Positions 1 through 64,000 of a DNA stretch of 64,000 nt are shown here, piece by piece (position 1 is the stretch's first letter; each line of letters opens with the position of its first letter). The DNA lies in the NCBI RefSeq assembly GCF_029714945.1, contig NZ_CP121634.1, forward strand, positions 8,329,001 through 8,393,000, given 5' to 3'. The notes beneath the pieces are model-generated. The model was given only the letters and a program-made list of their open reading frames with translations. It searched no databases and was not told the origin of the DNA. Position numbers and translations under genes: made by a program. The stretch is from Bradyrhizobium sp. CIAT3101. GTDB lineage: Bacteria; Pseudomonadota; Alphaproteobacteria; Rhizobiales; Xanthobacteraceae.

Positions 1-117
1 GCATGACGTCGCAAACGCAACCACAAAAGCCTTCGAGTAAATCGTGGTTCCCGCCTCCGCAGCCCTCCCGAGACGACGCGGAAGAAGCAGCGAACGCAAG
101 CAAGTGAGGTGATGCCG
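1..117. other. window edge downstream of nifW, no gene seen
   Basis: This short stretch follows the nifW stop on the minus strand. I see no start codon with a convincing ribosome site leading into a recognisable protein before the window edge. In related clusters fix genes often follow nifW, but nothing here shows that. Confidence 0.4.
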
Positions 118-444
118 TCACTTTAGCCTGTCCAGTTGCACGAAGGGCGCTTTCTTCGGCCGTGGAGCGACAGCTTCCTTAAGAACTTTGAAAACGCGTT
201 GGTCGATTGGAGAGGAAGCCACGAAGTCGGCGTAGGCCCGTTCCAGCACGGCTTTACACCGTTCTGCGACCTCCGCGTCAGTTGCAGCAGTCAAGTCTTC
301 AGCTGCGAGATACTGCCCCATGCGCCGCAGGATGTGCAGCCGCGCCACATTGATGATCTTAGGATCGTACTTGACACCCAGCAATTCAAAAAACTCTTCG
401 GCCGCAGCGGCCTTGCTCAATCGAAACAGAATTCCGCTAGGCAT
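118..444 (-). CDS. nifW: nitrogenase stabilising/protective protein NifW
   Basis: NifW helps full activity of the MoFe protein and is thought to protect or mature it under oxygen; it acts in the cytoplasm. The protein is about 108 residues, the usual size, and has the family pattern: an N-terminal LSKAAAAEEFFELLGV segment, then YDP..I.VARLHILRRMGQYL, and a C-terminal FKVLKEAV. I chose the ATG at 444 rather than the upstream one at 468 because GGAG lies eight bases before it. It lies 138 bp after nifV on the same strand with no clear promoter between, so it is probably read through from the nifV promoter. Confidence 0.93.
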   Translation of the reverse strand: MPSGILFRLSKAAAAEEFFELLGVKYDPKIINVARLHILRRMGQYLAAEDLTAATDAEVAERCKAVLERAYADFVASSPIDQRVFKVLKEAVAPRPKKAPFVQLDRLK

Positions 445-582
445 AATTTTTCTCCGCAAATCCAGCATTGCGCGATGCTAGGTATGCCCAGAATGCGCGT
501 CATAAAGACGCCAAGACCCAGGCGTGCTGGCTTAACCACCCGTTCAAGGACTGAGATGGCGGCTATTCGGGACATGCCGGCC

Positions 583-1758
583 CTACATTCCGTCGAGCAG
601 CGAGCGATCGTGGACCTCGCGCCAGATTGTCATCACGGTCTCGGGCGCAACCCCGCCCTTGTGCTCGACGGCATGCTTTCGGATACGCGCAAGGATCGCT
701 CTGCTTTCCTCGTCGCTGACTGAAAGCTGCAATTCGGACAGCAACGCCGTGATCGCAGAGAGCCCTGAGTGTTTACCGATCACAAAGCGGTTTGAGCGAC
801 CGAGCAGTTGAGGATCGAGCGCCTGATAGCTGCGCCGATCCTTCCGCAGACCATCGACATGGATGCCGGATTCGTGGGTAAAGACATGCGCGCCGACGAT
901 CGCCTTGTTGAGTGGAATAGTGCGTGCGGCGGCCCCTGCGACGAGGGCCGCAACATTCTCGAGCTCCGACAGCACGACGCCTGTATCACATCCATACAGC
1001 TGCTTGAGCGCGACAGCGACCTCTTCTAGCGGCGCATTGCCAGCACGCTCGCCGAGGCCGATCACGGTGACTGAGGCATGCGTTGCGCCGGCCTTGATTG
1101 CGGCGAGCGTGTTAGCCGTCGCGAGGCCCAGGTCGTCATGGCCGTGGAATTCGAGCTCGAGATCGGTGTTTGCACACAGCTCCGATACCAACGCAAAGCT
1201 CGCATCGGGATCGAGCACGCTGAGCGTATCGGCGACCCGAAAGCGCCGGGCGCCGGCAGTTTTTGCCACAGCGATTAGCTCGACCAGAAAGTCGACATCT
1301 GCCCGCGAGGAGTCTTCGCCTCCGACTGCGACATCGAGTCCCCTGTCGCGAGCGTAGCCCCCGACCCTCTTCAACTGCTCGAGCACGGCGCCTCGACCGA
1401 TGCCGAGCTTGGCAGCTAGTTGCAGGTCAGAGGATGGGACCGAGACATTCACCATGGAGACGCCGGAATCGATTGCCGCATCGACATCTGATTTTTTCAG
1501 CCTGCACCAGCCGATGATCGTCGCGGCTAAGCCGGCTTCGACAATTGCACGGATCGCGCTGACTTCCTCATGACCCATCGCCGGCGTGCCCGCCTCAATC
1601 TCGGTGATTCCGGCCTTTGCCAGGACACGTGCAATGGATACTTTTTCCGCTGTAGTGAAGGCCACGCCAGGAGCCTGCTCACCGTCGCGCAATGTGGTGT
1701 CATTTAGGACAATCCGTCTTGTCTGCAACCTGCCAGATACAGTCGTTTGAAAGGTCAT
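583..1758 (-). CDS. nifV: homocitrate synthase NifV
   Basis: NifV condenses acetyl-CoA with 2-oxoglutarate to homocitrate, the organic ligand of the iron-molybdenum cofactor. The 391-residue protein has the DRE-TIM metallolyase signature: LNDTTLRDGEQAPGV near residues 18-32 and the metal-binding FHGHDDLG near residue 205. A GERAGNAPLEEV segment follows. It has its own sigma-54 type promoter at 1789-1805, about 30 bp before the start. An alpha-isopropylmalate synthase would be longer, with a C-terminal regulatory domain that is absent here. Many rhizobia lack nifV and take homocitrate from the plant, so its presence matters. Confidence 0.95.
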   Translation of the reverse strand: MTFQTTVSGRLQTRRIVLNDTTLRDGEQAPGVAFTTAEKVSIARVLAKAGITEIEAGTPAMGHEEVSAIRAIVEAGLAATIIGWCRLKKSDVDAAIDSGVSMVNVSVPSSDLQLAAKLGIGRGAVLEQLKRVGGYARDRGLDVAVGGEDSSRADVDFLVELIAVAKTAGARRFRVADTLSVLDPDASFALVSELCANTDLELEFHGHDDLGLATANTLAAIKAGATHASVTVIGLGERAGNAPLEEVAVALKQLYGCDTGVVLSELENVAALVAGAAARTIPLNKAIVGAHVFTHESGIHVDGLRKDRRSYQALDPQLLGRSNRFVIGKHSGLSAITALLSELQLSVSDEESRAILARIRKHAVEHKGGVAPETVMTIWREVHDRSLLDGM

Positions 1759-1788
1759 GCGCGGATAACGCCTCCCCGCTGAATCGTG

Positions 1789-1805
1789 AGCAACGGCTGT
1801 GCCAG
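1789..1805 (-). promoter_or_regulatory. sigma-54 (-24/-12) promoter of nifV
   Basis: Read on the minus strand the site is TGGCACAGCCGTTGCT, one base from the consensus TGGCACG-N4-TTGCW, with the required GG-N10-GC spacing. It lies 31-47 bp before the nifV start. Upstream only imperfect NifA sites are visible (GGT-N10-ACA at 1862-1877 and TGT-N10-ACT at 1879-1894). Confidence 0.8.
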
Positions 1806-1872
1806 CGGAATTGATGACGGAGAACTCCTGAAATTGAGGTCATTATGGGCAGCAACTGGTCGGTCGCACATG

Positions 1873-2400
1873 CTACAATGTAGGGAGCCCGACTGTCAGA
1901 TTGTCGGGGCGCGTACGGCGGATGTGGACGATGATGTCGAGCCGGGAAATCTCATAGCCCGGTAAGGCCTCCGGCATCTGCTCGAACAGACGCTTTTCGG
2001 GGATATCGATCAAGGTGTCTTCGCCGACGAGATAGAAATGCGGATGAATGCGGGCGTCGGTATCAAAAAACGATCTTGAGCGGTTGGGCATGATTCGGCG
2101 CAACAAGCCAGCTTGCGTGAACTGGCTTAGCGTGTTGTATACGGTCGCAAGCGCGACCTCGATATGGGCTTCGATCGCCTCGTTGAAGAGCATTTCGGCG
2201 GTGACGTGGCGGGGGCCCCTTGCGAAGAGCAACTGAGCCAGCAGTACACGCCGGCGCGTCGGCCGCATGCCCGCCTCACGCAGTCGGCGGATACACGACT
2301 TCGCCGAATATCCGGTCCAATGCAGCGGCGCGAGTTCAGGCTGTGCAGTCTCCCGGGCTCCTGCGACTTTGTTGGCGGAGCGCCCGTCCATAATCTTCAC
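1873..2400 (-). CDS. irr: Irr-like Fur-family iron-responsive regulator
   Basis: This is a DNA-binding regulator of the Fur superfamily, closest in pattern to rhizobial Irr, which senses haem status and controls iron genes. It has the winged-helix part (RPTRRRVLLAQLLF, then ATVYNTLSQFTQAGLL near residues 85-100), then HPHFYLVGEDTLIDIP, the Irr version of the metal-binding loop. The N-terminal GCPWHD haem motif of the main Bradyrhizobium Irr is not present. The first codon of the 175-residue frame is GTG at 2400, overlapping the nifQ stop by four bases; an ATG at 2391 is also possible. The overlap makes it translationally coupled to nifQ, so a nif promoter should drive it. Confidence 0.85.
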   Translation of the reverse strand: MKIMDGRSANKVAGARETAQPELAPLHWTGYSAKSCIRRLREAGMRPTRRRVLLAQLLFARGPRHVTAEMLFNEAIEAHIEVALATVYNTLSQFTQAGLLRRIMPNRSRSFFDTDARIHPHFYLVGEDTLIDIPEKRLFEQMPEALPGYEISRLDIIVHIRRTRPDNLTVGLPTL

Positions 2401-3134
2401 TCGGCCTTGCGAATTGCTGGCGGCTCTGATGTGACTTCGACTCCGCGCAGATAGTCGCGGCGGCGCTGAGCCATCCGGCTCTCGCCGACCTCCTCACCGA
2501 AACAGTGATTGAAATCATTGCATTGCGTACACACGGGCGTCGTGCACATGACCAAACCATCCTCCTCGCACAATCTGCGATAGAAGAAGCGCTTCCAACG
2601 CATGTTGTTGGTATTTTGCGCCGCCAACGGCGCAAAATGGCGCGCCAATAGGCGCGATAACTCGGGCCTCTCGCGCAATCCGAGATCTTCCCACAAATGA
2701 TTCGGCTCCATCGCTCGCCGTGCGATCATGGCTGCCAACCAGCGGCTGATCTCGCCTTCCGTCGACCGCTGTGCAAGCAGAAGATCGCGCACCATAATCT
2801 CCTCGTCGCTGGCCGAGCCGGCATTGTCCATCGAAACGACAGTGCGCACGGGCGCCGATGAGAAACATTGCGCTAGCAGTTCGTTGAGGTCCTCCGCGGT
2901 CAGGCCCGCTCGCTCGGGGAGCGGCCCGCCATCCATCACAGCGGCACAAAGGACGGAGGCAAGTACATGCCGGTCAAACCCTCGGTCATCTGTTACGTCG
3001 GCGTCTGCCGGATCGCAGCCAGTTAGGAGATTGTAGAGTTCAATTCCGGCCTGTCGTCTGTCCGCGGGGAAGCCGCCTGACGGAGTTGACATCGCATCGA
3101 TTGGCCTATCTTCGACAATCACAAATAACTCCAT
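2397..3134 (-). CDS. nifQ: NifQ, molybdenum delivery protein for FeMo-cofactor
   Basis: NifQ is a molybdenum-iron-sulfur protein that supplies molybdenum to the NifE-NifN scaffold. The 245-residue protein ends with the diagnostic four-cysteine motif C-x4-C-x2-C-x5-C (CTTPVCTQCNDFNHC, about residues 196-210), preceded by the family segment MRWKRFFYRRLCEEDG. Upstream lie a sigma-54 promoter (3232-3248), a palindrome resembling a FixK/FNR box (3270-3283) and an exact NifA site (3349-3364). The irr-like gene overlaps its stop codon, so the two form an operon. Confidence 0.95.
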   Translation of the reverse strand: MELFVIVEDRPIDAMSTPSGGFPADRRQAGIELYNLLTGCDPADADVTDDRGFDRHVLASVLCAAVMDGGPLPERAGLTAEDLNELLAQCFSSAPVRTVVSMDNAGSASDEEIMVRDLLLAQRSTEGEISRWLAAMIARRAMEPNHLWEDLGLRERPELSRLLARHFAPLAAQNTNNMRWKRFFYRRLCEEDGLVMCTTPVCTQCNDFNHCFGEEVGESRMAQRRRDYLRGVEVTSEPPAIRKAE

Positions 3135-3231
3135 CGCGTCAGGCTCTCAGTTTCGACGCCGGCCTTGCTCGCGAGGTCTCGGCAGAGGCGCCGGTATGCC
3201 CGGCCCTCAGTCGATGCTGCAGCATCCAATT

Positions 3232-3248
3232 AGCAACTGGCGTGCCAT
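3232..3248 (-). promoter_or_regulatory. sigma-54 promoter of nifQ
   Basis: Minus strand reads TGGCACGCCAGTTGCT, a perfect match to TGGCACG-N4-TTGCW. It lies about 100 bp before the nifQ start. Confidence 0.9.
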
Positions 3249-3269
3249 TCGCGCGCGTGCGTTAGGTGC

Positions 3270-3283
3270 TTGATCGCGCTCAA
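3270..3283. promoter_or_regulatory. FixK/FNR-type palindrome in the nifQ promoter region
   Basis: TTGATCGCGCTCAA fits TTGA-N6-TCAA, the half-site spacing bound by FNR/FixK regulators. It sits between the NifA site and the sigma-54 promoter. A chance match cannot be excluded. Confidence 0.45.
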
Positions 3284-3348
3284 ACGACCGTTGAGGTTCA
3301 CGGCGGCCAGGCGCCGCCGACCGACATCGATCCCGTTAATAGCGCTCC

Positions 3349-3364
3349 TGTTAGAAGCTGGACA
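3349..3364. promoter_or_regulatory. NifA upstream activator sequence for nifQ
   Basis: TGT-TAGAAGCTGG-ACA is an exact TGT-N10-ACA site about 105 bp upstream of the nifQ -24 element, a normal distance for NifA activation by DNA looping. The rest of 3365-3819 shows no convincing gene. Confidence 0.85.
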
Positions 3365-3819
3365 AAGTCCGTTGCGAAGGTGGAATTCTGAAGCGAATCT
3401 AACCATAAACTGTGCGGAACAAAAATTGCTTGCCAAGCGACCATTGAGTAAATTCGCGACTTGCAGATCGGTCTCGAGGCAACCAACGCAGTTGACCGCC
3501 GGTGCTTCTCGTCGACGCTGAGCACAAGATGACTCGCGCGCTGCATTGCAGTTGGCATCTCAAGCCAGGTTTAGCGCCACCAACTCGCTCAGCCCGATAT
3601 CGTGCCGCTTGGCGCTACTGAAGAGGGGCGGACTCCGCAATCGGTCAATTTACCGGATTTCGAAGGCATCTGCATTTTGATCGCCTAGACAAACACGACG
3701 AGATGATCGCGGTCCGGTGCACACCACTGCGGTGATCCTCCAAACGCTCGACGCGTCCGCAAAAGGATGGACAACGGCGCCAGTGATCCAGCTCGGAGCA
3801 ACGGGATAGGAATTTTGAC

Positions 3820-4233
3820 ATGGCTACCGTTCTGTTTTGGGAGAAGCCCGGTTACGGCACGAACGCGCGCCAGATTCGCGCGCTGGAGTCAGCGGGCCAT
3901 CAGGTCATTGCGAAGAACTTGATGACCGAGCTCTGGACCGCGCCAACTCTGCTTCCTTTCTTTGGTGGCTCGCCGATTCCGTCATGGTTCAATCCCGTCG
4001 CGCCGCGGGTGACATCGGGTGCGATTGACCCGGCGGCGATTAACGCAATGGACGCGATCGCCTTGATGCTTGAGGACCGGCTGCTGATCAGGCGTCCCCT
4101 GATAGACGCGATTAGTCGGAAATGTGCCGGATTTGACCGCGAGCCGGTACTGTCGCTCCTAGGCGCAAGCCCGAGTCGGAAGCTTCAGGGCTGCACGCGC
4201 ACAGCGGCGTTGCCGTCTTGTAAGTCCGAATGA
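3820..4233 (+). CDS. nitrogenase-associated ArsC/Spx-like protein
   Basis: This 137-residue protein belongs to the thioredoxin-fold ArsC/Spx relatives found in nif clusters (TIGR01616 type, related to NifO of Azotobacter). The N-terminus ATVLFWEKPGYGTNARQIRALESAGHQVI and the later PFFG...P..WFNPVAPRV..G.IDP and LMLEDRLLIRRPLI segments fit the family. The cysteine usual in the KPGC part is a tyrosine here (KPGY), so a redox-active thiol at that place is lost. It runs opposite to nifQ and converges with the nifB operon end. I found no good sigma-54 element directly upstream on plus. Role unknown. Confidence 0.8.
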   Translation: MATVLFWEKPGYGTNARQIRALESAGHQVIAKNLMTELWTAPTLLPFFGGSPIPSWFNPVAPRVTSGAIDPAAINAMDAIALMLEDRLLIRRPLIDAISRKCAGFDREPVLSLLGASPSRKLQGCTRTAALPSCKSE

Positions 4234-4372
4234 AAGCAGCATTTCTAGGCATCGGAACCATGCGCGGCATCGGTCACAACAAGCCGTCGCCGCCGCTGAG
4301 GTGCGAGGAGAGGGGTCCGCTCCCCGCGCCAACGCAGCGGCGTCTGTCTTCATACCGCTCGAGGCGGGAGTG

Positions 4373-4723
4373 CTAACTTCGCCTGAGCACGATAACAAGG
4401 CGGTCGACGCGGTTGCCATTCTTCAGATGGGAGTCAACAATCTCATCAATGTCTTCCGGGGTGCGCGGACGATACCAGACACCATCAGGATAGACGACCA
4501 TCAGCGGCCCGGAGCTGCAGAAGCCGAGACACCCAGCTGCAGTGAAGCCGACATCGGTGAGGCCTCTCGCCTCAATCGCTTTGCCGAGCCGCTCCCACAA
4601 TGGTCCACCGCCCGCCGCCCCGCAGCTGCCATGTGGATGGTCGGCGGGGCGCTCAGTGTGACAGGCAAAAACGTGATGCCGGTAGAGCTGTGGGATTTCA
4701 AGCTCGTTCATATTGCTGCTCAT
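4373..4723 (-). CDS. thioredoxin-like [2Fe-2S] ferredoxin
   Basis: This 116-residue protein has the thioredoxin-like [2Fe-2S] ferredoxin pattern: HHVFACHTERP, then HGSCG about a dozen residues on, and later AGCLGFCSSGPLMVVYPDGVWYR. The four cysteines (C-x13-14-C and C-x3-C) would hold the cluster. Relatives occur in nif clusters as Shethna-type or FdIV-like electron carriers. It is the last gene of the long nifB operon, its start overlapping the stop of the 65-residue gene by four bases, so translation is coupled. Partner redox enzyme unknown. Confidence 0.8.
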   Translation of the reverse strand: MSSNMNELEIPQLYRHHVFACHTERPADHPHGSCGAAGGGPLWERLGKAIEARGLTDVGFTAAGCLGFCSSGPLMVVYPDGVWYRPRTPEDIDEIVDSHLKNGNRVDRLVIVLRRS

Positions 4724-4917
4724 ACTGGTGTTACCGTGATTTCGCCATCGTCAGAACTGGTGAGCTGCCCGTCTCTGGACATCTTGAGAGAAATCTTGCA
4801 GTCGCCGAGGATTCCTGTGTCAACGTAGAGCGGCAGGATCATTGGCCAGTTCGAAATCGCTGTGATGTCGTCTCCAGCACTGACGTGCTTAGTGCATATT
4901 TCGGTTAGGTCGCTCAT
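4720..4917 (-). CDS. small conserved-position protein between bolA and ferredoxin
   Basis: This 65-residue acidic protein (pattern MSDLTEICTKHVSAGDD...DGEITVTPV) is not one I recognise. It has two cysteines, no membrane segment and no signal peptide. Its reality is supported by ATGA-type four-base overlaps at both ends, with bolA upstream and the [2Fe-2S] ferredoxin downstream. Its place points to Fe-S cluster supply or carrier function, which is inference only. Confidence 0.6.
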   Translation of the reverse strand: MSDLTEICTKHVSAGDDITAISNWPMILPLYVDTGILGDCKISLKMSRDGQLTSSDDGEITVTPV

Positions 4918-5171
4918 TGAGTCTTTCCTTGCAAGTAGCTCTTTGGAACGGCTGTTTCGAGCACGAGCGCCTGGACCGTGTCGGTTATCTTGCCCTTTAG
5001 CGCCTCATAGATCATCTGATGCTGTTCGATGCGACTTTTGCCGGCAAAGGCCTGCGACAAGATTCGTGCCCCACAATGGCGCCCGGTGCCTGCGAGCTCG
5101 GTCACAATCACTTCCGCGTCCGGAAACGCTTCGCGGATCAAAGCCTCGATCGCCGGTCCAGCCATCACCAT
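4914..5171 (-). CDS. BolA-family protein
   Basis: BolA-type proteins pair with monothiol glutaredoxins in iron-sulfur cluster handling. The 85-residue product carries the fold: AIEALIREAFPDAEVIVTEL, then RHCGARILSQAF.GKSRIEQHQMIYEALKGKI near residues 30-60, with the conserved histidine in EQHQMIYEAL. I start it at the ATG at 5171 because AGGAG lies eight bases before it. A 12-residue longer frame begins at 5207. It overlaps the next gene by four bases, placing a cluster-handling factor beside a [2Fe-2S] ferredoxin. Confidence 0.85.
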   Translation of the reverse strand: MVMAGPAIEALIREAFPDAEVIVTELAGTGRHCGARILSQAFAGKSRIEQHQMIYEALKGKITDTVQALVLETAVPKSYLQGKTQ

Positions 5172-5408
5172 GGTCGTTCGCTCCTGCTCTCGCACGGCTC
5201 CATGCAAACTCTAAACCAACTATACCACTGCCACCCGACGACGAGGCCAATAGTCCCGCTGAGTAGCGCGACGGCATACTTGAGCCCGAGATAGGCGGCG
5301 AATGCCGCCTTGAATGGTTACGAGAGTGCCGTTGGAGAGCAGTTCTGAGCGCAACACGCGATCGACTGCCGCGATTTCGGCCAGGGTCATGAGAACGGAG
5401 TTAATCAT
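5165..5408 (-). pseudogene. frameshifted small membrane protein ORF
   Basis: One frame starts at 5408 and reads MTLAEIAAVDRVLRSELLSNGTLVTI, then turns into arginine-rich sequence. In the next frame, from about 5327, the same DNA reads AAFAAYLGLKYAVALLSGT followed by IGLVVGWQWYSWF, a clear membrane segment, but that frame has no start codon. Dropping one C joins the two into a protein of about 80 residues ending at 5165, overlapping the bolA start by a few bases. I infer a single-base frameshift. Family unknown. Confidence 0.5.
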
Positions 5409-5450
5409 CCGAGCCCGTTGAACCCAACTCTTCGTCGGCCTCTACGACAG

Positions 5451-5717
5451 CTAAGCGTGAGCCGGGGTCACCTTTTTGGCCAGGGCGATGCCGGCCGCAC
5501 ACTTCGGATCATCCGTGATCCACACACAAAGATCCGCGCAATCGAGTAAATGCAGGTCGAATTGCCTAATGCTACAAAAGGGTGTTTCGGTAGGTGGGAC
5601 GAGTCGCAGCGGATCCAAGCCAGATGCGGGTATCTCTGTCGCAAAGACTTGAGATACGTCATCGAATGACGCGAGTTCCTGCTCGATCTTCGCGATTTTA
5701 CCTGCCCCCAAAGCCAT
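5451..5717 (-). CDS. hypothetical protein of the nifB operon (88 aa)
   Basis: I do not recognise this 88-residue protein. The ATG at 5717 is chosen because AAGGAG precedes it; a longer frame from 5819 would overlap the upstream gene. The C-terminal part has cysteines in FCSIRQFDLHLLDCADLCVWITDDPKCAAGI, four spread cysteines that could bind metal. It starts 11 bp after the previous gene stops, as expected inside an operon. Confidence 0.6.
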   Translation of the reverse strand: MALGAGKIAKIEQELASFDDVSQVFATEIPASGLDPLRLVPPTETPFCSIRQFDLHLLDCADLCVWITDDPKCAAGIALAKKVTPAHA

Positions 5718-5728
5718 CGATCGGCTCC

Positions 5729-6082
5729 TTATTGCCAGAAGACACGTTCTGGATCGGCATTCAAGAGATCGGTAACCGCTGCTAAGCGCCGGTGCGTCGA
5801 GTGTAGCTTCCAGACGCATTGTCTATGATCCTTTCGGAACACCTTCCAGCACGCGCTTGCGCTGTCGTGGTGCAGCAGGGCCACCTCAATGAGGCCTCCT
5901 TGGATGTCGATGTTGCGAGAGCAGCATGGGCTTTCGACCAAGTAGCCGCCGCCAACTGCTGTGATACTTGCTGAAACATACCGGTAGCGATGTCTAGACT
6001 TCAGCGCGCGCTCGATTCGCCTGCGATCAACCTCATTAGGGTGCGCCGGTCTCGCTGAATTTATGCCTAAGCCGACGGTCAT
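5729..6082 (-). CDS. hypothetical protein of the nifB operon (117 aa)
   Basis: This 117-residue protein begins at the ATG at 6082, which overlaps the frame-repaired nifZ stop as ATGA. The middle reads RHRYRYVSASITAVGGGYLVESPCCSRN, followed by an alternating hydrophobic pattern and WKVFRKDHRQCVWKLH. It looks like a small beta-rich domain, with no signal peptide or membrane segment. Function unknown; its setting suggests a role in nitrogenase maturation or regulation. Confidence 0.6.
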   Translation of the reverse strand: MTVGLGINSARPAHPNEVDRRRIERALKSRHRYRYVSASITAVGGGYLVESPCCSRNIDIQGGLIEVALLHHDSASACWKVFRKDHRQCVWKLHSTHRRLAAVTDLLNADPERVFWQ

Positions 6083-6302
6083 GCGCCCTCTTCCTCGATC
6101 AGGCCGATTTCTCTTTCGAAGCAGCCGACGACCAATTTTTTTTACCGAACTCGACAAGATAGATCGGCAGGTTCGCCTCAGTGTGCCGGCGAACTCGGGC
6201 GATCTCGCCCATTGTGCCAAGCCTGACCAGGACGCCTTCGGCTGGAGCATTTGAAAATGGCCCGTCATTAACTAGATCGAACTTCGCCTTAACGCGCTGG
6301 CC
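6079..6302 (-). pseudogene. nifZ: C-terminal part of nifZ, out of frame
   Basis: From about 6300 to 6136 a shifted minus-strand frame reads QRVKAKFDLVNDGPFSN, then GVLVRLGTMGEIARVRRHTE and YLVEFGKK, the second repeat of NifZ. After the A8 run (6136-6143) the original nifZ frame resumes as LVVGCFEREIGLIEEEGA and stops at 6081-6079, overlapping the next ATG. The shifted frame has no start codon. One extra G in the G5 run (6301-6305) and one missing A in the A8 run restore a continuous protein of about 189 residues. Both breaks are in homopolymers, so assembly error is a real alternative. Confidence 0.65.
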
Positions 6303-6648
6303 CCCGCTGATATTCTGGCGGTTCGGCCTCGATCATTGTGCTTAGCTCTTGCGCAACAGCAGGCCTTCCGCCGCCCGTCGCGATTCGATCGAGCTCCTCA
6401 CGCTTCATGCCGACTCGGTTGCCGCTTTCGATGAATTCGACTCCGTAGATGTAGAACTTCTGCAGGAAGGTGCCGATCGATACGACGTAGCCGACCTCGC
6501 CCTTCTTGGCCAAGATGTCGCCGATTTCTCTACCGGCATATGTGCCGTCATTGCGGATGGTGCGATTGGCCCGCACCTTCTCGCCGAAGTCGAAAGCGGG
6601 CGCGCTGGTCAGCTCGACGAGGTCGTTATTAGGAACCCCACTGCTCAT
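6289..6648 (-). CDS. nifZ: NifZ, MoFe-protein maturation factor (N-terminal domain)
   Basis: NifZ assists formation of the second P-cluster of the MoFe protein. The 119 residues readable here contain the first NifZ domain: FDFGEKVRANRTIRNDGTYAGREIGDIL followed by KKGEVGYVVSIGTFLQKFYIYGVEFIESGNRVG. The frame ends with GPAR and TAA just after a run of five G, where the sequence of the second domain continues in another frame. The start at 6648 overlaps the stop of the Fe-S leucine-repeat gene by four bases. Confidence 0.88.
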   Translation of the reverse strand: MSSGVPNNDLVELTSAPAFDFGEKVRANRTIRNDGTYAGREIGDILAKKGEVGYVVSIGTFLQKFYIYGVEFIESGNRVGMKREELDRIATGGGRPAVAQELSTMIEAEPPEYQRGPAR

Positions 6649-7418
6649 GCTGATGCCCGCGGTCCTCGTTCTGCCTCGACTGCAAGCCGCGAGCGCGCGA
6701 CGTCCCGCACTAGGCTGTATGGGTCATCGATAAGGCCTATGAGCTCAGACGGTGCGATCCGGCTCGCCACCTCGTGCCTGATACGCCAGTCTTGGTCGTG
6801 GCGCAGAAGCGACAATAACTGCGGAGACAGCCGCTGGGCTATCGTCAACCGCACCGACGCGTCACGGTCATCGACCATGCGAAGCAACCAATCTTCTGGA
6901 ATACGCCGTGCTACCACACGGCGGACCTCGGCTTCCTCATCGTGGATCAATCCGCCGAGCAGCGATGGCGCGATCCGCCGCGCTACCACAAGGCGGACGT
7001 AATAGTATTTATCCGGAGCCATCAGCAGCAGCTCGTCTCCTTCGAGCCGAGTTGCGACCCTCATCCTGACTTCATCACAGGGATCATTCTGCAAATGCAG
7101 GACGTCGCGTCCGGGTAGGCGACGGACAGCGCTTGATCGCACAGTTCCATCCTCATCGGCGAGTAATGGCGGCAAAAGAAAGAGGCTGGCGAATTTCGCC
7201 GCTATCGCGCGCACCTCAAAATACGGGTGAGCGAGGTAGCTGTCCGCAAGCTCTGGATTCGAGTCGAAGAAACGATCAATCCGTTGAGCATGGCGGTCGT
7301 TGATACAAGCCTGTTTTGGTTGACAGCGGCCGGAGGTCTTCAGATCGACATGCGCGCAGCGCGTACAATCAATCGGGTCGTCCTGCCAATTTCGGGCCTC
7401 GTCGATGTCACCACTCAT
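6645..7418 (-). CDS. 4Fe-4S leucine-rich-repeat variant (LRV) protein
   Basis: The 257-residue protein begins with a cysteine cluster (DCTRCAHVDL...GRCQPKQACIND, CxxC-x12-C-x4-C) like the [4Fe-4S] site of the Azotobacter LRV protein. Repeats of about 24 residues follow (for example VRLVVARRIAPSLLGGLIHD and VRRVVARRIPEDWLLRMVDD). I chose the ATG at 7418 (MSGDIDEARNWQDDP); it overlaps the TPR gene stop by 11 bp. A longer frame from 7553 only adds antisense-like sequence. The family is known in nif clusters; function uncertain, perhaps protein docking. Confidence 0.85.
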   Translation of the reverse strand: MSGDIDEARNWQDDPIDCTRCAHVDLKTSGRCQPKQACINDRHAQRIDRFFDSNPELADSYLAHPYFEVRAIAAKFASLFLLPPLLADEDGTVRSSAVRRLPGRDVLHLQNDPCDEVRMRVATRLEGDELLLMAPDKYYYVRLVVARRIAPSLLGGLIHDEEAEVRRVVARRIPEDWLLRMVDDRDASVRLTIAQRLSPQLLSLLRHDQDWRIRHEVASRIAPSELIGLIDDPYSLVRDVARSRLAVEAERGPRASA

Positions 7419-7941
7419 CGTATTGCCCCATGCGTTTAAGCACATGCAGGAGAACCTTGGCTCCAATCTTATCGCTGGGATCGAGCTCAAGAAGCTTTTG
7501 AACAGCCGTCCGCCCCTCCTCGATCTGACCGAGGCGTATTTGCAAATATGCATATCCTTTCAGCGAAAATAAGAAGAAGCGCGGCAGAATGCTTTCATAC
7601 CGGCCGAACTCCGCGTCACTGGCTCGCACAAGGCGCCAGTCGGACGAAAAACTATTCACCTCAGCCGCCTTAGTTATGCAGCGCTGAGCAACCTGCAGCG
7701 CCTCGCCAAGTCGCGCCTTGTAGAAATAAAAGCGAAAGAGGCCTATCAGCACTGCCGCGTGCCCTGGCGCGAGCGCCTCCGCTTGGCGCAAGTGGCTTTC
7801 GGCAATGTCGTCGATGTGATAGAAAAGGCTGGCCTCCCACAGGTGATGCTCAGCTTCGCTAGGCAACCCATGTCCGAGCAAGGTGCTGGTGAGGAGCGCC
7901 TCATTGATTTCGGATTGTGGGCTGAACGGAGCATCTGGCAT
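7408..7941 (-). CDS. TPR-like protein of the nifB operon
   Basis: This 177-residue, largely alpha-helical protein has repeat-like pairs of helices: DIAESHLRQAEALAPGHAAVLIGLFRFYFY, later KGYAYLQIRLGQIEEGRTAVQKLLELDPSDKIGAKVLL. This matches tetratricopeptide spacing (A/G at position 8, P at the end). Such proteins sit beside the LRV protein in nif clusters and probably act as a scaffold for assembly. It lies 19 bp after the Cys-rich gene and overlaps the LRV gene by 11 bp. Confidence 0.7.
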   Translation of the reverse strand: MPDAPFSPQSEINEALLTSTLLGHGLPSEAEHHLWEASLFYHIDDIAESHLRQAEALAPGHAAVLIGLFRFYFYKARLGEALQVAQRCITKAAEVNSFSSDWRLVRASDAEFGRYESILPRFFLFSLKGYAYLQIRLGQIEEGRTAVQKLLELDPSDKIGAKVLLHVLKRMGQYDEW

Positions 7942-7960
7942 CGCTGGCAGCCTCTTCCAA

Positions 7961-8266
7961 TCAATCGCCCGTGCTGGAGACTTTCTTGCGCTGTGGTAAT
8001 AGCGACCAAGTCCGCTTCAGCTTATCGGGATCGACCGTCGCACCGCCGTGCAGCGGCAGCCGTCCGATCCTGCGTTTGAGGGGTCTGACGTGTTCGCGCC
8101 CGGCCTCAGGGTCAAAGATCCGCGGCTTTTGGAACAAGCTCATTTGACAAGCAAGCCCGGAACATCCGCCAGGGCTAATCGCAAGGCAGGAGTCGCAGCA
8201 GGCGAGGCCGTCGGACTGGAGAATTTTGCGGATGGCACGTACAGCTTTAACAATCCTGCGCTTCAT
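7961..8266 (-). CDS. small Cys-containing protein downstream of ferredoxin
   Basis: About 101 residues; not a family I can name. The N-terminal part has KRRIVKAVRAIRKIL and then LACCDSCLAISPGGCSGLACQMSLF, with CxxC and other closely spaced cysteines suited to metal or cluster binding. AGGAGA lies seven bases before the ATG at 8266. An alternative ATG at 8284 overlaps the ferredoxin stop as ATGA. It sits within the nifB operon. Confidence 0.6.
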   Translation of the reverse strand: MKRRIVKAVRAIRKILQSDGLACCDSCLAISPGGCSGLACQMSLFQKPRIFDPEAGREHVRPLKRRIGRLPLHGGATVDPDKLKRTWSLLPQRKKVSSTGD

Positions 8267-8280
8267 ATCCTGTCTCCTGC

Positions 8281-8505
8281 TCATGCGCGCACCTGGAAGC
8301 GCGCAAACGAAGTATCGATGACACAAGTGTTATCGACTGGACAGACGGCCACGCATTGCGGCTCATCGAAATGGCCGATGCATTCGGTACATTTTTTAGG
8401 ATCAATCACAAACGTCCCGCCCTTCTCTGTGATCGCGACGTTCGGACATTCTGATTCGCATGCGGAGCAGCCCGTGCACTGCGATGCGATGATCTTGAAT
8501 GGCAT
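8281..8505 (-). CDS. 2[4Fe-4S] bacterial-type ferredoxin (FdxN/FrxA type)
   Basis: This 74-residue ferredoxin carries two [4Fe-4S] clusters and likely donates electrons for NifB or nitrogenase. Motif one is [12 protein letters not shown] (C-x2-C-x2-C-x3-CP). Motif two is [18 protein letters not shown], with the extended spacing typical of nif-linked ferredoxins. The ATG at 8505 has GGGAG before it, 13 bp after the nifB stop. A paralogue lies at 25319-25513. Confidence 0.9.
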
Positions 8506-8518
8506 TATTTCTCCCATT

Positions 8519-10075
8519 TCACGCCGCGGAGATCAGCGTGCTTCGGCAGATCGCTGGATCGCCGAGCTCTATATGTTTGATCGCGCCGCTGTTGACCCGA
8601 TCGAGATAGGCTTCGAACCAAGCGCTCGTCGACTTATCGATTGGCTCATAAGCGTATAGATCGACCGGCTCGACGCCAGCCCCGATCAATTCGGCCCTGG
8701 GACAGCCGCCGATCTTGGCGATGAATACCGCGTGGCAATCGTTGATGCTGCGGATTATGGTCCCGAGGTTTCTTTCCTCGGCATAGCCGCCCTGGCAGTA
8801 CACATCGACGGGGCGATGGCCAACGAATTTGACGCCGCTTGTGGAGAGCTCATAGACTTGGAATTCCTTGGCATGACCAAAGTGCTCGTTGATCAGACCT
8901 GAACCCTTCGTCGCGACTGCCACCAGCACCTTAATGTCGCTATCGTCATCTGCGCATTTCGTAAGATCTGCGCGCTCGGCAATGGTCTTGGCGGAGCGCT
9001 CCTCCTCGATATTGGACTGATAGATCTTGCGGCTCTCGACATCATATTTGACATCCATCTGCATAATCTTCTCGGTTGTGAACTCCGCCCTGCGGTCTTC
9101 CCCGAGAAGGCCGACCGCGTCGGCCCGGCACTGGCGGCAATGGCGCATCATGTGCATGTCACCCTCGCAGCTATCATGTAGCGCCTTCAGTTCCCCTGGG
9201 GTCGGGCCACGCTGGCCACGCAGGCCGAACACGGTTCCGTGTTCGGGCGAGGAAATCAACGGCACGATGTTGTGCAGGAAGGCGCCGCGCCATTTCACGG
9301 CCTTGTTGACCTCGATGAGGTGCTGATCATTTATCCCGGGGATCATGACTGAGTTGATTTTGCAGAGGATGCCGAGCTTAGCGAGCATCTCCACTCCCTG
9401 GAGCTGTCGATCGTTGAGGATTTTTGCAGCTTGGATGCCGGTGTAGCGTTTGTGCTTGTAGAAAATCCAGGGATAGATCTTTGCGCCGATTTCGGGGTCG
9501 ACCATGTTGATCGTAATTGTGACGTGGTCGACATTTAGTTTTTTAATGGTGTCGATGTGATCGGGCAACGCTAGACCGTTCGTTGACATACACAGCTTGA
9601 GATCGGGCGCTACTTCACGGATGAGCTCAAACGTCTTGAAGGTCTTTTCGGGGTTGGCGAGCGGGTCGCCAGGACCGGCGATGCCGACCACGGTCATCTG
9701 CGGGACGGTAGAAGCAACCGCCATCACTTTCCTAGCGGCCTGCTCGGGTGTCAGCCTCTCGCTCACCACGCCGGGGCGCGATTCATTGGTACAATCATAT
9801 TTGCGGTTGCAGTAATTGCACTGGATATTGCAGGCTGGCGCGACCCCGACATGCATGCGCGCGTAGTGATGATGCGCTTGTTCACTGTAGCATGGGTGGT
9901 TTTTTACCTTCTCCCATGTCTCGGCTGGTATATCGCCACGGCCCGCAGGCGAACCGCAACCAGTCGTGCCGCCTCCGCTATTCCTGCCGCAGCGCATTTG
10001 CACCGCATTCAATTGCGTGATCTCGCCGATCTCGTTACCGATGCTCGATGCTTCCTGTTGCGTTGGAGCATCCAT
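8519..10075 (-). CDS. nifB: NifB, radical SAM FeMo-cofactor precursor synthase
   Basis: NifB makes NifB-co, the [8Fe-9S-C] precursor of FeMo-co, using S-adenosylmethionine. The protein of about 518 residues has the radical SAM motif CNIQCNYC near residue 83, then [34 protein letters not shown], and a C-terminal NifX-like domain ([21 protein letters not shown]...IGGCPRAEL). I place the start at the ATG at 10075 (MDAPTQQ) because the sigma-54 promoter at 10125-10141 lies inside the longer frame from 10174. It heads the long minus-strand operon. Confidence 0.96.
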
Positions 10076-10124
10076 ATGCCCAGTTCTCCCTTCCGGCCTG
10101 AACGGCTTGACGTATCCAGGTCTT

Positions 10125-10141
10125 AGCAACCGGTGTGCCAT
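10125..10141 (-). promoter_or_regulatory. sigma-54 promoter of the nifB operon
   Basis: Minus strand reads TGGCACACCGGTTGCT, one base off the consensus, with GG-N10-GC spacing. It lies 50-66 bp before the chosen nifB start and decides that start. Confidence 0.85.
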
Positions 10142-10212
10142 GGCAAAGCAGGAGATTTTCACGAACGTATTCAATTAGTTATAAGAAACATGGAGAGAGT
10201 GTTGCAAAGGTA

Positions 10213-10228
10213 TGCTGGAAAGCAGACA
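10213..10228. promoter_or_regulatory. imperfect NifA site upstream of nifB
   Basis: TGC-N10-ACA, one base off TGT-N10-ACA, about 75 bp above the nifB -24 element. No exact site is visible in this gap. Confidence 0.4.
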
Positions 10229-10392
10229 TGCTTTGTGGCGAACACGACTTGCGGCCGGCGCGAGCGTAAACGTTGACTGAGCCATCGCCCTCATTCGCTT
10301 ATATTTTCCGTGAAAGGATGCCTCGCCGCGTGGTTGCGATGCAGGGCGCTTCCTTGCGAACTGCTGGAAAGAATGATTGCGCGATGCGCCCG

Positions 10393-11259
10393 CTAATTGG
10401 CCGAGAGGATCTCCACAGCATGGGTTAGCGGAATTGCGAGTGGCGTCACGCCCTGCTCGAGCAGGAAACGGCATTCATTCTTGGAGACCGTGTCAGGCTC
10501 GATAACTGCGTAGTGTACATCGGATGATCGCTTCGAAACCTGCCGCGCATAGGTCCGCAGAAGCTGGTCATTGAAGCGGCAGCCAAGAAATAGGAAGCTG
10601 CGGCCGGTACGGCGAACGATCACCTCCTTAGGAATCGGCGTCTGTATGTCGATTTCGGTTAGCACCTCAACATAGTCGGCATCGGACACCAGAAAATTCT
10701 TGGCCGGAGCGACGCTGCCGTGCGGCTTGTAGAGGATGATTCTCCAGTTTCTTGCCGAAGCGGAATCGACTTCGGCGCCCGCGGCATCATAGAAGCGATA
10801 CCAGCGATGCTCCCTGAGACCGGCGCGGCTGATTCCTTGAATCTCGCCCCAATTGCTATGCCCAGCCAGGGCATTTCTCATCGCGCCATCGTACCAGCTG
10901 TCGACGATAAGCGGCAGCGGCAGCATTGAAAGAAGTCGGTGAAGCTGCGTTGGCTCGACGGGCTTGCAAAAAGCGTCCGCCATCATCGCTGTCAGCGCGG
11001 TGCGGTGCCTTGTGTTTTCGATGTACTGCGCGGACGCCCAGGCGTTCCCTCGCGCGCGCCTTGGCAAGGCCACCTTGGCGGCGAAGAATGCCGCTAGGTC
11101 CTCCGGGTTCATCGGCACACCCGTGTTCGACAACTCCGCTAAGCCGGTCCCGAGATAGGGAACAACATTGCCGCCACGAAGCCCCTTGCTAACCTTGCGG
11201 AGCACGGCCTCGGCAGCCGGGAGATGAACGAACTCGCTGCATGGATCGGGACGATTCAT
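10393..11259 (-). CDS. SIR2-like NAD-binding domain protein in the nif cluster
   Basis: The 288-residue protein resembles the SIR2_2 group: GLRGGNVVPYLGTGLAEL near residues 27-44 (Gly-rich Rossmann start), KPHGSVA near residue 180, and GRSFLFLGCRFNDQLLRTYAR near residue 225. No zinc-binding cysteine quartet like that of true deacetylases is evident. Its start overlaps the nifT stop by four bases (ATGA), so it is the last gene of the iscA-nifU-nifS-nifT operon. Possible roles are NAD hydrolysis or ADP-ribose sensing, but this is not shown. Confidence 0.75.
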   Translation of the reverse strand: MNRPDPCSEFVHLPAAEAVLRKVSKGLRGGNVVPYLGTGLAELSNTGVPMNPEDLAAFFAAKVALPRRARGNAWASAQYIENTRHRTALTAMMADAFCKPVEPTQLHRLLSMLPLPLIVDSWYDGAMRNALAGHSNWGEIQGISRAGLREHRWYRFYDAAGAEVDSASARNWRIILYKPHGSVAPAKNFLVSDADYVEVLTEIDIQTPIPKEVIVRRTGRSFLFLGCRFNDQLLRTYARQVSKRSSDVHYAVIEPDTVSKNECRFLLEQGVTPLAIPLTHAVEILSAN

Positions 11260-11480
11260 TCTTCCTCCCGGTCCCCGCCACGCTTCTTTGCGTTGACCGT
11301 AATCGGCAAAGTTGTGTCGCTCCTCATCTGCGGTAGATCGAGCACCCAGCCATTAGCGATTCTGATCCAGCCGCCCCAGAGCGTCTCGTACTCGGATTCA
11401 ACAATCGGCTCTTCAAGATCCTTCTTGGGCACGTAAATCGAAAGACCAATTTCAGGAGAACGACGAATAATTACTTTCAT
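11256..11480 (-). CDS. nifT: NifT/FixU protein
   Basis: A 74-residue protein of the NifT/FixU family, present in most nif clusters and of unknown exact role. It shows the diagnostic MKVIIRR......IYVPKKDLEEPIVESE and LWGGWIRIANGWVLDLP, then LPITVNAKKR. It starts inside the nifS 3' end (29-bp overlap) and overlaps the SIR2-like gene by four bases. Confidence 0.92.
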   Translation of the reverse strand: MKVIIRRSPEIGLSIYVPKKDLEEPIVESEYETLWGGWIRIANGWVLDLPQMRSDTTLPITVNAKKRGGDREEE

Positions 11481-12675
11481 CCAATGGACTCATTGCATCG
11501 AGAGTTGACTTCTTGCGCGCTCCAGCTAGCCCAGAAGATGCTTCTCTCAGTTTCATAATGATCTTCCGGAGCGCAACAACGACATGATCGACCTCCTCGC
11601 TGGTAGTCTCGCGAGACAGTGAGAAGCGGATCGCGCCGCGCAATCGGGCCGACGGTACGTTCATCGCGCGCAGCACATGCGATGGCTCCATAGAGCCGGC
11701 GCTGCAGGCTGATCCCAGCGACACGGCAACGCCGGCGCGGTTCAAATGATGAGTGATGGCTTCACCTTCCATATGTTCAAAGGCAATGTTTGATGTGTTT
11801 GGCAGCCGGTTCTCCTGGTCGCCAAGCACCACGCAGTTGCCGAGATCACGGATTCCATGCTCCAATCGATCGCGCATCGCGGCAATTTCCATCCGCTCCC
11901 GTCCGAGATCCACCGCAGCGAGCTCCGCAGCCCTACCCAGCCCAATGATGCCTGGCACATTCTCAGTGCCAGAGCGTCGGCGACGCTCCTGCGGTCCACC
12001 GAAGATCAGCCGCCTGAATTTTGTGTCTTTGCGCACATAGAGCGCGCCAATCCCTTTTGGACCATGAAGCTTGTGACCAGAAAGCGACAGCATGTCCACC
12101 TCGGTTGACTTCACGTTGATTGGAACTCGACCAACAGCCTGCACCGCATCAGTGTGGAACAGCGCGCCGACGGAGCGCGCCATCTTGGCAAGGACCTCGA
12201 TCGGAAAGATCGTGCCGGTCTCATTATTGGCCCACATGACCGAAGCAACCGCAGTACGCGGAGACAACGCACGGCGATAAGCATCAATGTCCAGTCGGCC
12301 GGCGCGATCGACAGGAATTAGATGACACTTGTTGCCGCGACGTCCGAGCTCGTCTGCAAGCGAGAGGACGGCGGGATGTTCCACAGCCGTGGTGACGATC
12401 TCACCGCGGTGCTCCTGCACAGCAAGCGCCGAGAGGATCGCGGTATTGTCCGATTCGGTACCGCCTGAGGTAAAGACGATCTCGTGATCAGAGGCAGCAC
12501 CAATCAGCGTCTGCACGCAGCTGCGAGCTGCCCTTATGCTTTCCGCGACTTTCCTGCCCACCTCATGCGCTGAGGAGGCATTGCCGAACTGCTCAGAAAA
12601 AAATGGCAGCATCGCCGCTACCACAGACGGATCCGTGCGTGTGGTTGCGTTGTTATCGAGGTAGATCGGCCGCAC
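11452..12675 (-). CDS. nifS: cysteine desulfurase NifS
   Basis: NifS takes sulfur from cysteine, with PLP, for nitrogenase Fe-S clusters. The 407-residue protein has YLDNNATTRTDP at the start, TSGGTESDN near residue 70, HTDAVQAVG, the PLP lysine in SLSGHKLHGPKG near residue 203, and the catalytic cysteine in SLGSACSAGSMEPSHVL near residue 325. It lies 12 bp after the NifU-domain gene and overlaps nifT. Confidence 0.96.
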   Translation of the reverse strand: MRPIYLDNNATTRTDPSVVAAMLPFFSEQFGNASSAHEVGRKVAESIRAARSCVQTLIGAASDHEIVFTSGGTESDNTAILSALAVQEHRGEIVTTAVEHPAVLSLADELGRRGNKCHLIPVDRAGRLDIDAYRRALSPRTAVASVMWANNETGTIFPIEVLAKMARSVGALFHTDAVQAVGRVPINVKSTEVDMLSLSGHKLHGPKGIGALYVRKDTKFRRLIFGGPQERRRRSGTENVPGIIGLGRAAELAAVDLGRERMEIAAMRDRLEHGIRDLGNCVVLGDQENRLPNTSNIAFEHMEGEAITHHLNRAGVAVSLGSACSAGSMEPSHVLRAMNVPSARLRGAIRFSLSRETTSEEVDHVVVALRKIIMKLREASSGLAGARKKSTLDAMSPLDESNYSSFS

Positions 12676-12687
12676 GTTTCGTCTTCC

Positions 12688-12981
12688 TTAGTTTCCATTT
12701 CTGGCAGATCCCGCGACCGGGATCAGGCGCACGAACTCGCCCAGCCGTTCGATCAATCGCGCCCGAATGCCTTCGAGGGTCACATTTGCGAGCTTGCAGA
12801 ACACGCAGGCACCTGTGAGCTTGATCATGATCTTGTTGCCCTCGATCCCGATAAGCTCGCAATCTCCGCCGTCACGCTTCAGGTTAGGCCGGATTTCGTC
12901 GAGCACGGCACGGACGATCCGCTCGCGCTCCAAATCCTCGTTGGCTCTCATTTCTCTGGATTGTTCAGTCTCGACGAGCAT
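12688..12981 (-). CDS. nifU: NifU C-terminal domain protein (Nfu-type scaffold)
   Basis: A 97-residue Fe-S scaffold consisting only of the NifU C-terminal domain. It has IRPNLKRDGGDCELIGIEGNKIMIKLTGAC.FC with the CVFC (CxxC) cluster site near residue 59, followed by TLEGIRARLIERLGE. The N-terminal IscU-like and central ferredoxin domains of full NifU are missing, as in other rhizobia. GAGAGG lies just before the ATG at 12981. It sits between iscA and nifS. Confidence 0.9.
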   Translation of the reverse strand: MLVETEQSREMRANEDLERERIVRAVLDEIRPNLKRDGGDCELIGIEGNKIMIKLTGACVFCKLANVTLEGIRARLIERLGEFVRLIPVAGSARNGN

Positions 12982-13017
12982 TTGTCGCCTCTCTGCAGTC
13001 TTCCGCGCAAATCGGCC

Positions 13018-13338
13018 CTAGCTAAATGACTTTCCACATGAGCAGTTCGATTTTGCATTTGGATTGTCGAAGGTGAAACCCGAGCTCTCGAGCGACATCA
13101 CGAAATCGATCGTGGTCCCGGCAAGGTGCTCGCGACTGTCGTTGTCGATAAACAGCTTGATGCCGCCTCGCTCGATCACAGTGTCGTCGGGCTTCGGTGC
13201 CTCCGCGAGGCCCATCGAATATTTGAACCCGGCGCAGCCGCCCCCTTCGACTATTATCCGCAGGCCGCTCACTGGCCGAGCTGCTGTAGAGATCGCGCTC
13301 TTCACCGCATTTTGCGCGGTTTCTGTCAGATTGATCAT
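13018..13338 (-). CDS. iscA: A-type Fe-S carrier (IscA/NifIscA)
   Basis: A 106-residue A-type carrier that accepts or delivers Fe-S clusters. The three cysteines expected are present: GGGCAGFKYSM (C35) and NCSCGKSFS (C99, C101). The start at 13338 (MINLTETA) has AGGGAAGG before it; the frame upstream is open but lies across the promoter. It is the first gene of the iscA-nifU-nifS-nifT-SIR2 operon with a sigma-54 promoter 34 bp upstream. Confidence 0.92.
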   Translation of the reverse strand: MINLTETAQNAVKSAISTAARPVSGLRIIVEGGGCAGFKYSMGLAEAPKPDDTVIERGGIKLFIDNDSREHLAGTTIDFVMSLESSGFTFDNPNAKSNCSCGKSFS

Positions 13339-13371
13339 CGCCTTCCCTCTGCGCTGATTTGGTAAAATATT

Positions 13372-13388
13372 GGCAAGTCCCATGCCAA
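13372..13388 (-). promoter_or_regulatory. sigma-54 promoter of the iscA-nifUST operon
   Basis: Minus strand reads TTGGCATGGGACTTGCCA: GG-N10-GC is kept, with one mismatch in the -24 block. Confidence 0.85.
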
Positions 13389-13442
13389 GGATCGTACTCC
13401 TAACAGCCCTTGTCTTTTGCCGCCTGACCGCGGCCCAAGGTG

Positions 13443-13458
13443 TGTAGAACTTCCGACA
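13443..13458. promoter_or_regulatory. NifA activator site, probably shared by divergent genes
   Basis: TGT-AGAACTTCCG-ACA is exact. It lies 57 bp above the iscA -24 element and about 117 bp above the plus-strand -24 element at 13574, so it can serve both. Confidence 0.85.
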
Positions 13459-13573
13459 CCAGGCTTGGCAGCTCGGGACGGCTTTGCCGCGAGTGTCGTG
13501 TTGAGAAGGAAATGTCTGCCTAGGCAAGGACGAAGGGCTGTCATTTTTAACGTTCGTTGCCCACGTGGGGAGC

Positions 13574-13590
13574 CGGCAAACAATTTGCAT
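13574..13590 (+). promoter_or_regulatory. sigma-54 promoter of the 13653 gene
   Basis: CGGCAAACAATTTGCA on plus has GG-N10-GC and a good -12 TTGCA; the -24 block has only partial agreement. It lies 63-79 bp before the gene. Confidence 0.65.
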
Positions 13591-13652
13591 ACAGGGCAAG
13601 GCGTTTTTATGCGATGCGACATCTGCACCGGCCACATCAAACGAGAGGATTC

Positions 13653-14243
13653 ATGACGTTCATTGACAACACTGTTTTCGGTCGGCTCGACAGGGAAGGC
13701 CGTCTACTAAATGCGGTGCTAAAGGGGGAAACCACCAAGCCCGGCCGCTTCGGCTTCCGCGGCGATATCGCCCTGAAGTTCCAAACTCAGCTTGCCGATG
13801 AGAAGCGTCCGCCCGACTATTCGCTCGAGCAAGTATTGACTATCGCAAACGTGGGGGAGACAACGATCCCGGTCTTGGCCGGCTACCTCCATTCTTTTGC
13901 TTATCTAGCCGACGTCGCAAAAGTGTTGGATGGCGCATTGAGCCAGAAGGGTAGCTACTTCATTTTCTGCAACAACATCGACCTATTAGCGAAATATCGC
14001 ACCAAGATCGGTGATATCACATTCAACGTGCTGCCATGTGACGAATCGACGGTCTGGAAGGAGATGATGGATCTCGCCGGTGTCGACAAGAACGACATTA
14101 AGAAGCTGGATACTGGAGGCAAGCTCGACTATCTGCTCGATGCCGCCAAGAATGTCGACGCCGGTTATGCCGAGATCTCATACGCGGAAGCTCTCGCGAA
14201 GATGAAGCCAGTGAAGAATCGCAACGAGAACCGTCCTGTCTAG
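13653..14243 (+). CDS. unknown NifA-associated protein (196 aa)
   Basis: I do not recognise this 196-residue soluble protein. It begins MTFIDNTVFGRLDREGRLLNAVL at the ATG at 13653, which has GAGAGGA before it; the longer frame from 13557 would overlap the promoter. It has no signal peptide or membrane segment. Features are a central GSYFIFCNNIDLLAKYRTKIGD and a lysine-rich C-terminus. It is divergent from the iscA-nifUST operon and preceded by a sigma-54-like element with a shared NifA site, so it is likely expressed with nitrogenase. Confidence 0.75.
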   Translation: MTFIDNTVFGRLDREGRLLNAVLKGETTKPGRFGFRGDIALKFQTQLADEKRPPDYSLEQVLTIANVGETTIPVLAGYLHSFAYLADVAKVLDGALSQKGSYFIFCNNIDLLAKYRTKIGDITFNVLPCDESTVWKEMMDLAGVDKNDIKKLDTGGKLDYLLDAAKNVDAGYAEISYAEALAKMKPVKNRNENRPV

Positions 14244-14678
14244 CGTTTTGCGTCAGATCTCTTCTGCTCTCGTACGGCCAAGCTCGTTCGCACGGGAATG
14301 GGGTCTTTCAATCATCGCTGAGGACGGCTGGAGTGGCCCGACAAACGACAAATGCCCGCCAACGCCCAGGCTTCGCCACACCGATACTCTTACCGCGTCG
14401 AGGAGCGAGTGCGAAGATGGGTGAGGTGCCAGTACGTTGGGGTTTGACGAGACGGAATTCGAGTTGCTGCCTCATCAAAGCTGCCCGATTCTGTGCTGCG
14501 GCCCAAGGCAGCTTCCCATTGTGGATCTGCCCCCAGACACCTCATGGTACCGCACGCTTCCAACAGGGTTGTCGCGCGGTCAGACGCACGACGACGCTTT
14601 GAACTCTGACCGTGCCTTGACGCCACTTCTGGGATCGCGGACCTATATCTGGTTTACCGCGCAGGAGACCGAATGGAA
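14244..14678. other. intergenic stretch between two plus-strand unknown genes
   Basis: About 430 bp with short frames on both strands but nothing that resembles a protein. A weak GG-N10-GC match near 14451-14467 is not convincing as a promoter. Confidence 0.4.
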
Positions 14679-14993
14679 ATGGCAACACTGATCAAGACCA
14701 CTCAGGACGGCCGCAAACTCGAAGTTGTGGGGCTCGCAATCATGCTTGCGGGCAAGCTTGAAGCCAGCGAACTCATCGAAGTCAAGGATCACCCTTACCG
14801 CCGAACGATTCTGGCCACGGTACCAGAGGCCACCCACATGGCAGGCCGCGTCCCGCTGACGCGCGCGGAGGCGGAGATCGTTCTCGCCGCCTTCAACAAA
14901 GCGGAGGCCGACGTGCTCGGCAATCCCGTCGCTATCCACGAGCGGTTTCGCATTGCTGCGATGACGAAGGCCCGTGAACAGGGGATTGAGTAG
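14679..14993 (+). CDS. hypothetical protein (104 aa) near nif genes
   Basis: This 104-residue protein reads MATLIKTTQDGRKLEVVGLAIMLAGKLEASELIEV and later VPLTRAEAEIVLAAFNKAEADVL. Regular amphipathic pattern and high G/C third positions support real coding, but I cannot name a family. The ATG at 14679 follows a possible ATG at 14673. It converges with the nifENX operon tail. Confidence 0.6.
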   Translation: MATLIKTTQDGRKLEVVGLAIMLAGKLEASELIEVKDHPYRRTILATVPEATHMAGRVPLTRAEAEIVLAAFNKAEADVLGNPVAIHERFRIAAMTKAREQGIE

Positions 14994-15221
14994 CGTGACC
15001 TGAGATGCCTCGAAGCTGCATCGGTGCCCAAGCGCCGAGCTCCCTGTTGCATACCGAATCCCCGCGGAATAACGGCGCCGCTCTCCCGCCCCCTCGTTAG
15101 ATTTTCTCCAAGCCGCTGCGGCGGGAGGAGGAAATGTCACTCGTTTCGGAGCTTTACCGCGCTTGACCCAATTTGGAAGCATCTTAAGCTATCATCGCCT
15201 CGCCTGTCGCGAGGGCTACAT

Positions 15222-15506
15222 TCAAGAGGCTGAAGCGTGGGTCTGGCAGCTAGCCGCGCACACCCGTGCACAGGCGCCACAGCCGATGCACGCTCCATCA
15301 TTCTTCAGCACCATGACCTTCCTTTCGATCTCGTCATCATCGTCTTCTAGATCGACGATCTCACCGGCCTCGTTGATGCCCTTTAGCATCATAACCTCGC
15401 GCCCGCACACTTTGTAGCAACGGCCGCATCCGATGCACCTTTTGGGATCGATTGAAATCAGATACTCGGGTTTCCAATTGCGACCGTCCCGTGTTGCACA
15501 TGACAT
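15222..15506 (-). CDS. fdxB: ferredoxin III, nif-specific (FdxB)
   Basis: A 94-residue ferredoxin of the nif-specific FdxB type. It has CIGCGRCYKVC early (near residues 25-35) and CIGCGACARVCAASC near the end, separated by an acidic stretch (EAGEIVDLEDDDDEIE). The start is the ATG at 15506, 10 bp after the CCE_0567-type gene; a GTG 90 bp upstream would overlap that gene. It likely carries electrons for nitrogenase or its cofactor assembly and ends the nifHDKENX operon. Confidence 0.9.
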   Translation of the reverse strand: MSCATRDGRNWKPEYLISIDPKRCIGCGRCYKVCGREVMMLKGINEAGEIVDLEDDDDEIERKVMVLKNDGACIGCGACARVCAASCQTHASAS

Positions 15507-15516
15507 GTCACGATCC

Positions 15517-15717
15517 TTATGCTTGTTCCTGCGCCTTGAGATCCTCGCGCTTGCGCTCGAGCTCGTCGAAGGCGTCGTGAACCTGTTGGGCAACACTAAG
15601 GATTGACGTCCAGTTGGCGGGCAGTTCCTCGGCCAGGTCGTGGAGATCCATCTTTGCCTGAGTGGCCTTAGCCGAGAGCTTCTTGATCTCGGCTTTCAGT
15701 GCTTCTAAGTTGCTCAT
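15517..15717 (-). CDS. CCE_0567-family small helical metalloprotein
   Basis: A 66-residue, mostly helical protein (MSNLEALKAEIKKLSAKATQAKMDLHDLAEELP) of the CCE_0567/DUF683 family, found next to nifX and DUF269 genes in most nif clusters. Homologues form small helical bundles that can bind metal. Position and size fit exactly; function is not settled. Confidence 0.85.
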   Translation of the reverse strand: MSNLEALKAEIKKLSAKATQAKMDLHDLAEELPANWTSILSVAQQVHDAFDELERKREDLKAQEQA

Positions 15718-15725
15718 CCATTACC

Positions 15726-16196
15726 TCAGTAGTTCGCAACTTCCGGAAACTTTCGGATCATCTCGGTCCCGCTGTCGACATGTTTGTCACCTTCCGTAGC
15801 GAGCTTTGAGAGATTGTCAAAACCGAAACGATGCACGTCGCGCAGTTGCTTGTTTACGACAATGAGCCGACCACCTATCAGCACAATGCGGCCAAAGCCT
15901 TCATGGTGCATTTTCAGCATCGGCGAAACCATCACGCCGGTGGCCTTCTCGATGGATAACGCAACAGCGTTGAAGAACAATTCCAATCGCCAGATCGTGT
16001 CCGGATCGGGATCGCCCACAATCGGCAAGGCCCGGCGCTTCTCGCTGTCGAGAATATAGGGCTCGAGCAGCTCGAGATCGCTCTTGCTCTCCCAAACACC
16101 GTGGCCGTCCTCGGCGCGCCAGATCTTGACGAGCTCCTTCACAAAGGGCGCCTCCTCCGCCCGGCCAGCTCGGATCAATCCACCCGCCTCGTTCAT
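15726..16196 (-). CDS. NifX-associated protein (DUF269)
   Basis: A 156-residue protein of the NifX-associated family. Its marks are [20 protein letters not shown], then [40 protein letters not shown] and the C-terminal [13 protein letters not shown]. It sits between nifX (12 bp) and the CCE_0567-type gene (8 bp), as in many diazotrophs. The exact role in FeMo-co traffic is unknown. Confidence 0.9.
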
Positions 16197-16208
16197 AATC
16201 GTTTTCCC

Positions 16209-16604
16209 TCAGTCCTCGAAATGAAACGAGCGAGTCTGGCCCTTGGCTAGCACTTTGCGCAACCAGGGTGGCGGGGAGCCCTTCAATACACCTTCGAGCT
16301 TAATACAGAGATCGTCGATCGCTTCAGGCCTACTCACTTTCATCGGATGGACATTATTTGCCACGACACGCGCGGCGCCGGAGCCGCCGATCGCAGCAAC
16401 GTACAGGATCGCGCAGTCTTTGATGGCCTCGATCTTCGGCGTGAGCTTGTCTTCATTGCCGTCCTCCTTAAGATCGCCGTCGAACTGGATGGACTCAATC
16501 AAATGGTGCCCTTCGGGCCTAACGTCGTAGATGGCGATGTTTTTAGCCCAGCCAAAATGTGCGTCGACGCGCTTTAGATCCTGCGTGGCAAATGCGACCT
16601 TCAT
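16209..16604 (-). CDS. nifX: NifX, FeMo-cofactor precursor carrier
   Basis: A 131-residue NifX: MKVAFATQDLKRVDAHFGWAKN at the start and ILYVAAIGGSGAARVVANNVHPMKV in the middle. NifX binds NifB-co or VK-cluster and passes it between NifB and NifEN. It lies 23 bp after nifN and shares the fold of the NifB C-terminal domain. Confidence 0.94.
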   Translation of the reverse strand: MKVAFATQDLKRVDAHFGWAKNIAIYDVRPEGHHLIESIQFDGDLKEDGNEDKLTPKIEAIKDCAILYVAAIGGSGAARVVANNVHPMKVSRPEAIDDLCIKLEGVLKGSPPPWLRKVLAKGQTRSFHFED

Positions 16605-16627
16605 CGGCTCTGATTCCTATTTTCGCG

Positions 16628-18010
16628 CTAGTTCAGTTGCGGCGGAACGACATGCAGGCCGGCGCCCACGGTCCGCCAGGTTGCCGGCGTGGGCTGGCGG
16701 TTGTCCTCGCGGTCAGCAATGATGAGGTTTGCGAGGTCAAAGATAAGCTCGCGCGTACCGCGATAGCCCACGCTCATCCGGTGACCTGCGCCCAGGCGAT
16801 CAAATATCGGAAAGCCGGCACGGTAGAAGGGAATGTCCAGCCGGGCGGCCGCCTGCCGGCCGTGCGAATGAGAGATCAGCAGATCACACTGCCGCGCCTT
16901 GGCAAGATCCTCCAGATCTCCGAGATCGCCGATGACAACCTCCTTGGCCTTGACGCGTTCGAGCACCGGGGATGCCGTTGTCGTCACCGCCGCAGTCACC
17001 TGCGCACCCATCTCGTACAACACGCTCGAGATGTCAAACAAGAGGTCCGGCTCAGCCCCAATCGCGAGCTTTCGACCCGCGATATGGAAATGCGTATCCA
17101 GCATGGCGTCCGCGAGCTGGCCACGTTGCCGACGATATCTTTTCGGCACCGACTTGCCGCTGATATCGCTCAAGAAAGTGATGAATTCATCATTGGGAAC
17201 AAGGCCACAGAGCCGTTCGAATAGCCGGAACGGCACGCCAGTCCTGGCCTGCATCGCCTCAGCCGCGCGCCTCATCTGCGCTCCGATAGCGATCGTCCAG
17301 GCCGCCTGCCCCATAGTTGCGATCTCGTCGACCCCAATTCCGCCGATCGTAGTCTGCGTGAATTCGTCGGGGATGTGACCGTCGAGCGAACCTGAAATAT
17401 CCGGAAGGAAGGACGGCCTGATCCCAAAATCTTCAAAGATCGTTCGTAGCTCGTCTAGGTCGCCGGGGGTTAGGTGGCAGCCAGGTAGGACATTAACCCG
17501 CAAGGAATCGCGCGGCGCGGCCGCATCAACGGAATCAACAAGCACTTCGACCATTCGCGCCACGGTCTTTTCCCAGCCATCCTGAAAGGCGTCCTTGAAA
17601 TCGGGCGTCGAGACGTAGACGAGCGGAAACTTCTTGAGATGCGGATGATTTTGTCGAATAAGGCGAATGAACGCCTCGACGTCGTCGCCCTTGGTCTCGG
17701 TGACGCCAGTCGAATTGATGCCAATAATCTCCGGCTTGACGCGTTTGTAGATATTGAGAATTGCCTGTTCGACATTCTCGTACCCACCGAGCACAGTCGA
17801 CACCTCGCTCATTGCGGTGGTCTGCAGGGGCACCGCTTCCTTAAAATGGCGGACAAACAGGGTTAATCCGAAAGACGTGCAGCCCTGAGGACCGTGTAAG
17901 AGTGGCATCGCCCCCCGCAGTCCCAAGAAGGCGAAGGAGCCGCCAATCGGCTGGCTCATCTTCAGCGGGTTGATCGTGCAGGCCTTGTCGGAACAGGTCA
18001 CGATAGCCAT
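16628..18010 (-). CDS. nifN: NifN, FeMo-cofactor scaffold subunit
   Basis: NifN with NifE forms the scaffold on which NifB-co gains molybdenum and homocitrate. The 460-residue protein starts MAIVTCSDKACTINPLKMSQPIGGSFAFLGLRGAMPLLHGPQGC, and has GINSTGVTETKGDD and SHSHGRQAA later. The start at 18010 is taken by homology; the frame is open upstream into the 3' end of nifE. The nifE stop lies 22 bp upstream. Confidence 0.95.
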   Translation of the reverse strand: MAIVTCSDKACTINPLKMSQPIGGSFAFLGLRGAMPLLHGPQGCTSFGLTLFVRHFKEAVPLQTTAMSEVSTVLGGYENVEQAILNIYKRVKPEIIGINSTGVTETKGDDVEAFIRLIRQNHPHLKKFPLVYVSTPDFKDAFQDGWEKTVARMVEVLVDSVDAAAPRDSLRVNVLPGCHLTPGDLDELRTIFEDFGIRPSFLPDISGSLDGHIPDEFTQTTIGGIGVDEIATMGQAAWTIAIGAQMRRAAEAMQARTGVPFRLFERLCGLVPNDEFITFLSDISGKSVPKRYRRQRGQLADAMLDTHFHIAGRKLAIGAEPDLLFDISSVLYEMGAQVTAAVTTTASPVLERVKAKEVVIGDLGDLEDLAKARQCDLLISHSHGRQAAARLDIPFYRAGFPIFDRLGAGHRMSVGYRGTRELIFDLANLIIADREDNRQPTPATWRTVGAGLHVVPPQLN

Positions 18011-18032
18011 AGCTTGCACCCTTGTTGAGGCC

Positions 18033-19691
18033 CTACTCCGCCGCCTGCAGCGCGGACGTCGGCTGGGCCGGCGTGTTCTCCTCGGTCCGCCGCATACAGG
18101 CCGCGGAAGCCTCGGTGTCATGGGCCATGGCATCGGGAGCGTTGGATCCGTGAGCGGGAATGCGATCGTTGATGATGCTGAAATCGACTGTACTGCACGA
18201 GTGCGTTCTCTTGGCGCGCGCGGCTTTCTCGGCCCCGACCGAATTCGGCCGGCCTCCGGCGACAGGCACCTCCATTGGCCCAAGCGCTTTAGCATGCCGG
18301 GTCACCTCAGTGACATCCCACGGCGCGGGCATACGGAGCTGATCCCACATCGGATTGTAAAGCGCCTTATCGATCTCTTCCATGAGCTTCACGATGCCCA
18401 CATAGCCCATGTAGGCGTGGCAACGCTCTTGATTTATGTCGAGCCATGGCACGGCCGCTTTTAGAGCGACGAATTGCGACTTGCCGCCCGAGAGCATGAT
18501 GTCTGCTTTAGCCTCTCTAAGCATCTTGTACATTTCACGGGGCGTAAGATCCTCGATCATGTGAGCATCATGCCCCATCAGTTGTTGAATACGCTGCTTG
18601 TCGTCGCTGGTTGATTTCTTGACAGAAGTGCCGACAATCTCGAGCCCTGCTTCCTGCAGAGCAGCAACCACGGACCATGACTTCACGCCGCCAGTGACGA
18701 GCAGTACCTTCTTGCCGGCAAACCGCGGCCTGAATCGCTCGATTGCAGCCCAAGCCTTTGCTTCCTCGCGTGCGACTACAGCCTCAGTGCACTCCATTAA
18801 GTGACGCGGCGCGCCGCGCTCGATAAGCATGCGCGCGATCTTTCGCAGAGCCTCGCTGGTGTCTTGAATGCCGTAGAAAGATCCTTCAAAAAATGGAATG
18901 CCGTAACGTTCTTTCATCCTGGTCGCGACGTTGATCATGGCCCTGGAGCACACCATCATGGCGGCTCTCGCCCGATGTGAGCAGGCGGCCTCGTGATATT
19001 TGCCATCGCCGGAGATGCAGGACAGGATCCGAATGCCGATTTCGTCCAGCAGCGGCTTGATCTGCCAGAGCTCGCCGGACAAATTGTACTCACCTATGAG
19101 ATTGATATCGTAGGGCGTTATGTAATCGGGCTCCTGCGTGCCAATCACATACTCGAGCAGCGCTTCACCGGCGAGCTTATTGCCAAGGTTTTTCGAACCG
19201 ACAAATCCCGGCGAATTGACCGGAATGACGGGCTTGCCGAATTTCGCTGCCGCAATTTTACAGACCGCATTAATATCGTCACCGATCATGGCCGGAACGC
19301 AGGTCTGATATACGAAGATCGCCGGAGGATCATACCTCTCGATGATTTCCTTGATGGCCTTGTACAGCCGCTTCTCGCCGCCGAATACGACATCAATCTC
19401 ATTCATATCGGTCGTGAAGCTTGTGCGCCACAGATCAGGTCCTGACGAGGCAGAGCCGCGATTGTCCCAGGAGTTGCCTTCGCACGCGATCGGGCCATGA
19501 ACCAGATGAGCGACATCTGTAAATGGCTGTAGCGCAATCTTGGCGCCATCAAAGGAGCACCCTCCGGCGGCCCCGCCTGGCTGCAGCTGCTTGGTGCAGC
19601 CTTTCTTTCGCTCAGCCTCCGATTTGTTGGCGTTCTTAGGGCAACCCGCCGCGTTGAAGACGTCCTGAATCGTGGCTGACAGCGAACTCAC
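18033..19691 (-). CDS. nifE: NifE, FeMo-cofactor scaffold subunit
   Basis: The NifD-like half of the NifEN scaffold, 552 residues. It has the cluster cysteines in GGCSFDGAKIALQPF, HGPIACEGNSWDNRG and YQTCVPAMIGDDI. I use GTG at 19691 (MSSLSATIQDVF) because AAGGAG lies just before it; the frame begins six codons earlier with TTG. The last 80 or so residues (GRPNSVGAEKAARAKRTHSC onward) are a low-complexity tail longer than in free-living diazotrophs. The nifK-nifE gap contains a stable hairpin. Confidence 0.95.
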   Translation of the reverse strand: MSSLSATIQDVFNAAGCPKNANKSEAERKKGCTKQLQPGGAAGGCSFDGAKIALQPFTDVAHLVHGPIACEGNSWDNRGSASSGPDLWRTSFTTDMNEIDVVFGGEKRLYKAIKEIIERYDPPAIFVYQTCVPAMIGDDINAVCKIAAAKFGKPVIPVNSPGFVGSKNLGNKLAGEALLEYVIGTQEPDYITPYDINLIGEYNLSGELWQIKPLLDEIGIRILSCISGDGKYHEAACSHRARAAMMVCSRAMINVATRMKERYGIPFFEGSFYGIQDTSEALRKIARMLIERGAPRHLMECTEAVVAREEAKAWAAIERFRPRFAGKKVLLVTGGVKSWSVVAALQEAGLEIVGTSVKKSTSDDKQRIQQLMGHDAHMIEDLTPREMYKMLREAKADIMLSGGKSQFVALKAAVPWLDINQERCHAYMGYVGIVKLMEEIDKALYNPMWDQLRMPAPWDVTEVTRHAKALGPMEVPVAGGRPNSVGAEKAARAKRTHSCSTVDFSIINDRIPAHGSNAPDAMAHDTEASAACMRRTEENTPAQPTSALQAAE

Positions 19692-19749
19692 GTTAGTCTC
19701 CTTCCGCAAACGTTTTTGTCTACATGATCGATAGCAGGTGTGCAGAGCC

Positions 19750-19784
19750 CCACCTCAAGACCACGACATGTGGCCATGAGGTGG
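19750..19784. repeat. hairpin between nifK and nifE
   Basis: CCACCTCA (19750-19757) pairs with TGAGGTGG (19777-19784), and inside it CCAC (19761-19764) pairs with GTGG (19770-19773). No U-run follows, so it is more likely an mRNA stabiliser or partial attenuator between nifHDK and nifEN than a terminator. Confidence 0.65.
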
Positions 19785-19797
19785 AGACACGCTCGCA

Positions 19798-21357
19798 TCA
19801 ACGTATAATGTCAAAGCTGTAGTCGGTTTTACCCACCACGTTGCTCTTCTTGTCGATCTCCTCAAATATCTTATCGAGTATCTTCACCAGCACATTCAGG
19901 CCGCCCTGATAGCCCCATACTGGGTAGCGGTGGTGGTGGTGCCGGTCGAACACGGGGAAGCCGATGCGAATCAGCGGCGTACCGGTATCGCGCTCCAGGT
20001 ACTTGCCGTAGGTGTTGCCGATCAGAAGATCGACCGGTTCGGTAAACAGCAGCGAACGCATGTGCCAAAGGTCTTTGCCCGGATAGACATGGCAGTCCTT
20101 GGCGTACTGCGAACTGGCAAACAACGCCTGCATCTTTTCTTCCCAGGCCTTGTTCCCGTTGGTTGACAAGACGTGGGTCGGTTCGGCGCCGAGCTCGAGC
20201 AGGAAGGCCGCTAAGCCATAGCAAAGGTCGGGATCGCCATAGATTGCGAACCTCTTACCGTGAATATGTGCACTGGAGTCCGCCATGGCGTCGACGAGAC
20301 GGCCGCGCTCCTGTTCTAGAATCTTCGGGATTGCTTTGCCCGTAATGTGTGACAGAGTCATCAGGAAGTCGTCGGTCGCGCTCACGCCGACCGGATGATT
20401 AAACGAAACGGCCTTTTGGCCATGGCTCTCGATGAACGACAGCGTTTTCTCTGTACAATACTGCTGCATTGAGATGGTTGCTTTGGCGTGGATGGCATTT
20501 GCGGCGTCCGCCAGCGTGGTCCCTCCATCATACATACGAAACTCACCCTCCGTCGGCGTGTCGAACACGTCACTATTATCGGCGAGAATTGTGTAATCGA
20601 CGCCCATCACTTCGAAAATGCGCTTTATCTCGCGGATATTGCCTACGGTATAGCCGTCGAAGCCGCCAATGAAGTTGATCCTTTCGTTCGGTTTGCGCTC
20701 GAGCTTGGGCTCAGAACCGGCCTTACCGTCCCAGAAATGCTCGAGGATGCCTTTTAAAGCGTTGTCATAGCCCGTGACATGGCTGCCGACGAAGGCGGGC
20801 GTGTGCGCGAAGGGAACATCGAATTCGGCCGGCACCGAGCCTTTTTCCTTCGACGTCTTAATGAAGGCGTTGAGATCATCGCCGATGACTTCCGCCATGC
20901 AGGTGGTCGAAACCGCGATCATCTTCGGTTTGTACATATTGTAGCTGTTGGCGAGCCCGTCGACCATATTGTTGAGACCGCCGAATACAGCTGCATCTTC
21001 GGTCATCGACGAGGAAACACAGGAGGTCGGCTCCTTGAAGTGCCGAGATAGGTGACTTCGATAGTAGGCGACGCAGCCCTGTGAGCCGTGCACGAAAGGC
21101 AACGTACCCTCGAAACCGACCGACGCAAACACGGCGCCCAACGGCTGGCAGGCCTTGGCCGGATTGATGGTCAGTTCTTCGCGCGCGAAGTTCTTCTCGC
21201 GATATTCGGGTGTCTTAGCCCATTCGCGGATACGTTCGACCTCCGCAGGATCATGCGCATTCTCGAAGAGCGCGCGTTTATTCGCCAGCATTTGCTGGTA
21301 TTCCGGACCTCGAAACAGCTCGAGATGATCGAGCACGTTTTCGGCATTCTGAGTCAT
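19798..21357 (-). CDS. nifK: nitrogenase MoFe protein beta chain NifK
   Basis: Beta subunit of the MoFe protein, 519 residues, sharing the P-cluster with NifD. P-cluster cysteines lie in [28 protein letters not shown] and [13 protein letters not shown]; the serine next to the last ([15 protein letters not shown]) is also conserved. The start is one of two tandem ATGs (21360/21357) after AAGGA; the second gives better spacing. The frame runs upstream into nifD. It lies 47 bp downstream of nifD. Confidence 0.97.
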
Positions 21358-21404
21358 CATGGCATCCTTGTTGGATTCGTGTTCGATCGTCTGGCCCGGC
21401 CGCC

Positions 21405-22907
21405 TTATTCCGCCGCCATTAGGCTCGGCCGCGGGGCCTCCTTCCACGGCGGCCTGGTCTTCTTCCAGATCGGCGAATTGATTGCCATATCCATGTCGCG
21501 AGCAAAGATTGCGAACCCATCATAGCCGTGATAGGGGCCCGAATAATCCCAGGAGTGCATTTGCCGGAAAGGCACGCCCATCTTCTGGAAGACGTATTTC
21601 TCCTTAATGCCAGAACCAACGAGATCGGGCTGGATCTTCTCGACGAAGCGCTCGAACTCGTATCCCGTGACGTCGTCGTAAATTAATGTCCCATCCTTGA
21701 CGTAATGCTGGGCCGTACGCTGATAATCGTCGTTGTGACCGAACTCGTAGCCGGTCCCGATAACCTCCATACCGAGGTCTTCATAGGCGCCAATTACGTG
21801 CCGAGGGCGCAAGCCGCCCACAAAGAGCATCACGGACTTGCCTTCTAGACGCGGTCGGTACTTGGCGATGACGGCATCCACCAACGGCTGGTATTTAGCT
21901 ATGACGCGCTCGGCCCCCTCCCTAATCTTGTCGTCGAAGAAGCTCGCGATCTTACGCAGCGACTCCGCGATCTTCGACGGGCCGAAGAAGTTATACTCGC
22001 ACCATGGAATCCCGAACTTTTCCTCCATATGGCGCGAGATGTAATTCATTGAGCGATAGCAGTGCAGGATATTCAGCTTAGCTTTCGGCGTCGCCTCAAG
22101 CTCAGCGAGGCTGCCATCGCCAGACCACTGCGCAATCACGCGCAGGCCCATCTCCTCCAGCAGGATGCGAGATGACCAGGCGTCGCCACCGATGTTGTAG
22201 TCACCGATGATGGCAACGTCATATGGCGTGGATTCGAACCGCCGTTCGGTTTCCGGGGTAAGCTTGTCGAAAATCCAGTCGCGTACAGCGTCGTTGGCGA
22301 TGTGATGGCCAAGGGACTGCGATACACCGCGAAACCCTTCGCAGCGCACCGGCACGATTGTCTTGCCATCATATTCCTTCGACTTTGCCCTCGACACTGC
22401 TTCTATGTCGTCGCCTATGAGACCGACCGGACATTCCGACTGGATGGTGATTCCGTGGTTGAGCGGAAACAGGCCTTGGATCTCGTCGATCACTTGGGCG
22501 AGCTTTTTATCGCCGCCGAAGACGATGTCTTTCTCCTGGAAGTCGGAAGTGAACTGCATGGTCCCGAAAGCATCGATTCCGGTGGTGCCGACATAATAGT
22601 TGCGTCGCGACCCCCAGGAATATTGGCCACAACCGACAGGGCCGTGACTAATGTGGATCATGTCCTTGATCGGACCCCATACGACGCCCTTTGAGCCGGC
22701 GTAGGCGCAGCCTCGAATGGTCATTACACCAGGGATCGATTTAAGATTCGACTTAACACCGCAATCAGACTTGCCAGCCTCGTGCACGCTAAGGTGCTTG
22801 GCACGCCGTTTGGCTGTCTTCTCGGGGTAGACTTTCAAGACTTCGTTGATCAATTCCTTGTTGCGGGCCTTGATCTCTGCGACACTCTGGGTGGATGCCA
22901 GACTCAT
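21405..22907 (-). CDS. nifD: nitrogenase MoFe protein alpha chain NifD
   Basis: Alpha subunit, 500 residues. P-cluster cysteines are at about 67 ([13 protein letters not shown]), 93 ([15 protein letters not shown]) and 159 ([13 protein letters not shown]). The FeMo-co ligands are the cysteine in [14 protein letters not shown] and the histidine in [16 protein letters not shown]. It lies 68 bp after nifH on the same strand, so nifHDK is contiguous here, unlike the split order of Bradyrhizobium diazoefficiens USDA110. Confidence 0.97.
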
Positions 22908-22975
22908 GCAAATGTCCTTATTGCTCTCAGCGTTTTCGGGCCGACACTTTTTTGTGCTGAATGTGAGGTATCAGT

Positions 22976-23914
<939 letters not shown>

Positions 23915-23986
23915 TCACTCGGCTCGCAGCATTCGCAGCTCGATGAGCTACAAAGGCAGACAACCGCGCCCCTGCAGAGCGACTTT

Positions 23987-24003
23987 TGCAACGAGCGTGC
24001 CAG
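23987..24003 (-). promoter_or_regulatory. sigma-54 promoter of nifHDKENX
   Basis: Minus strand reads TGGCACGCTCGTTGCA, a perfect consensus match, about 120 bp before the nifH start. Confidence 0.93.
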
Positions 24004-24063
24004 CGCTCGCTCAAAACAAATCACTATGCGAGCGTAGATAGATACCGGTGCACAGGGTGGTGC

Positions 24064-24079
24064 TGTCGCAAGTCCGACA
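24064..24079. promoter_or_regulatory. NifA activator site between nifH and the receiver gene
   Basis: TGT-CGCAAGTCCG-ACA is exact. It lies 64 bp above the nifH -24 and about 110 bp above the plus-strand element at 24189. Confidence 0.9.
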
Positions 24080-24188
24080 TCGGCACTTCTCGACATGAGC
24101 GGTCGCACGCGTTTGTCTGAAACAAGGCAACGCCTTGCTTACTTCCTTCCGGAAACGACAGCTCTGGTACGCACACAGGTGAACAGCT

Positions 24189-24206
24189 ACGGTATGGTGC
24201 TTGCTT
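24189..24206 (+). promoter_or_regulatory. possible sigma-54 promoter of the receiver gene
   Basis: CGGTATGGTGCTTGCT has GG-N10-GC and a good TTGCT -12 block but a weaker -24 block. It lies 32 bp before the ATG at 24238 and faces away from nifH. Confidence 0.55.
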
Positions 24207-24237
24207 GCTGCGCATCGATCAATGCAAAGAGGCCATT

Positions 24238-24675
24238 ATGCTGTTCGACACCGAGGCTTATACGAGTAGCAAGCGTCCAACCATTTTCCTGATCGAGCCT
24301 GAGCAGGTTGTACGTTCCGCACTCGATTACATCCTGCGTGAACGTTACCAGACACATCCTTTTGCCTCCGTGGATGAGGCCGTGAGGTCGCCAATTAAGA
24401 CCCCCGACGTAGTCCTGGTCGGCGTTTCCATTCTGCACGACCGAGGAGAGGCAGTCCTGGGAGAAGTCGCGAGGGTATTCGCGCGTACCAAGATCCTGCT
24501 CGTAGCTGAGCGGAAATCCGACCCTCTGGTGCAGACGGGGCTTGAACGAGGTGCACACGGGTACATCAGCAATCCAATCTCCACCGATTCTGTCCGCGGA
24601 GCCGTCAGGATAGCTTTGGGCGCACCAGTCTTTCCCAACCGGCCGCCCGTTCTCATTCCTCCGAGGTCCGGTTAG
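24238..24675 (+). CDS. stand-alone degenerate receiver-domain protein
   Basis: A 145-residue single-domain protein with the response-regulator receiver fold (TIFLIEPEQVVRSALDYIL, DVVLVGVSIL, KILLVAERKSDP, GAHGYISNPI). The phospho-acceptor aspartate is glycine (G62), the acidic pair is E20-P21-E22, the conserved Ser/Thr is Ala90 and the active-site lysine is Asn112. It therefore should not be phosphorylated in the usual way. There is no output domain. AGAGG lies before the ATG at 24238. A long antisense frame (24187-24783) overlaps it and is rejected. Confidence 0.8.
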   Translation: MLFDTEAYTSSKRPTIFLIEPEQVVRSALDYILRERYQTHPFASVDEAVRSPIKTPDVVLVGVSILHDRGEAVLGEVARVFARTKILLVAERKSDPLVQTGLERGAHGYISNPISTDSVRGAVRIALGAPVFPNRPPVLIPPRSG

Positions 24676-25318
24676 GAGTTCCTTGCGCAATTTCGGATGG
24701 TGTAGTTTCAGCTCGACATACTCTCGGGTGCCCTCGCAATTGGCGTAAAACTCACGCCGTTTCAGCCTTGAGGTCCGCGGCATATCACACCGGTTTAAAG
24801 ACCGCTTCGGCCCTGATTTAGCGGGGCAGATCTCCAGGCGACCTCGCGGTGAGTAATAGCAACTTTCTGGTGGGCCTTCCGAATATCAATTTCGGTGCGG
24901 AGGCGAGGTGACCGAGACCTTCGATCTCGGTGCACGTAGTAATGGGATGTCCGAAACTCCAACACTGGATTAGACGCACCGATAGGCTCCATCATGATCA
25001 ATGAGCGGCAATACCCCCTGGCATTGAAAGCATCCAAGCGAGTTTTCTTTGGTCGCTATAAATCGTTCAGGACCTTAATGTATTGCATCAGCCTCGCAGA
25101 ATAGCGCTCGCTCGGCGTCGAAACCGCCTACTCGCTACCGTTCTGAGACGCCGCCACTCTATTTGCTAACCAATGCATCGCCTCGGCTGCTTCCGGCAAT
25201 GCCCGCTATATTGCCCGCAGGCGATGACGCCACTGACGCCCAATTTCCGCGGATTCGATGAGCGCGTGAGAACGATCGTTCGATTGAACGCATCGGCGAC
25301 GCTTTTCGCTCAGCATTG
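24676..25318. other. intergenic stretch between receiver gene and ferredoxin
   Basis: About 640 bp. Short frames on both strands (for example minus 24795-25037) resemble no protein I know. No promoter or repeat stands out. Confidence 0.4.
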
Positions 25319-25513
25319 TCAGGCGGGAACACACGTGCCCTCCATCGGACAGACCACCGCGCATCGCGGCGTATCGCAATGCCCGTCGCACTCTGTGCAC
25401 TTTTTCGGATCGATCACATAGACATCGCCCTTTAGGCTGATCGCGCCGTTCGGACACTCGAATTCACATGCACCACAAACCGAGCATTGCGAGGCGACGA
25501 TCTTATAGGCCAT
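25319..25513 (-). CDS. 2[4Fe-4S] ferredoxin, second copy (FrxA/FdxN type)
   Basis: A 64-residue bacterial-type ferredoxin. Motif one is [12 protein letters not shown]; motif two is [18 protein letters not shown], with an extra cysteine in the loop (GHCDT) that the 8281 copy lacks. The ATG at 25513 has GGAGGG upstream. It lies downstream of fixR on the same strand but has its own candidate sigma-54 element. A likely electron donor to nitrogenase. Confidence 0.9.
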
Positions 25514-25563
25514 GGATTGCAACTCCCTCCTAGGGTGAAAGGTGATAATTCCCTTCAAGCCTC

Positions 25564-25581
25564 GTGCCACACGCGTGCCTT
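25564..25581 (-). promoter_or_regulatory. candidate sigma-54 promoter of the second ferredoxin
   Basis: Minus strand reads AGGCACGCGTGTGGCAC: a near-perfect -24 block, GG-N10-GC kept, but TGGC instead of TTGC at -12. No exact NifA site upstream. Confidence 0.55.
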
Positions 25582-25735
25582 AGTAGTCACGTTGGAAGTC
25601 AACCTGTTCTGTCTGGTTTAGGAACCTTTTGTCACCTTCGCCACTTAGCCGATTCGCGACATCAACTTGCGCCGCCACATCCGACATCTCGCTTTAATTA
25701 GCGCACCAACTCCGCGATCAGCCACTTCGGCAGTA

Positions 25736-26575
25736 TCACACGTGTTGTCCCCCATTGATTGGCACTTCCGCACCTGTGACATAGCTCGCGGCGCTTGAGC
25801 AGAGGAAGAAAATGACCTTCGCAACCTCCTCGGGCGTGCCAACGCGGTGTAGCGGTATAATCGGCGCCAACTTTTCTTCAGTTTCCGGTGACAAAATGTC
25901 GGTCTTGATCTCGCCCGGTGCGATCGCGTTGACCCGAATTCCGAATGGCGCGTAGTCGTGTGCCATCTCGCGCGTGAGGCAGGCGAGCGCCGCCTTAGAG
26001 GTCGCATAGGCAGTACCCGCAAAAGGATGCACACGGGTGCCTACGATGGAGGTGACATTGACGATCGACCCGGATGCCATTTTCAATTCTTCGAACAGGC
26101 CTTGAGCAAGTAGAATCGGCGCGACCAAATTCACGTGAAACACGCTCATCCATGTGGTGATGGACGTCGTTAAAGAATTCAGCCTACCACCGCCTGGAGC
26201 CTTTGGAGAAATGGCGGCATTGTTGATCAGGGCGTGAAGCGGCTCTCCATCGAGCCGCTCCTTGATCTCGGCGATCGCGTGCGGCAACGCGCTGTGATCG
26301 CTCAGTTCCACTTGCACATGATTGTTGATTCCCGATTCCCATGGGCATCGACCGCTATCAAAGGGCTGTCGGGAGCAGGAGATGATTTGCCAACCAGCTT
26401 CGGAGAACAACTTGCCCGTGGCGTGACCAATGCCGCGCGAGGCGCCCGTCAATACAAGCGTCTTCCTTTGGCCAAGTCGCCCCTGCGACTTATCTTCTTG
26501 AAGCGGACAGCGCGCCAGACCAGGCACAGAGCTCGGACCAACAACACTGTGCGCATCCAGTTTATCGAGAGACAA
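25736..26575 (-). CDS. fixR: FixR, short-chain dehydrogenase/reductase
   Basis: A 279-residue SDR oxidoreductase matching FixR, the gene that usually precedes nifA in Bradyrhizobium. It has the NAD(P) motif LTGASRGIGHATG near residues 42-54, the NNAA segment (ALINNAAISPK), the catalytic serine region NVTSIVG and the YATSK motif (Y-x3-K). Its substrate is not known and it is dispensable for fixation in the model strain. Here nifA does not follow; the downstream gene is a ferredoxin. A sigma-54 promoter and NifA site lie upstream. Confidence 0.88.
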   Translation of the reverse strand: MSLDKLDAHSVVGPSSVPGLARCPLQEDKSQGRLGQRKTLVLTGASRGIGHATGKLFSEAGWQIISCSRQPFDSGRCPWESGINNHVQVELSDHSALPHAIAEIKERLDGEPLHALINNAAISPKAPGGGRLNSLTTSITTWMSVFHVNLVAPILLAQGLFEELKMASGSIVNVTSIVGTRVHPFAGTAYATSKAALACLTREMAHDYAPFGIRVNAIAPGEIKTDILSPETEEKLAPIIPLHRVGTPEEVAKVIFFLCSSAASYVTGAEVPINGGQHV

Positions 26576-26609
26576 GCGAGCTCCTTAAGGCATGATCTTT
26601 GGTGGGCGT

Positions 26610-26627
26610 TAGCAACAATTGGGCCAG
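26610..26627 (-). promoter_or_regulatory. sigma-54 promoter of fixR
   Basis: Minus strand reads TGGCCCAATTGTTGCT, with GG-N10-GC and TTGCT at -12. It lies 36 bp before the fixR start. Confidence 0.8.
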
Positions 26628-26660
26628 CCAGTTAAATGGCGATGGGTGCTCTCTGCCCAA

Positions 26661-26676
26661 TGTCAGCTAAGAGACA
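26661..26676. promoter_or_regulatory. NifA activator site upstream of fixR
   Basis: TGT-CAGCTAAGAG-ACA is exact, about 36 bp above the -24 element, closer than usual. From here to about 27040 I see no recognisable gene. Confidence 0.75.
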
Positions 26677-27059
26677 TCAGCGTCGATTTCGAACAGGAGC
26701 TCAATGCTTTCATCGGCGTGCTTCACGAAGTGGCCGACAAGACGTTTTCCGGCGCGGCCCAGATTTCATAGCGCGCGGCTTGAGGCTCCCACCTCAAAGC
26801 GCTGCCTAGACAACGCCGTTGTGTCTTGTGCAATCGACAGGACTCCCATTGCCGCTCGCGGAGTCAACCGAGGCGCCCGGCGCACTTTTGCCAGTCATAA
26901 AATGCGCCGGGTCCCGCCTCTGCACCATCAGTACATCCGTGATGATGCTGCCCTGACTGACGCGAGCAGCGTGGCGAAACTGAGGCCCTTAGATGGGCTC
27001 TACAGCGCCGATACAAAATTATCAGCAAGCTTGAATCGCACGCAGCGTCAATTTGTATG

Positions 27060-27356
27060 ATCTCCCTTTTGGCATTTGCTCTCCAACGAGACTGGCTAGT
27101 CCTAGTGAACGGAGGCAGTTGGATTATTTAGTCCCTCACTTCAGTCAGATATCGATGATCAAGCGCATTCACCAGTTCGACCAAGGACTCCTCCGGGTCA
27201 GAGCAATCGATGACGACTCTTGTGACCGGGTCCACGTGTCCATCAAGCCACACCCCGAGTCGATAGGAGCCCGTGCGTGCGGCTGCACCTATGTGTGGCC
27301 GGCACATTGGGAAGGCAGTGGGCTGCCTCGAACCTGAACGCCTGTGGTATCGTCAT
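27060..27356 (-). pseudogene. queD: decayed queD / 6-pyruvoyl-tetrahydropterin synthase-like gene
   Basis: On the minus strand the ATG at 27356 starts a frame with FRFEAAHCLPNVPATHRCSRTHG, the N-terminus of 6-carboxy/6-pyruvoyl tetrahydropterin synthase. The expected HGHSYR point is broken by a two-base loss. The next frame continues SYRLGVWLDGHVDPVTRVVI, then ELVNALDHRYLTEVRD and stops at 27139. Another frame after that gives GLNNPTASVH and stops again. At least two frameshifts and stops show a dead gene. Intact relatives act in queuosine or pterin synthesis. Confidence 0.75.
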
Positions 27357-27441
27357 CGTTTCTCAGATGCTTGCAGTTTGGAGCCTCAGCCGTTGCGAAT
27401 ATGGCGGTCACCGAACATGGCCCCAGGCAAGTTCTGCTCCA

Positions 27442-28755
27442 TCATTCGACCTTTGCTGCCTTGGCAAATATTTCGCGCGAAACCATCGGGATCGCGCCTC
27501 CGCGGGTCGGATCCGCGAACGTACCGCCCGCCGTAGCATAGTCCTTACCTGTGCGCCGCTCGAGTAGGATACCCATAGCTTCAACGTTTGGGATGTCCTT
27601 CTCGTTCAGCTCCGGCGTCAAGGCCTTACGGGCTAGTGCCGCCTCGATGTAGGGCGCCAGCTCCTCTTCTTTTTGTCGAACGCGCTCGTCTTCCCGTTCT
27701 TTAAGTGCGGGCATTACCTCGCTGGCAAACAGCTCGAGCGCTTCGCAGATATGTTCGTGCTTATTCAGTCCGCATTGTTGGATAAAGATCATCTGGTCGA
27801 TACCGACGTCGGCATAGCCCATGAGATGGTCACGAACGTCTTGGGGCCGGCCGATGCTTCCCGAGCCTGGCGTCTCTTTCACGTCATCCTTGATCGCTTG
27901 GAAGCGCCGCCATAAATTCGTGCGCCCAGGACGATGTTCGCCATAGATCGCGTAATGCGCGATCGAATATCCGAAGAACTTGAAGCCGTCGATACCACGA
28001 TGCATCGCTTCTTCGGCATTCTCGTGAACCATCATGCCGTTGAGTGTTGCGATATTGGCGTTCACCGAATGACCGATTGGCACGCATTCGTCGGACCTTA
28101 TCGTCTCATAATATTCGTCGCGCCAGATTTTCGCTTGGAACGGTTCGACGAACCCAAAAACCGGCGCTCCTACCCCGTGACGCGCGGCGCGCAAAATGCT
28201 CTCGCGCCGCGAACACGCCATCCAGAGCGGTGGGTGCGGCTTCTGTATCGGCTTTGGGACGATGTTGCGGGGCGGCATTTTGAAGAATTGCCCGTCGTAT
28301 CCAGGATACGGCCGCATCGCCATCATGTTGGCCGTCTGCTCGACGCCCTCGTACCACATGGCAGTCTTCTGGTCGGGGTCTATACCAAACCCATGCATCT
28401 CAATTAACGAGGCAGATGCTCCAGTCCCCCACTCGACGCGTCCTCCGGAGATCAGATCAAGCGTGGCGAGGCGCTCAGCTACCCGCGCTGGATGATTGTA
28501 GTGCGGCGGGGAAAGACAAATTCCGTGGCCAATTCGGATATTCTTTGTACGCTGCGAAACGGCACCTAGAAAGACTTCCGGTGCGGACGAGTGGGAGTAT
28601 TCCTCCAGGAAGTGATGCTCAACTTGCCAGATGAAATCGTATCCGAGCCGATCAGCGAGCTCGATCTGCTCCAAAGCATTTGCGAACAAATGTTCCTCGC
28701 CACCGTTTTCCCAAGGTTGCGGCAATTGGTGCTCATAGAACACTCCAAGCTTCAT
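27442..28755 (-). CDS. luciferase-like flavin-dependent monooxygenase (LLM class)
   Basis: A 437-residue flavin-dependent oxidoreductase of the bacterial luciferase family, using reduced FMN and oxygen. It has the family N-terminus KLGVFYEHQLPQPW, EQIELADRLGYDFIWQVEHHF, the core TLDLISGGRVEWGTG and HPPLWMACSR. The C-terminal 80 residues (KEREDERVRQKEEELAPYIE onward) form a charged helical extension. The substrate is unknown. A perfect sigma-54 promoter at 29028 and an exact NifA site lie upstream, giving a leader of about 260 nt with no other gene. Confidence 0.88.
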   Translation of the reverse strand: MKLGVFYEHQLPQPWENGGEEHLFANALEQIELADRLGYDFIWQVEHHFLEEYSHSSAPEVFLGAVSQRTKNIRIGHGICLSPPHYNHPARVAERLATLDLISGGRVEWGTGASASLIEMHGFGIDPDQKTAMWYEGVEQTANMMAMRPYPGYDGQFFKMPPRNIVPKPIQKPHPPLWMACSRRESILRAARHGVGAPVFGFVEPFQAKIWRDEYYETIRSDECVPIGHSVNANIATLNGMMVHENAEEAMHRGIDGFKFFGYSIAHYAIYGEHRPGRTNLWRRFQAIKDDVKETPGSGSIGRPQDVRDHLMGYADVGIDQMIFIQQCGLNKHEHICEALELFASEVMPALKEREDERVRQKEEELAPYIEAALARKALTPELNEKDIPNVEAMGILLERRTGKDYATAGGTFADPTRGGAIPMVSREIFAKAAKVE

Positions 28756-29027
28756 CTGTTTCCCTCCGTGGCGGAACGGTTGTAAATCGGTTGATATTTT
28801 TCAGATGTGATACTGCCCTCGCGCCGTCGATCACCACAGGGGGCACCACGTAACCGAATGTTCGGATCTACTTCACAATTCTCGTCCCCACGAAGCGTTG
28901 CTGCCGTTGTTCAAGCTGACGAGAAGTTGGACTTGGCAGGGCGTCGTCCGGACGGCGAGTTTTTGCGTCTGAACTCCCGCCAGCGAGTGTAGCAAGGCTA
29001 TTGTCGTGACGGCTCTTACTGTCTACG

Positions 29028-29044
29028 AGCAATGTGCGTGCCAT
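29028..29044 (-). promoter_or_regulatory. sigma-54 promoter of the monooxygenase
   Basis: Minus strand reads TGGCACGCACATTGCT, a perfect consensus match. The predicted start of transcription is near 29017. Confidence 0.88.
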
Positions 29045-29114
29045 GTCGTACAAGCCCCTAATTGAAGAAAAGAAGGCAACGATTTGCGTCGACCGGCGAA
29101 GAAGTTTCACGCTA

Positions 29115-29130
29115 ATGTCGTGTTTCCGAC
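29115..29130. promoter_or_regulatory. NifA activator site for the monooxygenase
   Basis: TGT-CGTGTTTCCG-ACA is exact, 73 bp upstream of the -24 element. Confidence 0.85.
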
Positions 29131-29379
29131 ATGAAGTTCTTTGACGGAGATAAGCATGACGATGCGAGCATCGAAGTCTGATGATATTGTATGTCGCCCT
29201 CGGGCCGACGCGGACGCGGTCGATCATCATTCACGACTGAATTGCCGACGGTGCGTTTCAAAGTAAAATAGGGAAGCCGCTAAGGTGCAGGTTCACAAGG
29301 CTTGAATGAGCAGCGCATCCAGGTGAGTCCAGCGCCCAGATTAGACAGCCTGACGCTAGCCTAACGAAGAGAGAGCATT

Positions 29380-30363
29380 GTGCGACTGTTCTTGATGTAC
29401 GTCGTTCTGGCCGGGTGCTTCCACCTCTCGGAGGCACATGCTGAGAGACTTTTGGTTTCGCAATCCGGCCATATGGGGTATCGCTCCCTCCAGGAGGCGG
29501 TAGACGCATTGCCCCCTCGAGGCGGAGACATTTTGGTCGCGCCGGGCATCTATCGCGAGAAGGTCAAGGTTGCCAAGCTTGGCGTTCACATCAGAGGCGG
29601 CGGCGAGAAGCCGCAGGACACGGTGGTCGTCTACGGTGACGGCGCCATCAAAGTGGGCGGAACCGTTCACTCCGCCACCATGGAAGCATCAGGCGATGAC
29701 TTCCGGCTCGACAATATCACAATACAAAACGACTATTCGTTAGATCCGGCCAATCCGCCGTCGCAGGCCGTTGCGCTGTCTGTTACCGGAGACAAGGACG
29801 TTATCACTCGCGTCCGCCTGCTCGGCGCACAGGATACACTATTCGCTAACAAAGCGCCGAACGGCCGAACAACACGGCAATATTTTTCGGACTGCTACAT
29901 TGAGGGACATGTCGACTACATATTTGGCAACGCCAAGGCCTATTTCCAGCGTTGTGAGCTGCACGGCATCGCCAACCAGGCTGTGGTCTATACAGCACAA
30001 AGCAAAGACGCGCCGGACGAAGACAGCGCCTACGTTTTCGACCATTGCACCCTGACCGCCGATCGCGCCGCGCATGGCATCGCCCTTGGCCGACCTTGGC
30101 GCTCTTACGCTACCGTAATCTTTTTATCCACCCGGATGAATGCGCCGGTGATCGCCGAGGGCTGGAGCGAGTGGGATCGCGCCAAGACCAACAGGCTGAA
30201 GACCGCTTACTATGCCGAATACCAATCAACCGGTATCGGCGCCAATCCCAAAGGACGAGAAGCTTATTCCCATCAGCTGACCGACCAGGAGGCGAAGCAA
30301 TGGTCGCTCAAAGCGTTCTTTGCTGATGACACGAATTGGCTGCCGAACCCTCCATCAAGATAG
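29380..30363 (+). CDS. secreted pectinesterase (CE8)
   Basis: Removes methyl esters from plant pectin. The 327-residue protein starts at GTG 29380 after GAGAGAG, with a signal peptide (MRLFLMYVVLAGCFHLSEAHA). It has the pectinesterase marks GYRSLQEAVDALP, GAQDTLFAN near residue 149, YIEGHVDYIFGNAKAYF near residue 174 with both catalytic aspartates, and LGRPWRSYA near residue 238. It converges with a polygalacturonase, together forming a pectin-degrading pair that could aid root infection. Confidence 0.92.
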   Translation: MRLFLMYVVLAGCFHLSEAHAERLLVSQSGHMGYRSLQEAVDALPPRGGDILVAPGIYREKVKVAKLGVHIRGGGEKPQDTVVVYGDGAIKVGGTVHSATMEASGDDFRLDNITIQNDYSLDPANPPSQAVALSVTGDKDVITRVRLLGAQDTLFANKAPNGRTTRQYFSDCYIEGHVDYIFGNAKAYFQRCELHGIANQAVVYTAQSKDAPDEDSAYVFDHCTLTADRAAHGIALGRPWRSYATVIFLSTRMNAPVIAEGWSEWDRAKTNRLKTAYYAEYQSTGIGANPKGREAYSHQLTDQEAKQWSLKAFFADDTNWLPNPPSR

Positions 30364-30474
30364 GGAAACTATGAGGCGGTCGCGGAATTTGGTCTATCTG
30401 CACGTGCACCGCTCTGGATCGCGCGCGCACACCTGTGCACCGCTCCACTATTTATTACGGTTGCCCCCGCGCAC

Positions 30475-30504
30475 TTCGTCAGCTTTTCGGAACAGCCGAT
30501 CATA
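30475..30504 (+). promoter_or_regulatory. tts-box-like sequence between pectinase genes
   Basis: GTCAGCTTTTCGGAACAGCC resembles the GTCAGCTT-n-TCG-n-A-AGC core bound by TtsI before type III secretion genes. It faces plus, where only the 3' end of the antisense polygalacturonase lies, so it may be a relic or chance. Confidence 0.3.
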
Positions 30505-30582
30505 ACCGGTGAGGTGATCGGGGCCATATAAGCGAGAACCCAGCTCCTCTGGTTCGTCCTCCGTAGCACGATGCAATAGATT

Positions 30583-31905
30583 CTATTGGGGCACGCTGCC
30601 GATCGTGCGTTTGCTGGGCGTTTTGAAGAATGCCTTTGCACAACCTTCCCATACGCTAGACGACACTCGGCCTTGGCCATCCCGCAAAGGCGGCCACACG
30701 CCTGAACCTACCACATTCGCATTTTCCACCTGCCAAGTCGCACTTTCGGCAAATCGCACATCCTCCAGCTCAATCTCAAGCGGATGGGCTAGATCGAGTC
30801 CGTGCATCACCAGCGCACCATCACCGCCACGCACGTGGCGCAGAGCGATCTGTCGGTATACCGGAATTTCGTCACCGTGCGCCTGGGGATCATAGCGTGT
30901 ATCGAAATAAATAGGCCATCGGTTGTTCCGCAGGCATACGTTCTCATAGGTGACCCTCTCCACTAGTCCACCCCGGCTGACGTCACTCTTAATGCGCAGG
31001 CCGGACGTCGTGCCGTCCAGGGTCAGGCCGTGCACCAGTATGTCGCTGACACCTGAGCTAATCTCACTACCGATCGACATGCCGTGCCCCCAGCCGAAGT
31101 AGTTGTCGATAATGGAAACATAGCGAACGGGACCATTGGTTCCGGCTTTGATAGCCACATTGTCGTCTCCAGTACGGATCTTACAGTGAGCAATTGTCAC
31201 ATCTTGGCTGGCGCCAGGATCGATGCCGTCTGTATTGCGAGCATCCGCCGGTGTATCGATTGTGACGCCCCAAAACGTCGCACCTTCGACCCGGTTCATC
31301 GCCACGTGGAAATTGGGCGCATTGCGCAGTGTGATGCCATGGAAGGTAATGTCCTGGGCACGGTCGACCTGGATGAGGCGCGGGGCGTTCTGGTTGCCAC
31401 CTTCGGTTTGCGCGCGCCGTGCCAGTTGCCACCAACTCTCGCCGGCGCCGACCATGAGCGCGCCGCCCTGGCCGTCGATGATACCATCGCCATAGATGCC
31501 GCCTCCCCGTGTTTTGAAGAAGCTAATGAATGGCCGGCAGCCGTCGCCCTTGCCTCCGATGCGACCACAATTTCCCGAGCCTTTGTCATAGGCCTTCGGC
31601 TGCGCGAGAGCGATAAGCGTGGCGTCATGCTCGATCCATAGCATCACTCCGGATTTCATCTCGAGAGGGCCTGAGAGGAAGATACCGCCCGCCAAATAAA
31701 CCGCCGATCCAGCGGGGCAGTGGGCCATGGCATCTTGCAGCCTATCAGTGACGCTTTCGCTCGATGGCGCCAGCCGGGCACAGATACGGCTAGGTGCGAC
31801 GGGCTCGGAGACATTACGGCGATCCCTGGCTTGTGCAAGGCCCACGACAGCAATCATCGACAGCAAGGCGCAATAGTGCAAACGGACCAACACACCAACT
31901 CTCAT
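30583..31905 (-). CDS. secreted polygalacturonase (GH28)
   Basis: Cuts de-esterified pectin. The 440-residue protein has a signal peptide (to about residue 26, GLAQA) and all four GH28 motifs: ARNTDGIDPG near residue 225, GDDNVAIKAG near residue 250, GWGHGMSIGSE near residue 275, and SGLRIKSD near residue 305. It faces the pectinesterase tail to tail, 220 bp apart. The two enzymes would act one after the other on plant cell wall. Confidence 0.93.
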   Translation of the reverse strand: MRVGVLVRLHYCALLSMIAVVGLAQARDRRNVSEPVAPSRICARLAPSSESVTDRLQDAMAHCPAGSAVYLAGGIFLSGPLEMKSGVMLWIEHDATLIALAQPKAYDKGSGNCGRIGGKGDGCRPFISFFKTRGGGIYGDGIIDGQGGALMVGAGESWWQLARRAQTEGGNQNAPRLIQVDRAQDITFHGITLRNAPNFHVAMNRVEGATFWGVTIDTPADARNTDGIDPGASQDVTIAHCKIRTGDDNVAIKAGTNGPVRYVSIIDNYFGWGHGMSIGSEISSGVSDILVHGLTLDGTTSGLRIKSDVSRGGLVERVTYENVCLRNNRWPIYFDTRYDPQAHGDEIPVYRQIALRHVRGGDGALVMHGLDLAHPLEIELEDVRFAESATWQVENANVVGSGVWPPLRDGQGRVSSSVWEGCAKAFFKTPSKRTIGSVPQ

Positions 31906-32039
31906 CTCGCAGCCTCATCTTGGTCGCTGACCGGCGTCCCTCAGCAACTTAACCTTCTGTGGTCTCCAATCGACATGAGATGCGCAGTTAGGATGGTCCA
32001 CATTTGAATGCCAGAAACGATCGGCGCGTTCTGTCCGGC

Positions 32040-33866
32040 TTATTCGACGGTCACGGATTTGGCGAGGTTGCGCGGCTGGTCGACATCGGTGCCCATCACA
32101 ATGGCCGTGTGGTAAGCGAGTAGTTGCACCGGGATAGCATAGATCATCGGCGTGAAGGCGTCCGCCATGTCAGGCATGATGATGGTGGCGAGCGAATCGA
32201 CCGTCGCCTCCGCCGCGCCTTTGGCGTCCGTCATCAGGATGATATTGCCGCCGCGGGCCGCGACCTCCTGCATGTTGGAGACCGTCTTCTCGAACACGCG
32301 ATCATGGGGCGCAATCACCACCACCGGCATGGTCTCGTCGATCAGCGCGATCGGTCCATGCTTGAGCTCGCCGGCTGCATAGCCCTCGGCGTGGATGTAG
32401 GAGATCTCCTTCAGCTTCAGCGCGCCTTCGAGCGCGAGCGGGAAGCTGGTGCCGCGGCCGAGATAGAGCACGTCGCGCGACTTAGCGATCCTGTGCGCCA
32501 GTTTCTCGATCTGCAATTCGGTGGTCAGCGCGTCTGCCATCAGGCGCGGGATCTCGACCAGGCCGTGCACAAGCTTGGTCTCCTCCTCCTCGGACAATTC
32601 GCCGCGCGCCTTGCCGGCCACGACCGCGAGCGAGGCGAGCACCATGAGCTGGCAGGTGAAGGCTTTTGTCGACGCGACGCCGATCTCGGGACCGGCGAGC
32701 GTCTGGAGCACCGTCTCACTTTCGCGCGCGATCGTCGAGGTCGGCACGTTGACGACGGCGAGCGTGTGCGCGCCTTCGGCCTTGGCATAGCGGAGCGCGG
32801 CGAGCGTGTCAGCGGTCTCGCCCGATTGCGAAATGAAGATCGCCAGATCGCCCTTGCGCAAGGGAGATTCGCGGTAGCGGAACTCGGAGGCGACATCGAC
32901 CTCGACCGGCAGGCGCGCTATTCGCTCGAGCCAGTATTTTGCGACATAGCCGGCGTAGCTCGCCGTGCCGCAGGCCGTGATGGTGATGCGCTGGATGTCG
33001 CGGAACTCGAACGGCAGCCTCACCGGCAACGACACCCGCTCGGAAGCCATGTCGACATAGCGAGCCAGCGTGTGGCCGACGACCTCGGGCTGCTCGTGAA
33101 TCTCCTTCGCCATGAAGTGGCGATAATTGGCCTTGTCGACCAGCGAGGTCGGGGCCGCATGCTTAATCTTGTCACGCTGGGCGGCACGGCCGTCCTTGTC
33201 GAAGATCGCAACGCTGTTGCGGGTCAGCACGACCCAATCGCCGTCCTCGAGATAGCTGATCGTATCGGAGAACGGGCCAAGCGCGATCGCGTCCGAGCCC
33301 AGGAACATCTCACCATCGCCGTAGCCGACCGCCAGCGGCGGACCGTTGCGGGCGCCGATCATCAGATCGCCCTCGCCGGCGAAAATGAAGCCGAGCGCGA
33401 ACGCGCCGCGCAGCCGGCTCAAGGCGAGCTTCACCGCCTCGACCGGCTTGTTGCCGCGCGTTAAGAGATCGTCGACAAGGTGCAGCACGATCTCGGTGTC
33501 GGTCTCGGTGCGGAACACCGTACCCCTCGCTTCGAGCTCCTCACGCAGCTCGCGGAAGTTCTCGATGATGCCGTTGTGGACGACCGCGACGCGCTCGGTG
33601 GTGTGCGGATGGGCATTGTGCTCGGTCGGCTTGCCGTGGGTGGCCCAACGGGTGTGGCCGATGCCGCTCCTCCCCTTCAGCGGCCTGTCACGCAGCCGCG
33701 CCTCGAGGTTCTTCAGCTTGCCTTCGGCGCGGCGGCGCTCCAGGTGATCGCCTTCGAGCGTAGCCACACCCGCGGAATCGTAACCGCGATATTCAAGCCG
33801 CTTGAGCGACTCCACCAATTGCTCTGCAACCGGCCGGCGCCCGAGAATGCCGATAATCCCGCACAT
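32040..33866 (-). CDS. nodM: glutamine-fructose-6-phosphate aminotransferase (GlmS/NodM)
   Basis: Makes glucosamine-6-phosphate for cell wall and Nod-factor backbone. The 608-residue protein starts at MCGIIGILG (33866) so that the catalytic cysteine is residue 2 after Met removal; the frame begins three codons earlier. It has HTRWATHG, HNGIIENF, the SIS domains with CGTASYAG and SQSGETADT, and the C-terminal end DQPRNLAKSVTVE. It is clearly richer in G+C than its neighbours, as if copied recently from the core genome. Whether it is the housekeeping glmS or a symbiotic nodM cannot be settled here. Confidence 0.9.
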   Translation of the reverse strand: MCGIIGILGRRPVAEQLVESLKRLEYRGYDSAGVATLEGDHLERRRAEGKLKNLEARLRDRPLKGRSGIGHTRWATHGKPTEHNAHPHTTERVAVVHNGIIENFRELREELEARGTVFRTETDTEIVLHLVDDLLTRGNKPVEAVKLALSRLRGAFALGFIFAGEGDLMIGARNGPPLAVGYGDGEMFLGSDAIALGPFSDTISYLEDGDWVVLTRNSVAIFDKDGRAAQRDKIKHAAPTSLVDKANYRHFMAKEIHEQPEVVGHTLARYVDMASERVSLPVRLPFEFRDIQRITITACGTASYAGYVAKYWLERIARLPVEVDVASEFRYRESPLRKGDLAIFISQSGETADTLAALRYAKAEGAHTLAVVNVPTSTIARESETVLQTLAGPEIGVASTKAFTCQLMVLASLAVVAGKARGELSEEEETKLVHGLVEIPRLMADALTTELQIEKLAHRIAKSRDVLYLGRGTSFPLALEGALKLKEISYIHAEGYAAGELKHGPIALIDETMPVVVIAPHDRVFEKTVSNMQEVAARGGNIILMTDAKGAAEATVDSLATIIMPDMADAFTPMIYAIPVQLLAYHTAIVMGTDVDQPRNLAKSVTVE

Positions 33867-33997
33867 GCGGATCAATATCCCCCGATCTTTGAAAAGTTGA
33901 CTCTCACTTCCGCGTCACTGTTTTGCGACACTCGATTGCCTGCGCTAACATTTAAGTTAGACGCGCCCGCTGTCGGACCAGTTACTCTCATGTGTTT

Positions 33998-34357
33998 CTA
34001 CGCGTGAGGTCTATTCATCAATTTCGGCTCGCCGAACCGCAGCGCGACCTTGGCGAGCATGACAGAATACAAGCACGCAACTGTCGCAAATGACACGACA
34101 GTTTCGAGGTAAATCAGATAGCCATGTCGGAGCCCATCGATGCTCCATTTGGTCGCGAGCCGATACATACTTGGTCTGTTCTCCTGGCAACGACGATAGC
34201 AATTGTAGTCGCAATAGACGTGCCGCGTGGACATATCTCGCAAGTAACCGATACCTAGCGGTCGATGACAGTCGATACAGATCGACCCGTTGTTAGGTGT
34301 TCTATAATTTACCAATATGAACTTCGCGAATCGCCGGATGTGCCGAGGATCATTCAT
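33998..34357 (-). CDS. unknown membrane protein with Cys motifs
   Basis: A 119-residue protein of unknown family. Its N-terminal half has CIDCHRP (CxxC) and HVYCDYNCYRRCQ, a possible zinc or haem-type cysteine cluster. The C-terminal half has one membrane segment (LETVVSFATVACLYSVMLA). It lies between glmS/nodM and an orphan nod box on the same strand, but a terminator-like hairpin at 34460-34491 separates it from the box. Confidence 0.55.
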   Translation of the reverse strand: MNDPRHIRRFAKFILVNYRTPNNGSICIDCHRPLGIGYLRDMSTRHVYCDYNCYRRCQENRPSMYRLATKWSIDGLRHGYLIYLETVVSFATVACLYSVMLAKVALRFGEPKLMNRPHA

Positions 34358-34458
34358 GATGCAACAGCCCGGCTCTCAAGAGGTGCACCGCTGCTGCCGG
34401 AATGAAGCGAACCCTGATTGAGGCTTCCGCCTTTATGCTGTCGCTCATATTCCGCCCG

Positions 34459-34491
34459 CAAAAGAAGCCCGGCCACTTTTGGTGGCCGGGC
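34459..34491 (-). terminator. Rho-independent terminator-like hairpin, minus strand
   Basis: GCCCGGCCAC (34467-34476) pairs perfectly with GTGGCCGGGC (34482-34491) around a five-base loop. On minus it is followed by TTCTTTT, so it should stop minus-strand transcription arriving from the nod box. Confidence 0.7.
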
Positions 34492-34902
34492 AGAAGTCAG
34501 TCTCGGAGGAGCGACGCTGCTATACATCGCGCCAGCTTCCGCCGGCAGAGAGAGGGCTGCTACCGGCGGTCCATTTGCGGCGATGGCATTCGCCGCTAAC
34601 CTTAGCCACAGAAGGCCGATGTCCGCTTCCAACGAAATGTCGTATTTCTTTCTTCTGTTCCATTAGACCATTCAACGAACTCGACTTCGTGCTCGCATCT
34701 AATTTTGTGACAACGCTCAGTTCTTCCGCCACGCCCCGTGGTTTCGAAAGTCGGAGATACCGAACAAGGCAGACCGAACGAGCACTGACCTTATGCGCGC
34801 TGGATACCGAACGTTTGCTCGCGCAGCCGAAGATCGATGACCATTCAGATTAGACCGAAGGCTCCTCTCCAAACCGAGGCCTCCGTTATGCAAGATCCTA
34901 CG

Positions 34903-34951
34903 GGACTGGTAAAATCGATTGTGTAAATGGGCCGCATCTACACTATGGATA
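34903..34951 (-). promoter_or_regulatory. nod box (NodD binding site), minus orientation
   Basis: The 49-bp stretch matches the nod box consensus read on minus. In plus coordinates it shows GACTGGTAAAATCGATTGTG (34904-34923), CATC at 34935-34938 and TGGATA at 34946-34951, with the right spacing throughout and only about three mismatches at fixed positions. It points toward lower coordinates, where no nodulation gene lies before the hairpin at 34460. Between 34492 and 34902 only a short frame (34520-34732, 70 codons, GTG start) is open. Confidence 0.8.
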
Positions 34952-35401
34952 ATGCATCTACTCTCATTCGACCTCGAGATCGCACGGCTACAGCATCTTA
35001 ATAATCTGGAAAGGCCGGCGATCTGGCCGGCATGCCCTCTGACCCAAGCTCGATTCTAATCGTGCAGCTGCGCCGACAGCAATGACACCCACCAACTAAA
35101 CGTAAGCCGCTCGACGAGCCGAATCCCGTTTTCTGGACTCGGAAAGAGCAGGATCACAAGTTTCTAAAGCCCTGCTAGGTCAGTCTGGGGGAACACCGAA
35201 CGTGTTCTTGCAGGGCAAGCCGGACCAGAGATCCGTGCGATAAATATCCGATCAGCCGCCCACCCGTATACGTTCCGGATTGACAAAGGACCCATTGCTA
35301 TGAGAGCCCCTCTGGGCTTATCCGGAGAACCCTAAATGTTATGAAAGCGTTCTGCGGCCTCTGTCGCCCCTCGCAAGAGCCGCGATCCTCTTCCTTGATG
35401 A
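34952..35401. other. gap between nod box and acyltransferase
   Basis: About 450 bp with no gene and no second nod box facing the acyltransferase that I can find. Confidence 0.4.
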
Positions 35402-36607
35402 ATGGAAATCATAAAGTTCGGAACGCGCCGCGCACGACGCCGGCACGTACAAATGGTTAGAGCTTTGATGACTGATCAAACAGCAACAGCCGCGACAGAA
35501 CGCAGGTCGACCTCACCCGACAGAGACCTGAGTTTTGATTTCGCTAAAGGAATTCTCATTATTTTGGTCATTGTTGGCCATCTTTTACAATATATCATGT
35601 ACCGAGATAATCAGTATTGGTATTCGCCGTACTTCAAATCAATTTACATGTTTCACATGCCTCTCTTTATGGGAATAAGCGGATATCTTTCCTCGGGCGC
35701 GCATTTGCAAAAAACTTTTACTCGGGGCGTCCAGGAGCGCGCGATTCAGTTACTGTTGCCCGCGCTCTTCTGGTCCACGCTCATGGAAGCAGTTAAGTTG
35801 GCCGCATTTACGCCCGCTCTGCCAAGCGGTCTGCTGGGCTTTCCAAGCGAATTGGCAGGCGCATACTGGTTCGTTTGGGCAAACTTTGCTTCTTTTCTTC
35901 TCGTTGGGCTTCTCAGCGCCGCCGGTCTGGGCTCGACAAGGATCATATCCATATCTGCAGTCCTAGTCGCGTTCGCGCCCGTTACATTTTCGATTGCTCC
36001 GTTGATTAGGTACACCTATCCGTTTTTTTGCCTCGGACTCCTACTCGCCAGGTCTGACTGGCGGACGAGCGCTCTTATACGTCACAAATCGATTTTATTC
36101 TTCTTACTCTCTGGTCTGGCTCTCGTATGCTTCCTTGCCTGGGGCAAGGAGACCTATGTCTACAACAATCTCGTTCTGGTCTACGATGTGCAGTCGGCCA
36201 AGCAAGTATTGCTGATGTTCATTGGCTCTGCAGCTGCCTCTGCTGTTGCCTTTGAGGTGGTGCTGCGATGCTGGCAGTTTTCCCATTCAAGTCGGATTGC
36301 TCGCTTTATCGCCGTGGAGCTGGGTCAGAGCACGTTGGTTCTCTACCTTATCCAAGCAAGCCTCTTTCGACTCATGGACCTCGTCCAATTTGGAGAACTT
36401 TGGAATTTTCCGGCTAGAATAGCTATCGCAATTGCGCTTTGCATCACGATTGTTGTGATCGGGATAAGCGTTCGCCGGAGTGTGGGCGGCCTTGGATTCA
36501 TGTCGCGACTTGTCCTCGGAGCGAAGCCACGCTCAACTCTGCCAAACACTCAGTTTGCTGTGCCAAACTGTGGCGAGAGCTATACTGCGCAACCTACCAA
36601 GCGATAG
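35402..36607 (+). CDS. acyltransferase-3 family membrane protein (NolL-like)
   Basis: A 401-residue membrane acetyltransferase. It has the acyltransferase-3 start FDFAKGILIILVIVGHLLQYIM near residues 45-65 (with the catalytic-type histidine), FKSIYMFHMPLFMGISGYL, and about ten membrane segments. NolL, the family member in rhizobia, acetylates the fucose on Nod factors, which fits nodZ being present at 56.8 kb. An exopolysaccharide acetylase is the other option. Base composition is lower in G+C than neighbours. An IS element begins 77 bp after its stop. Confidence 0.7.
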   Translation: MEIIKFGTRRARRRHVQMVRALMTDQTATAATERRSTSPDRDLSFDFAKGILIILVIVGHLLQYIMYRDNQYWYSPYFKSIYMFHMPLFMGISGYLSSGAHLQKTFTRGVQERAIQLLLPALFWSTLMEAVKLAAFTPALPSGLLGFPSELAGAYWFVWANFASFLLVGLLSAAGLGSTRIISISAVLVAFAPVTFSIAPLIRYTYPFFCLGLLLARSDWRTSALIRHKSILFFLLSGLALVCFLAWGKETYVYNNLVLVYDVQSAKQVLLMFIGSAAASAVAFEVVLRCWQFSHSSRIARFIAVELGQSTLVLYLIQASLFRLMDLVQFGELWNFPARIAIAIALCITIVVIGISVRRSVGGLGFMSRLVLGAKPRSTLPNTQFAVPNCGESYTAQPTKR

Positions 36608-36761
36608 CTGGCACAAGCGCACTTTGAAGGCTCGGCGTCGTCGCGCAACCGCCCGGCCTCGACTTTGCTCGGCGTCGGTGATCTGAGACCGGAAAACTGG
36701 ACCATTTTTGGTTAGAGTCTTGCGCTGCGTAAATCCACTCGGCTGGGAGGAGCGGAAGACG

Positions 36762-37028
36762 ATGAAGGCCTCGAAGTTTTCGGACGTCCAGAAGGCGTTT
36801 ATCCTGAAGCAGGGCAATGACGGGGTCCCGGTTGCGGACATCTGCCGCAAGGCCGGGATCAGCCAGGCGACCTATTTCAACTGGAAGAAGAGGTACGACG
36901 GACTGCTGCCGACCGAGATGCGCCGGTTGAAGCAGCTTGAGGACGAGAACGCCAAGCTGAAGAAGCTGGTGGCGGATCTGTCGCTCGACAAGGAGATGCT
37001 GCAGGACGTGATCCGCCGAAAGCTGTGA
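36762..37028 (+). CDS. IS3-family transposase OrfA
   Basis: An 88-residue helix-turn-helix protein (MKASKFSDVQKAFILKQGN...PVADICRKAGISQATYFNWKKRY) with a leucine-zipper-like end (LKQLEDENAKLKKLVADLSL). I start it at the ATG at 36762; the longer frame begins in the IS end. Its TGA overlaps the GTG start of orfB. Confidence 0.88.
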   Translation: MKASKFSDVQKAFILKQGNDGVPVADICRKAGISQATYFNWKKRYDGLLPTEMRRLKQLEDENAKLKKLVADLSLDKEMLQDVIRRKL

Positions 37029-37865
37029 AGCCTGGTCGGAAGCGCAAGCTCGTCGACGAAGTTTGTGGTGAGTGGCAGGTGTCGATCCGCAAGGCCTGCG
37101 CGACCCTCGAGTTCGATCGGTCGACCTACCACTACAAGTCTCGTCGCTCCGGCCAGGCGGCTCTGGAAACTCGGATCAAGGAGATCTGCCATGTCCGTGT
37201 ACGCTACGGCTATCGCCGCGTTCACGTGATGCTGCGCCGTGAGGGGGTGGCGTCACGGCCAGAACAAGACCCGCCGCATCTATCGCGAATTGGGCCTGCA
37301 ATTGCGCAACAAGTCTCCCAAGCGTCGGGTCAAGGCCAAACTACGCGATGACCGTCGGCCGGCGACGCGGGCCAATGAAACCTGGGCGATGGACTTTGTC
37401 CATGACCAATTGGCAACCGGCGGCAAGCTCCGGGTGCTTACGATCATCGACATTTTCTCCCGCTTCTCGCCGGCGCTGGAGCCGCGGTTCACCTTCCGCG
37501 GCACCGATGTCGTGGCAATACTGGAAAGGGTTTGCAATGAAGTGGGATTCCCGGCGACGATCCGCGTCGATCAAGGCAGCGAGTTTGTGTCGCGCGACCT
37601 TGACCTGTGGGCCTACCAGCGCGGCGTCACGTTGGACTTCTCACGGCCGGGCAAGCCGACCGATAACGCCTTCATCGAAGCCTTCAACGGGCGCTTCCGA
37701 GCTGAATGCCTCAACGCCCACTGGTTCCTGTCCCTTGCGGACGCCCAGGAAAAAGTGGAGACTTGGCGCAGATACTACAATGAGGAACGGCCCCACGGGG
37801 CGATCGGCAATCAGCCGCCGATTTTGCTGCAAAACCACGTCGGCGCCACCAGCCTGCCGGCGTGA
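37025..37865 (+). pseudogene. IS3-family transposase OrfB, frameshifted
   Basis: The DDE integrase is split. The first frame runs from GTG 37025 through [14 protein letters not shown], then goes wrong at a run of five G (37243-37247). The second frame continues [20 protein letters not shown] to the end at 37865. Removing one G rejoins them. The catalytic residues are in the second frame: [17 protein letters not shown] and [16 protein letters not shown]. The copy should be inactive unless frameshifting occurs. Confidence 0.8.
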
Positions 37866-37912
37866 TCAGAGGCGCAAAACTCTAGTTCTCGGTGGTCCAA
37901 AGTTCGGTCTCG

Positions 37913-38787
37913 CTGCAAAAACTCCGAGACTTTAATTGCCGCTGGATGAAACTTCAGTGGCAGGCCATCGGCTGTAGCGGTCCGGCTTCTTGTGAAGCTT
38001 GTCTCCACACTTAAGCTAACCGTGAGATAAGCGAATGGCGTGATCACCGACGAGTCCTTGAGAAGCGCGCTGTAGGCTTCCGATAGCGATCGCACCTAGG
38101 CAGCTGCAATGAATAGGTTCAATTGTCCTCTCTCCAATCCTCTCCGTTTTCCGCAACACTTCTGAAGTGGGCAACTTTTGTTGAAAAGATCTGCCGGATT
38201 TGATTGGCTGCGCGGCAAAGTTGATCGCGTTGCGGCCAATTCCGATCAACATCTCGCTTCTGTGCTATGCCCGCGAAAACGCCGCCTCAGCTCACCCTCA
38301 AGATGCAAATGCGCTCATGGCAGATTAAGATGACTTATGCGAGCCCGCAGAAAGGGGTTGAAACGTACGCTGCGTCAGCTTGTAGGATCAAGAATGACAA
38401 AGGAGACCCACGTCGCCGCGTAGACGGTCGGGTGGATAGAACGAATGATTTGATGAATCGGTCGTTCTCGCAGCCCCTCCCCGTCGCGGCCCGAATTTGG
38501 CAGGCAAGCGCGCAGCACGCGTCCACTGAAGTCATCAGGTCGGAGAGAGGCCGGAAGACTCAATAGGCCCTGTGTTCTATCCACGAGGTGAATGGCCTCC
38601 ATCATAACAATCTATTTTACCAACCCTGATGAAGGCTGCTAGTCAAAACGGCGATTGAGCTGGGGGATAGTGCAGGTCGTGAGGATTAACCGTCGACTGT
38701 TAAGGTCAGTTGCTCTGGGCAGCCTAGTTGGCCCCTACGCAACGGTAAGGCTCAAGAATGGCCTTTTGAACGGTTGCCAGCAGTGTC
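37913..38787. other. gene-poor stretch after the IS3 element
   Basis: Short frames only. A minus-strand frame (to 38095) reads SVITPFAYLTVSLSVETSFT and runs into the IS end, so it may be the stump of an interrupted gene, but I cannot name it. Confidence 0.35.
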
Positions 38788-39510
38788 TTGTCAAGCCGCA
38801 ACTACGCCGCGCTGGAGGTCAGCACGGTGAAGGTAGATTCGTGTGCCAGAACGATGCATGAGGCAGCCATGACTATGAGTGTATACGGGTCCAGTAAATC
38901 CACGACGGCGGAGCCCCTAAATCAAGCCTATCGGGAGATGACGTTTGGTTTTTTTACGCAACTCATTCGATCTTTCGCTTTTCCTCTCCGAGTTTTGACC
39001 AACTCAATTTCCGTTAGACTGAAGGCTGATGCTCCCACACATATCGTCACTGCGTCACCCTCAGGAGAATGTGCTCATCACCCTCCTTTATGCGATTCGC
39101 ACGTTCAATATCTAAAACAAACCATTGAGTCGCAAATTGAAGAGGTTGCCAGACTGATCTGTGAGGACGAGAGCGCGCTCGAAGCGACCCGATTCCTCAA
39201 CGCGCTTACAAGCGAGCTGGTAAAGGCGAAGCTCGGCATGTGTTCACACCTCGACGAGCGAGCCGGTAGTGCGCTGAACAGAGGCAATGCAAATCGTCTC
39301 GAACAGAAACACGGAACACTGTACGAGCCGGAACAACTTTCTACCCTGGGACGGCTTTTTGATGGGGCCGTCTTGGCATTACCTCCAAGCATGCGAACTC
39401 CAATTAACCGGATCGAGATCGCCAAACTCATTCTAGAACGCGCATCTATTGACCAAGCCGATCCGGAGCTTCTTATTAAGTTGATTACCGCCCTTGTCGC
39501 TGCCGCCTGA
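38788..39510 (+). CDS. hypothetical protein (up to 240 aa)
   Basis: I do not recognise this protein. The C-terminal two thirds look coding: IEEVARLICEDESALEATRFLNALTSELVKAKLG and TPINRIEIAKLILERASIDQADPELLIKLITALVAAA, helical and regular. The true start may be a later ATG (for example MTMSVYG near 38872). It has no signal peptide or clear membrane segment. Confidence 0.5.
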   Translation: MSSRNYAALEVSTVKVDSCARTMHEAAMTMSVYGSSKSTTAEPLNQAYREMTFGFFTQLIRSFAFPLRVLTNSISVRLKADAPTHIVTASPSGECAHHPPLCDSHVQYLKQTIESQIEEVARLICEDESALEATRFLNALTSELVKAKLGMCSHLDERAGSALNRGNANRLEQKHGTLYEPEQLSTLGRLFDGAVLALPPSMRTPINRIEIAKLILERASIDQADPELLIKLITALVAAA

Positions 39511-39893
39511 TATAGCCGATCCACCTCCTCTGCCGCGCCATAACGCGATCCAGACAGAGAACTGATTCTTACAAGAAGTGACGTCGAGCCGCATTCGCCT
39601 CCGCGTGGACGGCTCGACACTTCCGCGATCTCGAGCACATCGCAAATGTCTAATCCGCTCACCCGCGCGCCGAATTCGCGGCCAGGCGAACCAATGCCAG
39701 GTATGGCTGGATCTTCATCGAAGCTGCTGTTTCGCCTAACCGCTGCCTGAGCCCGCTGATCCACAGAGATCACCTGATCCATTGTTGGCAGCGATCGTTT
39801 CGGTTTCGCAAACACTCGCAAGCTTTCTCGCGCTCTGGATCCGAGCCCATTCATTAAGGTCCGTTTGCTCGCAGCTTCCCTGCCCGCGGCCGT

Positions 39894-40292
39894 TCAACTC
39901 AACGCGCGAATCACGGCAAGGACAATAGCTATCCACGTGGCGACGCAGAACAATAAGGCGAAGCGCCACGCACTTACCCTGACTTGACGGCGCCAGCTGA
40001 CCAGGTCTGATGCGCACCCGGTAAAGCAGCGGCCCCGAACAACGTCGATCATCTGACGGTAGTCGTGAAATTCAAACTGCTGTCGATTTTTGCGGATGTA
40101 CTTGATTCGATCCTGAGGTGAGAAGCAGTAGGCCCATATGTTTTGTGCTCTCTCCTGCTCGTCCTCAGAGCGGCCGCATTTGTCGGCTACGGTATCATGA
40201 GCTCCGGGCAAGATGATGCTGTGCTCTGTACCGAGCGTGTAAATTGGTAGCATGTGGGGCATGGCGCGCACCTTTCGTGTTCCGCTATCCAC
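39894..40292 (-). CDS. hypothetical single-pass membrane protein (132 aa)
   Basis: A 132-residue protein with an N-terminal soluble part (AQNIWAYCFSPQDRIKYIRKNRQQFEFHDYRQMIDVVRGRC) and a C-terminal anchor (RFALLFCVATWIAIVLAVI). No family recognised. It stands alone between gene-poor stretches. Confidence 0.5.
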   Translation of the reverse strand: MDSGTRKVRAMPHMLPIYTLGTEHSIILPGAHDTVADKCGRSEDEQERAQNIWAYCFSPQDRIKYIRKNRQQFEFHDYRQMIDVVRGRCFTGCASDLVSWRRQVRVSAWRFALLFCVATWIAIVLAVIRALS

Positions 40293-41258
40293 GCCTACAA
40301 TGTGACGTTACGTGAGTTTCAAGCTATTCTTCTCGTCTTGACCAGATCTAGTAGTCCCGGCTGCAACCTTGCTCACATTTCGAACCTGAGCGCCTTCAAC
40401 TGGCGACGCAGCAATCGCTAGCCGAGTAGGCCAACAGCAGTCCGCACACCTCCTATTGGCCGCGTTTGCGGCAGAACAATCCCAAGCTCTGAGCGATTTC
40501 GCAGGATCTGCACGGTACGCTGCCATCGGGCGAGCCGCTTCGAATGTCTCTTCCGTCTACCGTGAAGCAAATTTGTAGACAGTCGCTCGTGAGCGGCTGC
40601 CGCCGGCATAGTAATTCACAAATTTCATCGGACAACCGGCTCGGAGGGGTTGAACCGCACGTAACGTCAAATTGTACGATCTCGAACAAGTAGCGATGGT
40701 CTCCGGCGGGCCGACGCCTCTGACGAGTTCAAGGATGGCCGATGTCTCAGCCTGTTCAGATCTACACCGCACGACACTATGACGGTCCAAACCTCCTACA
40801 TGCGTGGAATTGCCTGCCGTTTTTGGTCCATCTTGGCCGAACCACAGGGACGCCGGAGTTGAGCGCATCTCCTTTCGCCAATTGTGAGAGAGTTCGGGTC
40901 CCTTCAGACGCTCAACGCCGCCTTGGACCGTGTACCCCTCCTCACAAATCGACTTGGTATGATGCAGCACGCTCCCATGCGCCACGAGGCTGTCCGACAC
41001 AGAACATTTTTGGTGGCGATAGTGGGGCGCAGTTAACTCGCATCCATGACGAGTAGCGATTGTCCCTTATCAGCCACCCTCGGATGCATTCTCCGTCGCG
41101 GTGAACCGACTGATGGTTCAAACCCGAGTTCCGGCGGCGCGTTCAGCCGTCCTCCCGGAAGTGCGGCCAATCCGAGCCTTTACCCTACTTTCTCAGACAC
41201 GCACCGTTGAAACTCACAAGAAGGCCAGTGCGGCGCCAAGCACTCTCAAGAGGATATC
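40293..41258. other. gene-poor stretch
   Basis: Almost 1 kb of short overlapping frames on both strands with no recognisable protein, repeat or promoter. Confidence 0.4.
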
Positions 41259-41555
41259 GTGAATCGAAGGCAGCTACTTTTTTCTCCTCGAAGCTATAGA
41301 GCAGGTCGGCATGTGACCGCTTTCATTGCTTTTGTGGCGATGAGCTCTCTAGGTGCTGTGGCCCGAGATCGAGGGGCTACGGAGGAGGAGAAACGGGCGT
41401 GCACCCCGGATGTGTTTCGGTTGTGTAGCGGCGCCATACCGGATGTCGCTGCAATCACTGCTTGTCTAAGAACAAAGCTCAACAGCTTAAGTGACCCGTG
41501 TCGGTACGTGATGTCGGCGCATGACAGCACAAAAGTGAAGACGGACTCGAAATGA
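41259..41555 (+). CDS. secreted small Cys-rich protein
   Basis: A 98-residue protein starting at GTG 41259, with a likely signal peptide (HVTAFIAFVAMSSLGAVA, cut near residue 35). The mature part has a cysteine repeat: ACTPDVFRLCSGAIPDVAAITACLRTKLNSLSDPC. Small periplasmic proteins of this kind are common in Bradyrhizobium; role unknown. Confidence 0.65.
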   Translation: MNRRQLLFSPRSYRAGRHVTAFIAFVAMSSLGAVARDRGATEEEKRACTPDVFRLCSGAIPDVAAITACLRTKLNSLSDPCRYVMSAHDSTKVKTDSK

Positions 41556-41707
41556 CGGTCGAACCAATGTGTCGCAATCGCGCCACGTGTCCCGATCCAC
41601 AGGATCGTGGCTAGCGCGTCGTGACTAGAAATAGCCTCGAGGGTCTCGCGTAGACCCGACGGCTCTCAAACGCCGAAGACTCGATTTGTGTTAGAGCGAA
41701 TGCGCGA

Positions 41708-43183
41708 ATGCAGAAATTTCCATTCGATACAGTTCTGATCGCCAACAGGGGCGAGATCGCCGTCCGTATCCTGAAGACCTTGCGACAGTTGGGCTTACGT
41801 TCAGCTGTCGTCTACCACGATGTGGATGCGGCCACACCAGCCGTTGCCATGGCGGATACAGCAATCGCGATCGAGGGCTCTTCCCCAATTGCTGCCTATC
41901 TTGACGCCGAGCAAATCATCGCCGCCGCCCGCAGAGCTAACGCCGGCGCGTTGCATCCTGGCTATGGGTTCTTGTCGGAGAGCGCCGATTTTGCGAGAGC
42001 CGTCGCAGGGACCGGCATTGCATTCGTCGGGCCAGCCCCCGAAAGCATCGAGCTGATGGGTGATAAGATCCGCGCCCGGAGATTTGCTCAGCAGATCGGA
42101 TTTCCGGTAGGCCCCTCAGTTATCGAAGAAGACGAACCGGAAACCTTCGCATCCAGAGCTCGGGCCCTTGGCTTACCTTTGCTGGTGAAGCCTTCGGCAG
42201 GCGGTGGTGGCAAGGGCATGCGGATCGTGCGCGATCTCGACACCCTCGACGACGCAATTGCTCAAGCTGGACGCGAGGGGCTGCGCTACTTCGGAGATAG
42301 CCGCCTGTACGTGGAGCGCTATGTTGAGAAACCGCGCCACATCGAAGTGCAGGTGCTAGGCGATTTCTTCGGAAATGTCGTCCACCTGTTCGAACGCGAG
42401 TGCTCGGTACAGCGCCGCTTTCAGAAGATCATCGAGGAGACGCCTTCGCCTGCCCTATCCGTAGAATTGCGGGAACGGGTCTGTGAAATGGCGGTCGGCA
42501 TCGCTCGTAGCGCCAACTATCGAAATGCAGGAACCGTCGAATTTATCTTTGATGGACAAGAGTTCTACTTCCTTGAGATGAATACTCGGCTTCAAGTCGA
42601 GCATCCCGTGACTGAAATGGTCACTGGCGTCGATCTCGTTGCCCAACAGCTCCATATCGCCGCGGGGCACGAACTCACATTTTCGCAATCCGACATCGTC
42701 TCCAAAGGTCATGCAATTGAAGCGAGGCTATACGCCGAAGCCCCTGAACGCGAATACGCGCCAACCACCGGCAAGATTCTCATGTTGGAGTACCCAGAAT
42801 GCGACGGCGTGCGCATCGATAGCGGTATCGTCCAAGGTCAGCAGATCACGCCCGCATTTGATTCGATGCTCGCAAAAGTCGTCGCACATTCAACTACACG
42901 CCGTGAAGCCGCATTGAAGGCGGCACATGCGATGCGACAGCTAGTTCTTCTTGGCTGCGAGACGAACGCCGACTTTCTGGCCCGCCTGCTCATGGACGAC
43001 ACATTTTTGAGCGGCCAGATCCATACCGGTTATCTCGATGAACATCCGCACCTGGCCAAAGGCCCATGTGGAAGCGACCTGCCCGCCATTTTGGCAGCCG
43101 GAGCACTCCTGACAAGGAGCGTTCGGAATTCGGCAGACGCCGTGCCCAGGCTTCACGCGGAGCTCGGCAAGTGGAGAAACTGA
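41708..43183 (+). CDS. accC: biotin carboxylase subunit of an acyl-CoA carboxylase
   Basis: A 491-residue ATP-grasp biotin carboxylase that loads CO2 onto biotin. It has DTVLIANRGEIAVRILKTLRQLG, LHPGYGFLSES, PLLVKPSAGGGGKGMRIV near residue 160, ECSVQRRFQKIIEE and NTRLQVEHPVTEMVTG near residue 295. It lacks a fused biotin domain; that is encoded by the next gene one base further. Together with the 43.7-kb transferase this forms a three-gene methylcrotonyl/propionyl-CoA-type carboxylase. Confidence 0.92.
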   Translation: MQKFPFDTVLIANRGEIAVRILKTLRQLGLRSAVVYHDVDAATPAVAMADTAIAIEGSSPIAAYLDAEQIIAAARRANAGALHPGYGFLSESADFARAVAGTGIAFVGPAPESIELMGDKIRARRFAQQIGFPVGPSVIEEDEPETFASRARALGLPLLVKPSAGGGGKGMRIVRDLDTLDDAIAQAGREGLRYFGDSRLYVERYVEKPRHIEVQVLGDFFGNVVHLFERECSVQRRFQKIIEETPSPALSVELRERVCEMAVGIARSANYRNAGTVEFIFDGQEFYFLEMNTRLQVEHPVTEMVTGVDLVAQQLHIAAGHELTFSQSDIVSKGHAIEARLYAEAPEREYAPTTGKILMLEYPECDGVRIDSGIVQGQQITPAFDSMLAKVVAHSTTRREAALKAAHAMRQLVLLGCETNADFLARLLMDDTFLSGQIHTGYLDEHPHLAKGPCGSDLPAILAAGALLTRSVRNSADAVPRLHAELGKWRN

Positions 43184-43184
43184 C

Positions 43185-43688
43185 GTGAAGCACTGTTTTG
43201 GGCTCAATGACGAGAACTATGAATTGTGGCTTTCACCTGGCCAACACGACTATCGCCTTCACTTGGGCGATGAGGTAATTGCGCCGGTGGCACTCTCAGA
43301 TCATTTAGACGGAAGCGCTCACCTTGTCATTGCAAGCGAGGCCGTGCCGGTCAGATTTGCAATCGAAGGTGACACACTTCACCTGCATATCCGTGGCAGG
43401 ACACACATCCTGCGATACCGCGATCCATTGCGAGAACTTGGGAGCTCGGACGAGCAGGCAAGTCATCTTGTGGCCCGCGCGCCAATGCCCGGCGTCGTGA
43501 TTGCGATCGCGGTTTGCCACGGTGATGTGGTCTGCGCAGGCGCGACGCTGATGGTGGTCGAGAGTATGAAGTTGGAAGTTGTCGTACGTGCCCCTCGTGG
43601 CGGTGTAATCGAGCGCATTCACTTTGGTGTAGGCGAAAGCTTTGAGCGAGGCGTGGTTTTGGTTACGTTTTCCGAGGAAGGGCGCTGA
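43185..43688 (+). CDS. biotin carboxyl carrier protein
   Basis: A 167-residue carrier. The C-terminal half is a biotinyl domain: ARAPMPGVVIAIAVCHGDVVCAGATLMVVESMKLEVVVRAP, where the lysine in ESMKLE carries biotin. The N-terminal half resembles the linker domain of three-subunit acyl-CoA carboxylases. It starts at GTG 43185 right after the carboxylase stop and is one base from the transferase start, so the three genes are one operon. Confidence 0.88.
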   Translation: MKHCFGLNDENYELWLSPGQHDYRLHLGDEVIAPVALSDHLDGSAHLVIASEAVPVRFAIEGDTLHLHIRGRTHILRYRDPLRELGSSDEQASHLVARAPMPGVVIAIAVCHGDVVCAGATLMVVESMKLEVVVRAPRGGVIERIHFGVGESFERGVVLVTFSEEGR

Positions 43689-43689
43689 C

Positions 43690-45297
43690 ATGCAGCGGAT
43701 CGTCTCTCGGGTGGACACCACGTCGCAAGAATTTCGTCTCAACGAGCTCCATAACCGACGACTTGCGGCCGAACTGAAGGAACGACAGCGTTCCGCTCGC
43801 TTCGCTCGACCCGCGAGAGACCTTAAGCGTCTGCGGCAGCAAAACAAGCTCTTCGTTCGCGATCGGATCGATGCGCTGCTTGATCCAGAAACTCCATTTC
43901 TCGAGCTATCAACGCTCGCGGGCAACAAGGCCTACGATGGTGAGGTGCCAGGCGCAGGGCAGATTGTCGGCGTTGGCATTGTTGCTGGTCGCGAGGTCAT
44001 CGTTCACGCGGATGATGCCAGCGTGAAGGGCGGCGCTTGGTATCCGTTATCCGTCAAGAAAATTGTGCGGGCGCTGGACATTGCAATCGAGAACCGTCTT
44101 ATGGTGGTGCATCTTTGCGACTGCGCCGGCGGCTTCTTGCCTCTGCAAGCGGAATTCTTCGCAGATCGCTACCACGCAGGCCGAATCCTGCGTAATCAAT
44201 CAATTCTCTCAAAGATGGAAGTGCCGCAGGTAGCCATCGTCATGGGCCACTGTACTGCAGGAGGTGCCTACGTTCCGACGCTGAGCGATTACAACATCAT
44301 CGTGCGGGGGAATGGAGCCGTCTTTCTCGGCGGACCTCCGGTCGTAAAGGCCGCCACCGGAGAAGTGGTATCAGCCGAAGAGCTCGGTGGCGCTGAAATC
44401 CATACGAGCGTGTCGGGAGCGAGTGACTACCTCGCTACAAGCGAAATGCATGCGATTGCCATCGCGCGGGACATTGTCGCTCACATGAAGCGTCCAACGA
44501 AAGAAGCCGTTAATCGGGCCGCTCCGGAGCTTCCCGTCTACGGCGCATCTGAGCTATACGGCATTATTCCAAAAGATCCCCGCGTTCAATTTGACATTCT
44601 GGAGATCATCGCTCGCCTCGTGGATGGTAGCCGGTTCCATGAGTATCAGCCTAGCTATGACCAAAGCCTGATATGCGGTTTCGCGCGTCTTCAAGGTTAT
44701 CAAATCGGGATTGTTGCAAATAATGGCGTGCTGCAGAACCACAGTGTTCTGAAGGGCGCTCACTTCATCCAACTCTGCGATAAGAACCGAACGCCATTGC
44801 TCTTCCTGCAGAATACCACTGGCTTTATGGTCGGACGAGAATACGAACATGATGGCATCACCAAGAATGGCGCCAACCTCATCATGGCCGTTGCCGCAGC
44901 GTCGGTCCCCAAACTTACAGTGATCTGCAACGCCTCTCACGGAGCAGGAACATTCGCTATGGCGGGTCGCGCGTTCGACCCCCGCTTTATGTTTACCTGG
45001 CCGCAATCGCAGATTTCGGCCATGGGCGCGGAGCAAGCGGCAGGCGTACTCACCCATGTCAAAGCAAAGCAATTGGCTCGTGAAGGAGGGCGCTTGTCGG
45101 ACCAAGAACTGGCAGCCATTCGAGAACCAATTATGAAGGAGTATCGGGCGCGATCAAGCGCCTATTATGCGACTTCGGAGCTTTGGGATGACGGCATTCT
45201 TGATCCCGTAGATACCCGAAACGCGCTCTCAATCGCCTTAAGCGCGTCGCTTAATGCTCCAATCGAATCGCCCCACTACGGTGTCTTTCGAATGTAG
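43690..45297 (+). CDS. acyl-CoA carboxylase carboxyltransferase (methylcrotonyl-CoA type)
   Basis: A 535-residue carboxyltransferase closest in pattern to the methylcrotonyl-CoA carboxylase beta chain. It has FVRDRIDALLDPETPFLELSTLAG, MGHCTAGGAYVPTLSDYNIIV, GGPPVVKAATGEVVSAEELGGA, LFLQNTTGFMVGREYEHDGI and GAGTFAMAGRAFDPRF. I use the ATG at 43690 following GAAGG; the frame starts 48 bp earlier inside the carrier gene. The acyl-CoA it works on is uncertain. Confidence 0.9.
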   Translation: MQRIVSRVDTTSQEFRLNELHNRRLAAELKERQRSARFARPARDLKRLRQQNKLFVRDRIDALLDPETPFLELSTLAGNKAYDGEVPGAGQIVGVGIVAGREVIVHADDASVKGGAWYPLSVKKIVRALDIAIENRLMVVHLCDCAGGFLPLQAEFFADRYHAGRILRNQSILSKMEVPQVAIVMGHCTAGGAYVPTLSDYNIIVRGNGAVFLGGPPVVKAATGEVVSAEELGGAEIHTSVSGASDYLATSEMHAIAIARDIVAHMKRPTKEAVNRAAPELPVYGASELYGIIPKDPRVQFDILEIIARLVDGSRFHEYQPSYDQSLICGFARLQGYQIGIVANNGVLQNHSVLKGAHFIQLCDKNRTPLLFLQNTTGFMVGREYEHDGITKNGANLIMAVAAASVPKLTVICNASHGAGTFAMAGRAFDPRFMFTWPQSQISAMGAEQAAGVLTHVKAKQLAREGGRLSDQELAAIREPIMKEYRARSSAYYATSELWDDGILDPVDTRNALSIALSASLNAPIESPHYGVFRM

Positions 45298-45493
45298 CCT
45301 TGCGGTTCGCGCGCAGCGAGTTGGGCACAGTTTGACTACGATCCGTCGCGCTGACGCTGACTTCACACGTCGGAGAGCTGCAACTCTAGTCGAGCTTTCC
45401 ACTCCACCCGACGCGCTACTCCCTTCGGCGGAACGCACTTATTTCCACCGACCCGAAACCAGTAACAAGCTGACACCTGCCGAAGTCCCGCCC

Positions 45494-45748
45494 ATGCAAT
45501 GCCCGAAATGTCATGCCAATGATCAAAACGTGTCACATGATCCCTGGAGCGGTCGCCCTGTGATCGCCTGTAAAGCCTGCGGCGACTTTGTTGAGAACGA
45601 GTTGATCGAGCGCGAAAGAGCATACGCCATCATCACCGGAGTCGTGGCATCTCACTTGATTGGCGAGCACAAGGGTGGCGCTCAGCGCGTCGCATGCGAG
45701 ATCCTCGAAGCTCTTAAGAGTGCCGGCATGACGATTCATCGCGCCTGA
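45494..45748 (+). CDS. small zinc-ribbon protein
   Basis: An 84-residue protein beginning MQCPKCHANDQNVSHDPW and IACKACGDFVENELIER: two CxxC pairs, a zinc ribbon, followed by a helical half (AYAIITGVVASHLIGEHKGGAQRV). The ATG at 45494 is chosen because the ribbon starts right there; the frame upstream to 45254 looks non-coding. It lies between the carboxylase operon and the ParA-like gene. Function unknown. Confidence 0.6.
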   Translation: MQCPKCHANDQNVSHDPWSGRPVIACKACGDFVENELIERERAYAIITGVVASHLIGEHKGGAQRVACEILEALKSAGMTIHRA

Positions 45749-46073
45749 CTCGCTGAAGCTCGCCGTAGACGACGATTGATTGATCAACTTAGCCGCGGCA
45801 AGGCCATCTACCATGATGGCTTCCGTAATCCCCAACTGAAGAGAACGTTCTGATGGCAATCAAAACATACAAACTCCAACATGAACCGAGCTACGCGCGC
45901 TTCCCTGACCGTAATGGATCGCACCATCGGCGACTATAGCGTCTGTCGATGTTTCGAAAATCGGACGATCTCCTCCTTTGGCCATCGTAGTGTCGAAGGC
46001 AGGACTGGAAACACACAGACGACGCGCTTCGCGGTCGCGTGGATTGAAGAACAAGCATCTTGAGAGGACTTCT

Positions 46074-46823
46074 ATGGGCAAGCCAGTTGTAATTGTGGTC
46101 GGCGCGGACAAAGGCGGGGTCGGAAAAACGACCGTATCTCGCACGCTTTTGGATTATTTTAGCGCGAATAATGTGCAAACCCGCGCATTCGATACCGAGT
46201 CGCCTCGCGGGACACTGAAGCGCTTTCACCCTGCGATTACCGAAATCGTCGACATGACGAGAACCGCGGACCAGATGAAGATCTTCGATACGCTGAACTC
46301 GGGCCTGTCCGTCACGGTCATCGACGTTCGAGCCGGACTGATGTCACCAGCCCTGGCGTCCCTACGAGACATCGGCTTTTTGGACGCCGCCCGATCTGGC
46401 CAACTCACCTTCGCCGTGTTTCATGTGTTGGGATCGTCCATCGCCTCGCTAGACGAGATCGCGGAAACAAGCGATTTCATGGGGGGCGCAAAATACTTCC
46501 TGGTCAAGAACTTCATCAACGACACCCAGTTCTTTCAGTGGGATCAGTCGACCTACAATTCCTACTTCAACCGCATCAAAGACGCCACTGATCTGACCAT
46601 CCCGAAACTTAACGAGATGGCCTATGAACAGGTCGAGGTCGCCTCTGTTCCGTTCGTCAATTTCGTTGCGAACAAGGGACAACACGAGGACGCCGCGAAC
46701 TTCTCGTTTGTGTTGCGCGGTTACGTACGGCACTGGCTTGCCAATGTCTGGAGCGAGTATGACCGGATCAACCTAACAGACCTCGCGGGCGCGAAGTCGG
46801 TGACCCGTGCGGGCGAAAGATAG
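46074..46823 (+). CDS. ParA/MinD-like P-loop ATPase
   Basis: A 249-residue ATPase with the deviant Walker A motif ADKGGVGKTTVSRTLL near residue 12. An aspartate in AFDTESPRG near residue 40 stands in the Walker A-prime strand position. The start at 46074 has GAGAGGA before it; a longer frame begins at 45978. The C-terminal half (IPKLNEMAYEQVEVASVPFVNFV) is not from a known ParA. No parB or centromere repeats are seen, so chromosome partition is unlikely. It is followed 14 bp later by a second P-loop protein. Confidence 0.75.
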   Translation: MGKPVVIVVGADKGGVGKTTVSRTLLDYFSANNVQTRAFDTESPRGTLKRFHPAITEIVDMTRTADQMKIFDTLNSGLSVTVIDVRAGLMSPALASLRDIGFLDAARSGQLTFAVFHVLGSSIASLDEIAETSDFMGGAKYFLVKNFINDTQFFQWDQSTYNSYFNRIKDATDLTIPKLNEMAYEQVEVASVPFVNFVANKGQHEDAANFSFVLRGYVRHWLANVWSEYDRINLTDLAGAKSVTRAGER

Positions 46824-46837
46824 CCGCTTGCGGACCC

Positions 46838-47527
46838 ATGCGCACTGGTTTGGCGATTTTGCCCACCCCCGTCTACATCATCTGCTCTGCAAGCCCGCAG
46901 GTCGGAAAGACACTGATTGCTCGGCTCTTGAGCGAATTCTTGCTGCTGAAGAACGGTGCGGTGCTCTCCTTCGACATCAACCTAAGGGAGCCGTCCTTGC
47001 TCGACTATCTCCCTTCCATCACAGAGACAGCGGATGTCACGGATACCTATGGCAAAATGCAGCTAGTTGATCGACTTGTTCTAAACGACGGAGTGGCCAA
47101 GGTGATCGACCTTGGCTTCCACGCATTCGACGAGTTCTTCAAGATGTGTGGCGAGATCGGCTTCCTGAGCGAGGCGATACAACAAAGGGTCGTACCAATC
47201 GTGCTATTCGTAGCGGATACTGACCGTGTCTCGGCCCGTGCGCATGAAATGCTGCGGCGGCTGATTCCGACGCAAATTCTGATCACCGTCCATAACGAAT
47301 TCTTCGTCCGCGGCGACTTGTTCGAGGCCATGAACCAGGGCCGCGTCATCCGTTTGGCGGCACTGCCGGTATTTCTACATAACTACATCTGCCGACTAGG
47401 CCTGTCTTTCACCGGCTATCTACGCCATGAGAGGGACCCTACGTCGGAACTTCATCAGTGGATTCGGCAGAATTACACGATTTTTCGCAATATCGAAATG
47501 AGCGTGATCCCCCAATGGTCGTCTTGA
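46838..47527 (+). CDS. second P-loop ATPase, paired with the ParA-like gene
   Basis: A 229-residue protein with a P-loop variant (CSASPQVGKTLIARLLSEF near residue 18) and SFDINLREPSLLDYLP, mirroring the TESPRG part of its neighbour. It lacks the usual glycine run before GKT. It starts 14 bp after the ParA-like gene, so both are one operon. Likely a diverged partner; role unknown. Confidence 0.65.
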   Translation: MRTGLAILPTPVYIICSASPQVGKTLIARLLSEFLLLKNGAVLSFDINLREPSLLDYLPSITETADVTDTYGKMQLVDRLVLNDGVAKVIDLGFHAFDEFFKMCGEIGFLSEAIQQRVVPIVLFVADTDRVSARAHEMLRRLIPTQILITVHNEFFVRGDLFEAMNQGRVIRLAALPVFLHNYICRLGLSFTGYLRHERDPTSELHQWIRQNYTIFRNIEMSVIPQWSS

Positions 47528-47800
47528 CGCAGAACACAGGTCGTCCGAAGGCGGGAATTGGAGTCGATCTGTTGCGAGGATCTAGAAATTGTAGGTGTGC
47601 CTAATACCTCTGATCCCAAACGCGGGTATAGCCAAATTCACTCGCACGATTGCGTCTCAGCTCGAACACTTTGGCATGCAGTTTAGGTGCATTCGCCTGA
47701 GCGGCGTAACACCGGTCACGTCCTTTAACGGGTGCTGACACGCATCGGCCCCGCGAATGAGGGCGAGCCGTCTCGGGACCTACGACACAGGGAATGATAA

Positions 47801-49336
47801 GTGAATCTCTCCACATTGATTGAGCGCAATGCAGCGTTCGCTCCTACCAAAGCTGCGATCAATTTTGAGGGCCGCACCTTAAGTTACGCCGACCTTAATG
47901 GACGCATCGGCCAGGCTGCACAAGCTCTACAAAGTGCGTTTGGCGTCAAGAGAGGCGACCGCGTCGCCATCCTGAGCCTCAACCGCCCCGAATATCTAGT
48001 TCTCCTCTACGCTTGTGCCCGGCTCGGGGCGATATTGGTTCCGTTGAATTGGCGATTGGCGGTGGCCGAGCAGCTTTTCATCCTGTCCAACGTTGGTGCT
48101 AAGGTTCTGGTCCTTGAGCAGGCTTTCGAAGCGGTTCTGCCGATTTTGTTGGATACACTGCCCGATATTGCAACCGTAGGCTTCGGCTTTGCGTCTTGCA
48201 GTGCGTGCACATGGGAAGGCTTGTTGGATCAAACAGCGGGAGACAGCTGCGATTCCTGCGCAGGCCTGGCCGACCCACTTCTGATCGTCTACACGTCAGG
48301 CACCACTGGCCGGCCGAAGGGAGCGGTGCTGCGCCAGGAGGCCTTGCTCTGGAATGGCGTGATGAGTCAACACATGCACGCCCTGACACCCGACGATCAT
48401 GTGCTGACCGTCTTGCCGTTATTCCACGTCGGTGGGCTCAACATTCAGACGACGCCTGCACTACATCTCGGCGCGACTGTCACGATCCATCCGCGCTTTA
48501 CGACTGAGGCTACCCTTGCCGCGCTAAAAGATGACCGCCCCACTTTGACCGTCCTGGTGCCTGCGACCATCCAGGCCTTGACCGACGATCTCACGTGGTC
48601 CAGTACCGATCTTTCATCACTGAAGGCGATTTCCGTCGGCTCAACGACGGTGCCGCAGTATTTGGTTGATCGCCTGGTTGCCCGCCGCGTGCCGGTCCTC
48701 CAGGTTTACGGCTCCACGGAGACGAGCCCCATTGCGATTTATACAAGGCTTGGCGGAGACCTTTCGCGGAAGGGCTCGACCGGCCTGCCCGGGCTATGCT
48801 GTGAAGCTGTTGTCATGGATGATGCCGGTAATGAGCCGCCCGCAGGGACTCCCGGTGAGATCGTTGTACGCGGGCCCAACGTTTTGCAGGAATATTGGGG
48901 CAATCTTCCCGCCACGCGCGAGGCTATGCATGACGGGTGGTACCGTACGGGCGACATCGCCCGTCGCGACGCCGACGGATACTTCTGGGTCCATGACCGT
49001 AAGAAAAACCTGATCATTTCCGGTGGAGAAAACATCTATCCGGCGGAGGTCGAGCGCGTACTTTTGGAGCATCCTGATGTTGCGGAATGCGCTGTGATCG
49101 GTCGACCCGATCCCCAATGGGATGAGGTGCCGATAGCCTATGTGATCAGGCGGCCCGGATCCCGTATAGACGCGGGAACACTCATAACGCATGTGCGATT
49201 GCATCTTGCGCGCTTCAAGGCTCCGCGCGAAATTCTCTTTACGGAGGAATTGCCTAGAACGGCACTGGGCAAGGTTCAGCACGCTATACTCAAAAGACTG
49301 GATTCTCGATTAGATAAAAAGGATTTCGGCGACTGA
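47801..49336 (+). CDS. AMP-forming acyl-CoA ligase
   Basis: A 511-residue adenylating enzyme that joins an acid to CoA. It has the ATP motif YTSGTTGRPKGAVL near residue 165, VYGSTETSPIAIY, GWYRTGDIARRDADGYFWV near residue 380, and the C-terminal KKNLIISGGENIYPAEVE with the catalytic lysine in PRTALGKVQH. It starts at GTG 47801 after GGGAATG. The acid is not clear. Its place downstream of a biotin carboxylase suggests a shared acyl-CoA route. Confidence 0.85.
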   Translation: MNLSTLIERNAAFAPTKAAINFEGRTLSYADLNGRIGQAAQALQSAFGVKRGDRVAILSLNRPEYLVLLYACARLGAILVPLNWRLAVAEQLFILSNVGAKVLVLEQAFEAVLPILLDTLPDIATVGFGFASCSACTWEGLLDQTAGDSCDSCAGLADPLLIVYTSGTTGRPKGAVLRQEALLWNGVMSQHMHALTPDDHVLTVLPLFHVGGLNIQTTPALHLGATVTIHPRFTTEATLAALKDDRPTLTVLVPATIQALTDDLTWSSTDLSSLKAISVGSTTVPQYLVDRLVARRVPVLQVYGSTETSPIAIYTRLGGDLSRKGSTGLPGLCCEAVVMDDAGNEPPAGTPGEIVVRGPNVLQEYWGNLPATREAMHDGWYRTGDIARRDADGYFWVHDRKKNLIISGGENIYPAEVERVLLEHPDVAECAVIGRPDPQWDEVPIAYVIRRPGSRIDAGTLITHVRLHLARFKAPREILFTEELPRTALGKVQHAILKRLDSRLDKKDFGD

Positions 49337-50298
49337 TGACCCCACTCTTGGCGTGGTCGCATGCTGCCTGCGCCCTCGCCCTCATACGCTTCATCCGCGC
49401 GCGGTGGTCGCCCGCATGCGTCAAAAGAACCAGCGGGCATCTCAGTTTTGCAGCGATCGCGTTTTGACACGGGGAAGAGCAATATTCCGGGCAGCCGTTG
49501 CCTCGGGCATTTTGCATAGTCGGCGAATCAACCATCGTCGAGCCAAGGATCAGATCGACTTAAGTTGTGTGTCACGAGTCATCACCGAGTTTTCGGGACG
49601 GAAGTTGACACACGCGCGAAAGATGTCAGGTCTTGTCGATTTGTCGCTTCAACAAGCGCGCGAAGGCGCCACACTTGCTCGGTATGAAGTCGGCCGAGGT
49701 TGCTTGAAGAATTGCAGAGCAGAATGCACATGAGACGGCCGGAGACTACTCGATACCCGTTCAAAACATCATCTGCTTCGATATAGCTCGCGGACTACGG
49801 CAAGCAAAGAAAGCGAACGCTCAGCAGCTTTCCAGGGGTAGCGACAGATCGTCATTGCGACCGACAATTGGACTTTCGAAAGGTGTGTCGATCTGAAGTA
49901 AGACTGACGTGCACGACCCGATTCCCCTCTCATCCTGGGGCCGCTCGAAATATCATTGCCGCTGGCTGGCGTGACGTTCATAGAATCGGGCCGTGTGTTG
50001 ATGAGTTCGCACTCGCGCAGCAAAGGTCAGTCGCCGCGACAGATGGCGGCCCGCTTATCTGAACAGCGCGGTGGCCTCTGCCTCCGCGCCAAATGGAAGT
50101 AGCGGGTAGCTGAGACATGCAAATGTCCTGAGTTGCGCCGCAGCACTTCCGAAAGGCGCCTTGGTCGCCGTCTCCCGACGCCCATTTACCCAAACCTGAA
50201 AGATCCACGTGATTCAGATTCAACCACCCGAGGGACCCACCATCCGACATTGCTTGTCCGATCGGAAACCGCCTTCCGACTCGATCGTGTCCCGTTGC
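49337..50298. other. gene-poor stretch before the IS256 element
   Basis: Nearly 1 kb with frames up to 126 codons on plus (49353-49733) but cysteine- and arginine-rich and unlike any protein I know. No repeat or promoter found. Confidence 0.4.
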
Positions 50299-51689
50299 GT
50301 GGTGTAGCTGGCGGCGGGAGACCGCGTTCGCCGGCAAGAGCCGGGCAGGTCAGCTGGCGATCGCCGGAAGGCTGACAGTGGGATCATCGCTCAACGGCGC
50401 GATGGTTTCCAGCGTCATATAGCGGGCGCGCTGGACGGCCCATTCATCATTTTGCTCGAGCAGGATCGCGCCGATGAGGCGGACGATGGCGTCTTCATTG
50501 GGGAAGATGCCGACGACCTCGGTGCGGCGCTTGATCTCGCCGTTGAGGCGCTCGATCGGGTTGGTCGAGTGCAGCTTGGTCCGGTGTTGCGGCGGGAACG
50601 TCATATAGGCGAGCACATCGGTCTCGGCCTCGTCGAGGAAACCGGCAAGCTTGGGAAGCTTGGGGCGAAGCTGGTCGGCGACCTTCCGCCACTGTACTTG
50701 TGCGGCCTCGGCATCGTCCTGGGCGAATGCCGTGGCAATGAAGGCGGAGACGACGCGGCGGCCGCTCTTGCCGGCATGGGCCAATGCATTGCGCATGAAG
50801 TGCACGCGGCAGCGTTGCCAGCTGGCATTGAGCACCTTGGTCACGGTGGCCTTGATGCCCTCATGGGCATCGGAGACGACCAGCTTGACGCCGCGCAGGC
50901 CCCGGCGGGCGAGTTTGCGCAGGAACGCGGTCCAGAACGTCTCGGCCTCGGACGGGCCGATATCCATGCCGAGCACCTCGCGCCGGCCATCGCTGTTGAC
51001 GCCGACCGCGATGATCACCGCGACCGAGACGATGCGCCCGTTCTGGCGCACCTTCACGTAGGTGGCATCGATCCACAGATACGGCCAGTCGCCCTCGATC
51101 GGACGGGCGAGAAAGGCCTTCACCTTGTCGTCGATCTCCGCGCAGAGCCGGCTTACCTGGCTCTTGGAGATGCCGCTCATCCCCATCGCCTGCACCAGAT
51201 CGTCGACCGAGCGGGTCGAAACGCCTTGCACATAGGCTTCCTGAACCACGGCAGTGAGCGCCTTCTCGGCCATCCGGCGTGGCTCCAGGAAGCCCGGGAA
51301 ATAGGAGCCTTTGCGCAGCTTGGGGATGCGCAGCTCGACTGTGCCGGCCCGGGTCTCCCAGGTCCGGTCGCGGTAGCCGTTGCGCTGGGCCAGACGCTCG
51401 GGGTTCTTCTCGCCGTAGGCTGCACCGGTTTGGCCTTCGACTTCCAGCTCCATCAGCCGCTGGGCGGCAAAGCCGATCATCTCGCGCAAGAGATCGGCAT
51501 CAGGGGTCTTCTCCACGAGCGTGCGCAGGTTCATCATATCGTCGGTCATCGGTGGTTCCTCGGTTGCGTTGGCGTGTCGCAACCCGATCCTACCGGAGAA
51601 CTGCCGGTGACCACCGTAAAGCCGCCCGCCCGCTACGGCGCTAGTTGAGGCGCGCGTCCGGGCGGCTTTGCTCTACCGAGCTACACCAC
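50299..51689 (-). mobile_element. IS256-family insertion sequence
   Basis: The ends share the inverted motif GTGGTGTAGCT (50299-50309 and, inverted, 51679-51689), giving an element of about 1.39 kb, right for IS256 family. It carries one transposase gene on minus. I see no matching 8-9 bp target duplication. Confidence 0.75.
50350..51549 (-). CDS. IS256-family transposase
   Basis: A 399-residue mutator-type DDE transposase. Family marks: [60 protein letters not shown] (first D), [18 protein letters not shown] (second D), [14 protein letters not shown], and [26 protein letters not shown] (catalytic E). I start at the ATG at 51549, with AGGAA seven bases before; the frame begins at 51582. The gene looks intact, so the element may be active. 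Confidence 0.93.
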
Positions 51690-52570
51690 CACCGGGGGCA
51701 CGACCTTCCGACTCGGCTCTACTCTCCTGCGCAAGGCAGTTGCGGGAATTATACCACCGATACTCAAGGCTAGTTGACGGCATCTCGTTCGGCCGGTGGC
51801 AGCGCTGGCTCCTTCTCGAACCTGCTTCCGAAGTCCTGACGCTCGCTTTCGGCGGGCTGCTCCTGTTGCTGGCGCTTGCCATTTCGACTACTCGCACCCG
51901 CTCTCAAGAGGAGTGTTTGAAGGCCTCCGATGTCACGGCTTGTCTTCTCGGCCAGTTGAACGATGCGATGGTTGGCGGGGGGATTGGCCGCGGCGTGCCG
52001 ATTCCTCTTGGGGATTTTCCCGACGCGCTAATCAAGGCTGCGCTCGCAACCGAGGACCGCCATTTTTATGACCACGTCGGGATCGATATCCCACGAGCTC
52101 TCCGCGTACTGCTGCTGGGGGGGCAGAACGGCGTCCGCGACCAGGATGGTTCCTCCATAAGCCAGCAACTCGCCCGGACTTTTCTTTTGAATGCCGGGCG
52201 CGGCATTGGACACCCCATCAAACAGGCATTGCTTGCGGTTTGGCTTGAATGGAATCTGACCAAAGATGAAATTCTGAAACTTTATCTAAACTGTGTTGAT
52301 ATGGGCGGCGGCATTCTCGGCGTTGACGGTGCGTCGCGTTTTTACTTCAATAAGCCTGCCCGCGATATCACTTTCGCTGAAGCTGCGACGCTGGTCGGCC
52401 TGATCAACGCGCCGACCGCTCACATCGACCGAACGGCCGCGCAGGCTCGCGCTAATGCGGTACTGGATAACCTGGTCGAAGCCGGATTCATGACTGAAGA
52501 CCAAGTGCTCGAAGCACGCCACAACGCAGCCAGAGTGGTCCTGAGAGGTAAGGAAACTCGGCCAAATTAG
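51668..52570 (+). pseudogene. truncated GT51 peptidoglycan transglycosylase
   Basis: The readable part has a membrane segment (LTLAFGGLLLLLALAIS) and the GT51 domain: ALIKAALATEDRHFYDHVGIDIPRAL with the catalytic glutamate in EDRHFY, QDGSSISQQLARTF, IKQALLAVWLEWNLTKDEILKLYLN, and ITFAEAATLVGLINAP. Only 300 residues remain and the transpeptidase domain is missing. The frame's first codon lies inside the IS256 end (to 51689), so the IS probably removed the true start. The stop is at 52568-52570. A functional monofunctional enzyme cannot be ruled out. Confidence 0.65.
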
Positions 52571-53217
52571 ACGTGCAGCTCAGAATCGTTAAGATTTTCC
52601 AAGATGCGCGCGCTGCGAACAGACAAGCGGTTGTTCCATCGCAAGATCCAACTCACCTTGATTCTTGCAACGGCTCACCCGAGCTCACTCTGAAGGTGAA
52701 GTATGGTGAACTCAATCTTTCTCGTTGTCGGCTGTTGTTAGGCGGCGATAATTACGTACCTAATCCGCCAACGACGTCGCCGATCGAACTTCGAGTGCTG
52801 TGTGTGTCTACGCAAACTTACTTCGCTAGCAACCACAGCCGCACCCGGGCAAAGATCCTCTGGGCTTCTCGACTTCTGTCCCGCTGAGTCTGTTGCTTGA
52901 ATTTGTTATAAAGCTGCAAGAGTGCTCAGCCCGTACAACTGCCGACGCTTCGCGAAAAGGGGCGCCACGCCTGTCTTGAAGGACGCATCAATTTCACTTT
53001 CAGAATACTAAAATACCGAATTACATGAAATCCAAAAGCTCCAACTAGTCATCATGGCTTCAACAAACGCATGTATAGGCTCCGATCAACGCATCAACAT
53101 GCAATAACGTGAGCTGAATGACTGCGGCTCTTTTGAGCATCCAAGCGTCAGTCTTCGACCTCCCAATTCTTCAGCAGCACGCCCTGCTGAAAGGATATTT
53201 TGTTGGAGTTTTCATTC
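52571..53217. other. gene-poor stretch before a small ORF
   Basis: A frame at 52573-52887 has no recognisable features. A+T content rises around 52900-53050. Confidence 0.35.
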
Positions 53218-53463
53218 ATGGATCAAACGTCTTCACAACAGAAGCAAACATTGGACGCTCTAGTGAGCGTGGCATTTGAGAAATCATGGCGTTTCGTAGA
53301 GAAAGACCCATTCCTGACCCATAATGCCGAGGCATTGCTGCGCGCTCGGCTACGTCTCCACCTTGAACGTTCATTGAAAATGGGTGAGAAAAACGTGCTT
53401 CATCTGGCAAACAACGCGATCTGGAATTTGCGTACAGAACTTGGACGGCGGCCCGAACTATAA
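53218..53463 (+). CDS. hypothetical small protein (81 aa)
   Basis: An 81-residue helical protein (MDQTSSQQKQTLDALVSVAFEKSWRFVEKD, then LRARLRLHLERSLKMGEKNVLHLANNAIWNLR). The frame starts with six more residues at 53200. The regular helices and charged pattern support coding. Not recognised; the tail faces nifA. Confidence 0.5.
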   Translation: MDQTSSQQKQTLDALVSVAFEKSWRFVEKDPFLTHNAEALLRARLRLHLERSLKMGEKNVLHLANNAIWNLRTELGRRPEL

Positions 53464-53727
53464 TGGACTATAATGCCGCCTCAATGGAGGCCGCGAAGTC
53501 GACCGCAAGTGCGACTGCCGCCGTACGACGCACCCAACTTGCATTACCTTGAGCGCCTCCTGTCGCAGCTCGCGAAACCGACCAATCGTCGCACATACTC
53601 CGTCGTTGAAGTATTGTAGGTAAGCATAAAGATGCGCCCCGTCATTGTGCACCCGATTGGCACTTGGTATGCCGCCGGCCGGCCAGTGTCTCGCGTACCA
53701 AGCCTGTCGACCAGGTTCAGAAGCGAC

Positions 53728-55545
53728 TCACAGGCGCTTAATTTCGATGCAATATTTCCTCAGTGCGTATCCGATTTGGCGCGGTGTGAGTCCGAGTAGG
53801 CGCGCCGCCTTTGCCTGCACCCAGCCAGCTTTCTCCATGGCAGCAATGAGGCGCTCGCGATCCGTCAGCTTGCCACCGCTCAGGATGCCTCCATCGACCG
53901 GCTCAGCCGCGACAGGCGGACCCAGGACCGCAACCGGCGTTGCTGCCTCAGGTGTTGGCGTAACTGCCGTGGGGGTTAACTCACCGATCAGCGCGGCCCG
54001 AGGCTTCGCTTCATCCAATCCGCTCTTCCACAGCAGCGCGGAAAGGCATTGACCATGGCAGCAGGCAAAATCGTTCCTGACGATGAATGGCCCCGGCGCC
54101 AGTGTAGCCGTCCGTTGCACGCAATTCTCGAGTTCACGCACATTGCCTGGAAATCCGCAATTCATTAGCACGTCTAAGGCACTCTGATCGAACGTCAATG
54201 TACGACTGTTCTTGCAGTTGAAGTTCTTGAGAAACTCAGCGGCAAGCAGCGGAATATCGCTGCGCCTTTCGCGCAAGGGAGGCAGCATCAACGGAACTAC
54301 GCTAATACGATAATAGAGATCAGCGCGAAACTCGTTCTTTGTGACCGCCCCTTCCAGGTCCTTGTTGGTTGCAGCAATCACTCGGACGTCAACTTTCATC
54401 GTGTGGCCGCTACCCACCCGCTCAAACTCTTGCTCCTGAAGAACCCGCAACAACTTCGCCTGAAAAGCCCCTGAGATCTCGCCAATCTCGTCTAGAAAAA
54501 GGGTTCCCTTGTCGGCTAGTTCGAAGCGCCCTTTGCGCGAATTAAGGGCGCCGGTAAAGGCTCCTTTTTCATGGCCGAACAATTCGGATTCCAGGACGGT
54601 CTCGGGCAGCGCCGCGCAGTTCATTTTGATGAACGGCCGTTTTGCACGCGGGGATAGCTCGTGAATTGCCTTGGCCACCAGCTCCTTGCCGGTGCCTGAT
54701 TCACCTCGGAGCAGAACCGTGGCATTTGACCTGGCTACCACCGCGATCTTGTCGAGCAACCCGCGGAGTGCCGGACTGGTACCGATAATACCATCGATGT
54801 GAACCTTTTTACGCTCACGCGCTGGCTGCTTGAATTCGAGTAGCTCCTTCTGCCACCGGTAGCTCTCCGCCATGAGGCGCTTGCGGTCGCGCGCGACCAA
54901 GCGATGGAGCTTCACCGCCTGTCCAATCAGGTTTGCGATCATGGTGAGTAGCCTGACATCGCAATCGAGTGGGAACATCGAGTCCAGGTCGGGCACACGC
55001 TCAATAGATAGGGTGCCAACGACCTTTTCATCAATGCTTATGGGAACCCCAATGAACGATAATCGCATGTGGTCGGACGCACCGAGCACATCCAGGTCAG
55101 CTGCGCTAAATGCGGGATGCTTGGCGATGTCTTCAGCGACAAACGGCATGCCCGTTGTCACAATCTCCTCAATCGCCATTTGCGGTAGGCGCATGCGGTA
55201 GCGTTCATCGCTTCCTTCGCTCCACCCAGCGCCAACCGCAATCTCGGGTTCGTCATCGTCCGCTAGGAGAGACACGACACCGTGCCGCATCTGCAAAGAC
55301 GACTGCAGCAAATCGATGACGTTTGCCAGCGCGACTTCGAGTCGCGAAGGACTGGCGAGCATGTTCGATATTTCGAACACTCCTCTGAGCGCAATTTCGT
55401 TCACCGGCAAGACCACGGGATCGTTCGAGCCTTCTTCAGGGCCGTGCCATTCGCATTCGGACTCACTCTGCACCTTGACAAGTTCGACGCCGCCCTTGCT
55501 CTCTTTGCTTGCAGTTAGTTCGCACTTCGAAACATCGTCTTGCAT
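53728..55545 (-). CDS. nifA: NifA, sigma-54 activator of nif/fix genes
   Basis: A 605-residue regulator, the length of Bradyrhizobium NifA. Domains: N-terminal GAF near 60-215; AAA+ ATPase near 250-480 with GESGTGKE (281-288), the sigma-54 contact loop GAFTGA (328-333) and LFLDEIGE; C-terminal Fis-type HTH near 575-600. The inter-domain cysteines C463, C475, C495 and C500 give C-x11-C-x19-C-x4-C, the oxygen-sensing signature of rhizobial NifA. It is not next to fixR here, and I find no sigma-54 promoter directly upstream. Confidence 0.96.
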
Positions 55546-56769
55546 CTCACTCTCGATCTCGCGCTTACACTAACGGCGCCAGGAGATAACACTTGTTCAT
55601 GGCACGATGATAAACAAGCTTTCATTTGCTTCATGCTCCTCTAAAAAGATTCTGTGGGAACTCCGTTGAAATACGACCGACGTCGAGCCAGCAAAGCAGA
55701 GCAGCAATTTCTACCGCGTCTACGCATCCGACCACATCTGTTCTACGTCAGCACAAAGAACTTGCGTGACTTGGTCTTAACTCCAAAACAAAGATCAGCT
55801 TTCCATTCGCGCGATCCGCCTTGTGGCTATGATCTTCTGCAGATGCTCCACGCACAATCAAAGCCACAACAATAGATGTCGGCGTCCATGTTCATCGCGG
55901 TCTGACATTCGACAAATGAGCGACTCTCCCCGTTCGCCCTGGTGGCATTCACTCTCGCCAAAGGCGTGCAGGATTTGGACCAATGCGATAGGGAGAAAGC
56001 TGACATGATTGCGACGCAGTGTCACGCCGCGCAAACAACTTAGCACCTTCCGGACATGTGGCGCGTGCCGTTCCGAACAGCAGTAACCGCGGTGTATCCG
56101 CTCTTCGCTTGAAAGGTCCCATCGGGGACACGTGCGCCCGCCTCGTTTCGTATGAGCGCAACCTGGACAATCGTGCGCGTTGTCGGAAATGCTTCAAAAC
56201 ATGCAAAGGCTGACAATTTGTTTGCGAGCCGACGAGCATCACGTCCGCTGGAGCATCGATGGCAGAGAGCCTCCGATGCGCAGGAAACGAGGCTGCAAGA
56301 TTTCGCCGCGGTGATCTGAGAATGAGGCTGCGGCCGGATGCCTTTCAATTTGCCCTCTCTCTTGCTCCAAACCGGGCTCTTGACTGCCAGGAGGCTGTGG
56401 CCATCGAGAACGGCAGCTTAAATGTAAGCGTGCAGATCGGCTCCAAAAGGGTAAATTGTCTTGGCGTCCTTCAGCGGGATCAGGAATCAGACGTGGCAGC
56501 CTAATACGTCCGATTTATCCGTTAGCCATCCCACAGACGACACAATATGAGCAAGCTTCGCTCCGGGGTTTTGCAACCTTTGACTTCATGAAGTGATCTA
56601 GAGGCGCACTCGCTCCAGGGCTCCTTGGCCCTTCACCAGCAAGCCCGTTTGTCGACGCTAAGTCTCCCCATAGGACAGCCGACCCGGCTCGGCGGGAAAA
56701 CACTTCATCGACGGAGCCAACAAGCTCATGAGACATCGTCGTAGGATCGGCGAGAATATGCTATGTGGT
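55546..56769. other. gene-poor stretch between nifA and nodZ
   Basis: About 1.2 kb. Short frames on both strands; the minus-strand 56515-56736 frame (73 codons) lies just downstream of nodZ but resembles nothing known. No nod box found. Confidence 0.4.
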
Positions 56770-57756
56770 TTAGGCGACCGGGTAATCCTTGGGCGGCTCG
56801 TCAATCAGGATTAGGCGGGTCGGATCATTCAAATCGAACTCGATGCTGCGCGGGGCAACAAGTCGGGCATAGCGGGTAAAGGCGCTGGTTGGCGGAAAGC
56901 GAATCACGGTATCGCATCGTCCGAGAAGGTACATCTCGATGAGAGCCGACGATCCCCCGTCCGCTCCCAATTCGGCACTGTGTAACGGGCCTGCTTGATC
57001 GGCCTGAAAGCGTTTTGAGATCGTGAAGATGTCTGGGAACCTAGCCGAGACCTGATCCAAAACCTTCGGGCTGTCGGTGCATAAAAAGACCCGCGTGGGT
57101 TTTGCATGGGGCAATGCTTTTGCCTTTTGGATGGCAGTGCATACCTGCCGAACGGCAAGCTCCGGATCGGCCCAGTATGGCCTGTGCCCCATGATATCTT
57201 CGCCATTTCCGTGTCGAACATGAACGCCGATTACGCTGCGACCCTCAAAGTGCTCGCGATGTATCGCATCGATCCGAGCTTGAATTTCAGACCGCAGTTT
57301 GATGCTACGAAATATCTGTCGCTCGGCGTCCTGATCGCAAGCCCACATCAAACAAGCATCACACACCACGGTATTGGCGTGAGTATCATCTTTGGCCTCG
57401 AAGAGCTGCCTCAGCTCGTCGCGTTCTCGGAATATCTGTTCGTCCGGTCGATAAACGCAATCGATGGATGGTCGATTCCACCAGGTTGGAAAAAACGGCC
57501 CGGGAAGAGAAAGGGAGTTGACCCGATCATCGCAGATCACACGTACGCCGGCGATGTCATGAACCGATTCGAAAAACACTCGAAAAGCGTTGGTAAAGGG
57601 TTGATCGAGATAGCAAGAGCCGCGCCAATCGATAACCAGTGTACGTCCTGTCCGCTTGGCGTACTGCCAGGCTGCCGCGAGTGACCACAGGCAGTCGCCG
57701 AGACCAGTACGTCGTCGAGAAACAACGAACCTTTCCTTCGTAACACCAACAAGCAT
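56770..57756 (-). CDS. nodZ: NodZ, Nod-factor alpha-1,6-fucosyltransferase
   Basis: Adds fucose from GDP-fucose to the reducing-end GlcNAc of the Nod factor. The 328-residue protein has RRRTGLGDCLWSLAAAWQYAKRTGRTLVIDWRGS at the start, the GDP-fucose motif IGVHVRHGNGEDI near residue 180, RVFLCTDSPKVLDQ near residue 235 and TVIRFPPTSAFTRYARL near residue 290. It lies 268 bp after nolO with no nod box of its own that I can see, so it likely belongs to the nod operon. Confidence 0.94.
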   Translation of the reverse strand: MLVGVTKERFVVSRRRTGLGDCLWSLAAAWQYAKRTGRTLVIDWRGSCYLDQPFTNAFRVFFESVHDIAGVRVICDDRVNSLSLPGPFFPTWWNRPSIDCVYRPDEQIFRERDELRQLFEAKDDTHANTVVCDACLMWACDQDAERQIFRSIKLRSEIQARIDAIHREHFEGRSVIGVHVRHGNGEDIMGHRPYWADPELAVRQVCTAIQKAKALPHAKPTRVFLCTDSPKVLDQVSARFPDIFTISKRFQADQAGPLHSAELGADGGSSALIEMYLLGRCDTVIRFPPTSAFTRYARLVAPRSIEFDLNDPTRLILIDEPPKDYPVA

Positions 57757-58024
57757 TTTAACTTTCCTCGTCGCAACGTACCCGATCGATCAGCAAGGTC
57801 GCCTTAACTTTAGGCTCCAGCCCCTCATCGCATTGGGCGCGGCCTTGCACTAACCTTCAAACCTGCTTAGGGCCGGGCCGAGTGGCAATCCGCTCGAACG
57901 CTATGGCATTTGATAGAGCGCGCGTCGGTCGGCTCCTCTCGCCTGGGAAGCGTATTGCCGGAATACGCTCTCCTTTGAGCCCTGAAGATTATATTGCAAG
58001 GTTCTCCACTATATTGGGCCCGCT

Positions 58025-60076
58025 TTAAGCTTGCTCTGTCATCTGATGGGACTCACTCTTCAAGTGAATGACGCTTGAGGGAGGATGTAGGCGGACGCGG
58101 CGTTGCTCCCACAGGCCTCTCAGTTCTTCGACGAGAGTTTCGCGCTCGGCGTGGTCCATCATCATCGAATCGAAGAGGTCGCGGAGGACGGATTCGCCCT
58201 TGATCCGCATCAGCAGATCGAACAACACTCCTGAGATACGCACTGTCCCGCCGCCAGAAAACGCGGTGCGGATCTCGCATACCGTCTCTTGCCGATCCCG
58301 CGCTGTATGAGCGCGGACGCGATACAGAGATACATAAGGCGGCAATGAAACCGCGAGCGAAGTCCAGTCCTCTAGCGTTACCGCCCGCTTTTTGACTAAA
58401 AACGGACCAACTACGAGGGCATCGAGCTCGGTGGTCAGAAATGTGGCGACGGCGTCTGCAACCGAATCTACGATCGGTTCGGCGTTATTGTTAAACGAGG
58501 TATTGAGCAGAACCGGAATGCCCGTCCGTTTTTTGAACTCGTCGATAAGGCTCCAGTAGGTCGGATTTGACTTGCGCGACACTGTCTGTAGCCGTGCAGT
58601 GCCATCAACATGCGTAATGGCGCCCAGCGAGTCGCGCTTGGAATCGCGCACGCGAACTACGAAGTTCATGAATGGAAATTCCGTCTCACTGGCCGGGAGA
58701 TCGAAATATTCTGGTGCATCCTCCTCCAACACGGAAGGCGCAAATGGTCGGTATCCCTCGCGCTTCTTGACCATCGCGTTTATGCGGTCCTTGTTAGCTG
58801 CAGGTCGGGGATCGGCGAGAATACTGCGGTTACCCAGGGCACGTGGTCCGAACTCCGATCGACCCTGCACCCAACCGATCACTGCGCCGCTTGCCATCCA
58901 ATCGGCGGCTCTGCCCGACACATCATCGCTTCGCTCAATGTCGAGGTGCCCGGCCCACGCATTCAGTTCCTGTTCAATGGCATGCTCGGTACCGAGATCG
59001 GGACCCCAATAGACGTCCTGGAGCCGCTCGCGCGGCGCGGGTCGACCACCCTCGAGAGACGCCATCAGCGCGGCGCCTAGTGCGCAACCGGCGTCGTGGG
59101 CCGCCGGCTGCACGAAAATGTCGTCGAAGAGCCCTGAATAAAGTAGCTTACCATTCACGGTGCAGTTGTGGGCCACTCCGCCAGCCAAGCACAGCCGGTT
59201 CATGCCTGTGGCTTCTCGATAATGTTTAAGTATGTGGAACACGATCCGCTCAAGCGCTTCCTGCAGCGAAGCGCTGACATCGCGATGCTGTTGGGTGAAT
59301 GGCATTCCTTTTCGCCGGACCTGAATATTGCGGACCAACGCAGGACCGATGCGATCCAGGTAGAGCCGGTAGCACCCGTTCTCAGAAAGCTCGTAGAACT
59401 GCTCAAAGAGATTGCGATAGGGCGCGGGGTCACCATAAGGAGCAAGTCCCATGACCTTGTACTCATCGAACAAGCTATAGCCGAGATACCGGATCGTCTC
59501 GAGATAAAACAACCCCAATGAGTTACTCTCCGGGAAGCTCTGGAGTAGGTTAACTTCGGTTCCGGACCCGATGGCCACGAGACCAGAAAGAAAATCACCA
59601 CCGCCGTCGATTGCAAGCACCAGACTTTGCTCAAATCCAGACATTGCAAACGCACTAACAGCGTGCGCCTGGTGATGACTTACGAACGAGATGCGGGACG
59701 GATCAACTTCGATGCCGAACTCTTGCCCCAGCATCGTCCTCAGCAAAAGCCTGGCATCCATAGGAATAGCGTCCGACGGCTGCGAAACAAACAAGCGCTC
59801 CAGCATAGCATTGCAGTAGGCCTCGGTCGCATAGAACGCGATCCGATCGACGTCTTTCAGTTCAACACCTGCAGCTTCCAGGCAGTATTGGATGGACTGG
59901 CTCGGAAATTTATTAGAATGTTTGACCCGGTTGAGTCGCTCTTCTTCGACGGCCGCTATCACACGTCCGTCGCGCACGAGCACCGCGGCGCCGTCGTGCA
60001 GAAATGTGTTTGGAAGCTCGGGTCGACATTCATAAACCCGATCTAGTCCGCCGCTCACGCCGAGACACAGCATCAT
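58025..60076 (-). CDS. nolO: NolO, Nod-factor carbamoyltransferase
   Basis: A 683-residue carbamoyltransferase of the NodU/CmcH family; NolO is about 680 residues and carbamoylates the non-reducing end (3-O position). It has the N-terminal Kae1-like domain with the histidine motif VSHHQAHAVSAFAMSG near residue 130 and LCLAGGVAHNCTVNGKLL near residue 295. The C-terminal domain has GRSEFGPRALGNRSILADPR near residue 405 and HVDGTARLQTV. It lies 161 bp after nodJ; nolM and nolN, found in some relatives between, are absent. Confidence 0.92.
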   Translation of the reverse strand: MMLCLGVSGGLDRVYECRPELPNTFLHDGAAVLVRDGRVIAAVEEERLNRVKHSNKFPSQSIQYCLEAAGVELKDVDRIAFYATEAYCNAMLERLFVSQPSDAIPMDARLLLRTMLGQEFGIEVDPSRISFVSHHQAHAVSAFAMSGFEQSLVLAIDGGGDFLSGLVAIGSGTEVNLLQSFPESNSLGLFYLETIRYLGYSLFDEYKVMGLAPYGDPAPYRNLFEQFYELSENGCYRLYLDRIGPALVRNIQVRRKGMPFTQQHRDVSASLQEALERIVFHILKHYREATGMNRLCLAGGVAHNCTVNGKLLYSGLFDDIFVQPAAHDAGCALGAALMASLEGGRPAPRERLQDVYWGPDLGTEHAIEQELNAWAGHLDIERSDDVSGRAADWMASGAVIGWVQGRSEFGPRALGNRSILADPRPAANKDRINAMVKKREGYRPFAPSVLEEDAPEYFDLPASETEFPFMNFVVRVRDSKRDSLGAITHVDGTARLQTVSRKSNPTYWSLIDEFKKRTGIPVLLNTSFNNNAEPIVDSVADAVATFLTTELDALVVGPFLVKKRAVTLEDWTSLAVSLPPYVSLYRVRAHTARDRQETVCEIRTAFSGGGTVRISGVLFDLLMRIKGESVLRDLFDSMMMDHAERETLVEELRGLWEQRRVRLHPPSSVIHLKSESHQMTEQA

Positions 60077-60237
60077 ACTCTCCGTTTATTGTAAGAGGAC
60101 TCAGTTGGTACCAGCAGCCTCACAACCGATCTCTGCTGCATGCACCAGCCCGACATGAACAGCCTAAGCGAGATGCGACCTTGCCGGATCTCCACAGTTC
60201 GGGCTCTCGCGTTCATCAGATTCGCCACGCCCCCCGC

Positions 60238-61029
60238 TCAGCGCATGAGGCGTCGGAGAAGAAGCGCAATCGACAGCAAGAACGGCAAGACCGCGTAAAT
60301 GCAGAGTGCGCCAATATGGATTCCGACGCTGGCGGCCGGCCGGCCAAGCATCGCCGGACGAATGAGCTCAATCGAATGCTCCAGGGGTAAGATGCCTGCT
60401 ACGATCTGGAAGGCGGCCGGCAACTGGCTGATCGGGAATACCGCGCCGCACAGGAACACCATGGGTGTTAGGACGAGGGTTTGGTAGAACACGAAATAGT
60501 CGTAGCTAGGCGCTAGCGACACGATCACCATCGCCAAGCTCGCGAAGACGAACCCGGTGAGAGCGATTGCGGGTAGCGCATAGAGCATGGAGGGCCATGC
60601 CGCATAACCCATTCCCGCGGCAACGATCGTAATTCCTGTGCCAGCCAGCACCGCCTTGCTGGCTGCCCATGCCACTTCACCAAGCAGGATGTCGCCGAGC
60701 GTGAGCTGTGTGCACAGCATTGCCTCCCAGGTTCGTTGGGTGTGCATGCGGGCGAATGTGGCGTAAATGGTTTCGAAGCTTGCGGAAGTCATCGCGCTGG
60801 TCGCAACCATGCCCCCGACCAGGAAATCGATATATGAAGTCCCGTTCACGCGGCCGACAATCAGCCCGAGGCCAAAGCCAAGACCAAGTAGATTGGTCAT
60901 AGGATCGGCGAGATTGCCAAGAAGCGATGCAAGCGCAATCTTCCTCCATGCCAAATAGTTGCGACGCCATACTGCGACCCAGTTAACCGCATTGGCCGGC
61001 ATGGCCGCGCTATAAGTCATTCTCATCAT
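60238..61029 (-). CDS. nodJ: NodJ, Nod-factor export ABC permease
   Basis: A 263-residue ABC-2 type permease with six membrane segments (for example [15 protein letters not shown] and [15 protein letters not shown]). It works with NodI to export lipochitooligosaccharides. It starts four bases inside the nodI stop, so the two are translated together. Confidence 0.93.
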
Positions 61030-61940
61030 ATCTCTATCTCGCGTCCGGTAAGTCGCAAGAACACATCCTCGAGGTTCGGCGGACGCTCCAGAAGGCGCAA
61101 ACCCGCCCGCCCCCGCAACTGCTTACGCACCTGCTCCAGATCTGGTGCATAGCAAAAAATAGTCTCGCCGCTCTGCTCGATGCGTTGTGCGTAGGGCCTG
61201 ATCAGCTCAATGGATTCCTGCGGGTTTCCGCCATAGATCTCCATGACGTCACAGCCAATCTGTTCATTGATCAGCGCGTGAGGCTCGCCTTCGGCGATCT
61301 TGCGTCCTTCTTCAAGCACGCACAGCCTGTCGCACAACCGCTCAGCCTCTTCCATAAAGTGAGTGGTCAGCAGGATCGTCTTGCCACGCGCAAGTAGCGA
61401 TCGTAGTCGTTCCCAAATCAAATGGCGGGCATGCGGGTCGAGCCCGGTCGTTGGCTCGTCCATCACGAGCAGTTGCGGATCGTTGATCAGCGCACGTGCC
61501 AGCACCAACCGCCGCTTCATGCCGCCTGATAACTCGGAAACGCGCGTATCCGCTTTGATCTCGAGGCGGGCAAAATCGAGCAGTGATGGAGTAACCGCCT
61601 CGATTTCACGCGCGCTTAAACCGAAATAGCGCCCGAACACCAGTAAGTTCTCGCGTACGGTGAACTCGTTCTCGAGATTGTCAAACTGCGGGACCACGCC
61701 CACGCCTGCGCGTGCCAGGCGAGCCTGTACCGGCACTTGCTTGCCGAGCACCGCGATCTTGCCAGAGTCCGGCGGCACCATGCCGAGGATCATACGCACG
61801 ATGGTGCTTTTGCCCGCGCCGTTCGGTCCAAGCAGACCGAAGCACTCTCCCGCCGCAACACTGAACGTTAGCCCGTTGACAACGACTTTCCCGCGATACG
61901 ATTTGTGTACAGCGGCAAGGTCGATCGCTACGCTCGACAT
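61026..61940 (-). CDS. nodI: NodI, Nod-factor export ATPase
   Basis: A 304-residue ABC ATPase: Walker [13 protein letters not shown] near residue 38, signature [15 protein letters not shown] near residue 137, Walker [18 protein letters not shown] and the switch histidine in [16 protein letters not shown]. The C-terminal part ([25 protein letters not shown]) is typical of NodI. It overlaps nodU by 13 bp and nodJ by four. Confidence 0.95.
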
Positions 61941-63649
61941 GCGTCCATCTCGGCTGGTCGATCAGACAACGACGCTTCTGTTGCTGGCCTTCTGCTCCAC
62001 AGCAGACCATCGCACCAGATCTGTTCGATGCGTCCCCATTCGCAGGCGGCTGCGACATCGGGGAAAAAGCCACGTCCATGATGGTTGGCGCTTGTATTGC
62101 AAAGCAGCGGGATGCCTGTGAGTTTCTCATATTCAATGAGCAACTCAGCAACCTTATGCCCCGATGTTCTGCCAACGGTCTGCAATCGTGCAGATCCGTC
62201 AAGGTGCACAACGGCCGGGATCTTGTCTCGCCATTCTGGCCGCGTCTGATGGTCGAAGAGCATATAAGGGTCCGGCGTTCCAGGATCGAAAATCTCCGGC
62301 GCTCGGTCTTCCAGACATATCGGGGCAACCGGTCGGAAATGCTCGCGAATTTTGATGTCGTTGAGATAGTCCTTCATGGCTGGCGAGGTCGCCGCAGCAA
62401 GAATGCTTCTGCCCCCCAAGGCGCGCGGTCCGAGTTCGGCGCGACCGGCCAGGAACACCACGGGCTTATTGGTTGCGAGCAGCGCGGCAAGCTCGCTGAT
62501 GTTGCACGGCGTGGCCCCCCATTCCGCTGATGTATCGCCGCTGGTGAGGGACGGCCCGCTATAGACCGACCATTCCAGCGGCACGAAACCCTTGTCCGCC
62601 ACCATTGCCGAACAAGCGGCCCCGATTGCTGAGCCACTGTCATTCGGAAAAGGCGGCACCCATACACCTTCGAACAAGCCGGACGCACGTAACGCACTGT
62701 TCCATTTGATGTTAAGGCCACAACCACCCGCTACGCAAAGATTGCGCGGTCCGTGAAAATTAGAATGCCGCAGCAGAGCAAGGCCCATTTCGCTCACGAG
62801 CAGACGCTCAAGGAAAACGTGAAACGATGCAAGAATGTTTTCGGCTCGCTTACCGTCTAATCGAAGGGCGCATTCTCCGAAGTAGTCGTGCGTAGCGGCA
62901 AGTGACGCCTCGGCGTCATTAATGTTTGCACGGTAACGCCGAGCAGCCTCCGTGTTCGCCGCAAAGTGCTTCTCATAGCCGTCCTTAAACACCGTTACGA
63001 TGTCTTCATCAGGCGCCCCCAGGCCGATATAGGCCATCAGCTTGCCCGCGACGCCAAGGTCCCAATTCTTCCGGTTCGGTTGCTGGTACGGCCCGAAGTG
63101 GTGGCCCGCAACAGCATAGGCGTGGCCTATCATCGGGAATAAGGATTCCAGGAAGCGGCCGCCACTGGCGTCTACATAATAGAGACGCGGAAAGATGCAG
63201 CCGTCCCACACCAGGCAAAAGGCGGGTTCCCCAGCTTTCGCAAACGGGCTAGTGCAGTATGCGGAGGCAACATGGCCTGTGACGTGTGCATAGCTTCGGT
63301 AAGAGAAACTCTTCCCGTTGAGCACAAGGCCAAGCCTCTCGCGGGCAGAGAGGAGGCCCTCGGGACGTTCAACATAGGGCGCACCTTTGAGTGTGAGCAG
63401 ATCGGCCCCACTCAAGACCTGGAATTCCGATTCGGTCTCGCCGTCCCAGCCGTCAATGACGAACTGATCAATGTCGCGGGGATCCAGCCCGTGCTCCGCC
63501 AAAGCAAGCACAACTGCGTCGAGATTCTCGATGGTTTGATACCGCCGATTGTTCTCGCGTTTCTCCTGCTCGATGCAAAAGACTAGGCGTCCATCCTCTA
63601 CAAGAGCGACGGACCCGTCATGCGTCAGCTTGATGCCACAGATGCGCAT
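61928..63649 (-). CDS. nodU: NodU, Nod-factor 6-O-carbamoyltransferase
   Basis: A 573-residue carbamoyltransferase that carbamoylates the non-reducing end of Nod factors. It has [24 protein letters not shown] at the start, the histidine motif [14 protein letters not shown] near residue 120, [17 protein letters not shown] near residue 310, [20 protein letters not shown] near residue 402 and [15 protein letters not shown] near residue 485. It starts 13 bp after the nodS stop. Confidence 0.94.
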
Positions 63650-63662
63650 AGTGCCTCAATGC

Positions 63663-64000
63663 TTAAGATGGATCTTGGAGTAGAAGGGAGAGTGACTTCG
63701 AATTCCGAAAACGAGCCAGCAAGCAGTCTTCGTTGGTCGATTGCCCTTGGCATTGCACCCGCTCGACCTCGACCAATGTTTCGCTCAACATTGCGATGAT
63801 CGTTTCCGCGCCGGCGACATGCCCCCAGCCTTGGCAGGTGGCATCACGCGCCGATCCGAAAACCAGATGACCACCAGGCGCGAGCATTCGCAGCAGATTA
63901 TTGACGGCCGCACGCATCTCGCCGACATCGCGGAGATAGTAGAGAACTTCCGCCACCACGATCAAATCGAACTGCTCTGCCCTTGAGAACTGTTCGATGT
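63663..64000 (-). CDS. nodS: NodS, Nod-factor N-methyltransferase (3' part)
   Basis: The C-terminal 112 residues or so of an S-adenosylmethionine methyltransferase; the rest lies past the window edge. Visible are FDLIVVAEVLYYLRD, MLAPGGHLVFGSARDATCQGWGHVAGAE and VERVQCQGQSTNEDCLLARFR, as in NodS, which methylates the amino group of the deacetylated Nod-factor end. Place before nodU supports this. Confidence 0.88.
   Translation of the reverse strand, partial: IEQFSRAEQFDLIVVAEVLYYLRDVGEMRAAVNNLLRMLAPGGHLVFGSARDATCQGWGHVAGAETIIAMLSETLVEVERVQCQGQSTNEDCLLARFRNSKSLSLLLQDPS

Follow-up and report, generated by a model that had tools for sequence, protein, structure and literature searches.

A luciferase-like flavin monooxygenase gene behind a predicted NifA/sigma-54 promoter in nodulating Bradyrhizobium

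Genes for oxygen-using enzymes that depend on NifA have been described on the symbiosis island of Mesorhizobium loti R7A. According to Table 4 of PMC3538637, lacZ fusions to msi332 (a P450) and msi280 (an L-lysine 6-monooxygenase) gave 447 and 372 Miller units in nodules but 15 and 7 Miller units without nifA2, against a background of 5–10. Both genes have NifA/-24/-12 promoters. The same source describes NifA sites together with -24/-12 promoters, as well as NifA promoters joined to nif-gene fragments; msi332 comes after a nifQ fragment, so that its promoter, too, looks captured. A NifA-driven monooxygenase is therefore not new in kind, and the original prediction overstated the matter in calling an oxygen-using enzyme switched on with nitrogenase unexpected. 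Compared to the locus studied here, in Bradyrhizobium sp. CIAT3101, the M. loti genes differ in encoding unrelated enzyme families and in that their NifA dependence was measured (PMC3538637). The Bradyrhizobium gene encodes a luciferase-like (LLM class) flavin monooxygenase. The reading that we favour, with middling confidence, is a single-gene symbiotic accessory function: a monooxygenase driven by NifA and sigma-54, derived from a catabolic cluster and most likely carrying out Baeyer–Villiger oxidation of a ketone.

LLM proteins have surfaced in several studies of rhizobia. As reported in PMC9927474, an LLM gene of B. guangxiense is NolA-regulated; it need not be an orthologue of the gene studied here, since no B. 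guangxiense record was among the 40 loci of our LLM homologue search and CIAT3101 itself carries another LLM gene close to nodA. Elsewhere, the dmoA entry for RpoN in strain DOA9 carries a poor sigma-54 motif (PMC13207237), an LLM changed in M. huakuii bacteroids (PMC3973600), and blr7289, 'luciferase family', appears in a soybean-nodule list (PMC8632152). PMC4999443 makes no mention of an oxygenase, flavin or luciferase. A literature search, which covered few subscription journals and had the classical B. japonicum NifA/RpoN regulon papers outside its scope, returned no report of a NifA-controlled LLM.

The monooxygenase gene, its promoter and its surroundings

The window, the whole 64,000-nt stretch of DNA that was analysed, spans positions 8,329,001–8,393,000 of a 9.37-Mb single-contig genome. 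It contains nifV, nifB, nifS, nifH, two nitrogenase-component genes, nifA, nodZ (56770–57756) and two carbamoyltransferase genes (58025–60076 and 61928–63649, both on the minus strand), which we take to be NodU-like. The nodA nearest to the LLM gene begins 39 kb off. Between the LLM gene and the nodulation side lie genes for a pectinesterase (29380–30363, plus strand), a family-28 glycosyl hydrolase (30583–31905, minus strand) and a GlmS/NodM-like protein (32040–33875, minus strand), and relatives of these genes also flank the LLM gene in two orthologous loci (L009 and L010). Further along, a plus-strand cluster at 41708–49336 comprises biotin carboxylase, carboxyltransferase and AMP-binding genes. 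The second LLM gene (342 aa; L129, 8404600–8408000 of the genome contig) stands about 10 kb past nodA, convergent with a flavin-reductase gene (170 aa); the pair is flanked by genes for a HisC-like aminotransferase on one side and a TrpC-like protein on the other, both named by eye.

Table 1. Coordinates of the monooxygenase gene, its upstream elements and two reference features in the window
Feature	Position	Strand	Basis
LLM class flavin monooxygenase gene, 437 aa	27442..28755	-	ORF, Pfam, orthologues, predicted structure
Ribosome-binding-site-like GGAGGG	28762..28767	-	sequence, by eye
Predicted leader, 262 nt	28756..29017	-	start inferred from -24/-12 box
-24/-12 (sigma-54) box TGGCACGCACATTGCT, exact	29028..29043	-	no mismatch vs TGGCAC-N5-TTGCW
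NifA-type upstream activator site TGTCGGAAACACGACA, exact	29116..29131	-	no mismatch vs TGT-N10-ACA
nifA ORF, expected activator	53728..55545	-	nifA model match 53731–55392, 750.9 bits, above cut-off
nifH promoter, same-window comparison	23987..24079	-	box 24002–23987, NifA site 24079–24064

The LLM reading frame starts at an ATG just 3' of GGAGGG, and this start is common to the orthologues. Judged by the consensus forms TGGCAC-N5-TTGCW for the -24/-12 box and TGT-N10-ACA for the NifA site, the perfect sigma-54 promoter, the exact NifA site and the leader of about 260 nt (counted from a predicted +1 at 29017) announced by the original prediction are all present, the outer base of the NifA site falling one base past the end, 29130, of the interval given there. 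An Rfam search near the LLM gene, leader included, gave no match at E up to 1.

Exact -24/-12 cores number five in the window, every one on the minus strand, and in shuffled 700-bp upstream regions an exact core arose in 7 of 5200 trials. TGT-N10-ACA occurs 15 times in the window against 7.66 expected, a count reached in 2 of 100 shuffles, and a NifA site by itself is weak evidence for control. Paired with a -24/-12 box at 58–88 bp, the NifA site is found six times in the 9.37-Mb genome, whereas the backwards control gave no hit. The pairs all fall within 0.51 Mb (8.353–8.863 Mb); one of them is nifH, where the gap is 61 bp, compared to 72 bp at the LLM gene.

Three of the other exact cores (3232–3247, 1789–1804 and 10125–10140, minus strand) adjoin nif genes; for two of the three, no exact NifA site lies within 180 bp. 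The four further paired sites are at 8494, 8752, 8765 and 8863 kb (L118–L121). Judged by eye, the frames that follow resemble genes for a beta-keto acid cleavage enzyme and a hydroxyacyl-CoA dehydrogenase at L118, a broken P450-like gene at L120 and a glyoxalase/VOC-like protein at L121.

Conservation, descent and dispersal of the promoter

Orthologues were taken to be the 26 Bradyrhizobium loci with at least 78% identity to the window's LLM; the closest named match, in Bradyrhizobium stylosanthis BR 446, is 97% identical at the protein level. Of the 26, which are related by descent and are not independent observations, 23 have an exact -24/-12 core in the 700 bp upstream. The exceptions are one locus (L078) with a single mismatch and two intact orthologues (L075 and L080) with no core in that interval. 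Over the same 700 bp, no exact core was found at any of 20 loci outside Bradyrhizobium or at five more distant homologues. The core is kept even though its spacing from the start codon ranges between 132 and 533 nt. Of the 23 core-bearing promoters, only 6 have an exact NifA site, at 72 or 80 bp; in the rest the site is degenerate. Conservation thus lies in the sigma-54 box, and a perfect NifA site is a feature of the window's lineage and a few more. The original interpretation holds in part. Of the control that it predicted, the sigma-54 part and, in the window's lineage, the NifA part find good support in both sequence and conservation: the LLM gene is very probably under sigma-54 and, in this lineage, NifA.

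Strong NodA matches were present in 139 of 265 Bradyrhizobium genomes (163 had any match, and 24 with E above 1e-10 were left out). These 139 genomes account for all 26 orthologues; the remaining 126 have none (Fisher p 1.6e-8, relatedness ignored). The LLM gene and nodA share a contig in 14 genomes, with the nearest nodA 39–208 kb away, and lie on separate contigs in the remaining 12. An LLM homologue of 58–60% identity occurs in 11 further Bradyrhizobium genomes without a strong NodA match, and no core was seen upstream of it in the four of these that were checked. A twelfth genome, G195, is nodA-positive and carries LLM DNA 80% identical to the window's gene and 83% identical to that of L010, with a core upstream; it is thus a decayed symbiotic relic, a 27th copy. 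At the level of sequence, then, the original observation is confirmed as real, conserved and linked to nodulation genomes.

In a tree, the 19 symbiotic LLM sequences included form one clade (support 1.000), and no single outsider is picked out as nearest to it. Comparison of the window's gene with 17 Bradyrhizobium orthologues gave dN/dS values of 0.07–0.11, and a further six pairs, drawn from inside and outside the clade, gave 0.07–0.13. Two shallow pairs had higher values, namely the window with its very close relative L009 (0.24) and L012 with L014 (0.35). The LLM gene is under purifying selection, with dN/dS of about 0.1. The reading frame is open over its full length in 23 of the 26 copies. 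The three broken ones have one stop (G262), one stop and a short match (G176) or a short match (G050). The G+C content is 0.56–0.58 in five symbiotic LLM genes, compared to 0.61–0.64 in four genes from the catabolic cluster described below.

The LLM promoter region of one orthologue, L012, matches other places in related genomes at 65–73%. A 281-bp query made from one copy of this repeat (L107–L117 and others) found matches in 18 of 27 chosen genomes, namely 16 of 21 that bear the LLM gene (the LLM promoter itself often being among the matches) and two of six others, with up to 10 matches in a single genome (G163). Neither a match to this query nor a second copy of the window's own leader was found in the window's genome. 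Since its own leader is single-copy, the window's tie to the repeat runs only via orthologues such as L010. The repeat copies stand before different genes. Eight of the nine copies read share a short frame starting MK(L/R)(A/T/V)R(L/S)IQI, as in the small conserved reading frame MKLARLIQINA, and the ninth stands before a hydrogenase-small-subunit-like gene (named by eye). In G191 a repeat copy is followed by a further, decayed 5' portion of the LLM gene, with 70% identity across 370 bp. The repeat pattern and this partial copy fit promoter capture; in M. loti, NifA promoters are joined to nif-gene fragments (PMC3538637).

A perfect FNR/FixK-like palindrome, TTGATCCAAATCAA, was also seen in 14 of 15 leaders read that exceed 500 nt and in one of nine dispersed exact-core promoter copies from related genomes. 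The palindrome is absent from the shorter leaders, the window's included, and overlaps the start of the small conserved reading frame. We do not claim FixK control.

Promoter capture might also have left a gene of little use, driven by NifA but merely caught behind a spreading promoter element and slowly being lost. The promoter repeats, the three broken copies, the G195 relic and the decayed second promoter and gene copy in G191 would all fit such a fate, as would the finding in PMC9927474 that deletion of the B. guangxiense LLM gene, which may not be an orthologue, had no effect on peanut or mung bean. We nevertheless consider this unlikely, given a dN/dS of about 0.1 across deep divergence and the large majority of full-length copies.

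Enzyme family, relatives and likely chemistry

The protein matches Pfam PF00296 (Bac_luciferase) with an E of 7.5e-44 and 150.8 bits, well above the curated cut-off of 27.9, and an AlphaFold2 model built from 45 aligned sequences (pLDDT 87.5) has as its best structural matches, among the best 50, LLM proteins including RslO1 and LuxA. Family and fold thus bear out the assignment to the luciferase-like flavin monooxygenases. RslO1 (7bip) is also the best solved structure by sequence (89.8 bits). RslO1 and LuxA resemble the window's LLM in fold, at 25% and 19–20% identity, but serve antibiotic biosynthesis and light emission. Among the best 25 of 28 matches to NCBIfam LLM sub-families (SsuD, DmoA/NtaA, SfnG, F420 and others), none was above its cut-off.

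The closest relative of known chemistry that we found belongs, by sequence, to a group of steroid (progesterone) type II Baeyer–Villiger monooxygenases (BVMOs). According to PMC12239570, the progesterone LLM of Caenibius tardaugens shows Baeyer–Villiger activity in crude extract and is 88% identical to a Novosphingobium homologue. We equated that homologue with SARO_RS18845 on Novosphingobium plasmid pNL2 through its plasmid, HTH neighbour and MKFSIIYE start, not through a locus tag. SARO_RS18845 is 32% identical to the window's LLM over residues 1–352 (190 bits), and the two share the LLM class and stretches such as SAPE and PKP.Q.PHPP. Neither the C. tardaugens gene nor the window's has a dedicated flavin reductase adjoining; 12 flavin-reductase-domain matches occur in the window's genome, one about 50 kb away beside the second LLM gene. 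In contrast to the gene studied here, that of C. tardaugens is induced by progesterone in a steroid degrader and is not NifA-controlled (PMC12239570).

Closer in sequence are the LLMs of 11 loci outside Bradyrhizobium, 76–81% identical to the window's, in an IclR/LLM/SDR/LivK catabolic cluster of Mesorhizobium, Aquibium and Methylocapsa. The same SDR gene directly follows the LLM gene in all 11. Nine of these loci were gene-called, and protein families were tested on representatives only. The order in eight of the nine is LLM, SDR, periplasmic binding protein, SMP-30/gluconolactonase-like protein, ADP-forming acyl-CoA ligase and SnoaL-like protein; the ninth (L023) retains LLM, SDR, binding protein and SnoaL-like protein. 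A divergent IclR-type gene and an upstream acyl-CoA dehydrogenase gene are each present in eight of the nine. These clusters differ from the window's locus in that the partners are present and the LLM gene has no sigma-54 core within 700 bp. The clade of symbiotic copies lacks these partners. None stands beside the window's LLM gene, which is not a member of such a cluster, and the genome's best match to the cluster's acyl-CoA ligase (39%) is about 630 kb off. More distant homologues are found near acyl-CoA enzymes in Halomarina. The plasmid records searched with the LLM gene gave no DNA-level match, and the best tblastn match was in Halomarina (56%).

An SDR gene near the LLM gene (25736–26575, minus strand) was considered as a cluster partner, loose clustering having grouped the two SDRs, and was rejected by direct search: its matches were L011, L009, its own locus and one generic SDR at 30% (L031), with no cluster SDR. 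This gene has a sigma-54-like box of its own, TGGCCCAATTGTTGCT, at 26626–26611, with an exact TGT-N10-ACA only 34 bp upstream (promoter span 26611–26676). L009 keeps both box and site, but L011 has an altered box and has lost the site.

The cluster around the relatives favours oxidation of a specific carbon compound, and its SDR, lactonase-like and acyl-CoA ligase genes, together with the progesterone LLM relative, favour a ketone. Oxidation of a ketone is our best guess at the reaction, the 32% identity being too low to fix reaction or substrate. Of the roles suggested originally, use of a plant compound or production of a signal may apply; the carbon compound may also be a bacterial one. If the LLM instead tailored a signal or secondary metabolite that bacteria make in the nodule, it would have a parallel in homologues of 46–51% identity beside polyketide synthases in two Streptomyces plasmids. 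We hold this role to be distinctly unlikely, since the closer relatives sit in catabolic-type clusters and no biosynthetic cluster adjoins the LLM gene in the window.

Less probable still is that the protein is an F420- or flavin-dependent dehydrogenase and not a monooxygenase. Its best NCBIfam match among those listed is the F420 sub-family TIGR03619 and F420-dependent Mer is among the structural matches, but no F420 model reaches its cut-off (89.2 bits against 166.9 for TIGR03619), and the sequence is closer to the type II BVMO homologue and RslO1. Sulfonate use, suggested originally, would mean SsuD-like desulfonation for sulfur supply. SsuD belongs to the same superfamily and SsuD/MsuD structures are among the fold matches; with two alkanesulfonate monooxygenase (SsuD) models scoring 34.6 and 39.5 bits where 518 and 510 are required, and with an acyl-CoA ligase and a lactonase-like gene in the relatives' clusters, we regard it as very improbable. 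Oxygen consumption as the purpose, protecting nitrogenase, is scarcely credible: expression alongside nitrogenase would fit and nothing else was found in its favour, whereas a substrate-dependent monooxygenase with conserved pocket-type residues would make a poor oxygen sink and the relatives outside symbionts lie in catabolic clusters.

A proposed role in the nitrogen-fixing state

If the gene serves a single-gene accessory function, as we favour, NifA would in the nitrogen-fixing state bind the upstream site and activate sigma-54 polymerase at the -24/-12 box, so that monooxygenase and nitrogenase are produced at the same time. Reduced FMN would come from a flavin reductase that the cell already has, and the enzyme would use FMNH2 and O2 to place one oxygen atom into a small organic substrate, most likely by Baeyer–Villiger oxidation of a ketone as in a type II BVMO, perhaps to the benefit of the symbiosis. 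The gene would have descended from a catabolic cluster like those of Mesorhizobium and Aquibium, entered a symbiosis region once, in an ancestor of today's copies, been placed behind a NifA promoter and then been kept without its cluster partners. Counting against this accessory function are the small share of exact NifA sites, the core-less orthologues L075 and L080, the single mismatch in L078, the broken copies and the G195 relic, the two higher dN/dS pairs, the low identity to the BVMO homologue and the below-cut-off F420 match. Nodules also hold very little free oxygen.

A more ambitious version can be put forward tentatively. In one set of nodulating Bradyrhizobium, the enzyme, as a two-component flavin BVMO, might belong to the nitrogen-fixing state as a dedicated component switched by NifA, converting a host or bacterial ketone (for example isoprenoid or steroid-like) in the micro-oxic nodule. 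Its recruitment might be due to a dispersed NifA-promoter element through which other metabolic genes, too, come under nitrogenase control. The chances of this version are slightly lowered because most such genes are dispensable in M. loti.

With this gene, the likely NifA regulon of nodulating Bradyrhizobium gains a conserved and testable oxygen-using enzyme. A catabolic gene appears to have moved once to nitrogenase-type control, and so to have been rewired in a way that poses a testable substrate question. The dispersed promoter element in related strains offers a concrete route by which symbiosis regions may recruit metabolic genes. Retention of the gene in related nodule bacteria hints at some chemical task in nodules that has gone unrecognised; should the substrate prove to be a ketone of plant or bacterial origin, an exchange of chemicals specific to nodules would be indicated.
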